Assembly: GCF_000233715.2 (NCBI RefSeq)
Contig: NC_021184.1
Coordinates: forward strand, 3,496,001 to 3,560,000
Origin: Desulfoscipio gibsoniae DSM 7213
Lineage (GTDB): Bacteria; Bacillota; Desulfotomaculia; Desulfotomaculales; Desulfallaceae
Length of the DNA: 64,000 bases
Direction: 5' to 3'
Shown: one piece after another, positions 1-64,000 of the stretch
Numbering within the stretch: position 1 is the stretch's first letter
Layout of the letters: each line of letters begins with the position of its first letter
Translations under genes and position numbers: made by a program
The notes under the pieces: generated by a model
What the model was told of the DNA's origin: nothing
The model's database searches: none
The model's input: only the letters and a program-made list of their open reading frames with translations

Positions 1-419
1 ACTTCAATGCGCTTAATTGTTTTCCCTCCGGCAAAGGAAAGCCATTGGACTGACGTATCCCAGTTCAACTCAAATCCACCGGCCTCGGCAAGTTCCAGTA
101 AACCGGCTGCCTTGTATGCCCTCTTTAATCCGGCCTGGGTATAAGGGATGGGACCGGGGCTGTCGGCCACCAGGGGTCGCCCGCCCGCTTCCCGCACTAG
201 TTCAGATAACGCTAAAACCACAGCTGGGTGAGTGGTCACCGCCTTCTCAGGTGGTGCTGCAGTTAGTAGGTTTAACTTAAGCAGCACCCGCTGGCCGGGC
301 TTTACCAATTGGGTCATCCCGCCCAGCAAGTCAATACTCTCTTTTACAGCACCCCGTACCCGGTCATATTCATAATCACTGCATTTTACTATACTTACTG
401 CATCATTCACCTTGACCAC
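1..419 (-). CDS. DUF362 domain protein, N-terminal part (runs off the left edge)
   Basis: The minus strand is open from a GTG at 419 to the window edge, giving about 139 residues. The start VVKVNDAVSIVKCSDY, the segment RVLLKLNLL and a following HPAVV stretch fit the N-terminus of DUF362 proteins, a family of unknown function often carrying Fe-S domains in anaerobes; any ferredoxin part would lie outside the window. No ATG is in frame. The GTG follows an in-frame TAA and an AGG at suitable distance. It points away from the neighbouring small gene toward the edge and looks like native chromosome rather than mobile DNA. Family assignment is from remembered N-terminal motifs. Confidence 0.75.
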   Translation of the reverse strand, partial: MVKVNDAVSIVKCSDYEYDRVRGAVKESIDLLGGMTQLVKPGQRVLLKLNLLTAAPPEKAVTTHPAVVLALSELVREAGGRPLVADSPGPIPYTQAGLKRAYKAAGLLELAEAGGFELNWDTSVQWLSFAGGKTIKRIE

Positions 420-469
420 CCCATTTTGCCTGCTTTTTCTACGTAATTAATTGTATATTTTATCCTACA

Positions 470-509
470 AAGAGAAAACCCTTCCCCTATTGGGTCAGGA
501 TTTTCTCTT
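470..509 (-). terminator. Hairpin downstream of the 100-aa gene
   Basis: A 9-bp perfect stem (AAGAGAAAA / TTTTCTCTT) with extra inner GGG/CCC pairing lies just after the stop of the minus-strand gene ending at 514. The A/T-rich arms let it act as an intrinsic terminator for that gene. Confidence 0.6.
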
Positions 510-513
510 GAGG

Positions 514-816
514 CTATGCTGTTACCGATACCCCATCCCGCACAACATTATGATCCCGCGGACCCCAAGTGTATAAATCGACTGCCTGTAGAATTGCCCC
601 GGTTACCCGTGATATATTGCCGGTCTGCATGTCATCCAAGGATACGGTTACCGGAAGCCGTATCTCTTGCCTTCCCTGCTGCCGTACAGTTATTATCAAC
701 TGCATTCTATTATGTTGGCTGTCTGAATAGTATTTTTCCAAACCGAGAATCCGAGGATCCCTTTTTACCATTTCTGCTTCTAGGTAGTATAAGAGATCTT
801 TTAACACCTTAAACAC
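514..816 (-). CDS. Small hypothetical protein (100 aa)
   Basis: The ORF starts with ATG, is followed by a terminator-like hairpin and has balanced codon use. The protein has an amphipathic N-terminus (KVLKDLLYYLEAEMVKRD), then a basic middle and a beta-rich C-terminus; no signal peptide, membrane segment or cysteine motif is visible. I do not recognise the family. It lies between the DUF362 gene and broken sfsA and is probably a native gene. The overlapping plus-strand ORF is judged a shadow because it has no ribosome binding site or recognisable content. Confidence 0.55.
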   Translation of the reverse strand: MFKVLKDLLYYLEAEMVKRDPRILGLEKYYSDSQHNRMQLIITVRQQGRQEIRLPVTVSLDDMQTGNISRVTGAILQAVDLYTWGPRDHNVVRDGVSVTA

Positions 817-988
817 CTCTTATTCTTTTTCTTCTATAATACGTTAGTGCATAGTTTAATTTAACGAATATTCTGTCAATTAACATAAATTATCGACTAA
901 TGGTTTTTATTAAAATTTTTTGGTTCATACCATGCGCTATGGACTTTCCTGAAATTAAGTTTAATTACTATTTATAATAAAGTCATAA

Positions 989-1655
989 CTAAAGCTCTAC
1001 GGGTAAATAACCCTTTATTGCTATTTCTTTCGTGTTTACCCGGCAGCCCAAAGCATAAACCTCGACATCATTACTCCGGGCTCTGCGCAGAGCCTGCCCA
1101 AAAAGCGGATCACAAATATCATTGGGCCTAAAACAAGCTGCGTCTTCACTTTGTACAATAAAAATAACCGCTGCCCGGAACCCCTCGTTCCGAGCCAGCG
1201 CAAGTTCTTCGAGATGCCTGGTCCACGCTTGGAAGGCGCATCAGGGAATAACGCTTTTCCGTTCTCCACCAGGGTCACTGATTTTACTTCCACAAGGCAC
1301 TGGTTGAGGTCAGCGCCAAGCCAAAAATCTATCCGTCCATCCCGGTAGGGAAATTCCCGGCGTACCGTTGTAAATCCATTAAATTCCGGTAACGCGCCCT
1401 TTATTATAGCGTGGTTAAAAAGTCGGTTGGGAATTAGAGAATCAACTGACACCAGGATATCGTTATGTTTCACCAGTAATAATGTGAATTTTGTGCGCCT
1501 CGTCGCCCCACTGGAAGGACTTAAATAAACAGTTGCACCAGGCACCAAAAGCTCTTTCATTCTGCCTGTGCTGGGCACGTGAACCGCTACTTCCCTGCCG
1601 GATAGATTAACCAGGGCCACAAATCTATTTTTTCGTTCTATAAGTGAGGGACGAA
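989..1655 (-). pseudogene. sfsA: sfsA (sugar fermentation stimulation protein) broken by a frameshift and a lost 5' end
   Basis: Codons upstream of the apparent ATG at 1620 read IERKNRFVALV, the conserved SfsA N-terminus, followed by AHVP-type GREVAVHVPSTGRMKELL and DFWLGADLNQCLVEVKSVTL, the nuclease-like core. The frame then breaks near 1220-1226. The expected C-terminus, TRHLEELALARNEGFRAAV and later FRPNDICDP and DVEVYALGCRV, continues in the next frame to a stop at 989. The 5' end is cut at about 1655, where the terminal repeat of the neighbouring mobile unit begins, so the first residues and promoter are missing. SfsA proteins are about 230-240 aa DNA-binding, nuclease-fold proteins. This copy is very probably inactive. 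Confidence 0.85.
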
Positions 1656-1874
1656 ACAGGGGACGGTTCTAAATTTGGCAATCGGAAGTTTTGCTCAATA
1701 CTACTATCTTAATTTGGGAAAGCACTATCTAGTTAGAAATAATAAAGTTTTTGATTATAATTAACTGCAAAATTTTTGATTGCCAGAGAAGATGGAAGTC
1801 CAGAGAAGATGGAAGTCGTTACCTGAAGTTTTTGTTACAAACTTCTACATTTACTTTACGATTTCCTTCTTCTT
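1655..1874 (+). repeat. Left copy of a 203-bp inverted repeat, with a 17-bp internal duplication
   Basis: The 220 bases match the reverse complement of 7010-7212 exactly apart from a 17-bp tandem duplication (CAGAGAAGATGGAAGTC at 1784-1800 and 1801-1817). The outer end carries AACAGGGGACGGTTC. It abuts the truncated sfsA directly. Confidence 0.95.
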
Positions 1875-1907
1875 AAAGGGTTCAATTGGAAGTTTTGCGG
1901 GAGAAAA

Positions 1908-1945
1908 AAAGGCTCAATGTCAGGTACCCCTGATTTTGAGCCTTA
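1908..1945. terminator. Hairpin beyond the IS91-type transposase
   Basis: AAGGCTCAA and TTGAGCCTT form a 9-bp stem with partly paired inner bases, preceded by an A-run. On the minus strand that run becomes a U-tract, as expected for a terminator of the transposase gene ending at 2189. It could also be a hairpin of the IS91-type element end. Confidence 0.5.
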
Positions 1946-2188
1946 ATCATCGCTAATGTGTAATAACTGCCACGCAAAATTTTCAATTGCCCTAGAAGAA
2001 TGAAGTCGCCGTGCTCCCAGCTATGGGTATTCAATCTTTTTCTTCTAGCTTTTAAACTATAATTCTATCTGATTTATACCTGCATTTCATCAAACATCTA
2101 GCATTTTTAGATAAAATCATCTAAAATTGGGCATATCTGCCCCCTCCCCACAAATGGGTCTTTGAAAATTTATTCAATTAGTCAACTA

Positions 2189-3334
2189 TCATATATAGGG
2201 CCTTGGGTATACCGAACGTATAGTTTTCATTTTACCTTTCTTGCATACCTGGCAAACCGTTACATCCTTACCTAACAGGATACTAAGGATCTCAATAGTT
2301 GTAAGACCTTCAAATTTGGGTTTGTAAGCAAGGCTAGAAGTTAGTTTCCTACACAGTTTAAGTTTTGTTTTTTTGTTCCGGTTAGCAAGTAATCCATAAT
2401 GCCTAATTTTAACAAAACCCCTTGGAAGTATATGCATCAAAAACCGCCGGATAAATTCGACACCTTTTAAGGTTACTATCTTTGTGCCGCTACTGGATTT
2501 ATTGCGGTCTTTTACGGTAAATGCCACCGTATGCTTATCTATGGACACAATTCTGTGGTTGGAAATAGCAATGCGATGGGTATACCTTCCCAGGTATTGG
2601 ACAACGGCTAAAGGACCTGTAAAAGTCTCTTTTGTATAGGTATACCAGTCCTTGGCATAACACCGATCAAGTAACTTTTTAAAAATCTTTGGATTCCGGT
2701 ATACCTGTGCATTCTCATAAAAGTTGAGTAAGTTTTGGTGGTAATATTGCTTTAAGTGGTATAGAAATTTACCACGGAATTTTTTAGCCAAAACCTTTAC
2801 AGGGATAAAAAACTTTTTACTGCTGCTTCGCCACTTGTTGTGTTTAGTTAGCCCGCCTGCCAATACTACTGAATGGATGTGCGGGTGATAATGTAAATCC
2901 TGCCCCCATGTATGCAGCAGAGAAAAAAAGCCAATCTGTGCTCCCAGGTATTTTTTATCCCGTGAAAGCTCAAAAAGGGTTTGGGCAACCGCCTTGTACA
3001 TCAAACCATAAAGCAATTCCTGATTTTGATAAATCAGTGATTGCAGTTCTTGCGGCACTGTAAATACTACATGAAAGTAGGGTGCGTTGAGTATATCTTT
3101 GATCCTTTTATCCACCCAGATGACTTTATTTATTCCCTGGCACATAGGGCAGTGCCGATTACGACATGAATTGTAGTGCACAGTAGTGTGACCGCATTCA
3201 GAGATGTGGCCACCTAATGCAGCAGTTCTACAACCCTTGATGTCTCTAGAAGCCTTGGCTTGCTGTGGAGATGGGACATAGCTTTTGTTGTACTGCGTGG
3301 TAAACTGAAGGAAAACATCCTGCGCGGTAATCAC
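2189..3334 (-). CDS. IS91-family transposase (HUH rolling-circle type)
   Basis: The 381-aa protein carries the N-terminal zinc-binding region (CGHTTVHYNSCRNRHCPMCQ), the HUH motif in HYHPHIHSVVLAGG and a later YLGRYTHRIAISNHRI region, all typical of IS91/Y2-type single-strand transposases, which mobilise DNA by a rolling-circle process. Length agrees with the family. It starts at GTG and overlaps the stop of the upstream recombinase by four bases (GTGA), so the two were translationally coupled. It appears intact, although its partner has lost its N-terminus. Confidence 0.9.
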   Translation of the reverse strand: MITAQDVFLQFTTQYNKSYVPSPQQAKASRDIKGCRTAALGGHISECGHTTVHYNSCRNRHCPMCQGINKVIWVDKRIKDILNAPYFHVVFTVPQELQSLIYQNQELLYGLMYKAVAQTLFELSRDKKYLGAQIGFFSLLHTWGQDLHYHPHIHSVVLAGGLTKHNKWRSSSKKFFIPVKVLAKKFRGKFLYHLKQYYHQNLLNFYENAQVYRNPKIFKKLLDRCYAKDWYTYTKETFTGPLAVVQYLGRYTHRIAISNHRIVSIDKHTVAFTVKDRNKSSSGTKIVTLKGVEFIRRFLMHILPRGFVKIRHYGLLANRNKKTKLKLCRKLTSSLAYKPKFEGLTTIEILSILLGKDVTVCQVCKKGKMKTIRSVYPRPYI

Positions 3335-4112
3335 TTCGTATCACCATAACCGGTGTCAAGGGGGCTTTTAACCCCCATAAGGCTCTTCGATGTCATATGC
3401 AGGTATGCCATCGTAGTCTGAAGATGCTTGTGTCCTAGCATTTGCTGGATGTAAACGGGACCGACTCCGTTCTCTAAAGCGTGGGTGGCAAAGCAGTGCC
3501 GCAGTGTATGAGCAGAAATGTTTTTGTCCAGCTGTAGTCGATTGCGCAACTTTATGAGGGTGTTCTTGATGGTTTTGACATGAATGTGCTCATTTTCGTT
3601 CTGGCCTGGGAAAAGCCAATCGTCGGGCTTGTAGCTTTTAGGGGAAAAGTTAGCCCGGAAATACTCTCGGAGTGTATTAAGGGTTATATTTGATAAAATG
3701 GTATACCGGTTTGTATTATGCTTTGTATTTTCTACTCTAACCCGCATGGTTTTACTGCAAATATCGCAAATCTTTAACTTTGCCACTTCGCTTACTCGCA
3801 TTCCACTTCCATAAATCAGCGATAAAATTGCTTTGTGCTTAAGGTTGGTGGTCTCGTTTATAATTGCTAGTACATCTTGTTTAGAAGGAATAACCGGAAG
3901 TTTTTGCACTCTTTTCATGCGCGGTATTTTCTTTTTATTCCACTCCTTGTCCAGTATATGGCTATAGAAAAGTCTAACGCTCGAAATATAGTTGTTGATG
4001 GTTCCCGGTGAAAGGCCTTTATCATTTTTAAGATAAAGAATGTATTGTTGTATGTCGCTGACCGTTATATCTTCCAGGCGCTTATGCCGGTCGGCCTGGA
4101 TAAATATAATGG
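3331..4112 (-). pseudogene. Tyrosine recombinase of the IS91-type element, N-terminus removed by IS3
   Basis: From about IQADRHKRLEDITVSD onward this is a phage-integrase-family protein: a SAM-like core-binding part (YILYLKNDKGLSPGTINNY) and a catalytic domain with Arg in GSGMRVSE, HTLRH, GHKHLQT and the nucleophile Tyr in MAYLHM. At about 4110 the coding sequence runs into the left end of an IS3 element, and the upstream codons in the same frame are IS sequence. The first part of the core-binding domain is therefore lost. Recombinase-plus-transposase pairs like this accompany some Firmicute IS91-type elements. Confidence 0.8.
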
Positions 4113-4194
4113 TCCCAGGAAATGCGACACGATTTTGCAGGGAATAAGCGACACCAATCTCGAAGTAAACTGAGAAGTGAAAGGAGCACATCCC

Positions 4195-4503
4195 ATGCAA
4201 AAAAAACAGTGGTTACCGGAGCAAAAATTGCAGATCGTTTTAGAAGCCCTAAAAGAAGAACGCCACATAGGCGAAATTGCATCGGAATACGGAGTACATG
4301 TTAGTGTGATTCACCGCTGGAAGAAGGAGCTCTTAGAAAGCGCTGACAAGGTGTTCGCCACATCTAAGAGTGCTAAGGCTGCTGCCCAAGAAAAGCGTAA
4401 ACAAGAAGAAACCATCGAAAACTTATACGCCCAAGTCGGCCGTCTAACAACACAGTTGGATTGGCTTAAAAAAAAATCTGGCGGTATCTTACCCCGTGAA
4501 TGA
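4195..4503 (+). CDS. IS3-family transposase OrfA (helix-turn-helix)
   Basis: The 102-aa protein begins MQKKQWLPEQKLQIVLEAL after a good ribosome binding site (AAAGGAG, 8 nt). It contains the HTH of IS3 OrfA (GEIASEYGVHVSVIHRWK) and a C-terminal leucine-zipper-like coiled coil. It normally binds the IS ends and is fused to OrfB by -1 slippage in the A-run near its end, which is present here. OrfA itself is intact, but the element is dead because OrfB is broken. Confidence 0.9.
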   Translation: MQKKQWLPEQKLQIVLEALKEERHIGEIASEYGVHVSVIHRWKKELLESADKVFATSKSAKAAAQEKRKQEETIENLYAQVGRLTTQLDWLKKKSGGILPRE

Positions 4504-5379
4504 ACGAAAAGCTATGGTGGATTGGGATATTTCGAATTCACACTTGACCATAAAAGCTCAGGCCGGGTTATTATCCTTGAATCGAACGGGTCCTATACTG
4601 GACTGCCAAAAGGGTGTCTAAACACGAAGTGGAGATTAAGCACCTTATTGACAAGATCCACACGCAGCACCCATTTAAAGGCTCCAGGCGGATTGCAGAA
4701 GACATTAATAACATGGATGGCGTAGCTTACAAGGTCAACCGCAAACGCATTCAACGATATATGCGGGAAATGGGAATACGGGTGATTTACCCCGGCCCCA
4801 ACCTCAGCAAACGCAATAGGGCCCAGTATGTATACCCATACCTGCTTCGCAATGTCAAACCGGCCCATCCTAACCATGTCTGGGGAATCGACATCACGTA
4901 TTGTGCCATGCAAGGCCGTTGGATGTACCTAGTGGCCATCATTGACTGGTATTCCAGGATGATTGTTAGTTACGAGCTCTCCGATACGATGAATAAAGAA
5001 TTTGTGATTAAAGCTGTAAACAAAGCCATTGAAACACACGGAGCCCCTATCACTACTATGCCGAATTCAGTATAGTTCTGATCAGGGCAGCCAATTTACC
5101 AGCCCCGTTTATATAAATACCCTGAAAGAAAATGGCATCAAGATTAGCATGGACGGTAAAGGTAGGGCCCTGGATAACGCCATTACAGAGCGCTTTTGGA
5201 GAACCATCAAATGGGAAGATATTTACTTAAAGAACTACGAAACCCCTCGTGCTCTCCGCCAAGGAATTGCTACTTACATACGTTGGTACAATTTCGAACG
5301 CCCGCACACATCTATTAGTAAAAAGATTCCAGCAGATGTTTATTATGCTATAACTAACTTACCGCAGCAATCTGCATAA
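4474..5379 (+). pseudogene. IS3-family transposase OrfB, frameshifted twice
   Basis: In the -1 frame after the slippery run, the sequence reads MVDWDISNSHLTIKAQ and LLSLNRTG. The frame then breaks near 4590 and resumes as VSKHEVEIKHLIDKIHTQH. The DDE core shows GIDITYC (first Asp), then a second break near 5055-5075, then SSDQGSQFT (second Asp) and ITERFWRTIKWED (Glu). At least two indels disrupt the gene, so the transposase cannot be made. The C-terminal end (YNFERPHTSI) is preserved. Confidence 0.88.
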
Positions 5380-5482
5380 CCAAGATATTTGAAAATGATG
5401 GCCAATTAGCTACTAAGTTAATATTTAAGAACCCCCGCTGTCAAACCTTGAGCAAGCTGATGTGAACAAAGAGACCGCCGGT

Positions 5483-5586
5483 CTTGACTCCATGTGCTGT
5501 TTAATTGATAACCCGACCGACGGATATACGCCAAAAAAACACTTGTCTATGGTCGGGTTTATTAAGCCTAGCACATGGAGTCAAGA
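5483..5586. repeat. Nested inverted repeat
   Basis: TCTTGACTCCATGTGCT at 5483-5499 is repeated in inverse at 5570-5586. Inside it a second pair involves AACCCGACC and GGTCGGGTT. Together they give a long interrupted hairpin of about 100 bases just right of the IS3 remnant. It contains no gene and could be the end of an unidentified element. Confidence 0.6.
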
Positions 5587-5766
5587 CTCTCCGCTTTGCT
5601 CCGACCGCAAGCGGCGGCTAAGCGTTATGAATGGGGATAACTACCCCTCCCTCTGGAGACCGCCATGTTTTTTAATTACTGTGAAATATTAGGTATTTTT
5701 TATGCATTAACACTGCGGCTTTCTACCGTATCGAAACTTCAGCCGAAAAGGTCTTGCTGTTAACAC

Positions 5767-5928
5767 TTAACCCAGTGTCGCTTTGAATTTGAAAAATCGT
5801 GTCTTGACATTGGGGTCCATTGTAAAAATCCATAAATGCATAGATCCTACGCAAATATGATTCCTTTGATGATTCGGGAACTCCTTTGAGTTCAAAGTAT
5901 AGTTCAATTTGTTTTTATAATAATCCAT
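5767..5928 (-). CDS. Small hypothetical protein (53 aa)
   Basis: An ATG at 5928 is preceded by a near-perfect AGGAGG ribosome binding site, and the 53 codons encode MDYYKNKLNYTLNSKEF and onward to a basic C-terminus (KTRFFKFKATLG). I do not recognise it. Given the surroundings it may be the leading piece of a lost mobile-element gene. The remaining sequence of 5380-6196 is AT-rich and shows no other gene. Confidence 0.35.
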   Translation of the reverse strand: MDYYKNKLNYTLNSKEFPNHQRNHICVGSMHLWIFTMDPNVKTRFFKFKATLG

Positions 5929-6196
5929 GGGACAACCTCCTGATTTTTTTAATAATGCTGACACCATCAGGAGGTGGGAGGCGGTCTAGCTTTTTGCGCG
6001 AGTGTTTTTTCTTTTGTCTGTGAATGTTTCTTTAGGCATGTTATAATCCTAAAGAGAAAAGTATGTTCTTTTTTGGTTTGTTTGTTTTGGCGAATTAACA
6101 ATACCACAAAAAGGGCATACTTTTCTATTGTATTTTAGTTATTCTTTTAAATTGTTATTTTAAAGCCATCGCGAAGCGATTTCGTTCTTCTTTGTT

Positions 6197-6958
6197 TTAC
6201 GCGTTAAATATCTTGTTCACAGTAAATCCTGTCAATTTGGACAGCTGCCTCAACGAGCTGCCCTCCAATTCCTTCATATATTTTAGAACTTCTTTTTGAG
6301 TTTCCGGAAGCTGATTCTGTAGTGATGCCAACTCAATATTATATTTCATTAAGATTATCTGCCTTATCTCTTTATCGGATATTGTTTTCCTTCCTTCGGT
6401 TATTTCAAGACACTGGTCATTATTTGATTCATTATTAAACTCCTTAGATTTTTCAATAGCTTTTACCCTATCCTCATGGAACATATCAAGCACATACCCT
6501 GTATTAACCATTTCCGATTCGTATAAATACTCCTTATAGCTGCTCCATTCATATTTCTCCATATTCTCTACCAATCCTGCTTTTACCGGGTTTTGATGTA
6601 TGTATCTTAACACGGTAAGAAAATATGAATCATCCTCAACAGTTTCACTCTTAAATCTATCTTGAAATAAGTGGCCTTTTCTGCCGTATTGCCAATTGTA
6701 CCAGTATACATAGCTGGTTCCGATCCTCTTCATTATATTCGAAAGTTCTTCCCGGCCTTCTCGAATTAATAAGTGTATATGGTTTCCCATCAAACAGTAG
6801 GCGTATATTTCATATTGTAACTCTTCACGGTATTTGTTAAAAACTTTAATAAGTTTCTCGTAATCTTTATCATCCTCAAAAATACTCTGCTGGTTAATCC
6901 CTCTAAACATTACGTGCTATATCCTGCTTTCACTTTTCTTTCTTACCGTTCTTGGCAT
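6197..6958 (-). pseudogene. REP-associated tyrosine (Y1/RAYT-type) transposase with an early amber codon
   Basis: Reading from an ATG at 6958, MPRTVRKKSESRI is followed by TAG and then HVMFRGINQQSIFEDD. The family normally has Tyr (RIYHVM) at this point, so a single TAT/TAC-to-TAG change explains the stop. The rest is intact: YCLMGNHIHLLI with the HUH pair, GTSYVYWYNWQYGRKGHLFQ containing the family's Tyr region, and YIHQNPVKAGLV. Internal initiation at 6910 would give 237 aa but lose the first beta strand. RAYTs act on REP-like hairpins in single-stranded DNA. It lies just inside the right 203-bp repeat. Confidence 0.8.
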
Positions 6959-7009
6959 AAAAAAACACCCCGCCAGCATGTTATCATCCTGCCTGGGTGT
7001 TGCCAAACA

Positions 7010-7212
7010 AAGAAGAAGGAAATCGTAAAGTAAATGTAGAAGTTTGTAACAAAAACTTCAGGTAACGACTTCCATCTTCTCTGGCAATCAAAAATTTTGC
7101 AGTTAATTATAATCAAAAACTTTATTATTTCTAACTAGATAGTGCTTTCCCAAATTAAGATAGTAGTATTGAGCAAAACTTCCGATTGCCAAATTTAGAA
7201 CCGTCCCCTGTT
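7010..7212 (-). repeat. Right copy of the 203-bp inverted repeat
   Basis: The reverse complement is identical to 1655-1874 minus that copy's 17-bp duplication. It interrupts the 3' half of the D12 methylase gene, supplying that gene's last few codons and stop. Confidence 0.95.
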
Positions 7213-7812
7213 CTGCCTGCGGTCGTACTGCTTGATCAAAGCTTCAAAGTCCTTGTTCTCAATGACCGTATCCTTAAGCCTTCGGCTGCCCTGCCAGAGA
7301 AGGTGAAAGGTTTTCCTGATATCGAAGGGCTGACAGCCATAGCTGGTGCAGCCGCTTCCGTAGCTTAAGCGTATGAGCCGGTAAAAAGCAGCGGCTCGTT
7401 TGACTTCGTTCATCTGTGCGTTTTCAAGAAGGATTGCTTTGATTTCTTCAAACTGCGGTTCGATAAGAACCCTCTGTGCGATGTCCAGTTCCTCCTGCAG
7501 GTATTCGTTTGTGAATTCCTCCTTCTCCAGATATTTTTTTAAGACATTGAATTCATCCCGACCGTTCAGCGGAAAGAAATTCAGCTCCTTAAGCAGAGCA
7601 AAGGGACGGTCGCGGACGCAGCGGAACAGATTTGCAAGGTCGGAGTTGAAATCGTTATAGACCTCCATAGCGGTATCTGGAGGCCGTCCGAACAGCACCC
7701 AGCCTCCGCCGCCGAATACCTCAACGTACCGTCCGAATTCCTTCGGCATACGCAGATAAATCATATCCCGCAGAGCCTTTTTGCCGCCTACCCAACTGAT
7801 GATGCTGTTCAA
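7195..7812 (-). pseudogene. D12-class N6-adenine DNA methyltransferase, C-terminal half missing
   Basis: The N-terminus MNSIISWVGGKKALRDMI and the AdoMet site YVEVFGGGGWVLFG match Dam/DpnM-type methylases as found in conjugative elements. The protein stops as NKDFEALIKQYDRRQNRGRF; normally IKQYDRPN is followed by the catalytic DPPY motif, which is absent. The native sequence ends at 7213, where the long inverted repeat begins, so the enzyme should be inactive. TTG at 7812 with GGGAGGTGA upstream is the start. It lies directly downstream of a small cysteine-containing gene in a former operon. Confidence 0.88.
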
Positions 7813-7816
7813 TACA

Positions 7817-8020
7817 TCACCTCCCTTTGCTCCGGCGGCTGAATTTATCGACGTCGGTTCTCATGCAGGAACCGTCAGGACTCCAGCAGATAAAGCCGAC
7901 GCCTGGATAAGGACAGCCAGCACAGCGGGCGGTATCTTCAGGCAGAGGCAGAGAATACTTTACAGGAGGACCGGTTTCTCCGGCGCCTGTTTTTTCTTCT
8001 GGTGTTACATCATGCTTCAT
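7817..8020 (-). CDS. Small ICE-associated cysteine-containing protein (67 aa)
   Basis: A strong AAAGGAG site precedes ATG at 8020. The protein carries CAGCPYPGVGFICWSPDGSC, a four-cysteine pattern that suggests a small metal-binding knuckle. Proteins like it are common beside D12 methylases in Firmicute conjugative transposons, but their role is unknown to me. Its stop overlaps the ribosome binding site of the methylase, indicating coupling. Confidence 0.6.
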   Translation of the reverse strand: MKHDVTPEEKTGAGETGPPVKYSLPLPEDTARCAGCPYPGVGFICWSPDGSCMRTDVDKFSRRSKGR

Positions 8021-8049
8021 AGTTCAGCTCCTTTCTCGAAAAAACAAAA

Positions 8050-8082
8050 AAGGCGCTGCCTTTTTTGTAAAGACAGCGCCTT
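8050..8082 (-). terminator. Intrinsic terminator
   Basis: A 9-bp stem (AAGGCGCTG / CAGCGCCTT) is followed on the minus strand by an oligo-T tract. It terminates the gene ending at 8178 or separates it from the methylase operon. Confidence 0.75.
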
Positions 8083-8177
8083 CTCGTTCATTTATTTAAT
8101 TGTATAGCTCACAGCATAAGCTGTGGCCAAAGGGTGCTTTTTTGTTCAACAGAAACCAGTGAGCGCCATTTGTCAGT

Positions 8178-8696
8178 TTACTTTTTCACTAATCCCATCA
8201 CCTGACCTCCGTATCCGAAATCGGGTTGGTTATTTTTCATCTCCTGCTCAAGCTTTAAGGAATAGTTTTCGTGATTCCAAAAGCTTACGTAGATCTCACC
8301 ATCCAACGTTTTGATAGGACGCTGCTCAAGACCTTCACCATAGCCGTCGCTGTTTTGTCCAGTCACAAAATCAAGAAGCTCAGAGGTTTCCTCTCCTGAG
8401 AGGGACTCCTTAAGCCCGGCGGTCATGACTCCCCACAACTCACCGTCGACGATCTCCACTGACGGGTATAAGCTATACACCTTTCTATTGAGAGCTTCGT
8501 CGTGTATGTACTCGGCAAGTCCTCGGTCGTTTTCAAAGAGACGGTTCTCCTTTGCGATGGCGGCGAGGATAGCATCCTCATAAGACACAGCCTCCACGGG
8601 AGTGATTTCCATCGGATTGTCCTCCACTCCATATTCTCCCTGGGGATAGGTGATGATCTTCAAAGGGAAAAAGATACGCATTATTTCGTTTGCCAT
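8178..8696 (-). CDS. Hypothetical ICE-cargo protein (172 aa)
   Basis: ATG at 8696 with GGAGGTAAT upstream is preferred over the longer frame start. The protein (MANEIMRIFFPLKIITYP...) is acidic and soluble without membrane segments. Its C-terminus contains LDGEIYVSFWNHENYSLKLE. I do not know a function. It resembles the accessory genes carried between methylase and antirestriction genes of conjugative elements and probably belongs with the genes on its left. Confidence 0.55.
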   Translation of the reverse strand: MANEIMRIFFPLKIITYPQGEYGVEDNPMEITPVEAVSYEDAILAAIAKENRLFENDRGLAEYIHDEALNRKVYSLYPSVEIVDGELWGVMTAGLKESLSGEETSELLDFVTGQNSDGYGEGLEQRPIKTLDGEIYVSFWNHENYSLKLEQEMKNNQPDFGYGGQVMGLVKK

Positions 8697-8805
8697 TTTG
8701 ATTACCTCCATTTTATTGACATGATTAATTTGAAGCCCTAAAAAAGGCATAAAAAGCGGGGGTATCTTCGTTAGAAAATACTCCCCGCTGATTTTCAGGA
8801 AACAG

Positions 8806-9141
8806 TTATATTCCGTAATGTATCATAAATTTATATCTCTGCATTGCTTCGTCTATCTTTTCAGAAAGGACCTGCAGTTCTTTCAAGCCGGTTGAATCAA
8901 TTATTTTTTTAAATTCGGGCAGCGATGATGGCGGTATTAATGTTATGCCGTAATATACGAGTCCGTTGCCCGCGCAGGAAAGAGTGTGAATATATGTTTC
9001 CAGTACATTTAATTCCCCGAGCAAGGGTTCAATGTAATCGTCATGTATTGCACTGCAGTCATATTTTTCGGGACTATATTCATCATACCTTTTGCCTGAC
9101 TCCGGCTCCGTTTCAAAGATTCCGAATTCATGTTTAGCCAT
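8806..9141 (-). CDS. Hypothetical protein (111 aa)
   Basis: ATG at 9141 follows GAGGTGGT. The protein is acidic and predicted helical, with an EKIDEAMQRYKFMIHYGI C-terminus and no clear motif. The gene stands alone between ICE-cargo genes and the lincosamide resistance gene. Function not recognised. Confidence 0.5.
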   Translation of the reverse strand: MAKHEFGIFETEPESGKRYDEYSPEKYDCSAIHDDYIEPLLGELNVLETYIHTLSCAGNGLVYYGITLIPPSSLPEFKKIIDSTGLKELQVLSEKIDEAMQRYKFMIHYGI

Positions 9142-9203
9142 CAAACCACCTCTATACTCATCAATTCACTGATAAATTGAAATTTGTTGATTGTTTATAA
9201 ATA

Positions 9204-9698
9204 TTATTCAGGAAAAAGAGATTCAAGATTTTTAATATCGATATTGTCAACTTCTCTCAATTCATATCCACTGTGAAATAATTTTTGAGCTTCAGCGGAA
9301 ATACATGGTATAATCCTACCCTCAAATAATGAACAAGAAAACCAATTTGCTTCAAAATGATACCAGCCACCGTGTGGGTCAGCCTGCTTAGCACTTCCGT
9401 CTTCATTGATTATCAAGGGATGTATATCTAAATAACCAAGTTCTGGGTGATGTAGTTCAATGCGTGAAGGACTCCAATCAGTTGTGATTTTATATCCTTT
9501 ATTTTTTAGTGCATCTAATAAAACTTCCTCAAATTTACTATCGAAATCGATGTCAATATCTCTATGATCCCTATTTTGTTTTCCAGTTAGAATATCAACT
9601 CCCCATCCTCCATCAACCCAATATTTTACATTTAAATCTTCTAATAAATTTAAAACATCAATTAAGTTTTCTTTACTTGTTATTTCCTTTTTATTCAT
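9204..9698 (-). CDS. lnu: Lincosamide nucleotidyltransferase (Lnu/LinA-like)
   Basis: The 164-aa protein shows YWVDGGWGVDILTGKQNRDH and RDIDIDFD, the nucleotidyltransferase core with the catalytic Asp pair, then LGYLDIHPL and a C-terminal IPCISAEAQKLFHSGYEL. This order, spacing and length match Lnu(A)-type enzymes, which adenylylate lincomycin and clindamycin. ATG at 9698 with GAAGGGAG is preferred over an upstream start. Base composition is AT-rich compared with the ICE genes. It appears intact; the subclass cannot be set from sequence reading alone. Confidence 0.88.
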   Translation of the reverse strand: MNKKEITSKENLIDVLNLLEDLNVKYWVDGGWGVDILTGKQNRDHRDIDIDFDSKFEEVLLDALKNKGYKITTDWSPSRIELHHPELGYLDIHPLIINEDGSAKQADPHGGWYHFEANWFSCSLFEGRIIPCISAEAQKLFHSGYELREVDNIDIKNLESLFPE

Positions 9699-9880
9699 AA
9701 AAACTCCCTTCCTCAAATTTATATTTAACGTATTGTCTATAAATAATTCTCACAACGCTAAATAAGAATAATGCGTATTAATGTTCAGCCGTTTTCGTAG
9801 CGTCTAACCACATTCATATTATAAAAGTCGTGGGAAATACGTGTTATATATGCATTGCACTGTTTGCGCTCTTCCAAAGG

Positions 9881-10400
9881 TCATGCTTGGATACCAAGAC
9901 AAGACTCTATAGAGTTTTTCATATGATTAACGAGTACCATCACCTCGGAATCCAGTCCTTCCCACTTATCAACATACTCTCCTCGATAAGCTTTTCTGGC
10001 TAAGTCGAGTAAAGTCGCTTGTTCTTTAGGCAGCCGAGGTGTAGCCCATTCCGCAGCCACATCTTTTGGAGAAATTTCACCGACAGCCACTGTCAGCCAC
10101 ATTCGGGCTAGAGTCAAAATTACGTTGCGTTCGTCGCCCTTAATGCCCTTAATTAATCCTGGCAAAGACTCCATAATCGCTCTTCGAATATCTGTCATCG
10201 GCACAGGATCGAGTATTTCTGAAGCATCATGGCCAACAAGAGAAATGCTATTTTTTCACTTGATTTAGAACTATGGCTAAATCAGGATCATAAGTTGGTT
10301 CCGGGATTCGTCCTTGCTCAATTTCATCCCTGAGCCACTCACCATAGATAAATTCATTTTTTGGCGGATATCGCCAGGGTTACAACATCTACACGGTTTT
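9881..10400 (-). pseudogene. Aminoglycoside nucleotidyltransferase (AadA/ANT-like), frameshifted
   Basis: Three adjoining frames together give a family-typical C-terminal two-thirds. RVDVVTLA is followed after a shift by YPPKNEFIYGEWLRDEIEQG and YDPDLAIVLNQVKK. After a further shift at about 10258 comes KNSISLVGHDASEILDPVPM, and then GDERNVILTLARMWLTVAVG and ISPKDVAAEWATPRLP. The last block is the hallmark of ANT(3'')/ANT(9) enzymes. I did not find a convincing N-terminal GSxxxG nucleotidyltransferase motif. With the frameshifts the gene should be inactive. It neighbours lnu, so this is a decayed resistance cluster. Confidence 0.8.
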
Positions 10401-10573
10401 GTTTTGTTATTCAAATCGATCATCAATTGCAAGCCTCTCTCGTCCAAAATGATATGTTCGTATAAGGTCAATTACTGATTAGTTACACAAAATCTTACTT
10501 TCACGACGCATTATAAGAATATCATAATATCACCTGATGCATAGAGTTTTTGAGTATTATCTTTAAAAATCCT

Positions 10574-10734
10574 AATGTCATCTATAAAACGCCCCAAAAA
10601 ACAGGGCCAAAAAATGTACGTTTTTGCCTCAATTTTTGATCATTTTTTGCTCCAAAACCACTATATATAGTGGTTAAGCCGTCTTATTTGCCTTTCGAAC
10701 CACTATTCGTCATCATTATTACGCACTCAACGTG
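10574..10734. repeat. Direct repeat, copy 1, with 20-bp palindrome
   Basis: This sequence recurs at 13953-14113 with about 80 percent identity. It holds a perfect palindrome, AACCACTATATATAGTGGTT (10656-10675), followed about 25 bases later by another AACCACTAT half-site and a shared tail ATTCGTCATCATTATTACGC. No ORF crosses it. It is the main content of the 10.5-10.95 kb gap. Confidence 0.8.
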
Positions 10735-10955
10735 CCTTGAGGAACAAAAAAGAAGCCGCTTGAGCCTGGTGGAGCCTGGGCGGGAGAGTATATTTATATA
10801 CATAAATTAAATCCTTTTTAGCACTTCTGCGTTAACCTTGTACGGCACAGGCACTCACCTCTCCGTTTTTACAGAAGAAAGCAAAGAGCTGGAAATAACA
10901 TGTTTTTTCTTCTTTATCAACTAGAAAAAATCAACATTTAAACAGCTCTTAAACC

Positions 10956-11495
10956 TTAAGTAAGATGAAAGAATTCCACCTGCCAAATCGAGTAAAGTAT
11001 AAAATTAATCAAGTTCTCCGCAATATCTGTTGTTAGAACCTGAAAAATGCAAGCTGCACCAGGAACGACAAAAAACATGGCAGACACAATTCTTCCAACC
11101 TTATCAAATATAAATACATTCTCATTTAATAAATATTTATGTCTGATTGTAAAATTTGACGTCATTATAAATTCTATAAATTTCAAAAATATAAACCCTA
11201 AAAACCACGGCGGTAAAATTCTAAGGCTTGTCAGGGTTATATTTGAAAGCACTATAAAAAATAAATCTGCTATAACATCAAGTTTGGCCCCAGTTACAGA
11301 AGTACAGCGAATTTTCTTTGCGATTCTTCCATCTATTAAGTCTGTAAGGCAAATAGCCGAAAATAACACTATAAGGTTCATAAAATTATTTTTTCCGTAT
11401 ATAAATTGCCCTGTCACATTTGTTACAAATATAACGGATAAGGCTATCCTCGATATTGTGATGCTATTGGGGATGAATTTAACTAACCTTTTCAT
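10956..11495 (-). CDS. CDP-alcohol phosphatidyltransferase family membrane protein
   Basis: The 179-aa protein has four to six hydrophobic segments and the family signature: DLIDGRIAKK, then GAKLDVIAD, corresponding to DG-x2-AR-x8-G-x3-D-x3-D. The usual Arg of the AR pair is Lys here. Such enzymes join CDP-diacylglycerol or another CDP-alcohol to an alcohol acceptor in phospholipid synthesis at the membrane. It lies downstream of the XRE-membrane regulator on the same strand. The substrate cannot be predicted. Confidence 0.8.
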   Translation of the reverse strand: MKRLVKFIPNSITISRIALSVIFVTNVTGQFIYGKNNFMNLIVLFSAICLTDLIDGRIAKKIRCTSVTGAKLDVIADLFFIVLSNITLTSLRILPPWFLGFIFLKFIEFIMTSNFTIRHKYLLNENVFIFDKVGRIVSAMFFVVPGAACIFQVLTTDIAENLINFILYSIWQVEFFHLT

Positions 11496-11536
11496 GCACT
11501 TCCTTTCCCGGCCCGGTTTTCTTTTAGAGCAAAATA

Positions 11537-12112
11537 CTATTTCGTGTAGAAATTACTCTTTAAAACCAGGGTGGTAAGCCACAACACAAGACCTAAAATG
11601 ACGACTATCCCTGATAATAATGCGTATATAGGCATCTTTAATCCAATCATATACAAAATCGTAGCTGCTCCTGTCACGAATATCGCTCCTAATATCAGCC
11701 AGGACGGAACTTTGTGGATTACTGCTATCCCAATGGTTAATAAAAATAGCCCACCTACCAGATACGACATAAAATTTGGGGTCATCAGGTTAACAGGGTA
11801 TTGCCCTCCACCCCAAATACATGTAATGACACCTAATGCAATCAATATATATCCTAGAATTGTTAATCCAGACATATTAGCCTTCCCCTCCTTTATTAGG
11901 TTTTCCTGAAGGTTTTTGTCCCCTTTAACCAATTCATCGAGAGATAGGTTAAAAATCTCTGACAGCTTTAAGATTTTTTCAATATCCGGGTAGCTGCTTC
12001 CGGTTTCCCATTTCGAAATTGCCTGGCGTGAGATATCCATTTTTTGTGCCAATTCATCCTGTGACATATTTAATTTTTCACGCTCAGTTTTTATCCTGTT
12101 TCCCAAGTCCAT
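11537..12112 (-). CDS. XRE-family regulator with C-terminal membrane domain
   Basis: ATG at 12112 has an AAAGGAG site. Residues 1-65 are a Cro/cI-type HTH (MSQDELAQKMDISRQAISKW) ending in LSLDELVKGD, as in many Firmicute regulators. After a short linker come four predicted transmembrane helices (about residues 80-190). The layout suggests a membrane-tethered repressor that senses an envelope or lipid signal. Its neighbour encoding a CDP-alcohol transferase is a plausible target. Confidence 0.85.
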   Translation of the reverse strand: MDLGNRIKTEREKLNMSQDELAQKMDISRQAISKWETGSSYPDIEKILKLSEIFNLSLDELVKGDKNLQENLIKEGKANMSGLTILGYILIALGVITCIWGGGQYPVNLMTPNFMSYLVGGLFLLTIGIAVIHKVPSWLILGAIFVTGAATILYMIGLKMPIYALLSGIVVILGLVLWLTTLVLKSNFYTK

Positions 12113-12491
12113 GATTTTGCTCCTTTCACTTTTTGCATATTTAAAGCTTAGCCACGAGTGCCTGAAAAGTAAAGAACTTAATAGATGCATGCTTCGCAAC
12201 TATCAGTTGCATATGAATTATTGTATCAAAAGCACGGTTTAATTTGACATTGTGTTGTCCTCCTATCTTTATTAGTTATCCAGTATTTCAAGGAAATAAA
12301 AAAGGGCTATGCTTTTCATTTTCGGAAAAACATAACTCGCCTAATTTTATTCAACGCCGGAAGACACTTTGCATATAACCTGTATGTAAAAACAAAGGCA
12401 TCAAGATTTATTGTACCCCCTTAAGTTAAGAGGGAGGGATTTCGCTAGTTTATACTATTACGTAAACAAACCAATGCATGCAGTTTACATT

Positions 12492-13511
12492 TTACTGATT
12501 TGGTTGTAAAAAACTGTTGATTGCATCAACAAATACATCGGGATGGTACCAGTGAATAAGGTGATTAGATTTCAACTCATTCAGCTTGCAACCGTTACCA
12601 ATCAGTTCAACCGCTTTCCTTGCCTGTTCATCTGTTGATGCAGCCATTAAGATCCCATCTTCTGTAAAATTATCCTTTGCGTGGAGAAAAACCGTAGGCA
12701 CCTTTATGTCGCGCATCAAATCTTCATGACGAATCCCCGCATGCCAGGTATAATCATAAAAATGTTCGCCAAAAGCAAAATCATATTCCTTAACGTACTT
12801 AAAAGTTTGATTAATGGATTGGGGCATAAAGAAAAATTGTACAGCCTCATTCGGATGCTTATCAGAATACTTCTGCGCATAATCAGCAAGCCCTGGCATG
12901 GCGTTTTTCATATAAAGCTGTCCCCACAGACAATATCTCAAATAGTAAGCTTCCCAACATTCTGACTTATCAGATGCCAGATAATCATGCAAAACTTTAT
13001 AGGAATCTAAATAAGCAAACGAACGTTCAAAATGATCCGGTTCAGTTGAAAAGACCGGTGGGTCCTCTAAGACTGCACCAATAATATATTTTCCTCCATA
13101 TGCCGCCACATAGGATGCAATGAGCCCTCCCGATGAATGGCCTGATACAACGGTTCTTTCACCAATTACGTTGTCAACAAACCAGATTATATCATCACCA
13201 TTAGCATCAAGATAATATTTAGATTCTTCATAAGTAGAACTTCCGTGACCATAACAATCAACTGCAAACACGTGCCATTTTTTACTTAACTCAGGCAGAA
13301 CACTTGTATAACTCTCCCAAGCCCCTGTCTGTCCGTGAATTAATAAAAGGGCATCACCATTGTCCGGACCTTCAACATAATTAATTACAGAGCCATCATC
13401 AAGAGTAACCTGCTTTTCAACATAACCCGCTTTTAATGTATCATGATAACTCTTTTGCCAATAGTGAATACATTTATAAATGTAAATCCCGGCAGCAATC
13501 GCTATAAGCAT
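12492..13511 (-). CDS. Membrane-anchored alpha/beta hydrolase
   Basis: The 339-aa protein starts with a hydrophobic segment, then shows the oxyanion strand LLLIHGQTGAW, the nucleophile elbow SGHSSGGLIAS, an acid candidate in PTVFLHAKDNFTEDG and the catalytic His region NHLIHWYHPD. These define the alpha/beta hydrolase fold. An ATG at 13573, immediately after the abrB stop, opens a second frame (MRKENKEDKGKMIVFIILTI) that ends after 23 codons. It would join the hydrolase frame if one base were restored near 13511, giving a longer signal anchor. The N-terminus may thus be frameshifted. Substrate unknown. Confidence 0.8.
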   Translation of the reverse strand: MLIAIAAGIYIYKCIHYWQKSYHDTLKAGYVEKQVTLDDGSVINYVEGPDNGDALLLIHGQTGAWESYTSVLPELSKKWHVFAVDCYGHGSSTYEESKYYLDANGDDIIWFVDNVIGERTVVSGHSSGGLIASYVAAYGGKYIIGAVLEDPPVFSTEPDHFERSFAYLDSYKVLHDYLASDKSECWEAYYLRYCLWGQLYMKNAMPGLADYAQKYSDKHPNEAVQFFFMPQSINQTFKYVKEYDFAFGEHFYDYTWHAGIRHEDLMRDIKVPTVFLHAKDNFTEDGILMAASTDEQARKAVELIGNGCKLNELKSNHLIHWYHPDVFVDAINSFLQPNQ

Positions 13512-13577
13512 AATATTGTCAATATTATAAAAACAATCATTTTCCCCTTATCCTCCTTGTTTTCTTTACGCATACAC

Positions 13578-13802
13578 TCATTTCTCCATATCCTCCTCTT
13601 GCATTCCGGTAAATATCTCGGAAGCATATTTCGCAAATGTGCTTTTAGGTGGAATTGCTATGCCACGGTCTATATCTCCTAATAAGATTAAAGTATCTCC
13701 AGGTTTAATATCAAATACATCCCTCGCTTCTTTTGGTATGACAAACTGACCTTTTTCTCCCACCTTAACTGTCCATGCATATTTTCCTTTTGGTGTTTTC
13801 AT
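13578..13802 (-). CDS. AbrB/SpoVT-type DNA-binding protein
   Basis: The 74-aa protein contains WTVKVGEKGQFVIPKEARDV and IKPGDTLILLGD, the swapped-hairpin AbrB fold that binds DNA as a dimer. CGGGAGGC precedes the ATG. The hydrolase frame starts right after its stop, so the two are co-transcribed. A palindrome overlapping its promoter suggests autoregulation. Confidence 0.92.
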   Translation of the reverse strand: MKTPKGKYAWTVKVGEKGQFVIPKEARDVFDIKPGDTLILLGDIDRGIAIPPKSTFAKYASEIFTGMQEEDMEK

Positions 13803-13823
13803 ATAATTGCCTCCCGTTCGGTA

Positions 13824-13876
13824 TGATAAGTATGATTTGTTATACTTATCACACTCTCGGTACTTTACTTTGTCAA
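13824..13876 (-). promoter_or_regulatory. abrB-like gene promoter with palindromic operator
   Basis: TTGACA at 13876-13871 and TGTGAT 17 bases later form a sigma-A-type promoter. A 10-bp inverted repeat, TGATAAGTAT / ATACTTATCA, separated by 8 bases (13824-13851) covers the -10 and start region and is a candidate AbrB operator. Confidence 0.65.
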
Positions 13877-13952
13877 CAAAAAATGCAGTTCTATTACGAA
13901 CTGCACTACATCAATTATAAATAACCTGTTTGTAAACTAATCATAAATACCG

Positions 13953-14113
13953 AATGTCATCTATCAAGCGCCCTTAAAAATCGGGGTAAAAAATGCACTT
14001 TTCGAGCCCGATTTTTGCTCATTTTTTGCTCCAAAACCACTACATATAGTGGTTAGCCTGCCTCATTTGCCCATAGAACCACTATTCGTCATCATTATTA
14101 CGCACTCAACATG
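13953..14113. repeat. Direct repeat, copy 2
   Basis: It matches 10574-10734 in the same orientation, including the palindrome at 14035-14054 (one mismatch in one arm) and the tail ATTCGTCATCATTATTACGC. The two copies frame the 3.4-kb regulator/hydrolase/phospholipid module. Confidence 0.8.
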
Positions 14114-14166
14114 TCTGGAGACGGTAAAAGGGATATAATTAACCTTTTTCATCATAAAAATTTTTA

Positions 14167-15954
14167 TTAAACTTGTTGATTTATCCATTCAATTAGCTTT
14201 TGAAATGGTACAACTGGACTTGGTAAATCTTTTTCTATTGCTGCAACCGAAAAAGTATCTGTAACAAATAAACTTATTGGCATATGCTTTTGAATTTTAT
14301 TTTCACTTGAAACACCTAAAAAAGCAACAATCGAATCCCAATTATTGTAAACTGATTCCACCTTATTACTTAACTTGTTTTGAAATGATTTATTACCTAT
14401 TTTACGGAATCTATATACTTCATTTAATATTGATTTTGGTGTATATTTCAATCCTATATCTTTACATTCAATAACAAACATTTTATTTCGATATAGCATT
14501 ATAATGTCTATTTGCCCGGGAAGTTGAAGAAACCCTCTACCAGCTTCAATATCAGGAACCATATTATCTTTTTCGATATCACCTTTAATAAATGCATCTA
14601 TAAAGTTATTTTTCAGATGTAGTATCACATCAGATTCAAACTTTTTATGAACATATTTATCTACTATTGTAAATAATTCTTTTTGGAAAGGGCTCTTGGG
14701 CAAAGTTGCATAAGTTATATCTAAATATAACCCTATTAAAGAAAACTCCAAAATACTAATTGGACAGGCGACAATATCATCTTCTATCGTAATTAAACAT
14801 TTACGTAGCGGTCTATTTTCTCTTAATGAGGTTGAAGTTGCAAAAATAAAGTTATTGGTTCTTGCACTCATTAAAATTGATAAGAACTTTTCTGCATCTT
14901 TATCCGAACATTGAAGTAAATGCTTTATTAACTTCTGAAAATAATCTACACTTCCAATTAGAAAATCATCAGAATTAACATAGTGATTTTGTAAACCACC
15001 AATAATCTTGGAGATTTCCTCTAGTGAAATTCCAATATATTTTTTACAGACCATATTTAATTTATTTATTGTTTTTATATCAAACGAACTTACTTTCCTA
15101 TTTATCATACAATCTACGTATTTTTTAGCAATCTCCGAATAATTATTTGTTTTTTTGGTAGAGATATTTCCTTTCTTATCTATAATAAGCTCTTTATGTT
15201 CATAAGCACTTTCACAGGTAAATAGCAATTCATACATAGCTCGTATTGTTGCGATAAGTTTCTTAAAATTTATTGGATCTATTTGGCTATTATTAATTTG
15301 TTTTTTATCCGATAGGTATGTTACAATTTCAATTCCATATTGGAAAGCAAGTTTATCAAAACTTAACACTCCTTCCCACTCTTTATATATTTGTTCAAAG
15401 CGCCCTAAGAAGTTGTAGTCCCTTTGAAATTTTAAACTATTAATAACCACCCTAGCAAAGTTATCAGTTATTTCTTCAATAATAATATTATTTTCTTTAT
15501 CACTAAGCCAACTTATTGTAATAAAGGTTAAGTGCAAGTTATATTCAAGTATATTTAATAGCGAAATCAAGTACCCTTTGGGATTATCAGAAATCAAGTC
15601 GTTGATTCGATCTATTATTAGACCCATCATTTGATTGCAAACATTAGTTATAATCTTTACATTATTATAATATGTATTTTGTAAGTTTAGGCAATCTATA
15701 ATTTCTAGAAATACTTCTTTTTCGGTATATCCCTCATCTATAAATTTCGGATTAAAATAAATGAGTTCATTTCCATTAAAACTAGGTGAAATCATGTTGA
15801 ATTTATTTTGTAGATTTATACTATATATATAACTCGATAGATTAGTAGAATATTTAATAAGGTCTTTGACTTTTTTGCATTTCTTACAGGTCTGTGCAGA
15901 CTCACTGACCAAGAATGATGGTTGAAAATTATCAGTACATTGGAAGCATACCAT
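14167..15954 (-). CDS. Unfamiliar large protein: N-terminal zinc ribbon, C-terminal PD-(D/E)XK-like motif (595 aa)
   Basis: I prefer the ATG at 15954 (MVCFQCTDNF), which follows AAGGGGGAC; the open frame extends upstream to 16041. Residues 3-28 hold CFQC and CKKC, a probable zinc ribbon. A long AT-rich helical middle has no recognisable domain. Near residues 480-498, LPGQIDIIM and FVIECKD give Asp and Glu-x-Lys on successive strands, as in PD-(D/E)XK nucleases; EVYRF follows. A C-terminal LFVTDTFSVA strand would complete such a fold. Together this suggests a single-protein nucleic-acid-targeting enzyme, possibly defence-related, but the function is inferred. It lies between a direct repeat and a recombinase stub. 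Confidence 0.6.
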   Translation of the reverse strand: MVCFQCTDNFQPSFLVSESAQTCKKCKKVKDLIKYSTNLSSYIYSINLQNKFNMISPSFNGNELIYFNPKFIDEGYTEKEVFLEIIDCLNLQNTYYNNVKIITNVCNQMMGLIIDRINDLISDNPKGYLISLLNILEYNLHLTFITISWLSDKENNIIIEEITDNFARVVINSLKFQRDYNFLGRFEQIYKEWEGVLSFDKLAFQYGIEIVTYLSDKKQINNSQIDPINFKKLIATIRAMYELLFTCESAYEHKELIIDKKGNISTKKTNNYSEIAKKYVDCMINRKVSSFDIKTINKLNMVCKKYIGISLEEISKIIGGLQNHYVNSDDFLIGSVDYFQKLIKHLLQCSDKDAEKFLSILMSARTNNFIFATSTSLRENRPLRKCLITIEDDIVACPISILEFSLIGLYLDITYATLPKSPFQKELFTIVDKYVHKKFESDVILHLKNNFIDAFIKGDIEKDNMVPDIEAGRGFLQLPGQIDIIMLYRNKMFVIECKDIGLKYTPKSILNEVYRFRKIGNKSFQNKLSNKVESVYNNWDSIVAFLGVSSENKIQKHMPISLFVTDTFSVAAIEKDLPSPVVPFQKLIEWINQQV

Positions 15955-16040
15955 TATATACATGTCCCCCTTAAATATTTTCATTACCATATTTTGGTTG
16001 TAATAAACATTTTTCATAACAACTTTACTAAATCTATTCA

Positions 16041-16200
16041 TTATATTTTATCTATATCCTTTATTTCCTCCACTATCATCCCGCTCTTCAGCACAAAAAC
16101 AAAATGCGTTGGCGAGAGAACTTCTATCTTCTCCACCAACGCATTAAAAATTTTATCATCAAATTCTTCCAACAAGCCCTGCCTACCGGCCAGTTGTGAA
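16041..16200 (-). pseudogene. C-terminal stub of a large serine recombinase
   Basis: The minus strand encodes GLLEEFDDKIFNALVEKIEV and LSPTHFVFVLKSGMIVEEI before a TAA at 16043-16041. This is the usual C-terminus of Firmicute large serine recombinases. Upstream is IS21-end-like sequence, so only about 50 codons remain. Its stop overlaps the ATG at 16041 (TAATG), the upstream in-frame start of the next gene. Confidence 0.8.
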
Positions 16201-16565
16201 TGTCAAATAATTTTTTACAGTTTTCGATAAATAATTTTTTACACCTATAATCTGACAAATATGGAAACGGGGTTTCTTAATCCTCTCCCCTTAGGGGGAG
16301 AGGGGGGAACACATGTTTTGTAAAGCTGATTTTTGTGAGGCTAATGACACAAAAATTATACCTAACATAGCAAGGGCAGGTTTTGAAAGCTAGGTTAGAT
16401 TTACAGAGCCATATGTAGTTATTTATACCCTCTTGGTCAGACCCGTTTTGCCGGCGCCAATAGCAAATGACGTTCGCGTAGGTGCCCGGCACAAGTAGTC
16501 TTTCGTTGTGCCCGGCAGAATTTTATAACTTCCCAGCCTTTCGTCAATTGGAAGGTCTCGTAGCC

Positions 16566-16799
16566 TTAAATCACAATTTGACGAGTACCGGGTAAGCCGT
16601 TGTTTATATATATTTCCCGATAGACTCCTCCTTTGATTAGGATGCCTCCAATTAAGGCATCCGGCCCGCTAGTCCAGGAGGCTAAATAACTGCCGGTGGC
16701 CTGTCCGTCATCGACAAGCCGACCTGACAAGAAACTGCCTTTTACCCCGGTCTGCAGGATAGATTATATCAACTGCTCTTTCATGTATTATCTGTTCAT
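16566..16799 (-). pseudogene. Decayed small ORF, LVDDGQ family copy 1
   Basis: Reading from ATG at 16799, stops occur at codons 4 and 12. The frame is then open: ILQTGVKGSFLSGRLVDDGQ, ATGSYLASWTSGP and GGVYREIYINNG. The core RLVDDGQ-x2-G-x-Y recurs in the plus-strand ORF at 18731. Function unknown; both copies flank IS21 debris. Confidence 0.45.
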
Positions 16800-16970
16800 T
16801 CCCACTCCTTTCAATTTAGCCCGGAAAACGAGCCTGACCAAGAGGGCTAAAAATACCATGGCTATTCATACCTTGACTTAACCCCATATTTTTCATCCTG
16901 CCCGGTTAAGTCGTGGCTTACTTAATCTTTATCCTTATACTTATTTAACTATCTTTTTTTAATACTTTCT

Positions 16971-17105
16971 TTAAACCCGATAGCTCTCACCATTTATAAG
17001 GAGAATGTGGCAGCGGTGCGTTAACCGGTCAAATAAAGCTGCTGTATGCCTGTATTCACTAAAAAACTATGCCCATTTCGCAAATTCAAGATTGGATATG
17101 ATCAT
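16971..17105 (-). pseudogene. IstB C-terminal fragment
   Basis: The frame reads MIISNLEFAKWA, a TAG, then FFSEYRHTAALFDRLTHRCH and ILLINGESYRV. DRLTHRCH-x4-NGESYR is the conserved end of IstB, the AAA+ ATPase partner of IS21 transposases. Only about 45 codons survive and one is a stop. Confidence 0.8.
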
Positions 17106-17363
17106 AATGAACTCCCGTTAGTAACGGGAAGCTGTAAACCTACTTTTTATGTTACTCGCCTACAGCACTACTGACTTGCTTCGGGCCGGATTAGCAGCGC
17201 TTGCATATGCAGCTTTGACACTGGATTTGCGCTGCTATCCGGTTAACCTCGCTTCGTCTGGTGCTGTTACCGGCGGTTCGCAATGTCGTTCACTTTGGAC
17301 AACATAATACTCAAAATGTCACAAAAAATTGCGATGTAGTATTAACTTTATGATAATTATGTT

Positions 17364-17696
17364 TTAAACAAGGTTCTGCTTTATTGGATAAAAAGCACTT
17401 ACCGTTTCATTCATATCATTTGACTCCATTTGTGTTCCACAGTGAGGACATGGAAACGGGGCACTTGACAAGAACCTGGTTGATTCAAAAGAATCCATTA
17501 TTTCTCCACAGTCAGCACAATGTATTTCAAGCATGTGTTCAAGTATTTCTTCTTCTACCATCCCCCAAAGGATATCCTCTACAGCCTCTATCGGGCACTG
17601 TAGCAGCTGAGTTATCTTTGTGGGATAGATTATGGTTACATTGTTATTAATTAAGATTTTAATAATACTCCGAATATCACGTTTAAGTTTATTCAT
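17364..17696 (-). CDS. Small zinc-ribbon protein (110 aa)
   Basis: ATG at 17696 with AAAGGGAAG upstream. The N-terminal half looks like a winged-helix fold (ITQLLQCPIEAVEDILWGMV), followed by a ribbon formed by CADC and CPHC. It starts 18 bases after the stop of the istB fragment. It could be a regulator or an accessory of a defence or mobile system. No family name recognised. Confidence 0.55.
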   Translation of the reverse strand: MNKLKRDIRSIIKILINNNVTIIYPTKITQLLQCPIEAVEDILWGMVEEEILEHMLEIHCADCGEIMDSFESTRFLSSAPFPCPHCGTQMESNDMNETVSAFYPIKQNLV

Positions 17697-17714
17697 CAAA
17701 CTTCTTCCCTTTAT

Positions 17715-18168
17715 TTAATTTGTAAATATCCGTTGTCTATGTTTCATGCGATAGCTGTCTTTGTCATGAATATTGATGATTTCGCATTTATGCACAAGCC
17801 TGTCCAATATTGCTGTTGTAATGGTCTGGGTCCCCAAGAAGCTCTCCCCAGTCTTCCGGTCCTTTGTTTGACGTGATTATTATAGAGGTTTGTCCGTAGA
17901 GCTTGTTCACTAATTGAAAAAAGAGGTTGGCTTCATTTTTTTCCATCGCCATAAACATCATCAGATCGTCAATGATAACCAAGTCAGAACTAACTATCCG
18001 TTTGATGCTGTTTCGGGATGCAGTTGTGATTTCTTGGGTTTTTAGCGTGTGTATTAAATCTGCCATGGTTATAAATCTTACTTTATAACCAGTGTTTATG
18101 GCTTCTATTCCTAAACCGACCGAAATATGCGACTTTCCATTATCGCAATTTTTCGATAATGGAAAGTC
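17715..18168 (-). pseudogene. IstB fragment (minus strand), frameshifted
   Basis: From the Walker A residue cluster DNGKSHISVGLGIEA the frame runs through VIIDDLMMF (Walker B) and [21 protein letters not shown] one-base shift follows, then [20 protein letters not shown] and [10 protein letters not shown] to a stop at 17715. The N-terminal domain is missing because the gene meets a second istB head to head at 18131-18168. Confidence 0.85.
18131..18168. repeat. Palindrome joining two IstB fragments
   Basis: GACTTTCCATTATCG and its perfect 15-bp inverse are separated by 8 bases. Each arm encodes the Walker A region of one istB gene in opposite directions. Confidence 0.9.
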
Positions 18169-18604
18169 ACATTTGTCCGTAGGGTTAGGCATCAAAGCCT
18201 GTTACGCAGGATTTAACGTTAAATTCTATACAGCTACAAATCTTGCAAACGAACTTGCGGAGGCAGTACAGTTCCACCGGCTGTCCAAACTAGAAAAAAG
18301 CCTGGCCAAAATTGACTTATTGATAATAGATGAGCTCAGTTACCTGACCTTTAACCGTTACCAATCTGAGATGCTTTTTCAGGTAATATCAGAGCGTTCT
18401 GAAAGGGCGAGTATTATTGTGACTACCAATCTTGAGTTCTCCAGGTGGACAGAGCTGTTTGAAAACGAAATAATGGTTGCAGCTTTAATTGACAGGTTGA
18501 CATTCCGCTCACATGTACTGAACATGAATGTCAAAGAGTCCTACCGCTTAGAACAGACCTTATCAAAAGGAAACGAGGTTAAAGAAGAAACTATAGCAGA
18601 TTAG
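18140..18604 (+). pseudogene. IstB fragment (plus strand)
   Basis: The plus frame shows DNGKSHLSVGLGIKACYAG, LLIIDELSYL (Walker B), IIVTTNLEFSRWTELF and DRLTFRSHVLNMNVKESYRL, the ATPase core and C-terminus of another IstB type. The N-terminal DNA-binding domain is absent upstream of the shared palindrome. No istA lies nearby, so it is a leftover. Confidence 0.85.
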
Positions 18605-18730
18605 TTAGTTATATACCACGTATAGACGGGCAGGGTAAAAAATAGGGATCGGCGTGGTAAATGCCATATGCAGTTGCAATACCTTCCTGGCCTGCCGGTT
18701 TGTTTCCGGGCCAAAAACAAAGGGGTGAGA

Positions 18731-18919
18731 ATGACAGGTAACTTAATTCACAGCGGCTATCAGCCTAATACCCCATTTGTTCGGGTGAAAAAGCAGTGCA
18801 GAATCTGACGTCTTGTCGATGACGGGCAATACGACGGCAAGTACATGCTTTCCGATCAGTGGGCCAGGCACCCATACTATTCCGAGTGTCTTTACAAAAG
18901 GAGAGTGATTTATCGGTAG
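18731..18919 (+). pseudogene. Decayed small ORF, LVDDGQ family copy 2
   Basis: ATG at 18731 follows AAAGGGGTGAGA. The frame reads MTGNLIHSGYQPNTPFVRV and KKQCRI, then TGA, then RLVDDGQYDGKYMLSDQWAR and YYSECLYKRRVIYR. The TGA sits where a Cys codon would complete a CRxC pair, so a TGC/TGT-to-TGA change is likely. It shares RLVDDGQ-x2-G-x-Y with the frame at 16566-16799. Confidence 0.45.
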
Positions 18920-19442
18920 ATACTTATAAAAACAGCCTAACCGGCTCCCGTCATACAGTAACAGGTCACGAAACCTGGCAATTGGCGAAGGACCGGGGGG
19001 CTATACAGGAACCGTGCACCATTTTTTTAGGTGCCGGTGCTATGCGGACATTGCCTACCCGTATCGGCCCTGTAAACCAGTCTGGTCAGGGATGTATTGC
19101 AAGTGCATATGGTGACTTATACGTCAACGATTGATCAAAGCGGCCTTACACCCCTGCCCGCTGCTTGGGTTGATTTTTTTAGCTTACCCTTACTCCTTAT
19201 ATTAAGCTGTGGACAGTGCCGTCCTGTGGACAACCCTACGGGTTGACGCACAGGGCTTGGATAACGCTTCGCGTTAACCACACTGCCCACAGCCACTACT
19301 ACTTTTAAAAAAATAACCACCATAATCATTAAAACTAAATAAAAAAAAGCCCATGTTAAGAATCAACTGAACATTTTCATTACCCTGCTGGTATTAAGTT
19401 TTACAACATACCACCGGGAAAACTGAAGCATACTCGTTAGTA

Positions 19443-19533
19443 AGTGGATCAATATTTTCTCAGCGGTTTTCCAAAAGTGGCTCACTTTTTTCCCAGCGTT
19501 AGTGGCTCAACATTTTCCCAGCGAGTGGCTCAC
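19443..19533. repeat. IS21-type multiple terminal repeats
   Basis: A 23-bp unit of the form AGTGGCTCAnnnTTTTCCCAGCG occurs at 19443-19465, 19476-19498 and 19501-19523, with a partial fourth copy starting at 19524. Arrays like this mark IS21-family ends. The IS1595 fragment begins just after it. Confidence 0.8.
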
Positions 19534-19559
19534 AATTCTCTTGACAATCGCAGGGTAAA

Positions 19560-20021
19560 CCGCTTTATGTAAAAATGAAAGCAGTAGACAGAATTAACAA
19601 GGAAACTGCATTAGAATTTGCAAAACAGGCAATTTCAGAAGGATGCACAATTACAACAGATGGATTCACAGTGTATCCACAATTAAAATCTGAAGGATAT
19701 ACCCATGACCGGGTTATATCTTCTACCCCTGAAGCCGATGAAAAACTTCACTGGGTTCACGCTATTATTTCCAACGTTAAGGCTCTAATAATTGGTACAT
19801 TTCATGGCCTTGATAAAAAGCATCTACAAGCTTATTTGGATGAGTTTTGCTATCGTTTCAATCGTAGAAAGTGGCGAAACCAGCTTTTCAACAGACTTTT
19901 ACATGCATGTGTGTTGGGGTCTCTACACATAAAAATTTCTATATTACATTCCCTCTACAAAATCAGTTTATTTGATATTTTTCTCTTGCTCCATCCAAGG
20001 CTTTGTGCCCATGCCTTATAA
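19560..20021 (+). pseudogene. IS1595-family (ISXO2-like) transposase, C-terminal fragment
   Basis: The frame includes MKAVDRINKETALEFAKQAI, ITTDGFTVYPQLKSEGYTHD, HWVHAIISNVKALIIGTFHG and YLDEFCYRFNRRKWRNQLFN. These are the second catalytic Asp region, the H-x-n-N-x-K/A segment and the C-terminal signature of DDE enzymes of the ISXO2 type. The N-terminal zinc ribbon and first Asp are missing, cut at the IS21 terminal repeats. The frame runs on past the natural end into the convergent gene. Confidence 0.85.
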
Positions 20022-21349
20022 TTACTTCGTTCTTCTTTGTCTTCACCTTCATAAATCTCCTTCAGGAAACTTATAAAGCCATGCAACCCTCCTACATCAT
20101 CAAGAACAAATACTCCGTCCTTATGAATGCATATAGGTTTATGTTTTGTCAATACTGTCGCTTCTGCATCTAATAGTTCATCCTTTGAAATATAGCCCTT
20201 TTGAAGTAATTCATTGCAATCCTTTTCCTTAGTAATGGTTATTGTCCAATCATCTCCAAAATCATAATTGTAGATTAGTTTATGTGTTACTGGAAAGATA
20301 CCATTATCATTACAAACATCTTCATCCTTGAAAGCTAGAACCGTTGCTACTTCAAGTCGTTCAAGCAGGCTCTCTGTTCCACCCTCCATAGTAATGGAAT
20401 TGTTCATTTCTTCCAGAGTTAATTCAATAAGTGGTGCTTTTTTTATAATTCTTGGTTTTGCTTTATCCTTCCCCTTGCTCCTATTCATATAGTCACTGAA
20501 AGATTCCTTAACCTCAAGAATTGGAAAACGCTCAATTAATTGTTTAATATCATTTTGAGCCCATTCATAATCTTCCGTAATGCCATGGAAGAAGTATGGT
20601 CCTGTATACTTTTTCTTAAGCCATGTTTTTATGCTCCCACTTTGGTAGTCATCATCCCAAAAAACATCATGCTCACACTCACCAGGAGGCTGAAAAAGTA
20701 TACCCACTAAATCAGCCCACCCTTTTACAGTTCCACCTGTTAGCCTATTATAGATTTCCTCAGGAAGAACAAATCTGCGTAAATGAGAATTTTGCCATCC
20801 AAATAATCTCTGTATAGCATAGTGCAAATTATGAAGGGGCATATCTGAAGGAATTAAAATATTTCTGCTGATTGAGTCTCCTGTTGATGATTCTCCGTAT
20901 TTGCGCAGAATCTCTTTCTCTGCGTCATCTAAATGGTCGTTTTTTAATTCCAAATGGAGATGTACTGTTTTAAACGCATTTGTATTGTTATAACATTCAT
21001 TTGTCATAAACTTTTCCTTTCCTATTGATAAATTTCTTTTTTCATCTTTATTTATTGCTCTGTTTACAAACTTTTCACGGGCAATTTTAATTCTTTTTCT
21101 ATATACTTCACTCTTTTTAGCATCTGTTGTTAGTTCCGGACCATTATAAAGATTTTTTTCATATGGCAAGAATGCAGTAACTCTGTTTGTTGAAGTATTC
21201 AATTCAGTAGCAATTTCTAAAATACTCTTACCCATACTTCTTCTTTTTCCAACCTCCAGGCTAAAATCCGTTGTATATTCCCCTAATGTTATAAGAATTT
21301 TTCTAACCTTTGCATATGAAATTTTCAGTTCATCAGCTGTCTTCTGCAA
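19955..21349 (-). CDS. Plasmid pRiA4b ORF-3/IS1096 TnpR-like domain protein with N-terminal HTH
   Basis: The central and C-terminal parts show AFKTVHLHLELKN, LHNLHYAIQRLFGWQNSHLR, YNYDFGDDWTITIT and LDDVGGLHGFISFLKEIYEG, the signature of the pRiA4b ORF-3-like fold of unknown function. The N-terminal region has HTH-like repeats (TADELKISYAKVRKILITLG and a second one near GKSILEIATELNTSTNRV), unusual for this family. The listed start is a TTG. The same frame stays open for about 20 more codons to a CTG, so the true start is unclear. A strong promoter lies upstream. Confidence 0.75.
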   Translation of the reverse strand: MQKTADELKISYAKVRKILITLGEYTTDFSLEVGKRRSMGKSILEIATELNTSTNRVTAFLPYEKNLYNGPELTTDAKKSEVYRKRIKIAREKFVNRAINKDEKRNLSIGKEKFMTNECYNNTNAFKTVHLHLELKNDHLDDAEKEILRKYGESSTGDSISRNILIPSDMPLHNLHYAIQRLFGWQNSHLRRFVLPEEIYNRLTGGTVKGWADLVGILFQPPGECEHDVFWDDDYQSGSIKTWLKKKYTGPYFFHGITEDYEWAQNDIKQLIERFPILEVKESFSDYMNRSKGKDKAKPRIIKKAPLIELTLEEMNNSITMEGGTESLLERLEVATVLAFKDEDVCNDNGIFPVTHKLIYNYDFGDDWTITITKEKDCNELLQKGYISKDELLDAEATVLTKHKPICIHKDGVFVLDDVGGLHGFISFLKEIYEGEDKEERSNYKAWAQSLGWSKRKISNKLIL

Positions 21350-21469
21350 AGAAGCGGTTTTTTTATAAGATTTTAATACTTCCTGTATAAATGCTAATGT
21401 AGTTATTGTTTCATTCAGTTTTTTCTACCCCTTTCTAAAAAATAGTGTCAATACACGTGTACAAGATTA

Positions 21470-21498
21470 GTATACCCTGTGTTCTAATTAGTGTCAAT
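21470..21498 (-). promoter_or_regulatory. Strong promoter with repeated TAGTGTCAATACAC elements
   Basis: TTGACA at 21498-21493 and TATACT at 21475-21470 have exact 17-bp spacing. The 14-bp sequence TAGTGTCAATACAC that contains the -35 box is repeated at 21443-21456, downstream of the start point, suggesting a regulator site. Confidence 0.75.
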
Positions 21499-21613
21499 AC
21501 ACGGCTGTTTTTTGCTTATGCCTTAATAAATTTCAGCATGTTGTTAATACGTAAAATATCAAGATGTTCAGAAGTCTTCCGCAAAGCTTTCACCAACTAT
21601 ATTAAAGCAGTTT

Positions 21614-21922
21614 TCAAAATAATTTGACCGGTATATCTTCCTTGCTTTCAATGAGAACTCCCTTGACTACCTTTGCTCCTTGGTGAGTAGCCCTGCTCGT
21701 CAGTGACAGTTGATTGAGTTCAATCTCAACCTCCACGCTATCAAATGATGTTATAACATCCTCAACAATATCATCGGAATAAATGTTTTCTGTGCTGGTC
21801 TTTGGTGTAAGCTTGGCACTAATTGCCCTCTCCAGTTTGGTTGGTGCCTCATAGGTAGCACCAGTCCCGTTGTCTTGGGTTAGAACAGCGATATGAGTAT
21901 CTTTTAACCCTATTAAAGCCAA
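21614..21922 (-). pseudogene. Phage major tail protein, N-terminal fragment
   Basis: ALIGLKDTHIAVLTQDN, YSDDIVEDVITSFDSVEVEI and ELNQLSL resemble the N-terminus of phi13-type major tail proteins. It is fused in overlapping frames to a portal-protein fragment at about 21920, and the rest of the tail gene is absent. Confidence 0.65.
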
Positions 21923-22256
21923 GCCCTGGAATGTGCAAAACCTCCTCCGGCCTTAGTACCGCATAACCGGTATCTTTTGTGTATTTATATAAAAGTTCTC
22001 CTGTGGAAGCCCTGTCCACCGTCATCCTGTCAGGAAGCAGAGGATAGAGGGCAAGCACCTTACCCCTACCATCACGCACAATTTGTGCATAGGCATTTCC
22101 CCATAATAAAAGATGACTCATCAGTGTCTCTCGGAACACAAATGAAGTCATCTCTGGGTTTGGCTCGTCGTGGAGCAGGTAATATAGCTGGTGGCTGGTT
22201 GCCTTTTCCTTGCCATTGACGGTGTGTTTATGCCTTACGGTAACCTCTTTTTCCAA
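21915..22256 (-). pseudogene. HK97-type phage portal protein fragment
   Basis: HQLYYLLHDEPNPEMTSFVF, LLLWGNAYAQIVRDGRG and RPEEVLHIPGLGF are characteristic portal-protein stretches. Sequence before LHDEPN and after HIPGLGF is missing. The 3' side joins a tail-protein fragment, so a large prophage deletion has occurred. Confidence 0.85.
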
Positions 22257-22265
22257 CCGCTTATC

Positions 22266-22432
22266 CTAACATTTCGCATACATCATCGGATTGCTCTTTA
22301 GATAACTATAGCATTTATCAACTTCATCAAGAAAATCACCGGCTCCGTTGGATTGGCTAACTGTACGGCAATGTATGAAACGATATTGTCCAAATCTTTA
22401 TGCGCAAGCTCTGAAACAATCAATTTATACAT
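22266..22432 (-). pseudogene. RelE/ParE-like toxin fragment, frameshifted
   Basis: ATG at 22432 begins MYKLIVSELAHKDLDNIVSY and IAVQLANPT; a one-base shift then gives AGDFLDEVDKCYSYLKSNPM to a stop at 22266. This is the N-terminal half of a RelE/ParE toxin. The catalytic C-terminus is gone. Confidence 0.75.
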
Positions 22433-22600
22433 TGTATTTCTCTCTTATGCTTTTTAAAGAAGCGTCCCAGCCAAGCACTTTTCCTTCCTTCAATTGTTCC
22501 TCGGCTGCAAAAAGTTTGTTATATACATCAAGCATGAACATTTTTTCTTCAAATATCACTACCCCTACCGCCTTTCTATCCTTACCACGCACTCCACATG
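22425..22600 (-). pseudogene. Antitoxin C-terminal remnant of the RelE/ParE module
   Basis: The frame encodes VVIFEEKMFMLDVYNKLFAA, EEQLKEGKVLGWDASL and SIREKYNV, a Phd/YefM-like C-terminus. Its last bases overlap the toxin ATG (ATGTATAA), the usual coupling in such modules. The DNA-binding N-terminus is not recognisable. Confidence 0.6.
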
Positions 22601-23037
22601 CCTTGAGTGGGTAATAATGATGTCGTACCCCTCTGGTATCCCCTTGGCGGCAGGGTATCTTTCTCAACCAGTCGCCTGAGCAGGCTTTCTTACGTTTCGG
22701 CGCTACTTTTGCTTTACAACCCAAATATAATTGTATCGAACAAAATTTTCAAAAAGCGTATTGATTTCTTGAACGCTTTATTTGAAATAAGTCTTACCGG
22801 GTAAGTTATACTTCAATTTTTTTAAATGTCTTTTCCCTAAAATAGCTTTATCGAAAAGATTGAATCCTCATGATTATTGGACACATAGGCCGACGGTTTT
22901 AATAAACCCTCAGCATTGCTCCCTAAAAACTACTAATTATTTCCTAATAAATATCCAATAAATATCATTCCAAATAAGTATAGAAAATGATTTGTGATAG
23001 ATAATATATTATCACTTATTTTTAGGGGGATAACCAA

Positions 23038-23310
23038 ATGCTTATAGATTTATCAACTATATTTAAACTGATTAATAGAAACCAGCCACAATTAAGAGAA
23101 CTAGACCCAACCACAATACAGAGAATTAAGGAAGGAGCTTATCTTACAAAAATAATTAGTGAAACCGAGATTACTGCACGAAAATGTAGTTTTTATGCAT
23201 CACAATGTTTCAGTCAAGAGCTAAAGGATTTTTTTAATAAAGAGTCTGCAAAACTGCAAGATGCTAAAATCAAACTTCAAAAATACTACGAGAGTATGAC
23301 AAAGGAGTGA
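23038..23310 (+). CDS. CotF-like small protein (90 aa)
   Basis: ATG at 23038 follows a purine-rich TTTTTAGGGGGA site. The protein is helical with CSFYASQCFSQELKDFFNKE, resembling small spore-coat or rubrerythrin-like helical proteins of sporulating Clostridia. It forms an operon with the next gene, 5 bases downstream. The assignment to a coat family is tentative. Confidence 0.5.
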   Translation: MLIDLSTIFKLINRNQPQLRELDPTTIQRIKEGAYLTKIISETEITARKCSFYASQCFSQELKDFFNKESAKLQDAKIKLQKYYESMTKE

Positions 23311-23315
23311 AATCA

Positions 23316-23510
23316 ATGAACTTTTCTGATATGGATATGTTACAGGATTATGAAAAGGATACAAGAATGGCTGCGCTAGCTTTTGCACTGATACAAACCG
23401 AAATATTTGATATTACATTAAGGATGCTGGTATCTAAAGCCTCTGATGAAGCTGCTAAATCCCAAAAATTAGCTGCAGACTTAATTTTATCACGTGGTGA
23501 TAGACCTTAA
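23316..23510 (+). CDS. CotF-like spore coat family protein (64 aa)
   Basis: ATG at 23316 with AAAGGAG upstream. MNFSDMDMLQDYEKDTRMAA and LAFALIQTEIFDITLRMLVS recall the DMLxDyxK...A...T-x-n-LR pattern of CotF-like coat proteins, though it is shorter than CotF. It is coupled to the preceding gene. This is the only plus-strand operon in the 20-39 kb stretch. Confidence 0.5.
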   Translation: MNFSDMDMLQDYEKDTRMAALAFALIQTEIFDITLRMLVSKASDEAAKSQKLAADLILSRGDRP

Positions 23511-23635
23511 GATCTGTATTTAATGGCTATTAAATTGACCTTCTTATGATTAAACGCTTCATAAATATTTAATCGGCTTTAAATCTTTAGTTTCAGTAAG
23601 GTTCAGCCTTCACACACAGCCTTCATAACAGAATT

Positions 23636-23983
23636 TTATTCTTGATTAAGTTTGCCTATATACATTAAGTATGCCCTGTTCCTCAATAAACAAAGCTTTT
23701 TCCTTGTTTTCTTGCGGAATTCCATAAGAATGTCGTCGGAAAACAGCCAACTGCCAAAACGTCCGCCATATCCTGAGTCAGGGTATAGACGGCCATATTT
23801 TTTTATGGCGGCAATGAAATCTTCAGCACCGCCGCCATTCATCAATCCTTCTGCTATTGCCAGTGTCATCACCGTATCATCAGTAAAAAAACATTCGGAG
23901 TTGAATAGAGGAAAATTTTTGGTCTTTATATTGTTCCACTCATAAACCGAACCTACTATATCTCCAATAATAGCACCAATCAT
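23636..23983 (-). pseudogene. ADP-ribosylglycohydrolase, truncated
   Basis: MIGAIIGDIVGSVYEWNNIK, FFTDDTVMTLAIAEGLMNGG and YGGRFGSWLFSDD match the N-terminal third of DraG-type ADP-ribosylglycohydrolases, including the TDDT metal-binding Asp residues. After FSDD the usual NGSAMRV continuation is replaced by an unrelated basic tail (RKKTRKKLCLLRN), so the C-terminal two-thirds and further metal ligands are lost. It starts only 2 bases after the VWA gene, showing it was the last gene of the ADP-ribose operon. Confidence 0.85.
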
Positions 23984-23985
23984 GA

Positions 23986-24639
23986 TTATCTCCTGCCGCC
24001 ACGTTTCTTGAAATCCTCGTCGATACGTTCCTTCCAATTTTCAGATATTGAGCGGTTAGCACGTATACTGCTTACAGTTTCGCTGATCACTTCATAATTT
24101 AACAACGTACCTTCACTGTCTGCATTATAGTTTGTTGCCCTGTCTTTACTAATGCCGAAACGTTCAGCAGTTGAAACGGCATCTATGTTTGCGCCAAGAA
24201 AGATAAACTCCCAGCCATATTTGCTTTTTTGATGCTCAATCATTTGGCGCACTTTACCATAGCTGTATTCACGGCTTGCGTTTTCCATGCCGTCTGTGGT
24301 TATTACAAACATTACATGTTCGGCGCGCTCATCTTCGGCTGTATACTTCTGGACACTTCCTATCTTATTAATTGTTTTACCCACTGCATCCAGCAATGCA
24401 GTATTTCCGCGCACATAATACTCCTTGTCTGTAATAGGAGATATCCCGCGGAGATTTATGCGGTCATGCAGCAGCTCATACTTGTCATCAAATAAAACTG
24501 TGGTAATAACAGCTTCACCGGGTTCCTTTTTCTGTTTTTCAAGCATGGCATTATAGCCGCCAATTGTGTCGCTTTCAAGACCGCTCATAGAGCCGCTTCT
24601 GTCAAGAATAAATACCAGTTCAGTTAAATCTTTTTTCAT
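23986..24639 (-). CDS. VWA-domain protein
   Basis: ATG at 24639 with GGAGGAAAA. ELVFILDRSGSMSGLESDT carries the DxSxS metal-ion-dependent adhesion site, with VRGNTALLDAVGK (the Thr ligand) and FVITTDGMENAS (the third Asp), a complete MIDAS. The rest predicts a Rossmann-like VWA fold of about 217 aa without a membrane anchor, similar to TerY-type cytosolic VWA proteins. It lies between the HD-DUF429 and ADP-ribosylglycohydrolase genes and probably works as an interaction scaffold. Confidence 0.88.
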   Translation of the reverse strand: MKKDLTELVFILDRSGSMSGLESDTIGGYNAMLEKQKKEPGEAVITTVLFDDKYELLHDRINLRGISPITDKEYYVRGNTALLDAVGKTINKIGSVQKYTAEDERAEHVMFVITTDGMENASREYSYGKVRQMIEHQKSKYGWEFIFLGANIDAVSTAERFGISKDRATNYNADSEGTLLNYEVISETVSSIRANRSISENWKERIDEDFKKRGGRR

Positions 24640-24725
24640 AATGTTTTCCTCCAAATCATCATTTATTGTGATTCAAGGATAACATTTCCTATTTTTGGAT
24701 CGGTCGCATGACAAGCGACAAATTA

Positions 24726-25967
24726 TTATAAGTTTGGAATTATCATTTGCATCTTTATTCCCGTGGCATCGGCCTTAATCTCGTCCTCTATAGGTATTGT
24801 TGCACTTTTTCCTTCAACAGCAAATTTTCCTACAAGAGCCAAGCAAACTGCATCCACTACATCATCCCTGTATTTTGTAAAAAGCGGATGTTGAGTAACA
24901 TCCACTCGGTCAATCCCGTATTTTTCAAGAATCTCCAGACGCTTTTCAATGCCTTGTTCTTCTGATTTTTTCTCCATAACTGGATTGCCGCCGTTTAACA
25001 AGGCAAAGCAAACTTCGGGATGACTTTCATACAAAACATTTTTCCATGTTTCGTTTTCCTGAAGGAAAATATCAATTTCATTAACTGCGTCACGAATGCC
25101 CATAGTCATATAGTTTGCGCCGGCATTAAGCTCTTTGCTTATATTCCAAGCTTCTGCAGCCGTTTTTGCCCTAGCCACACTTCTAAACGGAACCGGAAAA
25201 ATCGAGGACGATTTCCCTTTGAGGATTTTACGCGCTGCATTTTCCGGTCGATGTGCCGCTTCTTCTCTGCTGTCTGCAAGACCTATTGGAATATCTATTA
25301 TGAATTTGTCAGCTGTTTTATGTGCATCAAGCACATCGGCTATTCTATTATATCGTTCAATTGATAATCTGCTGTTTGAAAGCATTGCTATCATCCAACC
25401 GCCGTCGCACCCATCAATTCCTACTGTTTTAAAGATTTGAACGTCTGATGTAAGCTGGTTATATATATCGATAAACTCATTTTTCACATTTATGAAATCC
25501 CGCTGTGTAAAATCCGGTTTGCCTATAAGCTCCGGTTCATCATCAAACACTTTTTCGCCAAGCAAATATATAAACTCATAATAAAGCAACGCGTCATCAA
25601 TTTCTTTAATCGTATCCGGACTTACGTCCGAAATATTAAATTTCTCGTATATTGCTTTTTGAAGCCTTTCTTCAATATCCAGATACTGCGGCAACAGCTT
25701 CTTGACAGGTCTTGTGATATCGCTCATGTATGCTTCGCTTGCATCATGAAGCAGACATGCAAGCTGTACGTCTTTTGAATAGCCTTTTGCCCTTGCTTCC
25801 AAAGAACAATTTATTGAATGCTGTGCCACAGAATAAAAACTGTTGAAATGCCCATTTGCTCTGCACATATGTGCCAATGCATGAGCAATATCATTAATGT
25901 CTATATCATCTTTATTTGGGTTATGCGGTGTAAAATGAATTTTTGAATTCGTTGTTATGTAACTCAT
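24726..25967 (-). CDS. HD-domain phosphohydrolase fused to DUF429
   Basis: Residues 1-165 form an HD domain: HFNSFYSVAQHS, LACLLHDASEAYMSDI and a distal Asp in IKEIDDAL, similar to YfbR-type 5'-nucleotidases. From about residue 180, VGIDGCDGGWMIAML and FIIDIPIGLADS begin a DUF429 domain (RNase H-like fold), ending with SHPEVCFALL and DDVVDAVCLALVGK. The fusion pairs a nucleotide phosphohydrolase with a nuclease-like domain. In the same operon as macro and VWA genes, a role in nucleotide or ADP-ribose processing is an inference. Confidence 0.82.
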   Translation of the reverse strand: MSYITTNSKIHFTPHNPNKDDIDINDIAHALAHMCRANGHFNSFYSVAQHSINCSLEARAKGYSKDVQLACLLHDASEAYMSDITRPVKKLLPQYLDIEERLQKAIYEKFNISDVSPDTIKEIDDALLYYEFIYLLGEKVFDDEPELIGKPDFTQRDFINVKNEFIDIYNQLTSDVQIFKTVGIDGCDGGWMIAMLSNSRLSIERYNRIADVLDAHKTADKFIIDIPIGLADSREEAAHRPENAARKILKGKSSSIFPVPFRSVARAKTAAEAWNISKELNAGANYMTMGIRDAVNEIDIFLQENETWKNVLYESHPEVCFALLNGGNPVMEKKSEEQGIEKRLEILEKYGIDRVDVTQHPLFTKYRDDVVDAVCLALVGKFAVEGKSATIPIEDEIKADATGIKMQMIIPNL

Positions 25968-26021
25968 TTGTATTGACCTCTTTTTGTGCAGTTAAGCAAA
26001 TAATCAATATCCTTAATTCAA

Positions 26022-27035
26022 CTAAACTCCTAGCAAGTTTTGATCAAAAGCAAATAGGGCTTCATTGATTTCAAAAATATTGTAGTTTTCCTCATCTATA
26101 AAGTATTGAATGATAATATCAAATTTACTGCTGTGAGAAAGAGCAAATCCGGCTTTAAGCAGCAGGTCTTTGGTTTCATCAAGGTTCAGCCTCAATGCTA
26201 TGGCAAAGGCAATAGCGGTAGGCTTGCTCGGTTTGTAATTTATGTCGTTTCGGATTTTAGAAAACAGCTTCCGGTCTATATTAGCCTTTTTATATGTTTC
26301 CGCATCCGTCATGCCTTTTTCGTCAATCAGGCGCAGCAGCATCTGTGAGAAGGTTTCATCCATATGTTTTACGACATCATCAAGACTGCGTTTACGCTTT
26401 GCCGCTGGCTCAGGCTCCCGTATAGGCGAAAGCATTGGTTCTTCTATGCAGTATTCCTTCAGAATATGCCGTTCTTCCAGCCTATTAGATCTGTCGACAG
26501 GATGCTCTTCTATGTATTTGTCATCAATGTATTGGGTTATAGATGAAAATAGCTTTTCGGACAGAGCAAATGCTGCCTTATCAAACACTACCAAGTATAC
26601 TGTCATATCATTGCTCAAAAGGAAGTCACCAATTATGGAAATTGCGGTTTTCAACGCTCTGTCCTTGGGATATCCAAAGGCGCCCGAAGATATCAACGGG
26701 AATGCAATACTTTCTAAATTATGTTTTTTAGCCAATGCAAGTGAGTTTTTGTAACAATCAGCAAGCAGTTTTTCTTCATTGTCATTACCGCCGTGCCAAA
26801 CAGGGCCAACGGTGTGTATAATATACTTCGCAGGTAGCTTGTACCCCTTTGTAATCTTTGCTTGTCCAATTTCACAGCCGCCAAGGGCTCGGCATTCAGC
26901 AAGCAGTTGCGAACCTGCGGCTCTATGGATTGCTCCGTCTACGCCACCGCCGCCGAGTAGGGATGTATTTGCCGCATTGACAATTGCATCAGCATGAACT
27001 TTTGTTATATCATTACGGATTATTTCAAGTGGCAT
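26022..27035 (-). CDS. Macro domain (ADP-ribose-binding) protein with C-terminal HTH-like domain
   Basis: Residues 1-170 are a MacroD-type macro domain: [37 protein letters not shown] and [16 protein letters not shown]. Such domains bind or hydrolyse ADP-ribose, O-acetyl-ADP-ribose or protein-linked ADP-ribose. The C-terminal part (about 215-337) is helical with an XRE-like segment ([20 protein letters not shown]) and a four-helix tail. GGAGGTGCG precedes the ATG. It is the first gene of the ADP-ribose operon and starts 43 bases after the R-M operon ends. Confidence 0.9.
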
Positions 27036-27078
27036 AACCGCACCTCCAACTTAATCCTAATCTTTCAGATAAAATAAA

Positions 27079-27477
27079 CTATATAAGTTCTATTATAATA
27101 TCTGTAGGAGATGTCCAAAGTACTTTCACACGATCTCCAATTTTAGCAGAGCATTTACTGAACCATCTTCCTAAAGCCTTTAAATCTCCGTTCCCTTCAA
27201 ACTGTTTTGCATAAATATCACCAGCTTCTCTGCTTCCTGCTGCTTTCAATACTCCCGTAAAATAACCATCCGCAGATGTACAGTAAAATAAGTTATATCC
27301 CAATCCAGTGTGAGAGTGGTTACTATTATAGATTCCTAAACTGCGGGCTTGAGGCAGCGGAATAGGGATATACCCCTCTCCGTCAATTGGCTCTCGTGTA
27401 TCTGTATATCTGTAATTTCCCCAATCAACATGAGACGGTTTTAATTCTACAATAAAATAATCGCCTGCTTTTGGCAT
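27079..27477 (-). CDS. Uncharacterised R-M-associated protein (132 aa), possible B3/EVE-like fold
   Basis: ATG at 27477 with AGGGGGTAAT. The protein (MPKAGDYFIVELKPSHVDWG...) is beta-rich, with SRSLG-like segments and a final VLWTSPTDIIIELI. By context (last gene of a restriction-modification operon) and by resemblance to the C-terminal part of NgoFVII-type enzymes (IPIPLPQARSLGI versus YIGLPASIARSGF), it may be a separate DNA-binding B3-like domain. That comparison is by eye and uncertain. Confidence 0.5.
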   Translation of the reverse strand: MPKAGDYFIVELKPSHVDWGNYRYTDTREPIDGEGYIPIPLPQARSLGIYNSNHSHTGLGYNLFYCTSADGYFTGVLKAAGSREAGDIYAKQFEGNGDLKALGRWFSKCSAKIGDRVKVLWTSPTDIIIELI

Positions 27478-27503
27478 AATATTACCCCCTCGTTCTCTTG
27501 ATG

Positions 27504-27917
27504 CTATTTTGTAATTTGCCGACAAAGCAAATTTAAGCGTTCTTCTCGTACTGCTTTTTTCAGTTCACATTCCCAGACAATTAATACTTTCCAGCCCAAT
27601 TCTTCAAGACTTGATCTGCTTTCATCATCTCTTTTTTTGTTTCTCAGTAGTTTCTTAGTCCAGTACTCTTCATTAGATTTCGGCCAGACAAATTTAGGAC
27701 AGCCGTCATGCATATGCCAAAAACAGCCGTTTATAAAAACGACTGTCTTATATTTCGGAAGAACAATATCCGGACATCCAGGCAATGTTTTTACATTTTT
27801 TCTATAGCGAAAGCCCTTGCTGAATAAATATTTTCTTACTAATTCTTCTGGTTTATTGTCTTTGCTCCTAATATGAGACATATTATAGCTTCTTACTTCT
27901 TTTGAGTGATTGTCCAT
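27504..27917 (-). CDS. vsr: Very short patch repair endonuclease
   Basis: The 137-aa protein contains RSYNMSHIRSKDNKPEELVR, LPGCPDIVLPKYKTVVFING and CFWHMHDGC, the PD-x-n-(F)INGCFWH core of Vsr with zinc-binding His/Cys residues. Vsr nicks beside T:G mismatches that arise when 5-methylcytosine deaminates. This agrees with the C5 methylase in the operon. ATG at 27917 is preferred over the longer frame because GGTGGAAG precedes it. Confidence 0.93.
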   Translation of the reverse strand: MDNHSKEVRSYNMSHIRSKDNKPEELVRKYLFSKGFRYRKNVKTLPGCPDIVLPKYKTVVFINGCFWHMHDGCPKFVWPKSNEEYWTKKLLRNKKRDDESRSSLEELGWKVLIVWECELKKAVREERLNLLCRQITK

Positions 27918-27930
27918 ATCTTCCACCCGC

Positions 27931-29478
27931 CTATAAATCAGATAACAAAATTTGGCGGTCAACTGAGAATATGTTTCTTATTTCATCATGGCTGTATTTT
28001 TTATATTGATGGTTTTCTACCATCTTAATCATATTAGAAACACTCATTGCACTTCCGTGAATCAATGTTTCATCCACAATATCTTTTATCTGTGATGTAA
28101 TGTTTTTCCCGAAACCCCCGGCAATGTATGAAAAAAAAGCCAATGGGTAGCATTCAGCACTATAAGTCTTTATATAGTTGTGAACCATACGATTGCGATG
28201 ATCGTTGCTTATAGTGTATTTGCTGTATGCTTTATTATCTATAATCCCGACATATCGGCTTTCATGCGACAGTATATAAACATCGGGAGTAAGTCCAATA
28301 GGACCCACATGCTGAGCTTCAAATTCAAATACGCTTTTAAACAGCTCCACTGTCGCTTTTTCAAATTCTGTTGCTTCGTCACGGCCTTTAAATGCCATTT
28401 CAAAATATTCTGTCATGAATGATCCGATAGCTCCATACGGATAAAGCTTCAGTAGAGTCTCTTCAACTATAGAAACCTCTATTCCTGTCTGGTCAGCTAT
28501 TTTATCAATTAGCCCTGTAGAAATTTTACCGATAGGGCTTTTTAAAGATTCCCCGATAAATGCCTGCTTAATTTTCTGCTCTGCAATCATTTTTGCGGTT
28601 ATTGTCTTAGTCTGAGTTAGATTTCTTGTATCTTTCTTATGTTTTGGATCAAGTCCATATTTTCTTTGGAAATATTCCTGCTGTTCCGGGCGGTCTATAA
28701 AAGGCGGTGTTATTGATAAAATGCTCTTAACTTCATCTATCTTGTCGTCAATAATACGAACCTTCTTCTCATCATCCCGTTTAGCAAGCTGCGTGAATTC
28801 AATCCAATTAACCATAGTATTGGCTGTATCCATCAAATGACTGAAGGGATGATCCGGATTAACGGCTCCGCTGCCTGGTGCATACTTTACAAAGAAATCT
28901 TTATCCAAACTTCCAGCGCCAATATTTCTGAACTCTAAAATCCGTTTCACAATACGTTCATAACAAGTATCAGTTTCGTTCTCAGCTTCTGTAATAATAA
29001 TCTTCGCAATTTCTTCTTCAATCAGATATGATATCCTGTCGTCTGCGAGCAGCTTAAGCAAAAAACGAAATGGACGCACTTTAAATCTTTCAGATACATT
29101 CACGCCTCGACTAAGAGAAAAAGGTGACGGAAACTGATACTTAATTACCTGATGCTTTAATATTTCTACAGGTGAATCACCTTCCATAATAGCTTCACCA
29201 GCTAGTGTCAGCTTTAATTTCTGCGTTGATTCCTGTATAAAAATTAGGCCAAGGCTGGCTACCCATGCTCTGTAAGTTCGGGCTCCGCCGCCGGTCTGAT
29301 CACGTCTTTCTCCTATGCGCTTTAAGTTTGCCTGTTCCAGGGCTTCTTCCAACGTCAAATGTGCAGTTCTTTGACCTTCCCACTCCTGATCAAGAGATAT
29401 CTCAGAAAAAACAGCTAAAATCTCTGGTATTGAATTCAACCGACGTTTTGGACGAGTAACCCACCAATAATTTATCAT
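27931..29478 (-). CDS. AlwI-family type II restriction endonuclease
   Basis: The 515-aa protein begins MINYWWVTRPKRRLNSIPEI, the family start. It carries the nuclease region near GLTPDVYILS and YVGIIDNKAYSKYTIS (PD...D-x-K). AlwI itself cuts downstream of GGATC as a type IIS nickase-like enzyme; the site of this one is unknown. It sits between the NgoFVII-type endonuclease and vsr, and length is normal for the family. Confidence 0.85.
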   Translation of the reverse strand: MINYWWVTRPKRRLNSIPEILAVFSEISLDQEWEGQRTAHLTLEEALEQANLKRIGERRDQTGGGARTYRAWVASLGLIFIQESTQKLKLTLAGEAIMEGDSPVEILKHQVIKYQFPSPFSLSRGVNVSERFKVRPFRFLLKLLADDRISYLIEEEIAKIIITEAENETDTCYERIVKRILEFRNIGAGSLDKDFFVKYAPGSGAVNPDHPFSHLMDTANTMVNWIEFTQLAKRDDEKKVRIIDDKIDEVKSILSITPPFIDRPEQQEYFQRKYGLDPKHKKDTRNLTQTKTITAKMIAEQKIKQAFIGESLKSPIGKISTGLIDKIADQTGIEVSIVEETLLKLYPYGAIGSFMTEYFEMAFKGRDEATEFEKATVELFKSVFEFEAQHVGPIGLTPDVYILSHESRYVGIIDNKAYSKYTISNDHRNRMVHNYIKTYSAECYPLAFFSYIAGGFGKNITSQIKDIVDETLIHGSAMSVSNMIKMVENHQYKKYSHDEIRNIFSVDRQILLSDL

Positions 29479-29516
29479 TATTAAATCACCCCTTGATTTC
29501 CAGTATTGCCTATAAA

Positions 29517-30473
29517 CTAAACAGAAAAGTCCATATAATAATGTTCGTCATCCAATTTATAAAAATCGACATCAGTTCTGCCGTATCGTTCTAAATCTGC
29601 ACGCCATATGTAAGCTCCATTAGCAACCCCAATTCTATTTCTAAAGTACTCACCTAGAAGAGAGTTGTTCATCGGAGTAGTAATGGCTTTGTCATTTTGC
29701 TGTTCAACACGCAAAATTAATTGTTTATTGTCATCAGTGACCACAGAAAAATGCTGTTTTTCCAAAGGAAAAAAGCCAGAACGTGCAATTGAAGCAGGAA
29801 GCCCGATGTATGCCTGATTAGGCTCCCTGCCGTCACGCTGACCCCAGTTAAGTCCTGACCTTGTTCCTGTTTCACCGTTTCTTGCCAAAAGTGATAATTT
29901 AATAGGTTCGATTCCTTCACCACGCAGAGCTTGAGTATATTCGCTCTCTGATTCCAGTACCGGATGCGTCGGTGTAAACACAATATTATCTTCAACTTCC
30001 GAATGAGTGCAATAAATAGAATCGCATTCAACTTGATTATAATAATCAAAGGCTCCTTCCGGATTGCAGGGAACAATATACTCCCGCCTGCTTGTACTGA
30101 AACCAGCCTGTGTATAGTTGGCTGATCCTGTATATGCCTCAAATGGTTTATCATCCTTTAACCAAATATAAAGTTTGCTATGAACAGGAGCACCCTGACA
30201 TATATACTGACATTGAAAACTTGAAAAACCTGACCCGTTTTGAGCATTTACCAACTGTCTGAATCCTTCATGTGCATCTATGGTTAATCCATCATAATTA
30301 GTCATTCCAACAATCAGCTTTATATCAATGGGATTTATTTCGAGTTCCTTTATTTTCATCATATGCCACGAGGCCATAGTTGGGGTAGCATAACCAGAAA
30401 GCAAAAGAAGCTGCTGTGCTCCTCTGGTTATTGGCTCAATTAATATTTGATTTACCATAGCAGGATCAAACAT
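29517..30473 (-). CDS. NgoFVII-type (PLD-superfamily) restriction endonuclease
   Basis: The 318-aa protein has the phospholipase-D nuclease motif HSKLYIWLKDDKPFEAYTGS (H-x-K-x4-...-GSxN) followed by ANYTQAGF, and a C-terminal beta-rich recognition domain (LNWGQRDGREPNQAYIGLP). This is the RE_NgoFVII layout, metal-independent like BfiI. It starts 14 bases after the methylase stop. Confidence 0.88.
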   Translation of the reverse strand: MFDPAMVNQILIEPITRGAQQLLLLSGYATPTMASWHMMKIKELEINPIDIKLIVGMTNYDGLTIDAHEGFRQLVNAQNGSGFSSFQCQYICQGAPVHSKLYIWLKDDKPFEAYTGSANYTQAGFSTSRREYIVPCNPEGAFDYYNQVECDSIYCTHSEVEDNIVFTPTHPVLESESEYTQALRGEGIEPIKLSLLARNGETGTRSGLNWGQRDGREPNQAYIGLPASIARSGFFPLEKQHFSVVTDDNKQLILRVEQQNDKAITTPMNNSLLGEYFRNRIGVANGAYIWRADLERYGRTDVDFYKLDDEHYYMDFSV

Positions 30474-30487
30474 AGCAGTTCACCATC

Positions 30488-31546
30488 CTATTCGCTGATG
30501 TTGGCCGGAATACTCTCATATTCAATGCCGGCAAAGGTGTTTAAAATGGCCTCGAATATGATTCTGGCTCCTTCACAGGGAACTGCCATTCCTATTTGTT
30601 TTCGCACGCTTTCTTTCGATCCTAAAAATTCAAATGTATCCGGGAAAGTTTGCAAACGCGCTCTTTCACGGTTAGTCAAAGCTCTGGGTTCTGCCCAATG
30701 GTAAATATGCGTTCCTCCGCCGCCGCTTCCTGTAACGGTATATGCCGGTTTATTCGGATCAAGGCGCTTGTAGATTTGACTCATTCTGGCTCCTCGTACA
30801 TTAAGCTGTAATTCTTGAGGAATATCAGCAGTAAAAGCATTCTGCCCAGGCAAAATGTGCTGCAGTCTCTGTACAACTATATCAGACTGGTTTGTCAGCT
30901 CATTGTTCGGTGCATCTATAGGAATAGGCGGCTCTTCAATAGCCTTTCGGCATGAATTATCAATATCTTTATATGGGGCAGGCGAAGGCACTTTAAAGAC
31001 AACATTTTTGCTCAGATCTTTTCTAATCCCAACAATTATCAGACGATGCCGGGCCTGCGGAATTCCATACTCTTCAAATTTGTACAAATGAGGAACCACA
31101 ACATAACCAGCTTTTTTAAGTTCGCTTATAATCTTAGTAAAAGCTTTGCCATCATTGGCATTTCGAAGCCCTCCTACATTTTCAGCAAGGAACCAGTCTG
31201 GAGTAAAAATTTTTAGAGCTTTGACACCATAAGAATACAGCGGCCCAAATATTCCGTCCATACCTTTCTGCTCGCCGACAACGCTGTAATCATTGCACGG
31301 AAAGCCAAAAGCCAGAGCATCTATGGGAGACAGTTTTTTCATATCAAATTTCCGAACATCTTCATGATATACTGTTTCCGGCTTATCTGGACATATATTG
31401 TGACAGTATGTATCGCATGTATCTTTATCATAATCATTTGCCCATTCGTGAGCAATGGAGTATTTGCCATCTGCGCTGCGAGCTTTTAATGCGCCGTAAG
31501 CTATGCCCCCCGGTCCGCAGAACAGCTCTCCTAATCTATACTTCAT
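30488..31546 (-). CDS. DNA (cytosine-5-)-methyltransferase
   Basis: Motifs in order: I (YRLGELFCGPGGIAYG), IV (ALAFGFPCNDYSVVG, catalytic Cys), VI (WFLAENVGGL), VIII (IPQARHRLIIVGIR), then IX and X (LTNRERARLQTFPDTFEF, QIGMAVP). ATG at 31546 follows AAGGAGG. It overlaps the regulator gene by 11 bases. It protects host DNA against the cognate endonuclease; the target sequence cannot be read from the protein. Confidence 0.95.
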   Translation of the reverse strand: MKYRLGELFCGPGGIAYGALKARSADGKYSIAHEWANDYDKDTCDTYCHNICPDKPETVYHEDVRKFDMKKLSPIDALAFGFPCNDYSVVGEQKGMDGIFGPLYSYGVKALKIFTPDWFLAENVGGLRNANDGKAFTKIISELKKAGYVVVPHLYKFEEYGIPQARHRLIIVGIRKDLSKNVVFKVPSPAPYKDIDNSCRKAIEEPPIPIDAPNNELTNQSDIVVQRLQHILPGQNAFTADIPQELQLNVRGARMSQIYKRLDPNKPAYTVTGSGGGGTHIYHWAEPRALTNRERARLQTFPDTFEFLGSKESVRKQIGMAVPCEGARIIFEAILNTFAGIEYESIPANISE

Positions 31547-31895
31547 GGTATTCCTCCTTATTTGCAACAAAATGCTTTTTAGCTAAAAAATCAATAGATT
31601 GCTGAATGAAATTACGTTCTTCATCGCTTAATATTTCATAGTTATTAAACGGCTGCTGTTTTTGTCCCGAAATATCAGTATTTTCTAAATAGCCAGCCAG
31701 TTTATATAGATAAATCAAATCAACTTGATATAATGATGCCAACTTTTTCAGCACCTCTGGGGAAGGTTCATTGACTTGATTTCGTTCTATCCGATTTAAA
31801 CGGGTAGCTGTTATCCCGGTTTGCTCGCATACAGCGTTTAAGCTTAAAGAAAGCTTGACCCGTTGCTTTTTGAGATAAGTACCGATAGAATTCAT
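31536..31895 (-). CDS. XRE-family controller-type regulator of the R-M operon
   Basis: ATG at 31895 with GGAGGTG. The 119-aa protein has an N-terminal HTH (LSLNAVCEQTGITATRLNRI) and a helical tail ending in the methylase start region. Small HTH proteins just before R-M genes (C proteins) delay endonuclease expression. The upstream inverted repeat supports this role. Confidence 0.85.
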   Translation of the reverse strand: MNSIGTYLKKQRVKLSLSLNAVCEQTGITATRLNRIERNQVNEPSPEVLKKLASLYQVDLIYLYKLAGYLENTDISGQKQQPFNNYEILSDEERNFIQQSIDFLAKKHFVANKEEYHEV

Positions 31896-31898
31896 TAC

Positions 31899-31977
31899 AG
31901 CACCTCCATATTTGCAGTATAACATATTTGCAGCGAAATCGCAATAATATTTTAATTTTGCTGCTTTTTCGCTGCAA
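31899..31977 (-). promoter_or_regulatory. R-M operon promoter and candidate C-box
   Basis: An 11-bp perfect inverted repeat (TTGCAGCGAAA at 31928-31938, TTTCGCTGCAA at 31967-31977) lies upstream of the regulator. On the minus strand TTGCGA and TATACT are 17 bases apart with the promoter-proximal repeat arm between them. Two ATATTTGCAG direct repeats lie near the start site. All fit autoregulation by the HTH protein. Confidence 0.65.
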
Positions 31978-32033
31978 GGCATAAGGTAAGCATAGTAAAG
32001 TCTATTGGATTTATCATGAAAAAACTGCCAACA

Positions 32034-32064
32034 CTAAAATCCTCAGCAACACTGAGGATTTTAG
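32034..32064. terminator. Perfect 13-bp hairpin between recombinase and R-M operons
   Basis: CTAAAATCCTCAG, a 5-base loop and its perfect inverse, with A/T-rich outer arms, form a terminator downstream of the serine recombinase ending at 32120. The nearby ICE end is also expected in 31.98-32.12 kb. Confidence 0.7.
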
Positions 32065-32119
32065 TCTTAACAGCTCTATCTTCAGGCAGGAACAGCTTTT
32101 TAGCTGCCCCTGCCTCGTT

Positions 32120-33784
32120 TTAATCAAAGTATGAAACCCTCTGGTTCATCACGATTCCGGATTTGAATTGAAGCTCTATCAGGTCGTCCTTGACGGCCTT
32201 TATGCTCTGAAGAAGCCTCCTGACAAGGTCGTTGTCAAAGTCCCTGACCTCGTAGGTAGTTTTCTTCAGGCAGGCATCCATATCGTCAAGCCGTTGTTGA
32301 AAATTCTCCGCCATTTTCTGATCCCGAACCATCTCCAGCTTTTTCTGTTTCAGGTCGTTGATCTGCTCTGCTATCCTATGATACTGCTCGTCAAAATCCT
32401 CTGTGATGGAGCCTTGCTTAGCGTTTTCCTCTATCAGAGCCAGCATTTCACCCTGCAGCTTTTGTATCTGCTCGTCATATTCGGTGGGCACATTCTTAGT
32501 GGAGTAACTGCCGATGACTCGAATAACATTCTCTCGAAAGGCGCCTACAAACTCGCCGCGGTTTTCCACGACGCTGTTGATGGCGGTCATTACAGCTTCA
32601 TGGAGGACGGCCTCTTTAAACGTAGGGGAGTGCTTGCAGTTCTTAGTACCGTTCTTCAGGCGGTTCTCACATCGCCACACGGCGCTTTTCTGTCCGTATT
32701 TCGACCATACTTGTCGGCGGTAGGGCTGACCACATTCCTTACATACCATGATGTCGGACAGGGCGAATTTGGAGCTATACTTGCTTTTTTTCTTTTCCTG
32801 TTCCTGCTTTGCCTTGCGGGTTGCCGCCGTCTTACTCAGGCTTGCCCGCCTCGCTTTTTCTTCCTGCACTTGATAAAAAAGCTCCTTGGGGATGATGGCT
32901 TCATGGTCATCCTCTATGTAATACTGAGGGACGATACCATCGTTCTTAACTCGCTTTTTGGTAAGGAAGTCAATGGTATAGGTTTTCTGCTGAAGAACGT
33001 CGCCCATGTATTTTTCATTACTTAACATCTTATTGATGGTACTGTCCCACCACTTAGTCCCGCCGGTAACAGTGGTAATGCCCTCCGATTCTAATAGCTT
33101 GGCAATCTGTATAACGCTGCTCCCTTCGAGGTAAAGCCGGAAAATCCGTCTGACCAGCTCCGCTTCCTCCGGTACAATAACCAGTTCGCCGTTCTTATCC
33201 TTGGTGTAGCCTAAAAATTTGTTGTGGTTGACCGAGACGATACCATTCTCAAACCGTCTGACAAGACCCCATCGGGTGTTCTCACTAAGGTTTCGGCTTT
33301 CCTCCTGTGCCTGGCTGCTTAAGATGGTTATTAAAAGCTCGCCTGTGCCCTCCAGCGTGTTCACACCCTCTTTCTCGAAGAACACGGCGACGTTCTTTTC
33401 CTTGAGCTTGCGGATATTCATGAGGCTGTCCACCGTGTTTCTGGCGAAACGGCTGACCGACTTGGTGATGACCATATCAATTTTTCCGGCCATGCAGTCC
33501 TCGATCATGGCGTTGAAGTCATCGCGCTTTTTGGTGTTTGTTGCGCTTTTACCGTCATCAGCGTAGATACCAGCAAGCTTCCAGTTGGGATTGCTTTTGA
33601 TTTTTTCGGTATAATAGGAAACCTGTGCTTCGTAGCTGGTTTCCTGTTGCTCCAGCGTGGTGCTGACGCGGCAGTATGCCGCCACCCGCAGGGCCTTAAA
33701 CTGGGGCTTTATGCTCCTGTCATACTCCGGTTTGGAGGGTATGAGGGATATGCTTTTCTTTTTTGCTGTCGCTGTCTGCATCAT
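32120..33784 (-). CDS. Large serine recombinase (ICE integrase/excisionase candidate)
   Basis: The 554-aa protein shows the catalytic N-terminal domain (VAAYCRVSTTLEQQETSY with the nucleophile Ser, KSVSRFARNT), the recombinase domain (LYLEGSSVIQIAKLLESEGI), a zinc beta ribbon (CKECGQPYRRQ...CKHS) and a coiled coil with a C-terminal tip. It is complete. It is the outermost of three recombinase genes at the left end of the conjugative element, so the attachment junction probably lies just left of its stop. AAGGAGAAA precedes the start. Confidence 0.93.
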   Translation of the reverse strand: MMQTATAKKKSISLIPSKPEYDRSIKPQFKALRVAAYCRVSTTLEQQETSYEAQVSYYTEKIKSNPNWKLAGIYADDGKSATNTKKRDDFNAMIEDCMAGKIDMVITKSVSRFARNTVDSLMNIRKLKEKNVAVFFEKEGVNTLEGTGELLITILSSQAQEESRNLSENTRWGLVRRFENGIVSVNHNKFLGYTKDKNGELVIVPEEAELVRRIFRLYLEGSSVIQIAKLLESEGITTVTGGTKWWDSTINKMLSNEKYMGDVLQQKTYTIDFLTKKRVKNDGIVPQYYIEDDHEAIIPKELFYQVQEEKARRASLSKTAATRKAKQEQEKKKSKYSSKFALSDIMVCKECGQPYRRQVWSKYGQKSAVWRCENRLKNGTKNCKHSPTFKEAVLHEAVMTAINSVVENRGEFVGAFRENVIRVIGSYSTKNVPTEYDEQIQKLQGEMLALIEENAKQGSITEDFDEQYHRIAEQINDLKQKKLEMVRDQKMAENFQQRLDDMDACLKKTTYEVRDFDNDLVRRLLQSIKAVKDDLIELQFKSGIVMNQRVSYFD

Positions 33785-33802
33785 TGTTTCTCCTTCCTTA
33801 GT

Positions 33803-34702
33803 TTAGTATCCGGCTTCCATGGTTAATCCGTTTATAAATTCAAACACCAGCCGATGGTCGGCGTAGACCGTGATTTGCTTTATCACTGCCAGAAACAGTT
33901 CCTCATCAAATTCCGTGAGAAGCTGTCTGCCTGAAAACGCCTGCTTTATCTTTTCGGTATTATACTCGGCGTCATTGATTTTTGCTGTTCTATAAAGAGC
34001 TTGTGCCCGCTTAAAAACAAGAGCCGGAAGCTCCTTGGACGAATATTGCCCTTCTGCTTCCAGCTCTTTAATCCGCTGATCCAAGCTATTAAATTCAGGG
34101 TTATTTGGAATTGGCTCTTTCTTAGGCTTCCGGTCGAGGATTTGTATTCTTGCAATAATCCGGTTAGCTGCCTCAAGGAAGGCCTTTTCAAGCTGCTCAT
34201 CCGTGAGAAAACCGCACCGGCAGCACACTCGGTTCTTGTAAATGTACCTCTTACACTTCCAGTAGGACTTCTCAGACGGTCTTCCGCAGTGCTCGATGTA
34301 TTTGCGGTAAACCTCGCCGCATTCTCCGCAACGGAGCTTACCAGTGAACGGATATTGATGATTTCCGCTGTTTGGCTGAATGCTTCGCCCCAGCTGATCA
34401 CAGCGTTCCTTGCGGCGTTTCTGCACGTGCTCAAAAAGCTCGGTGCTAATCATCTGCGGATAGAATTCATCCCCAAGGTATTTGACATTCTCCAGTATCT
34501 TGCCGATGGACCCGTGGTTCCAGGAGGCTTTGTTGTTAGCGTTCGGAAAAGCCATTTCGGTTAGCCGCTTTGCAAGGACAGAGGTAGAGACTCCGGAGAG
34601 GTAATCTGCAAATATCCTCTTCACAACAGCGGCTTTAGGTTCATCAAGCTGTATTTTGCCGTCCACCAGCTTATACCCGATTGGCATGTGCCTTTGCATC
34701 AT
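33803..34702 (-). CDS. Recombinase-like protein lacking the catalytic domain
   Basis: ATG at 34702 with AAGGAGG. The 299-aa protein begins at MPIGYKLVDGKIQLDEPKA, i.e. at the recombinase domain, then zinc ribbon (CGECGEVYRKY, later CRCGF) and a helical C-terminus. The whole N-terminal resolvase domain with the serine is absent. It overlaps the preceding recombinase by 32 bases. Being in frame, well-initiated and otherwise intact, it is probably a natural DNA-binding accessory rather than a broken gene. Confidence 0.85.
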   Translation of the reverse strand: MMQRHMPIGYKLVDGKIQLDEPKAAVVKRIFADYLSGVSTSVLAKRLTEMAFPNANNKASWNHGSIGKILENVKYLGDEFYPQMISTELFEHVQKRRKERCDQLGRSIQPNSGNHQYPFTGKLRCGECGEVYRKYIEHCGRPSEKSYWKCKRYIYKNRVCCRCGFLTDEQLEKAFLEAANRIIARIQILDRKPKKEPIPNNPEFNSLDQRIKELEAEGQYSSKELPALVFKRAQALYRTAKINDAEYNTEKIKQAFSGRQLLTEFDEELFLAVIKQITVYADHRLVFEFINGLTMEAGY

Positions 34703-36302
34703 CCTCAATCGCCTCCTTCCTGCAGGGTTCGGACAGCTCCAGCCGGTTGATGAGCCGGAATGTGATTTGTCCGTTTTTCTGTACGATAACCTTTTCTATC
34801 GCCTGTAAAAATAAATCCTCATGGTATTCTTCAATAACGTGAGGATTGTTTCTAACTAGCTCTATTAGCTGTTCTGTTCCGGCTATCTCTCGGTCGAAGC
34901 CGTTATTGTCCAGTAGCTGGCTTCGTTTCTTTTTTGCGGCGGCAAGCTCTATAGCCAGGGTATTTTGCCGCTCTATAAAAACTGCATGGTCGATATACCC
35001 CTTCGCTACTAGTCTGCTGAGTATATGACCCTGTTCTGTCAGCTCCATAATCCGGTTACTGCATTCCCCGATTTCCTTCTCCTGCCGTTCGTCTATCCTG
35101 AGCTTTTTGAGCATCTCCAGAAGGGGAGTGAGAATTTCAGTATAATTACTTACGAGCTTGTTCCACATCAAGGTGAAAGCCCATTGAACGTCATCCTCTC
35201 GGACTGCCTTTTGCCTGCATTTGGTGCTGTCGAAAATATGCTGGCGGCAGCACCATTGGGTTTTCTCATATGGCTTGCCGATATAGATTTTTTGCCTTCG
35301 GAATAGGCTGCCGCATTCGCCACATAGGATTTTACTGCTGAAGGCATACCGGCTTTGGTATTTCTCCAAATCGTCCACCCCCATCTGTTTTCTGCGGTAT
35401 TCAAAAATTTCTTTTACTGCCTCCGCCTGTTCATGTGAGATAATGGCTTCATGATTGTCCTCAATAAGGTATTGGGGAAGCTGGCCTTTGTTTCTCTGCC
35501 GCTTAAAGGGCAGCACCTCTGTGGTCATGGTTTTCTGATGAAGCAGCTTGCCAGTATAAATGGGATTTAGGAGCATTTCCTTTATCACGCCGTCATTCCA
35601 TTTCTCAGCCGAGCGTATCGTGTGGAGTCCTTCCTCCGATAAATCCTTGGCGATGGCATATGTACCCTTGCCGTTCAGGTATTCACTGAAGATGCGGCGA
35701 ACCACTGCGGCTTCTTCCTCCTGTATGACCAGATCGCCGTTCTCATCCTTGGTATAGCCGTATGCGGGAGTGCCGAGGATGAAGGTTCCGTCCTGAAAGC
35801 GCTTTATTGCCGCCCATTTATTGTTGGTGGAGACGCTTTCGGCTTCCCCCTGTGCCAGAGAGCTTAGAATGGTTAGCATTAATTCGCTTTTCTCCGCCAG
35901 GCTGTCGATATGCTCCTTTTCAAAGTAAACCGAGACGCCAAGCTGCTTCAGCCTTCGGATTGCTTCAATACTGTCTACGGTGTTTCGGGCAAATCTGGTC
36001 ACGGATTTCGTGATAATCATATCGACCTTTCCGTCCTCGCAGTCCTTCATCATCCGCAGGAAGTCATCTCTTTTTTGGAGCTTAGTGCCGCTTCTCGCTT
36101 CATCGGCGTAAATTCCGGCAAACTGCCAGTTCTCTTGATTTTCTATCAGGGCGGTATAATACTCAAGCTGTGCAGTAAAGGAATTCTGCTGCTCACGGGA
36201 ATCGGTGCTTACCCGACAATAGGCGCAAACCCGTTTTTTAGGCTGTAGCTGTCGGGTGACCTGTTGCTTAACAGGATCAATTCTTACTATCTTCTTAGCC
36301 AT
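34671..36302 (-). CDS. Large serine recombinase, second full copy
   Basis: The 543-aa protein has VCAYCRVSTDSREQQNSF (nucleophile Ser), KSVTRFARNTVDSIEAIRRL, SSLAQGEAESVS, recombinase domain (YLNGKGTYAIAKDLSEEG), zinc ribbon (CGECGSLFRRQ...CRQ) and a C-terminal coiled coil. It is complete. AAAGGAGAAAACC precedes ATG. It differs considerably from the copy at 32120 and is the first gene of the overlapping recombinase trio. Confidence 0.93.
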   Translation of the reverse strand: MAKKIVRIDPVKQQVTRQLQPKKRVCAYCRVSTDSREQQNSFTAQLEYYTALIENQENWQFAGIYADEARSGTKLQKRDDFLRMMKDCEDGKVDMIITKSVTRFARNTVDSIEAIRRLKQLGVSVYFEKEHIDSLAEKSELMLTILSSLAQGEAESVSTNNKWAAIKRFQDGTFILGTPAYGYTKDENGDLVIQEEEAAVVRRIFSEYLNGKGTYAIAKDLSEEGLHTIRSAEKWNDGVIKEMLLNPIYTGKLLHQKTMTTEVLPFKRQRNKGQLPQYLIEDNHEAIISHEQAEAVKEIFEYRRKQMGVDDLEKYQSRYAFSSKILCGECGSLFRRQKIYIGKPYEKTQWCCRQHIFDSTKCRQKAVREDDVQWAFTLMWNKLVSNYTEILTPLLEMLKKLRIDERQEKEIGECSNRIMELTEQGHILSRLVAKGYIDHAVFIERQNTLAIELAAAKKKRSQLLDNNGFDREIAGTEQLIELVRNNPHVIEEYHEDLFLQAIEKVIVQKNGQITFRLINRLELSEPCRKEAIEDDAKAHANRV

Positions 36303-36381
36303 GGTTTTCTCCTTTCTTACTTTTTTGGCCTCCTGTTAGCAACACACAATACCACAGACAAAATCATATATCCAGGTGTTT

Positions 36382-36543
36382 TTACGCATATACCTTAGAA
36401 AGTTCCGGCGTGAAGGTTTCTCTGTTCAATTCGTCTATTTTTTTGTACTCAGCAGGGGATATAAGGCCGTTTCGGAGCATTATATCCAATAGCTTTAACG
36501 CCACCTTGTATTTCACCTCATTGGCTGACTGATCCTTTGACAT
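36382..36543 (-). CDS. Small SHOCT-like ICE protein (53 aa)
   Basis: The frame encodes MSKDQSANEVKYKVALKLL and DIMLRNGLISPAEYKKIDEL, a short helical domain with the LLxxGLISxxEYxKI pattern of SHOCT-like modules. It lies 13 bases after the resolvase-like gene and ahead of the recombinases in the same operon. Small genes like this recur in such recombination modules. Role unknown. Confidence 0.7.
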   Translation of the reverse strand: MSKDQSANEVKYKVALKLLDIMLRNGLISPAEYKKIDELNRETFTPELSKVYA

Positions 36544-36556
36544 TGCGCACCCTCCC

Positions 36557-37267
36557 TTACTGCATGGAAAGGTAAGGGCTTTGTTCCAGCTGAATTTCGC
36601 CCTCCAGCGGTGAATAAAGCTCGATGTCCAGTTGTTCCAAGCCTCGGATGAATTCCAGAGTCTTGGCGGTATTCCGTCCTAAACAGTCAAGCTTTTTTAT
36701 AAGCAATATATCCATTCTGCCTTCTCCGGCGGCCTTCGCAACCTCGGCGAGACCGGTGCGGTCAAACTCCATACCGCTTCCGAGATCCTCGGAGTACCCA
36801 ACAACTTCAAAGCCCATCTGCTCGGCATAATCCATAAGATCCTTTTTCTGTCCTTTTAAGGCTCCGTGGGTATCCTCCGGTGCGTCAATCCTGCAGTAAA
36901 CCCAGGCTTTCTTCTGCTCCTGCTGATTCCAGAAGGCTTGTGCTTCCTCCATACTGACAATCGCTATACCATCAGGCTTCTTATCGCCCATCTGCATGGG
37001 TACCAGCTCTTTTGTGATTTCCCGAAGGAGCTTCTGATCAGGGCAGCGGTTGATAAATTCGCCAAAGGTATTCAATATCAGCCTGTCCAGCGTATCTGTC
37101 AGAACAATTTTGTCTGCATACTCCTTTTTCAGCATGATAAAGCTGGCGATGTTGGACGGGGACTTCGCAAAATAGTATTCCTGTCTCTCTCCATCAAGCG
37201 TGTACACATATCCGATGACGAGATCCTTTTTTAGTAACTCTGCTAACGCTTCCTTTTGCATATCCAT
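36557..37267 (-). CDS. Resolvase-domain protein without the catalytic serine
   Basis: The first 95 residues are a separate domain (LLKKDLVIGYVYTLDGERQE). The C-terminal half is a resolvase fold: KAWVYCRIDAPEDTHGALKG, EDLGSGMEFDRTGLAEVAKA and ILLIKKLDCLGRNTAKTLEF. The nucleophile position of YCRVS is Asp (YCRID) and the Arg-rich active-site segment reads KKLDCLGRN, so strand cleavage should not be possible. The gene is first in the recombination operon and is likely to be a regulator or assembly partner of the active recombinases. Confidence 0.75.
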   Translation of the reverse strand: MDMQKEALAELLKKDLVIGYVYTLDGERQEYYFAKSPSNIASFIMLKKEYADKIVLTDTLDRLILNTFGEFINRCPDQKLLREITKELVPMQMGDKKPDGIAIVSMEEAQAFWNQQEQKKAWVYCRIDAPEDTHGALKGQKKDLMDYAEQMGFEVVGYSEDLGSGMEFDRTGLAEVAKAAGEGRMDILLIKKLDCLGRNTAKTLEFIRGLEQLDIELYSPLEGEIQLEQSPYLSMQ

Positions 37268-37300
37268 TTCCCCCTTGATATTTTTGTTTTAATCTCAGAA

Positions 37301-37660
37301 GGATACGGCAGGACGGAAAAACCCCACCCTGCCGCATAGTTTCCAAGATCAAAAATGATCTGTTTGTTCTTCATTTCGGACTTCACTTCTATTCGACACT
37401 ACTTCCCGAAGTGACAAAAGCCTTACGGCTCTCAGGGCGACAGCATAAACGGTTTGCCGGTTAAGCAAACGCCATAGGAATCTCACCTCTCCCAGGATCT
37501 CTGGAAGCCGCCCCCATTGCTTGAGTCTGTGGCTGGACGGAAGTAGCATTATCACTGTCCATTTCATTGCGAAACAGTCCACCACGGACTGTTTTATGAC
37601 CGGGCGTTCCCGCTCGTCACCTTCGATGCCATCGGTTCGACGGATGAAATTCATCCGCAG
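37301..37660 (-). other. Gene-poor stretch rich in hairpins
   Basis: Between the resolvase-like and sigma-like genes (37268-37823) there is no convincing gene. Hairpins include CGGCAGG...CCTGCCG (37307-37334), CAGTCCACCACGGACTG (37577-37593) and GTTTGCCGGTTAAGCAAAC (37450-37468). The 101-codon minus frame at 37349-37654 lacks a clear ribosome binding site. A structured RNA leader is possible. Confidence 0.35.
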
Positions 37661-37770
37661 GCAGTCTTGGCGCGCCCGTCAACGTCGCTGCCGCTTTTCA
37701 CACGGCTGGACAGCTCATGTATTTATGCTGCCGGATATGATATTTTCAAAGAGCAAGAGGGAGAACAGAA

Positions 37771-37809
37771 AAAACCCCCTCACTGACTTCCACGTTGAGC
37801 GAGGGGGTT
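37771..37809. terminator. Terminator after the sigma-like gene
   Basis: AACCCCCTC and GAGGGGGTT form a strong stem, preceded on the plus side by a run of A that serves as the U-tract on the minus strand, 15 bases beyond the sigma-like gene's stop. Confidence 0.8.
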
Positions 37810-37823
37810 GCACGGAAAAATTT

Positions 37824-38273
37824 TTACTTTTCCATAAGTTTTTTTATTTTGCCTAGGATTTTTATCTTTCTATCATGAATGGTCATATAGTGAATGCCCG
37901 TTTCCGCCGAGAGCTTGCGTTCGCTTTTGCCCTTGAAAAACAGCTCAGTGATTAGTGTTTGTTCCTCCGGACTAAGCAGCTTAAGGCACGCCAGCATTTT
38001 TTCAAGCATCACGGCCTTTATTGCAGCATCCTCTACGCTTTCGTCCTCTGCAGCAAACTGCCGGTTTTCCTCCGACAGCCTGTCATAGGAATCCTCCTTG
38101 CTTGCTATGTACGTAACGATCTGTGTTGTGCTGTCAATTCGGTATCTTCCGACCTTCAAATCGTACTGCTGGTACTCCATCTTCCGGTCGCTTTTCATCA
38201 GAACATCGATGATATCATCGCTTAAGTCGGGATATTTCTCCCGATAGTTCGTCCTTTTTCTAAATACAGCCAT
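37824..38273 (-). CDS. Sigma-70 region 4-like regulator of the ICE
   Basis: ATG at 38273. The 149-aa protein contains an N-terminal YREKYPDLSDDIIDVLMKSD segment and a C-terminal sigma region-4-type HTH (LSPEEQTLITELFFKGKSER, KLSAETGIHYMTIHDRKI). Such sigma-like proteins precede recombination genes in Tn916/Tn1549-type elements and are thought to activate them. A long hairpin precedes it and a terminator follows it. Confidence 0.8.
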   Translation of the reverse strand: MAVFRKRTNYREKYPDLSDDIIDVLMKSDRKMEYQQYDLKVGRYRIDSTTQIVTYIASKEDSYDRLSEENRQFAAEDESVEDAAIKAVMLEKMLACLKLLSPEEQTLITELFFKGKSERKLSAETGIHYMTIHDRKIKILGKIKKLMEK

Positions 38274-38430
38274 ATAGCTTGTCCTCCATTTCGTGGTTTT
38301 TGAAATCCGGAAATGAAGAACAAGCGGAGAGGAACGGCAATGAACAGCCTTTATATAAAAATAAAAAATATAAGCCACTCGTTTTGCTCCTTTCTGGGGA
38401 GCCTAAACGAGCAGCATGTGAATGCAAAAA

Positions 38431-38476
38431 GGCCGGGCCTGACGCATAGCAATTGTGCTACTCGTCAGGCCCGGCC
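38431..38476. terminator. Very strong GC-rich hairpin
   Basis: GGCCGGGCCTGACG pairs perfectly with CGTCAGGCCCGGCC, and the loop has an inner TAGCA/TGCTA stem. It is preceded by AAAAA. It stands between the zinc-ribbon and sigma-like genes and probably ends the riboswitch-led transcript. Confidence 0.7.
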
Positions 38477-38573
38477 GGCAGCTTTATAATCACTCCGCTT
38501 TACAAGAGGAGGATAGCGTCAAGCGCTGGAATCGAATATTAAATGTATCAATTATTCGGTTGTATAGCTTGTC

Positions 38574-38789
38574 CTATTTCATAGAGTGGGATGTCTGCTT
38601 ACTTCCATAAACCTCGTTATTGTCCAGCATAATCGAAACCTGTGATTTACACAGGTGGCATTTCAAGCTGAGAACATCGCTTTCGGCCTCACTCGTTTCA
38701 GCCACCAAGGCCAACGCCTCAGCATTTCCGCTGTAATCAGCAATTCGGCGTCCGCAATTCGGACATTTGAGCTTTATTTTTTTTACCAT
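38574..38789 (-). CDS. Small zinc-ribbon ICE protein (71 aa) behind a c-di-GMP riboswitch
   Basis: ATG at 38789 with AGGAGGT. KLKCPNCGRRIADY and LKCHLCKSQVSIML supply two CxxC knuckles, a complete zinc ribbon resembling phage Com-type small regulators. It is the first gene downstream of the c-di-GMP-I aptamer and so its likely target. Function unknown; a DNA- or RNA-binding regulator is plausible. Confidence 0.75.
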   Translation of the reverse strand: MVKKIKLKCPNCGRRIADYSGNAEALALVAETSEAESDVLSLKCHLCKSQVSIMLDNNEVYGSKQTSHSMK

Positions 38790-38824
38790 CTCATACCTCC
38801 TGCATTATTTTCTCTATCAATACA

Positions 38825-38945
38825 AACGCCTGCTCTTAAAAAAGGGCAGGCATTCGCAAAGATCGGCAGCCAGGCTGTCATAGCGCGGCAAACGCTTTAG
38901 ACCCTCGGCTTTGCGTCCCTGCCTTTAGACAGGTTTGCCCTTAAC
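38825..38945 (-). promoter_or_regulatory. Cyclic di-GMP-I (GEMM) riboswitch with downstream hairpin
   Basis: On the minus strand the aptamer reads GGGCAAACC, a P2 hairpin (CCTG...CAGG), then GGGACGCAAAGCC with the conserved receptor, GGGTCTAAAGCG, and CTATGACAGCCTGGCTGCC closing the third helix. This order matches the GEMM-I consensus. After the aptamer, GCCTGC...GCAGGC (38827-38850) with T-rich loop forms an expression-platform hairpin before the AGGAGGT of the zinc-ribbon gene. Confidence 0.88.
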
Positions 38946-39052
38946 TTTATTTATATTTAGCTGTCAGAGTAATTAAAGCCGTCATGCGCTTTGCAGACGG
39001 TAATTTCCTAGCAATCCGTTGGGTTCAATAGTTTTACACGGAAGAAATAACT

Positions 39053-39180
39053 CTTGACACAATGTGCAACATGAATTATTATAAATGTGCAGGTTATATT
39101 CATATTTGAATTATATGCAATTTACATGCACTTGTCAATATATAACATGAAATTTACCTGCTTATACATAGGAGGGCGGT
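39053..39180 (+). promoter_or_regulatory. Promoter and operator region of the XRE/ImmA pair
   Basis: TTGACA at 39053-39058 is followed after 17 bases by TATTAT. Related segments GTGCAGGTTATATT and, inverted, AAATTTACCTGC recur around it together with ATGTGCAACATG and ACATGCAC, suggesting binding sites for the XRE protein. Opposite it, on the minus strand, lies the riboswitch transcript. Confidence 0.55.
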
Positions 39181-39184
39181 CTAT

Positions 39185-39601
39185 ATGAAATTCGGAGAAA
39201 AAATAAAGGATGCCCGCGTCGCAAAAGGCATGACACAGGCGGATCTGGCACAGGCGGTCGGGGTATCTCTCCGCACAATGGTCAGCTATGAAAACGGAGA
39301 TTGCTATCCAAAAAAACGCGAGGTATACGGGAAGCTGGCTGCAGCTTTAGGTGTTGAGGTGAATTATCTTCTGACCGAGAACGAGGAGTTTATTAACGCT
39401 GCCGGAGAAAAATACGGCCACCGGGGAAAGAAGTATGCCCAGCAGCTCATCACAGAGGTCAGCGGCCTGTTTGCCGGAGGCGACATGGATGAGGCGGATT
39501 TGGACGCCGTTATGAAAGCAATCACCGACGCTTATTGGATAGCCAAGGAGAAAAACAAAAAGTACACACCGAAAAAGTACCGCAAAGCAGATAAGGAGTA
39601 G
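39185..39601 (+). CDS. XRE-family transcriptional repressor
   Basis: GGAGGGCGG precedes ATG at 39185. The 138-aa protein has a Cro/cI HTH at residues 1-60 (MTQADLAQAVGVSLRTMVSY) and a helical C-terminus. It is followed by an ImmA-like metallopeptidase, the ImmR/ImmA arrangement of ICEBs1, in which the peptidase cleaves the repressor to release the element. It is probably the ICE master repressor. Confidence 0.88.
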   Translation: MKFGEKIKDARVAKGMTQADLAQAVGVSLRTMVSYENGDCYPKKREVYGKLAAALGVEVNYLLTENEEFINAAGEKYGHRGKKYAQQLITEVSGLFAGGDMDEADLDAVMKAITDAYWIAKEKNKKYTPKKYRKADKE

Positions 39602-39652
39602 TCCGTTTTTTTGGACTGCTGCTGTGATAGAATCAGCATGGAGGTGAATTTA

Positions 39653-40165
39653 TTGAACAAGTCGCTACTTTATGAATCAGCTGAAAAGTATATCAGACGC
39701 TTCGGTACGCGCGACCCTTACGCCATAGCAGACGGGCTGGGCATTGAGGTTCTGTTCCGAAACGACTTCGCTAAACTGAAAGGGCTTTACCGCGTGATCC
39801 AGCGTAACCGTTTCATCTTCTTAAATGAAAACCTGCCGGAACAGGTACAGACCTTGGTCTGCGCCCACGAGCTCGGACATGACGCACATCATCGGAATCT
39901 CGCCGATGACAGTCCGTTCCGTGAATACGTTCTTTATTCCATGAATACGCGTCCAGAGTATGAAGCCAATTTGTTTGCGGCTTCACTGCTTCTTCCCGAT
40001 GATGAGGTTCATAAGTATGCCCGTGAAGGTTATGACGTTGTCCAGATTGCAGCCATGATGAACACAGATATTAACCTCATGCTGATAAAGATGGGAGACA
40101 TGAATTCAAGAGGCTACTCGTTTAATACAGTTTATACACCTCGTTCAGATTTCTTGAGCAGATAA
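39653..40165 (+). CDS. ImmA/IrrE-family metallopeptidase
   Basis: TTG at 39653, preceded by GGAGGTGAAT, is preferred. The 170-aa protein carries VCAHELGHDAHH (HExxH zinc site with the second His) and YEANLFAASLLLPDDEV, with the third zinc ligand Glu. In ICEBs1 and related elements this peptidase inactivates the upstream repressor upon DNA damage or cell signals. Confidence 0.92.
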   Translation: MNKSLLYESAEKYIRRFGTRDPYAIADGLGIEVLFRNDFAKLKGLYRVIQRNRFIFLNENLPEQVQTLVCAHELGHDAHHRNLADDSPFREYVLYSMNTRPEYEANLFAASLLLPDDEVHKYAREGYDVVQIAAMMNTDINLMLIKMGDMNSRGYSFNTVYTPRSDFLSR

Positions 40166-40194
40166 CCGTTCTTTCTAAGGAGGGTTTGAGAGAA

Positions 40195-40299
40195 ATGCCT
40201 CAATTACCGGAAATAATATCGGACGCTGGTTTGTTGAGCGGAGATAAAAATAAACACGAAAGCCCTTCTTACTGCTCTGTAAGAGGGGCTTTTGCATGA
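40195..40299 (+). CDS. Possible 34-aa leader/small ORF over a hairpin
   Basis: AAGGAGGG precedes ATG at 40195 and 34 codons follow (MPQLPEIISDAGLLSGDKN...). The 3' third lies on a long hairpin (AAAGCCC...GGGGCTTT) that looks like a terminator of the immA transcript. It may be a real small peptide or a chance frame. Confidence 0.35.
   Translation: MPQLPEIISDAGLLSGDKNKHESPSYCSVRGAFA
40256..40293 (+). terminator. Terminator after immA
   Basis: GAAAGCCC(T)TCTTAC and GTAAGAGGGGCTTTT pair around a short loop and end in TTTT, giving an intrinsic terminator on the plus strand. Confidence 0.6.
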
Positions 40300-40379
40300 C
40301 TGATGCTTTTAGATTTTTCTGTGTAAAATACAACGAAATAAAAAGGCTGCTCGGGGCTACTCGGGGCACATTTATATTT

Positions 40380-42689
40380 CTATTTGTAAAATGGACTTAA
40401 ATTAATAAATAGCTGATTGTCGATTTTGCCGGCAATTTCTCTGCTGATTACCTCAATTAACTCCTCTTGTCTCGGCTGGCCTAATGTCAGTCGATATAAC
40501 GACAGTATTTTAATCAAGCGATTGTATCGCAAATGGTCCTGGCTCAACGGATACATCGGAACGATACGTTCAATCTTGACCGGAGCTTCTTCTCCATCCG
40601 TCAAACACCAGTACGGAACAAGATCCGGCAGATCACCCTTTTCTGTTTGTGCAGCTTTTTCAAACATAGCATCCCATGTTTCTTCACTGTTGTATTTGTG
40701 TGCAATATTTTGACGCACCGCAAGGCACTTGTATCGATTGATACGTCCCTCACGCTGCTCCAGGTCAATAGGGTTTGACGGTAAGTTCCAGTGCATGACC
40801 TTGCGGCAGTAGAAGTGGAAATCCAATCCTTCCTGACCGATTGATGTAGTAGACAACACGAACGGACGGAATGGTGAATTAAACGCTTTGCGGATTTTCT
40901 CAGTTCTCTGTACATTTTCGTTGCTGACGCGAGCATTGAAATATCCAACAGCAAAGTGCGTGCGCAGGCGCGGCTTTTCTTTTTCTGCTCCTGTAAAGAA
41001 TTCCAGCGTATCTACCTGCAAAGAGGCCGTATCCGAAAAGGCATCGATCATCGCATCTGCAAGTGCTTCTCCTTGTTCGCCAAGTATATGAGCGTATTCA
41101 TCCAGCATAGCCTTCAGATTGCCGTCCACACAGTATCGAAAGACATTTTCATAATAGGAATCGTCGCCCTTGCTGCCATACAGCAAATCTAGAACAGCCG
41201 AGCTTTCCGCTTTATTAAACAAGCTGACAAATACTTTTTTAGCAAGCTCCCTGGCGATCACTTCGTTAGAATTAAAAAGCCTGTAGGCACAAATGGCAGG
41301 TGAACCAATTGCCATGTTGACAAATATACCAACAGCTCCGACTGGGATAGTCGCAGGTGCCACTGATGGATTGCTGTCCAGTGCTTTTATAAGCTCTATC
41401 AGCGACTTTGCACCGGCAGCTCCGCTTTCGGAAAGCTTGTATTTGGCTTTGACGGCATCCAGCTTTGGCTGAAGCTTTTCGGCAAGCTCTCTCCTGATTT
41501 GCTTAATATCCTTGCTGATGTGCTCATCCGGATTATAAAGCCGTGCAAGGGTGCCGGACACATGGCAGATAATATCTTCCGTTTCGTTTTTAAGCCTTGT
41601 AATTCCAAAACGACGTTCTTCCCTAGTTGCAAAGTATCCTCTGCCGCGCTTCAGCTTTGCGTTATGAAAGAGCTTGCCGATCGTCAGCCGTTCTGCTTCG
41701 TAAGAAAGCATAGCCGACACCATTCTCGGCACCATTTCCCATGAGGAAAATACGAGCACCTTTGAATAGTCTTTGTTTTTATCAAATATACTTCCTGTTC
41801 TGTAATAAGACTTTGATGGTGGAATTCAAAGCAGATTTTCAGCGCTGTTTTTACCGCCCTCAAATACAACATCCTTTAGCTTTTCCAGCCGTGCGTTGTT
41901 TGCGGCTATAGCCTGATAGTTATGTATGGTGCTTTTCTTCAGAAGCAGGCACTTGGCATTTTGGCCTTTTACCATTTCAAAGTCATGATATTTAGAAAAA
42001 TGATCTGTAATTTGTTTTTTTAGCTGATAGCTTTCCATGAACGAGAGCAGATAGGGTGAAGATTTTACATAATCCATGGGAACATTGCGATAACGAAGGG
42101 GTCGCTTACTTCGGGCACTGATTTCATCTAAAAGGGATTGCATCTCACTGTATGACAGAATATCCCCATCTGAGATTGAAACCTCCCTTGCATCGCTGTC
42201 ATCGATAATCCCGCTGTTAAAACGCTCTGTCCGGCAGATACTTTTATAAAGCGCATCTTCAGCAGTATTCTTCCTTGCAAGCAGTACCGTAAAATCACCT
42301 TTCGAGATTTCGCAAAGCGAGTTGGAGTAATCCTGCCACACCTTCTGAAAGCTTTGATGCGCTTCGTCATCATAAAAAAGAAACCGCATTACCTCCATAA
42401 ATTCTTTGTAATGTTCCGCATTTTCATCACTGATTTCTTCCAGTGTAGAGTACGGCTTGTAGGGCGTTGCCGACAGAAGCAGTACCTTGGTGTCGGTATT
42501 TTGCAGAAACTGCCGAGTAAGCATTCCTTGTTCATCATCTGCGGGGACAATCAAATCGCGGAAGCGTTGAAACTCATCCATGACAACCAGATCAGGCTCC
42601 AGCTTATCAAGACTGATTTGAGCAAAGATCCTCCGCAGAGCGTTGATCAGCGGTCTGCTCTCGTACTTTTTGGACGGGCTTCTTGATGT
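40380..42689 (-). pseudogene. SNF2/superfamily-2 helicase, nonsense-mutated and missing its N-terminus
   Basis: The upstream half shows LEPDLVVMDEFQRFRDLIVP (motif II) and VLLLSATPYKPYSTLEEISD (motif III). The downstream half shows VLVFSSWEMVPRMVSAMLSY, FVLSTTSIGQEGLDFHFYC and DLEQREGRINRYKC (motifs IV-VI). They are in one frame and separated only by a TGA at about 41824 (NLL-stop-IPPSKSYY), probably a former TGG. The Walker A part is absent: the frame is cut by a stop at 42690. The gene is therefore inactive. Helicases of this type are common cargo of Tn1549-like elements or defence systems. Confidence 0.85.
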
Positions 42690-42802
42690 TCAGTTTGCAA
42701 GGATGTTATCTACAAGATCGCCATCTGCTTCAAGCCGTTTCGTAAGCTCCATGCCTATTTCATAGATATAATTGCTTCCGTTGCCGTCGCACTGCTGCAC
42801 CC
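42690..42802 (-). pseudogene. Orphan C-terminal fragment next to the helicase
   Basis: The frame VQQCDGNGSNYIYEIGMELT and KRLEADGDLVDNILAN ends at TGA 42690-42692. It is open without a start and belongs to an unidentified gene whose 5' part was deleted where the c-di-GMP island begins (42803). Confidence 0.35.
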
Positions 42803-45460
42803 TTACCTGTTATTATCATCCATCATCTGAGCAAATAGTTCAGCAATTGCGGGGTCAAATTGCTTTCCTGCGCCCTCTTTAATAGTTTCAATTGCCTTCT
42901 TTTTACTTTCTAATATTGAAAGATTCCCTCTGTTCAGCACGCGTTCATAGGTTTCTGCAATTGATATAATTCTTGCTATCAGGGGAATCTGTTCACCTTT
43001 AAGCCCGCGCGGATATCCGCTGCCATCCCAGCTTTCATGGTGGCTGTAAACGTATTCCGCTAAATCCAGTGTATCATCGAAAAGATTCAATATGCGGTAT
43101 CCGACAACCGAATGCTGCCGTATTTCTTCGAATTCTTCCGCTGCCAAAGCTTCCTTGGATAAAAGCCTTGCATCAAGTGTGATTTTACCAATATCGTGCA
43201 TGTAACCAGCCCGTTTTAATTTATTGATTTCCAGTTCTGAAAGTTGCAGTACAGAGCCGATCTCACTGCAAAATTCACTTACAGCTATCGAATGCAGCCT
43301 TTCTCTGGCACTCCTTGAATGTAGCGTCTCAATAATGTTATCAATAATATCCATTTTTATCGATTTGCGATTCATGGTCTTGTCCTGATACATCGCATTT
43401 TCGGCGTCGGTCATTATTTCATCTAATGACTGATCCGGACTTCTTTTCGTATCAAGGCCAAGAGAAATACTGCACTTTATTGCCGCCACGCGAGCATCTA
43501 AAAATTCCGATTTAATTCGTGAAATTACCTTCTCAGCATTTTTCTCACTTGTATTCGGCAAAAGAATAATAAATTCATCCCCTCCTACACGAGCGACAAT
43601 ATCATTCTCTCTGCAGGAACGCACAAGTATTTCGGCAGATTTTTTTATTAGCTCGTCTCCAGCAGCATGGCCAAATATATCATTGGTCATCTTTAACCCG
43701 TTAATATCGGCAAAAATGACAGACAACGGCAGATGATCTGGATTGTCAATTTTAATGCGATTATCCTCAAAACATCTTCTGTTATAAAGCCCAGTCAGAG
43801 TATCATGACAGCTCAGATATTGAATTTCTGCTTCTTTTTGTTTGCGCTCGGTGATATCCATAAAGGTTACCACTCCGCCGATAATCTCACCATTTTTTAT
43901 TTGTGGATATGAGTGGTACTCCACATCAAAGGAAATGCCATCAGCTCTCCAGAACACTTCATCATCAGCTTCAAAACCCTTACCTTGCTTTATCGACTGA
44001 AAGATCCTGCATTCATCAATAGGAAACGGTGTTCCATCACGTCGGGTATGATGAATCTGGTGATGCATATTTTTCCCGAGCAATTCATCCTGGCTGTTAT
44101 ATCCCAATAATTTAATGCAGCTTATATTACAGAATGTGCATTCGCCATTCAGATCCATCCCATAAATCGCCTCCGCGGTAGAATCCAATATTAGCTGCAG
44201 TTGATTTTTATTTTCTTCCAGATCTGCGTTTGCCTTGTGCAATTCCTCGGTTCTTGCTTTTACAGCAGCTTCAAGATTATTTATAAGAAATTGCATTTTG
44301 TCAGCTACTCTATTAAAGCTTTCTGAAATTCTCCCAATTTCGTCGTTTCTAACAATATCAACTCTCTTTGTCAAATCCCCGGAGGACAAGGCCTCAGAGA
44401 CCCGCAGCAAGTTATTCATCGGCTTCAAAAGTCTTCCGGTTATAATCATATATATAACTAGTGATATCAACAATGCCAGTGCTGTCAGCAGCACAGTCAA
44501 GTGAATACTTTGAACCACAGGTGTAATAAGAAGCCCTTCCGGAATTGCTGAAATAACAACCCAATCCAGACCTTCCATATGAATTTCTTTTACGTTTATG
44601 TATATATTTTGGTCTTTACCTTCATACAAGAAATTTGGGTCTTGATGAACTGTATATTTTTTATATGCTTGCTTAAAATCAGAATCTTCAACCTTATCAA
44701 GGCTATGCCTTTCTAATGTACCATCCGGAAGAACAGCAAAATTATCTATTCCCATTGAATTAGCTATCAAGGTATTAGAGCCTTTCTCAAGGATAACAGC
44801 ATATCCATTGTATTTGCTTACTGCATTCTTCAGGTATGTGCCAATATCCGTGAGCAGCATGTGGGTTCCAAGAACCCCCTGAAGCTCACCTAATTTATTA
44901 TAAATTGGACATGCAAACGATACGGTTAAATCGTCCATCACAAAATGCTTATAGATTGGGGAGAAGGTAGGACTCCCTGTCTCAACAGCTGCCTTATACC
45001 ATGCCCGCGTACGCGGATCAAATTTACCTGCCTGAACAGCAAGGTCTCCGGCTGTCATATCATCATTTACTGAATAATACCATGAATTGCCCCTTGTACC
45101 GGCATTATTTCTCATGATTTCAATAACACCTTTTTCATTCCTGCGAGCTCCGTAATATTCACCATCTGCAGTACCGTAGCTGAAGCTATATATCTCATCA
45201 TCACGTGAGCTTAAAACACCAACAAAAAACTTGTCTCTAAGTCTTTCATCATTAATATCAAGAATGCCATTTGCTATGATTTTATGATTCGCTTCATTGA
45301 TTTGACTGGGCACATGAATAAAAGAATATATTTGATTATATATGCTCTCGTTGAGCTCTTCAGCTATGCTCTCAGTTGTTTGCCTTGCAGAAGAAAACCA
45401 GTTATTAAAAATCAAATATCCAATACTGCCGATGGATACAAGCATAACTAATATAAATAC

Positions 45461-46991
45461 CTCAACTTTCGCACCTAAATAAATTCAACAAATTCAATTC
45501 CTAGTAGTGCTTATATCCATTTAATTATGGCAGTTGATTTTAAAAATAAATATGAAAAACACCTCAACGTTTGGTATAGTTGATTTGTCAAAGATCCACA
45601 AATACCATACAGAAGAGGTGTCCCCTATATGATAACGGATAATAACCAAAACAATCAACTACCAAACGAGCTTACTTCAATATTTAAAGAGTTAAAAGTA
45701 TTAAAACATCTAAAAAAGGCAGGTATTACGAAGAATTTTGGCTTTTCTTGTGGTTATCTTTTTAAGCTAATATTTTGCTTAATCTTTCAGAATAAAAATT
45801 GGTTTAGACTTTTAGAAAGCAAGAAATCTACTAATTTTCCAGCAAAGGATGCTGTTTATCGTTTTTTAAACCAACCGACCTTTGCCTGGAGGAAGTTTTT
45901 ACTATTATTTAGCTCATATACTGTTGGGAAAGTCACTAAACTTACAAATCATAAGCGCCCAAAAGTATTGATTTTAGATGATTCTTCTTATGAGAGAAAC
46001 CGTAGCAAGTCTGTAGAGTTATTAGCCCGTTGCTTTGATCATGCTTCCCAAAAGATGCGGTTTTATAAGGGATTTCGCATGCTTACTCTTGGTTGGTCTG
46101 ATGGTGCCACCTTTATGCCAGTGGATTTTTCTTTACTAAGCTCCACTAAAAGCCAGATTAATGGAATATCTTCTAAAATTGATAAGCGCAGTTCAGGCTA
46201 TCAGCGTAGAGTAGAAGCACTACAAACGGCACCAGAACAAATTCCTAACATGATTAAAAGAGCTATGGATGCCGGGATAGATGCCTCTTATGTGTTGATG
46301 GATAGCTGGTTTACCTATCAGCCTCTTATTAAGGCAATCAAAGAACACGGTCTTGATGTAATAGGTATGGTCAAGAATTTGAAACAGCGCTATCTTGTTG
46401 ACGGTGAACGCGTCAGCTTAGACCAGCTTTACCGTTTAGCAAAGCCAACCACAGGGAAACAAGGAATTCTCCGCTCTATTTTTACAACACAAGCCAATGG
46501 TGTTAGGGTTAAAATTGTTTTTGTCCGTAATCGTAATAAAAAAAGTGACTGGTTAGCAATATTGAGTACAGACCTAACACTGAGTGACCAGGAAATTATT
46601 CGTATTTACGGCATGCGCTGGGATATTGAAGTTTTTTTCAAAACGACTAAATCCTTATTAAAGCTTCAAAAGGAATTTCAAAGTCGTTCTTATGATTCTT
46701 TAATTAGCCATACAACCATTGTCTTTGCTAGGTATATTGTGCTCTCATGGCAAAATCGATGTAGCACTGACCAAAGGACACTAGGTGGCATATTTTATGA
46801 ACTTTGTGATGAAATCAGTGACCTCGATTGGGCTGTTGCGTTACACCAATTAATCGAGCTTATTGAAGATACCTTAAAAAAGAGCAACAAAAACATACAA
46901 AAATTAATCAAATGTCAACTTCAACAATGGGTCGCGGGCTTACCCAACTACATCAAAGCATACTTGCCTATTTCAGTCTGCGAAAGTTGAG
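45461..46991 (+). mobile_element. IS4-family insertion sequence with 7-bp target duplication
   Basis: Perfect 13-bp inverted ends CTCAACTTTCGCA / TGCGAAAGTTGAG bound 1531 bases. The target TAAATAC is duplicated at 45454-45460 and 46992-46998. The clean duplication and intact transposase show a recent insertion. Confidence 0.95.
45629..46990 (+). CDS. IS4-family transposase (DDE)
   Basis: The 453-aa protein has VLILDDSSYERNRSKSVELL (first Asp), YVLMDSWFTYQPLIKAIKEH (second Asp) and IYGMRWDIEVFFKTTKSLLK with the Y-x2-R-W-x-I-E catalytic signature. AGAAGAGGTG lies upstream of ATG. The stop codon lies inside the right terminal repeat. It appears fully functional. Confidence 0.93.
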   Translation: MITDNNQNNQLPNELTSIFKELKVLKHLKKAGITKNFGFSCGYLFKLIFCLIFQNKNWFRLLESKKSTNFPAKDAVYRFLNQPTFAWRKFLLLFSSYTVGKVTKLTNHKRPKVLILDDSSYERNRSKSVELLARCFDHASQKMRFYKGFRMLTLGWSDGATFMPVDFSLLSSTKSQINGISSKIDKRSSGYQRRVEALQTAPEQIPNMIKRAMDAGIDASYVLMDSWFTYQPLIKAIKEHGLDVIGMVKNLKQRYLVDGERVSLDQLYRLAKPTTGKQGILRSIFTTQANGVRVKIVFVRNRNKKSDWLAILSTDLTLSDQEIIRIYGMRWDIEVFFKTTKSLLKLQKEFQSRSYDSLISHTTIVFARYIVLSWQNRCSTDQRTLGGIFYELCDEISDLDWAVALHQLIELIEDTLKKSNKNIQKLIKCQLQQWVAGLPNYIKAYLPISVCES

Positions 46992-47063
46992 TAAATACAA
47001 TAATAATTGTTTTCTTGATTGATATATGTCTTCTATTAGCTTTCACAAGCCTCGCCATCCTTT

Positions 47064-49916
47064 TTAGTAACGGCTGTCATTTGAATGGCAGTCATTATTC
47101 TTAATTGTTTGATTCTTAAGTATGTCAATTGCCGCTTCTTCATTCAGCGGTTTACTGATCAGATATCCCTGAATTTTGTCACATCCGTAATTTGTCAAAT
47201 ATTGTCTCTGCTTCTCATGCTCTACTCCTTCCGCTATGACGCAATGTCCAAGCTTATGCGCCATTGATATAATATCGCTGGTGACATCCCTCTCATCCTT
47301 CAGTGACACCAGCTTGTCAATAAAATATTTATCAATTTTAAGACTGCTGACATGGAGCTCCCTCTCCCTCGCAAGTGAAGAATATCCTGTCCCGAAATCA
47401 TCTATAGCGATGTGGATTCCAGAATCCTTCAGCTCACCAAGAATACGGTTTATTTCCTGGTAGTTATCAGAAAACATCGACTCAGTAATCTCGAGGCCTA
47501 TATCCGCCGGATTAACCTGCATTTCAGTTATCATTTCGAATAATTTTTTATTGAAATCATTTCTTAGAAGCTGAATTGCAGAGACATTAATTGAAACGGT
47601 TAATCCGCTATAACCACTAACCTTTAATTTGTTCAAGAAACGAAACGCCTGACGAATAACCTTTTGACCAATCGGAATAATGAGCTTTGTTTTTTCTGCC
47701 ATTGGTATGAATTCCAAAGGCGATACAACGCCCAACTTTTCACTTTTTAGTCTGGCTAAAGCCTCAAAACCGCAAACCTTATTCGATTTAAGATCCAGAA
47801 TAGGCTGATATTGCAAATAAAGTCCGCCATTGTTTTCATCCGCTTCAATTAGTGTAAGCTCATGCTTTATTTGTTCTTCGCGTATTATTTGCGCTTCCAT
47901 GTCCTTATCAAAAAAACAAAATCCAAAGTCTTTGTCAAAAATGTAAAGCGCTTTTTCAGACGCAATCAATAGGTTTTTTAAAAGCAGCTCTACATTATCC
48001 TTATTATCCTCGTCTATTTCGACAATACCAATACCGCCTCCAATTCTTTCAGCAGCAAACACAGATTCCAATGTACCAACAACATTCTCACAAAACATTG
48101 TCAATTCATTTTTGTCCGTATAGTCTTTCACATAGAACACAAATCGATTTTCATATGTATTAAATAATTGTTGTTTGTCGGTACAAAGCAAATTTAGGAC
48201 TTCTGCTACTTTTTTAATTATTTCCTGACTGTAATGAAATCCATAAGTCAGGCTCAGCCTCTGAACAGTGCTCATATTGATACCTACAATCGCTCTTTTC
48301 TTCGTTGTCTTAATCTTTGTATCATTTATTAGAAGATCTTCTAAATATCTGCGGTTATATAGGCCTGTCCACAAATCATGTTCATTATTATACCTAAGAT
48401 TATCCTCAATTTCCTTCCGGTCTGTGATGTCCAGGATTATTCCCTCAAGGGCTTCTACTTCACCTTGCTCGTTATAAATCCCTTGTCCCATTTCCAAAAC
48501 CCATTTCCGCTCTCCTTTGGCCGTTGTGATTTCGTATTCATATTTAAAAGGCAGTCTCCCGGCGAGGCTACGCTCCCATTCCTTCCAGAGAGATTCATGA
48601 TATTCAGGTGCAATCAAATCATTAAAGGATAACTCTTTATTGTACAAAAGGCTCTCCGGAGTATATCCGGTTAATTGAGAACAACCTTCAGAAACAAACT
48701 GCATCGTCCACTCCCGATCATAATTGCATCTATAGGCCATACCCGGAAGGTGGGAGAGAAGAACGGATTTGCTGCGTTCACTTTCTCTTAACGATTCCTC
48801 CATTTTCTTTCGTTCTGATATATCTTCTATTAAGCAAATATGCTTGGATTTACTCTCTGAACCGCCTAATAAGGGGGCAATTGTCATTTTAGTCCACACA
48901 CTTGCTCCGTCAGGTCTTAAATAACGCTTTTCTAACGAATAACCTTGAATTTTGCCTTCTTTAAACTGTTCAAATTTTTTGAGATCGGCCTGCAGGTCTT
49001 CGGAATGCGTAATCTCTGTCCATTTTATATTTTTTAAGTCCTGCCAATTCCACCCGAGAATTTTTTCAAACATTGGATTAATGTTGCGGTTCCCATATTC
49101 CGGCTGGATTACATGGTTTTCGTTGTCCCCAATTGCAATTCCAATCGGAGCCTGATCGAACACACTGTGATACAGTGCTTCATTAAAAGTCAATTTCTTA
49201 TTAAGATCCTTCAAAGTTGAATGCTGTATCCAAATAATAAGCAAGGTCCCCAAAAGCACAAGAATACTCAATATGATAATTATGTCGGGAATCATCTGCA
49301 TCCACAGGCGTGATTGCCATTCTGATGCTGAATAGTCAATCCCCAAAACGGCAATAACATTTCCATTTCTCTGATCTTTAATCGGCACGAGCGCACTTAT
49401 CCAGGAACCCCACCGATCAGTTGTCATATCGGTCAGAATAGTCTTGCCTGACCGGAAAGGCTCCCAGTAAATATCATTTGCTTCCTCATATACCTGTCCA
49501 GGTGGTGAGTAATCGGTCGAATCGAGCGATTCTGAATCCAAAAGAATTACAATATTGCCATCTCGCTCATCCAAAATGTACGCGAAGCGAATTGGATTCG
49601 TTGTATCAACCAATTTCATCAGATTACTTTTAAGCATTATGTATTCCGAATTTTTTAAATCTTCAGGTCCTCCGGATAATTCTGCAATATGCTCCGGATG
49701 CATAAAGGCTTCCAATGATTGCGCCAACATAATAGCTTCCGATGAGGCTGTGTTCTTATACCTGTTCCATGCAAAATGCAGATAAAGACCACTAAGAGTT
49801 ACAAAAATCATGATGCAAATGATTGCATACAGCAAAGTGTGCTTTATTCTCAAGCCACCTGCCGAAAAAGGATTCTTTTCACTTTGTTTCTTTGCATCTG
49901 TGTTAGGGATCTTCAT
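47064..49916 (-). CDS. Membrane PAS-degenerate GGDEF-EAL c-di-GMP phosphodiesterase
   Basis: The 950-aa protein has an N-terminal helix (LLYAIICIMIFVTLSGLYL), an extracytoplasmic sensor, a second helix (IIIILSILVLLGTLLIIWI), two PAS domains (FDQAPIGIAIGD..., GMAYRCNYDREW), a GGDEF fold whose signature is replaced by YENRFVFYV, and an EAL domain with GFEALAR, NVSAIQL, EITESMF, DDFGTGYSS and EGVEHEKQ intact. It should hydrolyse c-di-GMP and not make it; the dead GGDEF may bind GTP. Its stop is 5 bases before the original ATG of the split sensor, so the two form an operon. Confidence 0.92.
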   Translation of the reverse strand: MKIPNTDAKKQSEKNPFSAGGLRIKHTLLYAIICIMIFVTLSGLYLHFAWNRYKNTASSEAIMLAQSLEAFMHPEHIAELSGGPEDLKNSEYIMLKSNLMKLVDTTNPIRFAYILDERDGNIVILLDSESLDSTDYSPPGQVYEEANDIYWEPFRSGKTILTDMTTDRWGSWISALVPIKDQRNGNVIAVLGIDYSASEWQSRLWMQMIPDIIIILSILVLLGTLLIIWIQHSTLKDLNKKLTFNEALYHSVFDQAPIGIAIGDNENHVIQPEYGNRNINPMFEKILGWNWQDLKNIKWTEITHSEDLQADLKKFEQFKEGKIQGYSLEKRYLRPDGASVWTKMTIAPLLGGSESKSKHICLIEDISERKKMEESLRESERSKSVLLSHLPGMAYRCNYDREWTMQFVSEGCSQLTGYTPESLLYNKELSFNDLIAPEYHESLWKEWERSLAGRLPFKYEYEITTAKGERKWVLEMGQGIYNEQGEVEALEGIILDITDRKEIEDNLRYNNEHDLWTGLYNRRYLEDLLINDTKIKTTKKRAIVGINMSTVQRLSLTYGFHYSQEIIKKVAEVLNLLCTDKQQLFNTYENRFVFYVKDYTDKNELTMFCENVVGTLESVFAAERIGGGIGIVEIDEDNKDNVELLLKNLLIASEKALYIFDKDFGFCFFDKDMEAQIIREEQIKHELTLIEADENNGGLYLQYQPILDLKSNKVCGFEALARLKSEKLGVVSPLEFIPMAEKTKLIIPIGQKVIRQAFRFLNKLKVSGYSGLTVSINVSAIQLLRNDFNKKLFEMITEMQVNPADIGLEITESMFSDNYQEINRILGELKDSGIHIAIDDFGTGYSSLARERELHVSSLKIDKYFIDKLVSLKDERDVTSDIISMAHKLGHCVIAEGVEHEKQRQYLTNYGCDKIQGYLISKPLNEEAAIDILKNQTIKNNDCHSNDSRY

Positions 49917-50078
49917 TATAACACCTCTTTTTCCAGTTCAGGTCAGCACACCATCGTATGTCAATTACTCATCTATCAGCCAGAGCACGCCAGCCTCTGC
50001 CTGGACGTTAGCTACATCCATTGCCGTCTTTATCAACTCGGCAATAACTTCTTCAATAAGCAGATATGACAACCACCA

Positions 50079-50939
50079 TTATTGAAGGATTTTTTCCAAC
50101 AACGAAATTAATTCTTGTGGATATTTTTCTTTTTCATTTCTGAGTTTATTTATCGCAACGTCCATTGACTGTGACTGCCTATAAGGCCTATAGGAGGTGA
50201 TTGCATCAACAGCATCGGCAATCATTACAATTCTTGAATTGCGGCTTATTTCGTCTCCCTTCAGTCCCTTTGGATATCCGCTTCCGTCAAGACGCTCATG
50301 ATGCTGCATAACAATATCCATATACTCCTTAGGTAGATTAAAGCTCTCAAGAGAACTCATACCCAATTCGCAATGCTGTCTCACTAAAGACATTTCCGAA
50401 TCGGTCAATTTTTCAGGCTTTTGTATAATTGACTTTGGTACCAGCAATTTGCCTACATCATGCAGCATTGCCCCTATACCTAAGTTAGTAAGCTCTTCAT
50501 CGCTGTATCCCAGTTCAACAGCCATCATCAACGAAACCACGGCAACATCAATTGAATGTGTGTATAGCCAGTCCACGTAATTACTCAAAGCGTTGACATA
50601 AATCCACCAAGGTTTAGTTTTAGATTCAAATATTATATTGATTAATATGTCATTAGGTTTCTCTAGAATGCGACTGTCACGGATACTCATTCTTTCTACG
50701 AATTCCTTGGTAACCGGAGTGAGAACAGTGCTTTGCCTGTCATTCTGAGCAAGCAAAACATTTTGTATATTATCAGCATCGCTTGACTTTTCCTGATCGA
50801 CTTTTCCAAGCCTCTCCAGCCTATTTTTAACTTCAGCTGTTATTTTCTGACCCTTGCTTAATAACAGCATCCCTCTCTTGTCATAAATATCTTGAGCAGT
50901 ATAATATTCGGAACCCTTTTTGATAAAATATTCAGCCAT
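50079..50939 (-). CDS. HD-GYP domain c-di-GMP phosphodiesterase
   Basis: ATG at 50939 follows AAAGGAGC. The 286-aa protein has an N-terminal DUF3391-like region (YTAQDIYDKRGMLLLSKGQK) and a complete HD-GYP domain: IGAMLHDVGKLLVPKSI, RQHCELG, HHERLDGSGYPKGLKGDEIS and DAVDAITSYRPYR. It hydrolyses c-di-GMP, probably to GMP or pGpG. It precedes the GGDEF-EAL gene on the same strand. Confidence 0.92.
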   Translation of the reverse strand: MAEYFIKKGSEYYTAQDIYDKRGMLLLSKGQKITAEVKNRLERLGKVDQEKSSDADNIQNVLLAQNDRQSTVLTPVTKEFVERMSIRDSRILEKPNDILINIIFESKTKPWWIYVNALSNYVDWLYTHSIDVAVVSLMMAVELGYSDEELTNLGIGAMLHDVGKLLVPKSIIQKPEKLTDSEMSLVRQHCELGMSSLESFNLPKEYMDIVMQHHERLDGSGYPKGLKGDEISRNSRIVMIADAVDAITSYRPYRQSQSMDVAINKLRNEKEKYPQELISLLEKILQ

Positions 50940-50973
50940 CTTACTTGCTCCTTTCACTAGATAAATATGACTT

Positions 50974-51135
50974 TCAGGGGTGTCCTGGCTTCTTTTTCAT
51001 ATATTCAACAATAAGCACATCCAACCTTTGACTTATTACTATAATGTCTTTATCTGAGTATTCGCTTTCAAAACTATCTACCAATACTTTTCTCAATGCC
51101 TCTATTTCTGCAATCAGTTCTTTAATATCACTCAT
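50974..51135 (-). CDS. Spo0E-like aspartyl-phosphate phosphatase
   Basis: The 53-aa protein has MSDIKELIAEIEALRKVLVD and VISQRLDVLIVEYMKKK, the two-helix Spo0E fold with the SQxLDxLIxxY signature. Spo0E proteins dephosphorylate Spo0A-P and delay sporulation. Its place upstream of the HD-GYP gene ties sporulation timing to the c-di-GMP operon. Confidence 0.85.
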   Translation of the reverse strand: MSDIKELIAEIEALRKVLVDSFESEYSDKDIIVISQRLDVLIVEYMKKKPGHP

Positions 51136-51240
51136 TCTAGAACCCCAATTTATGTATATGTAATACTTTAGAACAATTTTATCAAATAATAAAAGTATAA
51201 TCAACTTAAAATATGTTCTGCTTTAGAAAGTGATTGAGAG

Positions 51241-51492
51241 ATGAAGATATACTGGTATAACGGATCTAAAAATATAATTGGGGAAAGGGTAAGGGAGGCA
51301 AGAAAAAAATCGACCCCACCCTTAACTCAACAGGATTTATCAGCAAAGCTAGGTGTCCTTGGCTTTAACATTGACAGGGTTTCAATCTCAAAAATTGAAG
51401 CCGGTGACAGGTTTGTCGCTGATTATGAGGTTATTGCCATTGCTCAGGCACTAAATGTTTCTTTAAACTGGTTATTAACCGGAAGCAATTAA
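51241..51492 (+). CDS. Small XRE-family regulator (83 aa)
   Basis: MKIYWYNGSKNIIGERVREA is followed by LTQQDLSAKLGVLGFNIDRV and SISKIEAGDRF, a complete Cro-type HTH ending in LNVSLNWLLTGSN. It is divergent from Spo0E and lies antisense to the path between the second riboswitch and Spo0E. Probably controls the divergent promoter. Confidence 0.85.
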   Translation: MKIYWYNGSKNIIGERVREARKKSTPPLTQQDLSAKLGVLGFNIDRVSISKIEAGDRFVADYEVIAIAQALNVSLNWLLTGSN

Positions 51493-51632
51493 TTCAGCTA
51501 AAAATGCTTCCATATACTTAATTCTTCAGTTCTTCTCAATCTACAAATACATGTTCCATTTGATACTATCTTTAAGCAAATCTATTGTTTATTTATAATC
51601 ACTCCCGTAATAAAAGTTTATCTCCAAAGGAA

Positions 51633-51672
51633 ATAAAAAAAGTAAGCAGTATACAAGCTGCCTGCTTTTTTT
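51633..51672. terminator. Bidirectional terminator
   Basis: AAGCAG (51644-51649) and CTGCTT (51662-51667) with an A-run on the left and a T-run on the right form a terminator in both directions. It serves the XRE gene on the plus strand and may be the expression platform of the riboswitch on the minus strand. Confidence 0.7.
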
Positions 51673-51733
51673 GTTTATATGTTTTAAGCTATAATTGTTC
51701 ATTCCAATTCCTTAATCCATACACACCATCTAT

Positions 51734-51812
51734 TGGCAGCCCAACTATCATAGCAATCTCTTGCTTTAGACTTGCGGCTTTGCGTCTCCGCCTTTCGACG
51801 GATTTGCCTTTA
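51734..51812 (-). promoter_or_regulatory. Second cyclic di-GMP-I (GEMM) riboswitch
   Basis: On the minus strand: GGCAAATCC, P2 hairpin CCGTC-GAAA-GGCGG with a GNRA loop, GAGACGCAAAGCC, AGTCTAAAGC, then GCTATGATAGTTGGGCTGCC. All conserved GEMM-I blocks are present in order. A terminator follows about 65 bases downstream. No minus-strand gene begins until Spo0E at 51135, with a plus-strand XRE gene between. Confidence 0.88.
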
Positions 51813-51969
51813 TCAATTTGCTATTTACTTTATAAGTATATTAAATTTCTTGCTTTTATCCAAAACTTCATCCTTTATATTAAGTTCATTCTAATACACC
51901 AGCATTTTTTCCCTTTGTTTTTTCAGGATCTATTTTTAACCTTCGTTTTAGTCGCCTAATGTTAAATAC

Positions 51970-51996
51970 AACATTTTTGAAATTTTGTTGCATTTT
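51970..51996 (+). repeat. Left arm of 27-bp inverted repeat around a tyrosine recombinase
   Basis: The segment's reverse complement, AAAATGCAACAAAATTTCAA followed by AAATGTT, is identical to 52794-52820. Confidence 0.9.
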
Positions 51997-52095
51997 TTGT
52001 TTAGTATCATTTTATATTATCGCCACTGGAATGTCAATATGTCAGTTATTGTGTCGATATTATGTCGGATATTCTGAATGATTCAATAATCCACT

Positions 52096-52665
52096 TTATA
52101 ATTGGACAATAGAATACAGCTCATCCTTTTGATCTTGATTGATACCAATATAGCGTAGTGTGACACTGGCTGAGCTATGATTAAAGGTATCCATAATAAG
52201 CCCTATGTTGTATTTAGACATTTTATAAGTCCAATAACCCCATGTTTTCCTTAAACTGTGAGTGCCAAAGTTTTCAATACCTATTACAGTTGCAGCTTCC
52301 TTCAGCACCCTGTAAATCTGGATTCTTCCTAAATAGCCGCCTTTTTGACTTTGAAAAAGGTAGTCCTCTAAAGTAAGATTCTGAGTTTTAACATAATTAT
52401 GAAGACACTTGCGCAAGGTTTCATTTAATTTAATTTTCTTTTCTTTTGATGTTTTCTTTTCATTTATGATGAGATACTCTTTAAATTGCAACTTTTCATT
52501 AAAAATATCATTCACCTTAATAGATATGATATCGCTGATTCTCAAGCCTGTATTAATACCAAATTTATAAACCAACGCATATTTAGGATCACTTCCATTC
52601 AAGTATTGATAAAGCTGCTTGATCTTGGCCTTTTCTCTTATCGGTTCAACAGTCATAATTATCAT
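52096..52665 (-). CDS. FimB-sized tyrosine recombinase (about 186-189 aa)
   Basis: The protein is essentially a catalytic domain alone: KFGINTGLRISDIISIKVND (Arg I), HSLRKTWGYW (HxxR), TFNHSSASVTLRYIGI (His/Asn and nucleophile Tyr). AGGAGG precedes two possible ATGs (52665, 52656). Size and lack of an N-terminal core-binding domain match FimB/FimE-type recombinases that invert short DNA segments. It sits between perfect 27-bp inverted repeats, which makes it a candidate for self-linked inversion. Confidence 0.85.
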   Translation of the reverse strand: MIIMTVEPIREKAKIKQLYQYLNGSDPKYALVYKFGINTGLRISDIISIKVNDIFNEKLQFKEYLIINEKKTSKEKKIKLNETLRKCLHNYVKTQNLTLEDYLFQSQKGGYLGRIQIYRVLKEAATVIGIENFGTHSLRKTWGYWTYKMSKYNIGLIMDTFNHSSASVTLRYIGINQDQKDELYSIVQL

Positions 52666-52793
52666 TGTCCTCCTAATGTATCTATTTCATATTATATTAT
52701 AAAAAAAGATAAATTAATATACAAATAAAAATAGTGTAGCTTTCAAAAGTATTTAGCCAAAACTGTTTATATAAATGGGTTTCTTAAATATAT

Positions 52794-52820
52794 AAAATGC
52801 AACAAAATTTCAAAAATGTT
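52794..52820 (-). repeat. Right arm of the 27-bp inverted repeat
   Basis: Perfect inverse of 51970-51996, 797 bases apart. The enclosed DNA contains only the recombinase gene and AT-rich flanks. Confidence 0.9.
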
Positions 52821-53438
52821 TCATTGCATGGCTTAGTTTACCAAAAAATTTCCCTTTGTTATCCATAAACATAAAGGATTATATGAGCCGCAAGGTACTA
52901 GATTAGTGCTTTAGCGGCTCTTTTCAATATCTTTATACTAGTTATTTAGCCCTAAAGTGGATAAAAGCAGGTGATACTATCAAAGGCGGCAAACAGCAAT
53001 ATTTAGTATGGTCCCCATAAAACTTTGTACTACAACTAAGCAGTAAGATGTCTTATTAGCAATGTGTTCATCTAGAGCTGGAGAATCTTTACCGATACCA
53101 TAAACATAAAAATATTAACCTTTTGAAACTAAAGCCGTATAGTAATTCACAACATACACAACATCAGGTGTATTATGTGTATTGTCCCTTATGCCTAAAG
53201 ACTTAAACAACATTCTTGTTTCTTTATATAATAATAAAATATTCTTAGAAGAGGTTCACTTCACAGTTAACGGCGAACCCCCCCATAGTCCATCGGTAGG
53301 ATAGACCCTTGGTGGCACTAATAATCATCATGCTTAAGAAATAAATTGTTGTTCATTTTCTGTCGTTATATCTTCTTAGAGTGATAAGTTCCCCTTCACG
53401 GTTCATCATGAACCCTTCCATAGTCCAACAGGCAGACA
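52821..53438. other. Gene-free stretch with two related structured segments
   Basis: No convincing ORF is present. Segments near 53250-53315 and 53385-53440 share a CCATAGTCCA core, each preceded by a hairpin (GGTTCAC...GTGAACC-like and GGTTCATCATGAACC) and followed by AGnnAGACC. The second leads into the terminator at 53439. A small RNA or an element end is possible. Confidence 0.4.
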
Positions 53439-53469
53439 GACCTTCCCCTCGGCGGGGAAGGTCATTTTT
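53439..53469 (+). terminator. Strong intrinsic terminator
   Basis: GACCTTCCCC and GGGGAAGGTC form a perfect 10-bp stem followed by ATTTTT on the plus strand. It stands right after the last gene of the transfer operon and would end a plus-strand transcript from the gene-free stretch. Confidence 0.8.
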
Positions 53470-53475
53470 AGCCGA

Positions 53476-53745
53476 TCAGCCTGAATCCGTCTGCACTAAA
53501 TAATACAGATTGCTGCTCTTGCCGCCGTTCTCACGCCATCTTTGCTCCTTACGCAGACGGCCGCTTTTTTCAAGGTCAGCTATGGCGCGTTTAACGGTGC
53601 TTCGGGACAGCTTTAATTCCTTGGCGATGGTACCAATCGCCGGGTAGCATTTGCCGTCCTTATCTGCACGGTCATGAAGGTACATATAAACAGCCCTAGC
53701 ACGATGCGGAAGCTCCGAGGAATAAAGAGAAGAAAAGTAACCCAT
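53476..53745 (-). CDS. Helix-turn-helix protein of the transfer module (89 aa)
   Basis: MGYFSSLYSSELPHRARAVY and MYLHDRADKDGKCYPAIGTI resemble the N-terminal winged-helix of replication-initiator-like HTH_36 proteins, with the recognition helix in AKELKLSRSTVKRAIADLEK. GGAGGTGA precedes ATG. It is the last gene of the VirD4 operon and probably acts in regulation or replication of the excised element. Confidence 0.75.
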   Translation of the reverse strand: MGYFSSLYSSELPHRARAVYMYLHDRADKDGKCYPAIGTIAKELKLSRSTVKRAIADLEKSGRLRKEQRWRENGGKSSNLYYLVQTDSG

Positions 53746-53756
53746 AGCTTCACCTC

Positions 53757-55574
53757 CTATTCAATCCTAACAGGCGCTTTTGTCCTGACAGGCGCTTCCG
53801 GCCCCTGAATCGGTGAGTGAAGTAATCCGCCAGATGCGGCTGCACCAGCTTCAGCTTCCTCCATCACATCCACGCAGGCAGAGTGTCGGCGGATGATTTC
53901 TTCCTCTACTCTGCGCCTGTCGGCATACTCCACCTCCCTGGCAGATTGTTCTGCAATTTCATAAGGCTTGCCAAAGGTAATACCCCATTCCTTGAAAAGT
54001 TTCAGCCGAGTACGCATCGGATATGCCCCGGTTTTAGTGACGATAAAGTGGCCTTTAGGCATAGCCTTTAACTCGTCTGGAGTCATCAGTGGCCGCTCGA
54101 TCATCTGCAGACTCTGCGACGGATCGTTTTTCCCCCGGCTGACCGAGCCGCTCATAACGGTCTTGCTTCCCATGGCTTTTGATAAAATCTGCGCTGATTC
54201 ACTATTGGGAGCAAAGCCGCCGAACACCGTGTCCTGGCAGTTGTCGATGATGATGGCTGAACCCTCTCTGCCATAGTTTTTCTCCAGCTGTGCAAAGCTC
54301 TGTATGATAGCAACGATGGACACCCGGCGTGAGCGGCTGGCGCTGAACATCATTTCGGCAGACTCTATTTTTGGTATAGTTCCGATTTCATCAAGGAACA
54401 TCATCACGCGGTTGGTGAGCTTTCCGCCATGCTCGTCGGCCACCGATAGAATCTCACGGTAGAGCTGCTGGACGATCAGGCTGATGATAAAATACTTTGT
54501 GTTATCTTCCTCCGGCATAACGAGAAAGATGGCGCTTTTCTTTGTACAGAATTTCTCCGCGTCAATGGCTGTATCAAAGCACAGTATCTGCTCCATCTCG
54601 GAATCCAGAAAAGCGTTGAGTCTGGAGAGAGCCGTGGATAGAACACTTTGCATAGCCTGCTCCGCAGAGTTGAGTGCCGCTCCAGCAAACCACTTTGTTT
54701 TATGCGTATCGGGCAGATGTGCCAGGAGCAGCTGGAATAATGTCCTGCCCTTGACTCCGCTGGGAGCCAGCAGATCCTGAATGAGCTTAAACACCGACAC
54801 GATGTGCCGCTGCTTCGGCTCGCAGTATTCCGCGATGAGCAGGATGACAGAGGTCAGCAGACCTTCCGCCGCGTCATAGAAGAAAGCGTTTTGTCCAGCC
54901 ATAGCAGAATCAAAGCCTCCGGAGGATATGATGGTCTTGGCGGTGATCTTGGCATACTTCTCCGCTTTGGCCTTGTACGCAAGGTTCTCCGGATTTTTCA
55001 GGTAAGCATCCATATAGCGATTGACCAAATGGAGCAGATTGTTTCCGTCCGAGCGGGTGGGATTTCTCAGGTCGATGACGGCCACATCATATCCGTAATG
55101 CTCCTTTGCGATACCGGCGTAGTTGCGGTAGAGATCCCCCTTGGTGTCGGTAGTCACGAAGCTCATACCACCAGCGCAGGCGTATTCAAGATTGGGATAG
55201 AGAAAGTTGGCGGTCTTACCGACGCCAGCCGCTCCTATCATCAGGCAGTGGATATCATTATCATCCACCAGCGCGTATCCGTGAGGTGCGGCATCGTCAA
55301 ACAGCGACGCTTTCCTCCAGCCGACTATGAGTCCCTGCGCTTTCGGCAGGCTTTCTCCCTTGCGCCATTTCTCCGGTTCATACGGCACTTCGGAATATGT
55401 CTTTTTTATCTCCTGCTTTGTCGCCCAACGGGCCGTACCGTGCTGACCGTCTCCTACTGTTTTGCTTTTAATGCCGTTTAAAGTGTAGTAATGCGCTATG
55501 AGCGACAACAGCCCAATAACGCCGAACATGGTCAGTCCGGCAGAAATCAGGATGATGATTTGTGATGTCTTCAA
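53757..55574 (-). CDS. Type IV coupling protein (VirD4/TraG family)
   Basis: TTG at 55574 with AAAGGGGGAATC is preferred; the open frame upstream overlaps the primase gene. The 605-aa protein begins with two membrane helices (TSQIIILISAGLTMFGVIGL), then HGTARWATKQE, Walker A (GAAGVGKTANFLYPN), TTDTKGDL, Walker B (VMMFLDEIGTIPKI) and the SFAQLEKNYG region. It links the relaxosome to the mating channel. Confidence 0.93.
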   Translation of the reverse strand: MKTSQIIILISAGLTMFGVIGLLSLIAHYYTLNGIKSKTVGDGQHGTARWATKQEIKKTYSEVPYEPEKWRKGESLPKAQGLIVGWRKASLFDDAAPHGYALVDDNDIHCLMIGAAGVGKTANFLYPNLEYACAGGMSFVTTDTKGDLYRNYAGIAKEHYGYDVAVIDLRNPTRSDGNNLLHLVNRYMDAYLKNPENLAYKAKAEKYAKITAKTIISSGGFDSAMAGQNAFFYDAAEGLLTSVILLIAEYCEPKQRHIVSVFKLIQDLLAPSGVKGRTLFQLLLAHLPDTHKTKWFAGAALNSAEQAMQSVLSTALSRLNAFLDSEMEQILCFDTAIDAEKFCTKKSAIFLVMPEEDNTKYFIISLIVQQLYREILSVADEHGGKLTNRVMMFLDEIGTIPKIESAEMMFSASRSRRVSIVAIIQSFAQLEKNYGREGSAIIIDNCQDTVFGGFAPNSESAQILSKAMGSKTVMSGSVSRGKNDPSQSLQMIERPLMTPDELKAMPKGHFIVTKTGAYPMRTRLKLFKEWGITFGKPYEIAEQSAREVEYADRRRVEEEIIRRHSACVDVMEEAEAGAAASGGLLHSPIQGPEAPVRTKAPVRIE

Positions 55575-55587
55575 ATAGATTCCCCCT

Positions 55588-57021
55588 TTACATGGCCATG
55601 ATAAAATTTGAAGCCTGCTCCTGTGCCGGAAGCATCTTCGGCATTTCCAGCTCGACAAAGAGCAGGGCTTTGACGCAGTCCAGCGCAAGGCGCTGATAGG
55701 AAGATAGGAGCTTTTCCTTATCCGCCAGTGTACGGATGCCTGATGCCTGGAGTTGGCGGCCGATGTCCGAAACATCTTGGCGTATATGTTCTGTCTTAGT
55801 CCTGAGCCAGCCTCTGTCCTCATGCGGACGGTAGCTGTACTCCAGCTTTTGAAGGAGCTGCTCTGTTGTCACAGGCTGTTCCATCTGACGGAGCTGCCTG
55901 TGCATGAGAACGAAAGAACCGGCCGCCATACACTGCAGGCATTCGCGAACAGCCTCCGCGTTCTCCGTCGCTGACTTGCCGGATGCCAAAAACGGCTCCA
56001 CCGTTTCATAACACTCCGTCAGGAAAGAATCAAGGTCTTTTTGTGCTGAAAGGACTTTGCACAAATCGTGCAGCACGGCAACAACCGCCGGCAACAGCAC
56101 CAGCTTGGGATGCTCCTGTGCCGGAATTGGACTAACGCCATTTCTGGCTTTCAAATCCTCGTTCCAGTCCTTATTCTGCGACTGCATTACAGAAATTTCC
56201 GTGTAGCCCTTGCCCGACAGAATATCCTTCAGGCGACCAGTGGCTTCGATGCCCGCTTCGTCATGGTCCAGGCACAGCACGACACTTTTCAGATGAGGAT
56301 TCAGCTCCAGCTGACGAAGCATGGCGTGTTCCGAGACACCGTCCAGTGTCACATAGCTGTGCCGCTGCCAGCCGTTCTTGTTCAGCGTGATGAAGGACAG
56401 CATATCTACCGGCGCCTCGAACACATGGAGGATGTCGCTCTCTCCAATCCAGTGAAAGCTGTATTTCGGATCGCTGCCCTCCACGTTACCCTTATAGGGT
56501 TCTCCCTGCGTATAGGTACCACGCTTATGAGCGTGACGAGCAACGCCCTTTTCATCCAGCCCCATAAATACTGCGTTGTGGTATTCCTTATCCTCATAAA
56601 CCAGCTTTTCATGAGCGAAATGAGACAACACATCTCTATCAATAAAACGCTGCTTGATAAGGTAAGCAAACACACGGCGCATATCCAGATTGGCCTTAGG
56701 TAGTGCGAAGTCCTTTCGGGGAGCAGGGGTGCTTTTGGAGATCTGGTTCCACTCTACGCCGGACTCGCCGCCTATGAGGAGTGTCACAGCTTCGGGAAAG
56801 CTCAGGTCAAAAAACTGCTGAACGAAATCGATGGCGCGACCGCCCTCCTTACGGCTATGGCGAAACCACTCATTGCCTCGCACAGTCACGCTGTCGAAGC
56901 GCTTCCAGCGCCACTCCCGTCCGGAGCGAATGAGCTGCTCACCCTGTCGCTGGAGGAAATCTACCAGGTCGACAGAGTTTGCTCGTTGCTTTTGTTCGTC
57001 TGTAAAATGAATATATGTCAT
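55588..57021 (-). CDS. DUF3991/TOPRIM primase-like protein
   Basis: The 477-aa protein shows an N-terminal zinc-lacking primase part (WKRFDSVTVRGNEWFRHSRK), a DUF3991 stretch (FVQQFFDLSFPEAVTLLIGG) and a TOPRIM domain with VFEAPVDMLSF and VVLCLDHDEAG. The C-terminal 150 residues are helical. Such proteins accompany MobL relaxases in CTn elements and probably prime complementary-strand synthesis after transfer. It lies 14 bases ahead of VirD4. Confidence 0.88.
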   Translation of the reverse strand: MTYIHFTDEQKQRANSVDLVDFLQRQGEQLIRSGREWRWKRFDSVTVRGNEWFRHSRKEGGRAIDFVQQFFDLSFPEAVTLLIGGESGVEWNQISKSTPAPRKDFALPKANLDMRRVFAYLIKQRFIDRDVLSHFAHEKLVYEDKEYHNAVFMGLDEKGVARHAHKRGTYTQGEPYKGNVEGSDPKYSFHWIGESDILHVFEAPVDMLSFITLNKNGWQRHSYVTLDGVSEHAMLRQLELNPHLKSVVLCLDHDEAGIEATGRLKDILSGKGYTEISVMQSQNKDWNEDLKARNGVSPIPAQEHPKLVLLPAVVAVLHDLCKVLSAQKDLDSFLTECYETVEPFLASGKSATENAEAVRECLQCMAAGSFVLMHRQLRQMEQPVTTEQLLQKLEYSYRPHEDRGWLRTKTEHIRQDVSDIGRQLQASGIRTLADKEKLLSSYQRLALDCVKALLFVELEMPKMLPAQEQASNFIMAM

Positions 57022-57039
57022 ACTGCAGATCCTCCTTTG

Positions 57040-57171
57040 TCAGCGTTTGCGCTTACCGCACCGGCGAAAAAAAGCCACCCGCCGATAAGCGGATGGTTTG
57101 TGTGACGCCGGTTTTATTTTTTCAGGGATTGGTTCTTTTTTCTGCAGATGTTTTAATTGTAGCTTCTGCAT
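57040..57171 (-). CDS. Small basic protein (43 aa)
   Basis: AAAAGGAGGG precedes ATG at 57171. The product MQKLQLKHLQKKEPIPEKIK plus a very basic end (FFRRCGKRKR) may bind nucleic acid. It sits 13 bases from the relaxase stop and 18 bases ahead of the primase, so it belongs to the transfer operon. Confidence 0.65.
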   Translation of the reverse strand: MQKLQLKHLQKKEPIPEKIKPASHKPSAYRRVAFFRRCGKRKR

Positions 57172-57184
57172 GGGAGCCCTCCTT

Positions 57185-59809
57185 TTAATATGTTGTTTGT
57201 CTGAGCTCGTGATCGTCCGGCGCATGCCCTTGGGCGATCTTCTTCTCGCGTATTTTTCTACGGAGCTTACTGTCTGTCTGCATGCCAGGACCGCCGGAGA
57301 GCCTTTTCTGCTCGTCACGGAATATCCGGCTTAAATGATGCAGAAGCCTTGTTGCCGCCAGAAAGAGGGAAGGATCACAGAAGGAGTCCAGATGCTCAAG
57401 GAAAAACCGAGCATAAATGTTGCCCTGTTCAGCCGAGAGGGTGAGCCAGCGTACTGCGGCATCACGGTCACAGGGGACATCTCTGCCTATGAGATATAGC
57501 TTCCCAAGAGCATACTGCGCGTACTGGTTACTCAACTTTGCGGATTTGGTCAGCCATTTAACAGCCGACTCCACATCCTTGGGAACACCCTCTCCGAGCA
57601 GATAGAGCTTTCCAAGCTGATACATAGCGAATGAATTGTTCTGTTCCGCCGCTTTCGTAAACAGCTCCACTGCCTTTCCGATATCCTTCGCCACATGAGT
57701 ACCGTCACGATAGAACTTGCCAAGGGCATACTGTGCCATGCTGCTGCCGCTATCTGAAGCCCTTGTCAACCACTCCACAGCCTTCTCCGAATTCACATGA
57801 CCGCTGTCCGTATCGGAATAAATCCTGCCCAGCATATACTGAGCATGGACGTTGCCGAGCCGTGCAGCCTTTTCAAGGTATTCGATGGCTGCCGGTATAT
57901 CCTTTTCCGTGCCTGTTCCGGTATAAAGCATCTGACCGAGGCGGTATTGGAGCTTATCGTCATGGCTTAGTTCCTCCAGACGCTTGAAGCCATAAAAGGC
58001 TTCTTCAAAATTCAGCTCCGCTTCATCAGTATTCTTCTCAGTGCCGACACCATCACGGTACATCTTCGCCAGCTCGTAATAGGCATAGGGAACACGCTGG
58101 ACGGCAGCTTTACCGTAAAGCTGGAATGCCATTTCGTAGTCCTGGCTCACACCCTGCCCTCGGTAGTACAGACCGGCAAGAGAATATTGGGCATACTTGT
58201 GATTTCGGGAAGCCGCCATTTCAAACCAGCCTGCCGCTTCTGCATAATCCTGTTCTGTTCCGAGTCCGGCCGCATGCATTTTCCCGATGCGATATTCCAC
58301 ATACCGGCTGTTCCTGTTTGCTTCGATATCCATAAATGCGGAAAGAGCTTTTTCATACCACATAAATGCGATATCCGCATCCATGTTGACGCCAAGTCCG
58401 TCAGCATACATCCTGCCGAGGTCATGCATGGCAAGAGCATTTCCGGCTTCGGCTTCCTCCATAAACAAACGGAGAGCCTGCATGAAGTCAGGCTCCGTAT
58501 CGTCGCTGCCATAGAGGAAAGTACGAGCCTCTTTGTAGCGGTCACTCCATTTGATATGTGGATTTCCGACATCAGCTTCATCGTCCTCCGGAGCTTCATC
58601 AATAGCCGCTTGGTATTCATCTACCGGCAAAGGAGAATCAGATTCCACTGAGGCTTGAAGCTCGTCCGCCGACTCGTCACCCTCGAAGGCGAAATGGTGA
58701 CCGCCGATGTTCATCGCCTCGGTAATCACCATGTTTTTAATGTGCTTGAATTCCTTTTGCTGTGAAAGCTGAACGGAACCGGGAAGCTTATCCATGTATG
58801 TGCGCAGGACTTCATTGCGAAGCTCCTGCCATTTTGCGTAGGCTTCGGCGACACGAGCGTCCTTCGCCAACTCATCGACAATTTTATCCACGACGGTTTT
58901 CAGAGGTGCTTTGAGATAGCCGTATTGCTTTTTGCCGGAGGTATGCTTCAGCCTCTCCGCCAGATATGAGAGCAGAGCCTCTATGGTTTCACTTTCGCAT
59001 ATGCTTCCGCTCATCCTGCCGATGATTTCTTTTAAGACTTCAAGGCTTTTCTCAGCAAGCTCATTCCTCTGAGTGGTCTGCTCGGAATATATCTGAATCA
59101 AATCCTGCTGAAAAATCTCCCTTGCCATACTGCTTCGCATTTTATCAATAGCTGACTTTGTGACATATCCCTCACGAGGATTGATAGAATACACCAACAT
59201 GTGACAGTGAGGATGATGCCCCTCGTTATGAAAGGCAGCGTACCAGCGCAGGTTCTCCGGAGCAATCTTCATCTGCTCGGCAAACATATTCCGCTGCTTG
59301 CGGATGAGAGCCATCCACGCGGCGGCGTTATCATATCCCAGCCGCACGGCGTCCTCCCGCCGCAGAGAAATGATGGGGGTCCACACATTACCTGTATGTT
59401 CAGCAATCTCCGACATCACTCTTGACAGTACCAGCGGAGTATCTGTGTCAGTAAACAGTCCGTGAGTCCCCAGCTTCTCCGCGCGGGGACGGGTGGCGAT
59501 GTAATTGACATAGACTTCTTGATGGGACAACTGATCCAGATTCTGGTCCAGCACCGCACTAATGAATTCTGATGCATTTTCTACAGTCGGCTGTTTCATG
59601 TAATCCTCATATTCAAACAAGTCAACCGAGTCGGGGAACTGCGAGAGTATATCCGTAATAAACTGCTCCTGTTTTCGTGTTGCAGGCAGCATTCGTATGT
59701 CCGGCGAGATTTTCTCCACTCCTTCCCGCGTAGCAATGTACTCTACCGCATTTTCCAGATGCACCGCAGAGTTTTTTATATATCGGCATTTAAATATAAT
59801 CCTTGGCAT
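57185..59809 (-). CDS. MobL/MobP3-type relaxase fused to Sel1-like repeats
   Basis: Residues 1-270 are a relaxase: MPRIIFKCRYIKNSAVHLEN, YVNYIATRPRAEKLGTHGLF and the metal-binding three-His motif AAFHNEGHHPHCHMLVYS. Residues 430-810 hold about ten Sel1 (TPR-like) repeats, e.g. ALAMHDLGRMYADGLGV and AMYQLGKLYLLGEGVPKD. The relaxase nicks oriT and pilots the strand; Sel1 arrays are protein-binding superhelices. Total 874 aa, intact. GGGTGAATAGCC precedes the ATG, two bases after the relaxosome gene. Confidence 0.93.
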   Translation of the reverse strand: MPRIIFKCRYIKNSAVHLENAVEYIATREGVEKISPDIRMLPATRKQEQFITDILSQFPDSVDLFEYEDYMKQPTVENASEFISAVLDQNLDQLSHQEVYVNYIATRPRAEKLGTHGLFTDTDTPLVLSRVMSEIAEHTGNVWTPIISLRREDAVRLGYDNAAAWMALIRKQRNMFAEQMKIAPENLRWYAAFHNEGHHPHCHMLVYSINPREGYVTKSAIDKMRSSMAREIFQQDLIQIYSEQTTQRNELAEKSLEVLKEIIGRMSGSICESETIEALLSYLAERLKHTSGKKQYGYLKAPLKTVVDKIVDELAKDARVAEAYAKWQELRNEVLRTYMDKLPGSVQLSQQKEFKHIKNMVITEAMNIGGHHFAFEGDESADELQASVESDSPLPVDEYQAAIDEAPEDDEADVGNPHIKWSDRYKEARTFLYGSDDTEPDFMQALRLFMEEAEAGNALAMHDLGRMYADGLGVNMDADIAFMWYEKALSAFMDIEANRNSRYVEYRIGKMHAAGLGTEQDYAEAAGWFEMAASRNHKYAQYSLAGLYYRGQGVSQDYEMAFQLYGKAAVQRVPYAYYELAKMYRDGVGTEKNTDEAELNFEEAFYGFKRLEELSHDDKLQYRLGQMLYTGTGTEKDIPAAIEYLEKAARLGNVHAQYMLGRIYSDTDSGHVNSEKAVEWLTRASDSGSSMAQYALGKFYRDGTHVAKDIGKAVELFTKAAEQNNSFAMYQLGKLYLLGEGVPKDVESAVKWLTKSAKLSNQYAQYALGKLYLIGRDVPCDRDAAVRWLTLSAEQGNIYARFFLEHLDSFCDPSLFLAATRLLHHLSRIFRDEQKRLSGGPGMQTDSKLRRKIREKKIAQGHAPDDHELRQTTY

Positions 59810-59811
59810 GG

Positions 59812-60219
59812 CTATTCACCCTTTTGGAATTTAGCCACATCCTCAAAGTTCACAGTGCCGATGGATTTTTTCACGTCGGAAACGCATTTCCCGCGCAAGC
59901 GCCGCAGGGTATTTTCATCCACGTCTGCGGTGGATGCCAGGATATTCATCATCATGGACATCTCTACAGCCAGCTTGAACATCACGCGGGCGATGCGGTT
60001 TTCTGTCGTACTGACGATACCGGACATCGCCGAGGTGATAGCGGTCGGCAAAAACATTGCGCCTTTCTCACCAGCAATGTACCCGCTGTAAAGACGGACA
60101 GCTTTTTCAATGAATTCGCTCCTGCTTTTGCAGTTGTCCATTTCTAAAAGCGCATCCATACATTCAAGCGTGCTGGGGTAAAGCCAGACCGGAATGCGGT
60201 CTTTGGTTTCTTCCGTCAT
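59812..60219 (-). CDS. Relaxosome accessory protein (MobC/RHH-like)
   Basis: The 135-aa protein starts MTEETKDRIPVWLYPSTLEC and contains NCKSRSEFIEKAVRLYSGYI, a ribbon-helix-helix-like pattern, with a helical C-terminus. AAAAGGAGG precedes ATG. Its place between candidate oriT and relaxase, two bases before the latter, indicates an oriT-binding partner. Confidence 0.8.
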   Translation of the reverse strand: MTEETKDRIPVWLYPSTLECMDALLEMDNCKSRSEFIEKAVRLYSGYIAGEKGAMFLPTAITSAMSGIVSTTENRIARVMFKLAVEMSMMMNILASTADVDENTLRRLRGKCVSDVKKSIGTVNFEDVAKFQKGE

Positions 60220-60234
60220 ATGGAGTCCTCCTTT

Positions 60235-60440
60235 TCTGAAAATGCTCCGGAACCACCTATCGGGTGTACCCCGGAAAAACCTTAATTTTTCTGCGTTTAT
60301 GTCGATTTATGAGAGTTTCCGACCACCTGAAAGGTGACCAAAACCTATATCAGGTGTACCTTAGTCAACCTCCCCGACCCGCGTTGCGGGGCGGTGTGAG
60401 GGGGCAGGAGGTCGCATAGCGACCACCTGCCTTTAACCCG
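60235..60440. other. Candidate origin of transfer (oriT)
   Basis: Just upstream of the relaxosome and relaxase genes lie clustered short hairpins: CACCTATCGGGTG, CACCTGAAAGGTG, CCCGCGTTGCGGG and GGTCGCATAGCGACC. ACCACCT occurs three times and AGGTGTACC twice. There is no gene across 60220-60640. This layout fits an oriT, but the nick site is not identified. Confidence 0.55.
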
Positions 60441-60640
60441 CATGGTTTTCGACCCCATGGTTCACCCCCAAATCGCAAGTTTGTGAGCCTCTGTCCGGAG
60501 AATGTCTTATGCTTTCACCAAGCTCCTTCACAAACCCCCAACAAGGTGCGTTATCCAGCCCGCAGGGGTTACGATGCCACCCCCGCCGTTAAAAGCCGAC
60601 ACAGGGGCACACAGGCGGCAGCATGCCCGTGTGCAGGTTG

Positions 60641-60892
60641 TTATTCCTCGCTGTCCGCTGGACTGCTTTGTCCTGCAGGAACTGCCGGATATATGCTGCG
60701 CTTAGGGGCGTCCATTACGCTTGTATCCCGGCTTTCGATGTACTCCCGGAGAGGAGCGGGAACGTGCTTCTCATACAGTGTTTGCAGCAAAGTACCCAGT
60801 TCAGCCTGAAGTTGTGTTTCATCTTTCATGTACTGGTGGATAGCACTAAGCTTTTCAGCTTCAAAGTTGATCTGTACAGTGGTTTTTTTCAT
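60641..60892 (-). CDS. DUF6103-type ICE protein (83 aa)
   Basis: MKKTTVQINFEAEKLSAIHQ and LLQTLYEKHVPAPLREYIES match the start and ExxVPxxVREYIES motif also seen in the gene at 62642. It resembles a ribbon-helix-helix N-terminus followed by a helix. These proteins are frequent in CTn elements; function unknown. Confidence 0.75.
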   Translation of the reverse strand: MKKTTVQINFEAEKLSAIHQYMKDETQLQAELGTLLQTLYEKHVPAPLREYIESRDTSVMDAPKRSIYPAVPAGQSSPADSEE

Positions 60893-60907
60893 GCAGCTTT
60901 ACTCCTT

Positions 60908-61279
60908 TCATTCGTAAAAATTTAATGAAAATATAGCGGAGGCATCCTCCACCTGTTCCTGGGTGAAGGCTTCCGGCTTTTGAAATCGATCACTGTACTG
61001 CCGGATTTTATCCTCAGTCAGCGACACAAAATCCCCATCATCATTGCTGCCAGCTACAAAAAATGTACCGGTAATGATGTCGTTTCCAAGCGAACGGTTG
61101 CCGGGAAGCCCGAGCAGCTTTCCCTCTTCATTGCAGACCAGCACAGCACAATCCTCCAGATATACCGTTTCAATATATCCTCCAACCGCACTCTGCAATC
61201 CTTCCAAGGTGTTTTCAACTTCAGATGGATACGGTTCCTTCATCGGTTCCACCATTAACACTTTAATCGTTTTCTCCAT
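60908..61279 (-). CDS. DUF3846 domain protein (123 aa)
   Basis: VLMVEPMKEPYPSEVENTLE, LQSAVGGYIETVYLEDCAVL and EEGKLLGLPGNRSLGNDIIT fit DUF3846, a small fold shared by phages and conjugative elements. AGGAGGCGAAC precedes ATG. Sixteen bases separate it from the DUF6103 gene. Role unknown. Confidence 0.88.
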   Translation of the reverse strand: MEKTIKVLMVEPMKEPYPSEVENTLEGLQSAVGGYIETVYLEDCAVLVCNEEGKLLGLPGNRSLGNDIITGTFFVAGSNDDGDFVSLTEDKIRQYSDRFQKPEAFTQEQVEDASAIFSLNFYE

Positions 61280-61359
61280 GTTCGCCTCCTAAATGGTTAT
61301 TGTCATACTCTGGGTTTCCTCCGGATCTTCTGGTTGCTCCTGATGCACAGGTGTTGTTT

Positions 61360-61427
61360 GCAGAAAAGTGAGCCATGATGGTGTACTTTTCAGCCATCTG
61401 GTATAAGGGCGGCAGGAAAGTGAGCCA
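61360..61427 (-). repeat. IS21-end-like repeats between the ParR-like and DUF3846 genes
   Basis: On the minus strand TGGCTCACTTTTCTGC (61375-61360) and TGGCTCACTTTCCTGC (61427-61412) repeat 52 bases apart, resembling the AGTGGCTCAC units of the array at 19443. The ParR-like frame stops at this point, and a short orphan tail (HQEQPEDPEETQSMTITI) remains downstream. Confidence 0.5.
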
Positions 61428-61433
61428 ACATGG

Positions 61434-61727
61434 TTACAATTCCTCCAGGGCATGTATAAGACTGCCGGGAAGATCGGACAGCTGAACACTGGCATCTGTT
61501 TCCTCCGGCAGTCTGGTTTGCTGCTGCAGTTTGACATTTTGCAGTTCGTCCCTGATTGCTTGCCGTACAATCTGTTCCAGAATTTCAGACTGATGTGCCG
61601 TCAGGATGCTGTTGACCACGTACTCGGTGCGCTGTCTGCTGGCCTGCTGTGCAAAGAGCGCCTCGGCCTCCCGATGCCTTGGGTTGTCAATATCGAAGGA
61701 TAAATAATATCGTTTTCGCTCGGACAT
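61434..61727 (-). CDS. ParR/StbB-like segregation partner (97 aa)
   Basis: MSERKRYYLSFDIDNPRHRE is followed by RTEYVVNSILTAHQSEILEQ and a helical tail. Position directly after a ParM-like gene (4 bases) and an RHH-like N-terminus indicate the DNA-binding adaptor of an actin-like segregation system. The C-terminus may be shortened by the IS21-like repeats that follow. Confidence 0.7.
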   Translation of the reverse strand: MSERKRYYLSFDIDNPRHREAEALFAQQASRQRTEYVVNSILTAHQSEILEQIVRQAIRDELQNVKLQQQTRLPEETDASVQLSDLPGSLIHALEEL

Positions 61728-61731
61728 AAGC

Positions 61732-62613
61732 TCACCCCATCAGGAGCTTGTAGCCGTCCGCGTTGGCGAACCGGTTCAGCACCGCCACCGTATTGAGGTT
61801 GTTTTCGTACAGCCTGGGTTCCAGCAGCTCTGCACCGCCCCCCGCGAACACCATAGGCAGCCGCAGATCCAGACCTCGCTCACGGAGCGCATTGAACAGC
61901 TCCTTGCAATAGGCGGTCACGGTCTGCTCCACAACAGCTCCAATCAACTTGCTTTCGGTATGCTGGATCTCCCCGCGGATAGCATCCGTGACGAGTCCAT
62001 CCGACAGGAGAATGTCACTGCGCTGGAGCGCATCCTGAATCCGGCTGTACAGGGTGATGGTACCCATGCGGAGACTGGCACAGCTTGATCTGTCAAGCCG
62101 GAAATCATGAAGTGTGAGAATATCCACCGTGTACCCGCCGATGTCCACCAGCGTGATGCTTCGGTAATCCTTTAGCTGCGAATAATACCTGCACAGCGCC
62201 GCATGCCCCTGTGCGAACATCTTGCATTCCGCAATACGGCAGCGGTAGAATGCCCCCTCGAACCGAAACGATATGTTGTCACGCAGGAAATATCGCCTGA
62301 AGACTTCCTTCTGTGTGCCATAGCTGTCAATGGGCAGCCCCACGCCAAGAGCGATTTCTGCATTGGTTGTCCCTGCTTTTTTCATAGCGTCTGCGATTGC
62401 CGGGAGCGTCAGAATAAACGTATCCGGCTCCCTGGTCTTGTCCTGCTGAAAACGCAGACGACGCTCACCGATGGCGTAATACTTGCCCTCAAAAAAGAGC
62501 TGCATCTCCGGCATAATGAATTCTTTGTCACTTGCGGCATATCCGGAGGCATAAATCATCCCCTCCGAGGATTTGGTGTTGTAGTTTCCGTTGTCCACAC
62601 CAAGCTTTATCAT
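61732..62613 (-). CDS. parM: ParM/StbA-like actin-fold ATPase
   Basis: The 293-aa protein has phosphate-1 motif KLGVDNGNYNTKSS, GVGLPIDSYGTQ, phosphate-2 ITLVDIGGYTVDILTL and the adenosine motif LPMVFAGGGAELLEPRL, the actin/Hsp70 nucleotide-binding set of ParM/StbA. ATG at 62613 is chosen for its spacing to GAAGGTG. Filaments of such proteins segregate plasmids; in an ICE they stabilise the circular form. Confidence 0.88.
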   Translation of the reverse strand: MIKLGVDNGNYNTKSSEGMIYASGYAASDKEFIMPEMQLFFEGKYYAIGERRLRFQQDKTREPDTFILTLPAIADAMKKAGTTNAEIALGVGLPIDSYGTQKEVFRRYFLRDNISFRFEGAFYRCRIAECKMFAQGHAALCRYYSQLKDYRSITLVDIGGYTVDILTLHDFRLDRSSCASLRMGTITLYSRIQDALQRSDILLSDGLVTDAIRGEIQHTESKLIGAVVEQTVTAYCKELFNALRERGLDLRLPMVFAGGGAELLEPRLYENNLNTVAVLNRFANADGYKLLMG

Positions 62614-62641
62614 AATCATCACCTTCTTTCTTTTCTGCGGT

Positions 62642-63001
62642 TTACATGCGCATGGTCATGCCTTGCGCTTCTTCCTCGGCAGGGGTTTCAGCCTCTGACT
62701 GAGCCTCCGGAGCGGAAGGCGCTTCGGTCGCCGCCTGCTCACGCTGGCGACGGGAAGCACGAGGCTGACGCTCCCTCGGAGCAGGAGTCGATTGGGTTTC
62801 CGCTGTCTGTTCCTGAGTCGTTTCCAGCTCCAAACGGCTTTCCACATACTCGCGGACATTGAGGGGAACCATCCGTTCATAGGTCTTGTTGAGGTAATCC
62901 TTCAGCTCCTGTTCGATGGTTTGATCCTTCTTCTCCATGAAAAAACGAAGGGCATCCAGCCTCTCCGAAGGGAAGGGAATCTTTAATTCGGTTGTACTCA
63001 T
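62642..63001 (-). CDS. DUF6103-type ICE protein with low-complexity tail (119 aa)
   Basis: MSTTELKIPFPSERLDALRF and YLNKTYERMVPLNVREYVES match the gene at 60641. Residues 65-119 are Ala/Glu/Pro-rich, partly basic (RQPRASRRQREQAA). GGAGGAAAC precedes ATG. It is probably a paralogue with an extended flexible tail. Function unknown. Confidence 0.78.
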   Translation of the reverse strand: MSTTELKIPFPSERLDALRFFMEKKDQTIEQELKDYLNKTYERMVPLNVREYVESRLELETTQEQTAETQSTPAPRERQPRASRRQREQAATEAPSAPEAQSEAETPAEEEAQGMTMRM

Positions 63002-63015
63002 TTTTGTTTCCTCCT

Positions 63016-63600
63016 TTATAAATTCATTTGCATCTCAGATGAGAGCTTTTCGCTTTCATCGAGGTTGGAGCAATAGTCAAGATAGAACACCATATCAAAG
63101 CCATCCTCCATCGGTTCGATCTCCGCCATCTCCGGCCTTGCTTCGAGGATTTTCAGGAGCATGGAGCCGACGCCGTTGTTAGGCGAAACGGGAACATGAT
63201 ACCGCTCCTGTAGCTCGTCAAAGTAAATCGACCACGTTCCGTTAGAGGTGCTTTGCGTACCCTCCTTAATGATTTGATCAGCCAGATTGTTAAGGCGTGC
63301 AGCCACGAATTCACGAGCCCCCGGCATATAGCTGGAGTATCTGGCATAGTTATATCCCTCCGCTTCGATCAGGACACCGTCAGAGGAACCCTCGCCCAGC
63401 ACCAGCAGACAGTGGAACACTCCATTTTCGTCCCGGTGCATGAGGTCGGTATTCTCAGCAATAAAGGGCATATCCCGGAGCGGAGCGGATTTGAAATACT
63501 TGTATTCGGCTTCCGGAAGCTCGACGATTTTTTCGATTACGCAGTCCGAGGCGGGGTAATCGCTCGCCTTGCGTTCTAAGATTGCTTGCAGCTTCAGCAT
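63016..63600 (-). CDS. DUF6329 family ICE protein (194 aa)
   Basis: ATG at 63600 follows AGGAGAGTGAAA. MLKLQAILERKASDYPASDC, FHCLLVLGEGSSDGVLIEAE and YNYARYSSYMPGAREFVAAR fit the DUF6329 family as I remember it, found in CTn-type elements. It starts 5 bases after the NlpC/P60-like gene. Soluble, function unknown. Confidence 0.75.
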   Translation of the reverse strand: MLKLQAILERKASDYPASDCVIEKIVELPEAEYKYFKSAPLRDMPFIAENTDLMHRDENGVFHCLLVLGEGSSDGVLIEAEGYNYARYSSYMPGAREFVAARLNNLADQIIKEGTQSTSNGTWSIYFDELQERYHVPVSPNNGVGSMLLKILEARPEMAEIEPMEDGFDMVFYLDYCSNLDESEKLSSEMQMNL

Positions 63601-63605
63601 GATTT

Positions 63606-64000
63606 TCACTCTCCTATGTTGTAGTTGATGTAGGGAATTTCGAGCCACGCCGACCATGAACGGTCGGCGAGCTTGGTTTTTACGACGCCGTATTTGGTTC
63701 CCATGGCTTCGATGACCTTGCCGTTTCCGACATAGATTCCGATATGTCCCGGCTTCCAAACAGCAAGTCCGGGGATATCAGGCATGGTGTTCATCGAACC
63801 GGAAACCGCTGCGTTTCTATACATACTATCCGCACCGATATCCGGCATACCGTTGGTTCCATAATCGATTGCCATCGTGTCAGGGTCGAGCCAGCCATAG
63901 CCTTTGATCAGTCCGACGCAGTCCGTTGTCCTGCCTCCGAGCCAATTGCTTCGGATGAATTCCTTGTAGTTACCCACGCCGTCAGGGTACTGCTCCAGCT
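63606..64000 (-). CDS. NlpC/P60- or CHAP-like cell-wall hydrolase, C-terminal part (runs off the right edge)
   Basis: The open frame continues to the edge. WLGGRTTDCVGLIKGYGWLD contains the catalytic Cys, PGLAVWKPGHIGIYVGNGKV the catalytic His region and WSAWLEIPYI the end of the papain-like fold. Such domains form the peptidoglycan-cutting part of VirB1-like transfer proteins in Gram-positive ICEs. The N-terminal part lies outside the window. Confidence 0.85.
   Translation of the reverse strand, partial: LEQYPDGVGNYKEFIRSNWLGGRTTDCVGLIKGYGWLDPDTMAIDYGTNGMPDIGADSMYRNAAVSGSMNTMPDIPGLAVWKPGHIGIYVGNGKVIEAMGTKYGVVKTKLADRSWSAWLEIPYINYNIGE

Follow-up and report, generated by a model that had tools for sequence, protein, structure and literature searches.

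Does a conjugative-type element listen to the lifestyle signal of its host, and would it time its own mobilisation by what it hears? The question is raised by a c-di-GMP-I (GEMM-I) riboswitch in the sulfate reducer Desulfoscipio gibsoniae DSM 7213, in a stretch of 64,000 nucleotides (contig NC_021184.1, positions 3,496,001 to 3,560,000 of the forward strand) that was analysed whole and is here called the window; coordinates are those of the window unless a related locus, designated by an L number, is named. Conjugative elements are known to be set off by DNA damage, by quorum signals and by antibiotics. In the accessible portion of the open-licence literature we recognised no report of such an element with a c-di-GMP riboswitch among its control sequences. 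The initial annotation, made from the letters alone, had placed an aptamer at the head of a regulatory and recombination module and had proposed that mobilisation responds to host c-di-GMP. The aptamer and its setting stand, and what is new here is its conserved place ahead of the module in loci that were gathered independently of the riboswitch. That c-di-GMP governs mobilisation is plausible but unproven: it is a good hypothesis that faces an obstacle, because a second terminator stands before the sigma-like gene and a zinc-ribbon gene lies directly behind the aptamer. If it is true, a conserved second-messenger riboswitch would tie horizontal transfer to biofilm or motility decisions in anaerobic Bacillota, and excision frequency is predicted to depend on c-di-GMP, perhaps in opposite directions in two lineages.

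The aptamer and the element that carries it

We class the element as conjugative-type because of its gene content at the Pfam level, which comprises a MobL relaxase and a coupling protein in the window and, in the same element outside the window, an AAA_10/HerA ATPase and a TrbL_5 protein. Its ends were not found by a search for attachment sites as direct repeats, which gave no repeat longer than 14 nt in the stretches compared and matches of 13-14 nt at most between the two ends examined. The layout around the aptamer is as follows.

57185-59809, minus strand: MobL relaxase (PF18555)
53757-55823, minus strand: type IV coupling protein (PF02534)
53476-53745: open reading frame
39611-40165, plus strand: IrrE/ImmA-like metallopeptidase (Peptidase_M78)
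39185-39601, plus strand: XRE-family regulator, divergent (HTH_3)
39110-39138, minus strand: promoter-like site TTGACA-17-TATAAT directed towards the riboswitch, close to where the divergent XRE gene begins (12/12 consensus match)
38862-38949, minus strand: c-di-GMP-I riboswitch aptamer no. 1 (RF01051)
38574-38789, minus strand: zinc-ribbon protein gene, 71 aa, first behind the riboswitch (ORF)
37824-38273, minus strand: sigma-like gene, 149 aa (TIGR02937, E 1.3e-7, under the curated cut-off; C-terminal fold like sigma region 4)
37774-37809, minus strand: terminator-like hairpin behind the sigma-like gene (read from the sequence; missed by the hairpin scan)
37472-37552, minus strand: pemK RNA (RF02913, 63.2 bits against a gathering score of 34.8)
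36557-37267, minus strand: pseudo-resolvase, a resolvase N-domain with Asp for the catalytic Ser (PF00239)
36382-36543, minus strand: SHOCT_2 protein gene (PF20612)
34671-36302, minus strand: large serine recombinase 1 (PF00239, PF07508, PF13408; YCRVS present)
33803-34708, minus strand: recombinase 2, without a resolvase domain (PF07508 and PF13408 only)
32120-33784, minus strand: large serine recombinase 3 (PF00239, PF07508, PF13408; YCRVS present)

The order given in the initial annotation, with the aptamer ahead of the zinc-ribbon gene and the sigma-like gene (38273-37824) and the recombinase genes (37267 down to 32120) beyond it on the same strand, is the order found, and the conjugation genes bear out its view that the aptamer heads a regulatory module of a conjugative-type element. 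Aptamer no. 1 matches RF01051 over its full length (38949-38862) at 84.8 bits with an E value of 2.8e-15, so that the covariance scan named in that annotation as a check returned a score far above the gathering score of 35 and not the value below threshold that would have spoken against an aptamer. Our own covariance model, which was built with aptamer no. 1 included, scores it at 99.3 bits. Across an alignment of 32 matches from 30 sources, 30 of them distinct, itself fitted to the covariance model, 97.3% of the cells pair and 14 of the 22 pairs show changes on both sides, values that none of 500 shuffles reached in either case; the RF01051 helices are backed by compensatory change. The core columns of the aptamers are near-invariant, and the riboswitch in the window is functional-looking.

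The choice of ligand can be read, with some caution, from a single position. A G at Vc2 position 20 favours c-di-GMP over cGAMP, and the position that we take to be its equivalent is G in both aptamers of the window and in 30 of the 32 aptamers altogether. It is A in two of them (L067 5077-5168 and L102 5526-5617), which for this reason are possibly cGAMP-responsive. Upstream of aptamer no. 1, five promoter-like sites were counted against a shuffle mean of 3.6, and the only notable feature among them is the perfect 12/12 match of sigma-70 type. This match, the pemK RNA and aptamer no. 2 are additions to the initial annotation, which names none of them.

Some observations on the neighbouring genes may be recorded here. 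In 60 of the 61 relatives the pseudo-resolvase has Asp at the position of the catalytic Ser, and in L077 it has Asn; taken with recombinase 2, which lacks the resolvase domain, the pair looks like a dead recombinase in two halves. A helicase-like gene lies in pieces at 40380-42581, and an 86% identical fragment is found upstream of the same module in L057. Just past recombinase 3, at 27931-31982, is a cluster resembling a restriction-modification system, with a C5 methylase, an NgoFVII-like nuclease, a FokI-like nuclease and an XRE regulator.

Conservation among related elements

Relatives were collected with an alignment of the pseudo-resolvase from nine loci, and not by way of the riboswitch; the search returned 53 loci from named genomes and 7 from viral contigs. 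On the pseudo-resolvase tree, 49 of 62 rows were judged, and 13 rows with less than 4.5 kb of upstream sequence and no aptamer were set aside. Rows left out were copies of kept loci (L029, L034, L035, L046 and L107, and L044 as a copy of L075), a near-copy of L054 (L055) and a weak match (L047), and three aptamer-bearing loci with short upstream sequence (L030, L051 and L063) were still counted. So judged, the aptamer stands upstream of the module in 30 of the 49 usable loci, the window included. Its place is kept within one clade: in the main clade of 36 rows, which holds the window, 27 of the 30 judged rows have it, the exceptions being L045, L056 and L059. A stricter rule that demands 4.5 kb of upstream sequence throughout, and so loses the three short aptamer rows, gives 27 of 46 overall and 24 of 27 in the main clade. 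Presence and absence change six times on the tree against 15.3 times in shuffles, and none of 500 shuffles went as low, a result that near-copies help. The support for the main clade is modest (83), the tree alignment has only 107 columns and near-copies remain in it.

Our own aptamer model, trained on 11 aptamers, gave 35 matches across 78 sources, a count that takes in copies and some of the training sequences, and every match lies upstream of the module on the sense strand. The hosts include Desulfosporosinus, Pelotomaculum, Lutispora, Sinanaerobacter, Kineothrix, Lacrimispora, Clostridium and Oscillibacter. On the sequences compared, the association of the aptamer with the control module of these elements is solid. 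The pemK RNA is found in 71 of the 78 sources, some by construction, and it is still present in 18 of the 19 usable loci from which the aptamer is absent. Rfam found no riboswitch of a c-di-GMP class in 20 loci, namely 18 of those 19 together with L084 and L087, nor in L045, the remaining one; a single Guanidine-I riboswitch, in L100, was returned from the aptamer-less set. A second group of pemK RNAs (L033 and L036 to L043) belongs to loci without matches to this recombinase module, and in seven of these nine loci the RNA lies about 2.2 kb or less from a tRNA gene.

Proposed serial gates and the predicted sign of the switch

What would such a riboswitch control? In the window and in L051, L054 and L057, the aptamer is followed at once by the zinc-ribbon gene, whose product in the window is 80-86% identical to those of the three relatives. 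The protein has no Pfam or NCBIfam match; relatives occur in 3 of 113 genomes of the order (its own included, the other two weak), one close relative was found among viral contigs, and none was found in plasmids at E 1e-5. Elsewhere the aptamer is followed by an HD-GYP gene (L061 and L106), by an oppositely oriented XRE gene (L031, L060, L066, L098 and L104) or by a reverse-transcriptase-like ORF (L073), and in many relatives there is no sense-strand ORF that we took as a gene between the aptamer and the sigma-like gene. Relatives that lack the aptamer have varied other ORFs ahead of the sigma-like gene. Between the aptamer and the recombinase operon of the window lie several further structures.

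38838-38861, minus strand: expression platform, with CUUUGCG..UGCCC ahead of U6 and potential pairing to CGCAAAG and AAGGGCA of the aptamer (folding; TGCCCTT match)
38822-38858, minus strand: distal hairpin GCCUGC..GCAGGC, without a U-tract (folding)
38426-38476, minus strand: second intrinsic terminator-like hairpin, between the zinc-ribbon and sigma-like genes (-40.8 kcal/mol, U5)
38277-38325, minus strand: hairpin sequestering the ribosome-binding site of the sigma-like gene (the same leader type in the 23 loci examined)
37364-37377, minus strand: GAAAUGAAGAACAA, behind the pemK RNA, a complement of the sigma leader hairpin's 5' arm

We suggest a series of several gates, of which the riboswitch would probably come first. 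Transcription would start at the promoter next to the XRE and IrrE genes and meet the aptamer first; production of the sigma-like protein would then need read-through past the second terminator and the opening of the hairpin over its ribosome-binding site, and the sigma-like protein would in turn activate the recombinase operon. The initial annotation had remarked that strong hairpins between the genes may make the coupling indirect, and the hairpin between the zinc-ribbon and sigma-like genes, with its U-tract, agrees with it. The scan found one or more further terminator-like hairpins before the sigma-like gene in 26 of 27 loci, which becomes 25 of 27 when those of L057, judged too poor, are discounted; L054 has none by the scan. 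As for the leader hairpin, its 5' arm and the sequence past the pemK RNA share a match that exceeds every one of 200 shuffles in length in 19 of 23 loci but not in L030, L060, L063 and L103, and because the loci are related we read this as conservation and not as independent evidence. The sigma-like protein scores 31.4 bits against TIGR02937, under the curated 42.9, and its fold matches are to region 4, the best at E 3.3e-3, with no structure match passing E 0.001.

A recurrent ORF of 19 codons with a Shine-Dalgarno-like sequence lies between the aptamer and the sigma-like gene in L053, L060, L062, L066, L098 and L031, and in several of these loci an internal hairpin of the CCGCTATT/AATAGCGG type can be seen by eye before the second terminator. 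We rejected the idea of a leader peptide between the two terminators, as the codon differences among the six ORFs do not point to selection on a peptide (38 synonymous against 127 nonsynonymous differences over all pairs), and the hairpin seen by eye coincides with the ORFs. In L031 (3005-5340) the sigma-like gene seems to be split by an insertion that carries a transposase-like ORF.

That the riboswitch is the first gate of the element's control operon, with the serial arrangement taken as a whole, is the reading we favour and consider somewhat more probable than not. It is supported by the score of the aptamer, the covariation, the conserved place, the folding peaks and the recurrent pairing described below, and the HD-GYP gene behind the aptamer in L061 and L106. 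It is weakened by the second terminator in nearly all loci scanned, by the many relatives without a sense-strand gene behind the aptamer, by the loci in which the pairing is absent, by the uneven folding competition and the unchanged access to the ribosome-binding site, by the usable loci that lack the aptamer, and by a sigma match that stays under its cut-off with no structure match at E 0.001.

The alternative that survives best holds that the riboswitch governs only the adjacent gene or a short RNA (the zinc ribbon here, HD-GYP or nothing elsewhere), that the sigma-like and recombinase genes have promoters of their own and that mobility is independent of c-di-GMP. In its favour stand the second terminator, so strong in the window and so common elsewhere, and the varied other ORFs before the sigma-like gene where the aptamer is absent; in Clostridioides difficile, five class I riboswitches lacked a detectable downstream coding sequence (PMC6200980). 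The place of the aptamer before the sigma-like gene is nevertheless kept through the main clade despite a next feature that varies, and L054 offers no second terminator to the scan. On balance we see this alternative as quite possible, though as the less probable of the two.

The sign of the response is a separate matter. A terminator-like hairpin stands 0-17 nt past the aptamer in 19 of the 27 scanned loci; the remaining eight are the four zinc-ribbon elements (the window, L051, L054 and L057), L069, L071, L102 and L106, and in L069 and L071 a similar hairpin can be made out by eye. For the 19 we infer an OFF layout, since bound ligand would occupy AAGGGCA and the terminator could then form. 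In these many relatives, c-di-GMP would stabilise the aptamer, the terminator would form and the operon would be off. The stretch TGCCCT(T) in the 5' arm and loop of the hairpin can pair with A(A)GGGCA of the aptamer in 18 of 30 aptamer loci, zinc-ribbon elements included; the pairing is at least 7 bp long in 15 of the 30, was reached by no more than 10 of 500 shuffles in 14 and is absent in 12.

In the window and in L057 the parts are arranged differently, with a distal hairpin that has no U-tract and a U-tract that directly follows UGCCC. Minimum-energy folds, computed for 26 loci, have the aptamer-excluding fold of the window peak at 6.9 kcal/mol just as U6 is made at +18, and that of L057 (U5) at 7.7 kcal/mol, and in both the competing fold falls away after the distal hairpin forms. 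Of the 22 loci that lack the zinc ribbon, 17 have the peak of the competing fold at +21 to +33, ahead of the terminator's U-tract at about +33 to +47. From the missing U-tract of the distal hairpin and the aptamer-excluding fold that ends in U6 we predict, with moderate confidence, that the riboswitch of the window is of the ON type, with c-di-GMP permitting read-through into the zinc-ribbon gene and the aptamer-excluding fold with U6 acting as the terminator. In L031, L065, L066 and L071, too, UGCCC is followed by a run of five or six U, there within the terminator loop, so that U6 by itself does not set the window apart; the distal hairpin without a U-tract does.

The mechanism is not uniform in these minimum-energy folds, as the U-runs and several other cases indicate. 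In L051 and L054, which share the zinc ribbon, the U-run is just U4 and the competition is weak (3.8 and 2.2 kcal/mol); L067, L102 and L068 have little or none (0.3, 0.0 and 2.0 kcal/mol); and L069, L077, L090 and L094 do not return to the aptamer fold past the terminator. We also considered translational switching at the zinc-ribbon gene and rejected it, since the predicted access to the ribosome-binding site is hardly altered by the aptamer: the unpaired fractions, free and with aptamer, are 0.21 and 0.21 in the window, 0.44 and 0.43 in L057, 0.58 and 0.63 in L051 and 0.99 and 1.00 in L054.

It is also conceivable that the riboswitch of the window is simply of the OFF type and that the ON fold is an artefact of modelling. 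The class I riboswitches of C. difficile are reported to be OFF switches throughout (PMC6200980), and the terminator-like hairpin close behind the aptamer in most of the related loci points the same way; against this, the hairpin that would have to serve as OFF terminator in the window is the one without a U-tract, and U6 stands behind the fold that excludes the aptamer. We regard an OFF switch in the window as unlikely. Weaker still, and in our view very improbable, is the notion that the aptamer is a roleless passenger hitch-hiking from a host gene, for which its absence from 19 of 49 usable loci could be cited, against the compensatory changes, the constant place and strand and the near-invariant core columns.

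The place of this RNA sensor ahead of the control genes, in the element and in many of its relatives, suggests that the element may take its cue from the lifestyle signal of its host.

A second riboswitch, an invertible segment and known systems

The element may also be able to change the signal that it senses, as it carries a second riboswitch and genes for c-di-GMP-degrading enzymes.

52794-52825 and 51965-51996: 32-nt inverted repeats bounding the invertible segment 51965-52825 (no strand), which is inverted relative to its flanks in L061 and L106
52096-52665, minus strand: tyrosine recombinase gene within the invertible segment (PF00589; 97% identical in L061 and L106)
52009-52037, minus strand: promoter-like site in the invertible segment, aimed at riboswitch no. 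2 in the window orientation (11/12 match)
51732-51818, minus strand: c-di-GMP-I riboswitch aptamer no. 2 (RF01051, 90.6 bits against 35)
50079-50957, minus strand: HD-GYP phosphodiesterase gene (Pfam HD_5; HDVGK and HHERLDGSGYP)
47064-49916, minus strand: GGDEF-EAL protein (Pfam; EAL motif present, GGDEF motif not found)
42803-45445, minus strand: GGDEF-HD-GYP protein of the variable region (Pfam; GGDEF, HD and GYP motifs intact)

Aptamer no. 2 sits in the variable region of the element, which is not the same from one relative to the next. L061 and L106 have its counterpart 240 nt ahead of an HD-GYP gene that keeps its motifs, with the sigma-like gene next in line, and the HD-GYP protein of the window is 68% identical to this homologue behind the riboswitch. 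In the window, 775 nt separate aptamer no. 2 from the HD-GYP gene, an interval that holds an XRE-like frame on the plus strand and a short ORF on the minus strand, and any control of the enzyme by the aptamer would for that reason be less direct. The invertible segment adjoins riboswitch no. 2, and its repeat arms are 94% complementary. DNA comparison places the segment in opposite orientations in the window and in L061 and L106, with 93% identity inside, which is an inversion between genomes and not within one. Promoter-like sites in the segment number nine against 8.7 in shuffles, a total not above chance.

One could go further and posit that each of these elements has its own closed c-di-GMP circuit, in which riboswitch no. 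1 gates the control operon and riboswitch no. 2 gates an element-borne phosphodiesterase whose expression is also switched by the invertible segment. Excision or transfer would be timed to the motile or sessile state of the host and that state would itself be shifted, the sign of the response having been reversed in one lineage by loss of the usual terminator's U-tract and the use of another terminator. We put this forward as a distinctly doubtful proposal. A second c-di-GMP-I riboswitch in L060 (291-382) precedes genes for a LytTR-like regulator, a histidine kinase and an AgrB-like protein, an operon that, by names given by eye from the sequence, resembles an agr quorum-sensing operon.

Several known systems invite comparison. 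Tn916 uses attenuation upstream of the sigma-like regulators of its excision genes; attenuation before sigma-like regulators is the likeness, and its signal and leader are, as far as known, unrelated to those of the window. The C. difficile prophages phiCD630-1 and -2 carry the c-di-GMP-I riboswitches cdi1_4 and cdi1_5, which are reported to lower the downstream transcript at high c-di-GMP (PMC7699646). As here, a riboswitch of this class rides on a mobile element, but the phiCD630 switch precedes the antitoxin RNA of a type I toxin-antitoxin system, whereas ours precedes a regulatory and recombinase module and recurs in many conjugative-type elements. The class I riboswitches of C. difficile at large share the aptamer class, and their OFF function resembles the terminator layout of the 19 loci; the targets named for them (flagella, an adhesin and ZmpI; PMC6200980) are, however, not the control operon of an element, and the switch of the window is predicted to be ON.

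The recombinases recall the serine-integrase triplet carried by streptococcal ICEs, with three adjacent recombinase genes in one orientation on a conjugative element (PMC4701971). The module differs in what precedes it, namely the pseudo-resolvase, the pemK RNA and the riboswitch, and in its middle recombinase, which has PF07508 and PF13408 only, whereas membership of the streptococcal type would call for a resolvase domain in all three. The invertible segment, finally, has a parallel in pdcB of C. difficile, a phase-variable phosphodiesterase: in both cases an invertible segment lies upstream of a c-di-GMP phosphodiesterase gene (PMC9286219). Here, unlike at pdcB, the recombinase gene lies inside the segment, the enzyme is of the HD-GYP type, a c-di-GMP-I riboswitch stands between the two and the whole belongs to the variable region of a conjugative-type element. 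Beyond the window, in L111 (14819-17887), genes for T2SSE, ParA-like and RcpC/CpaB proteins form a set resembling those for Tad/Flp pili that adjoins the conjugation genes.
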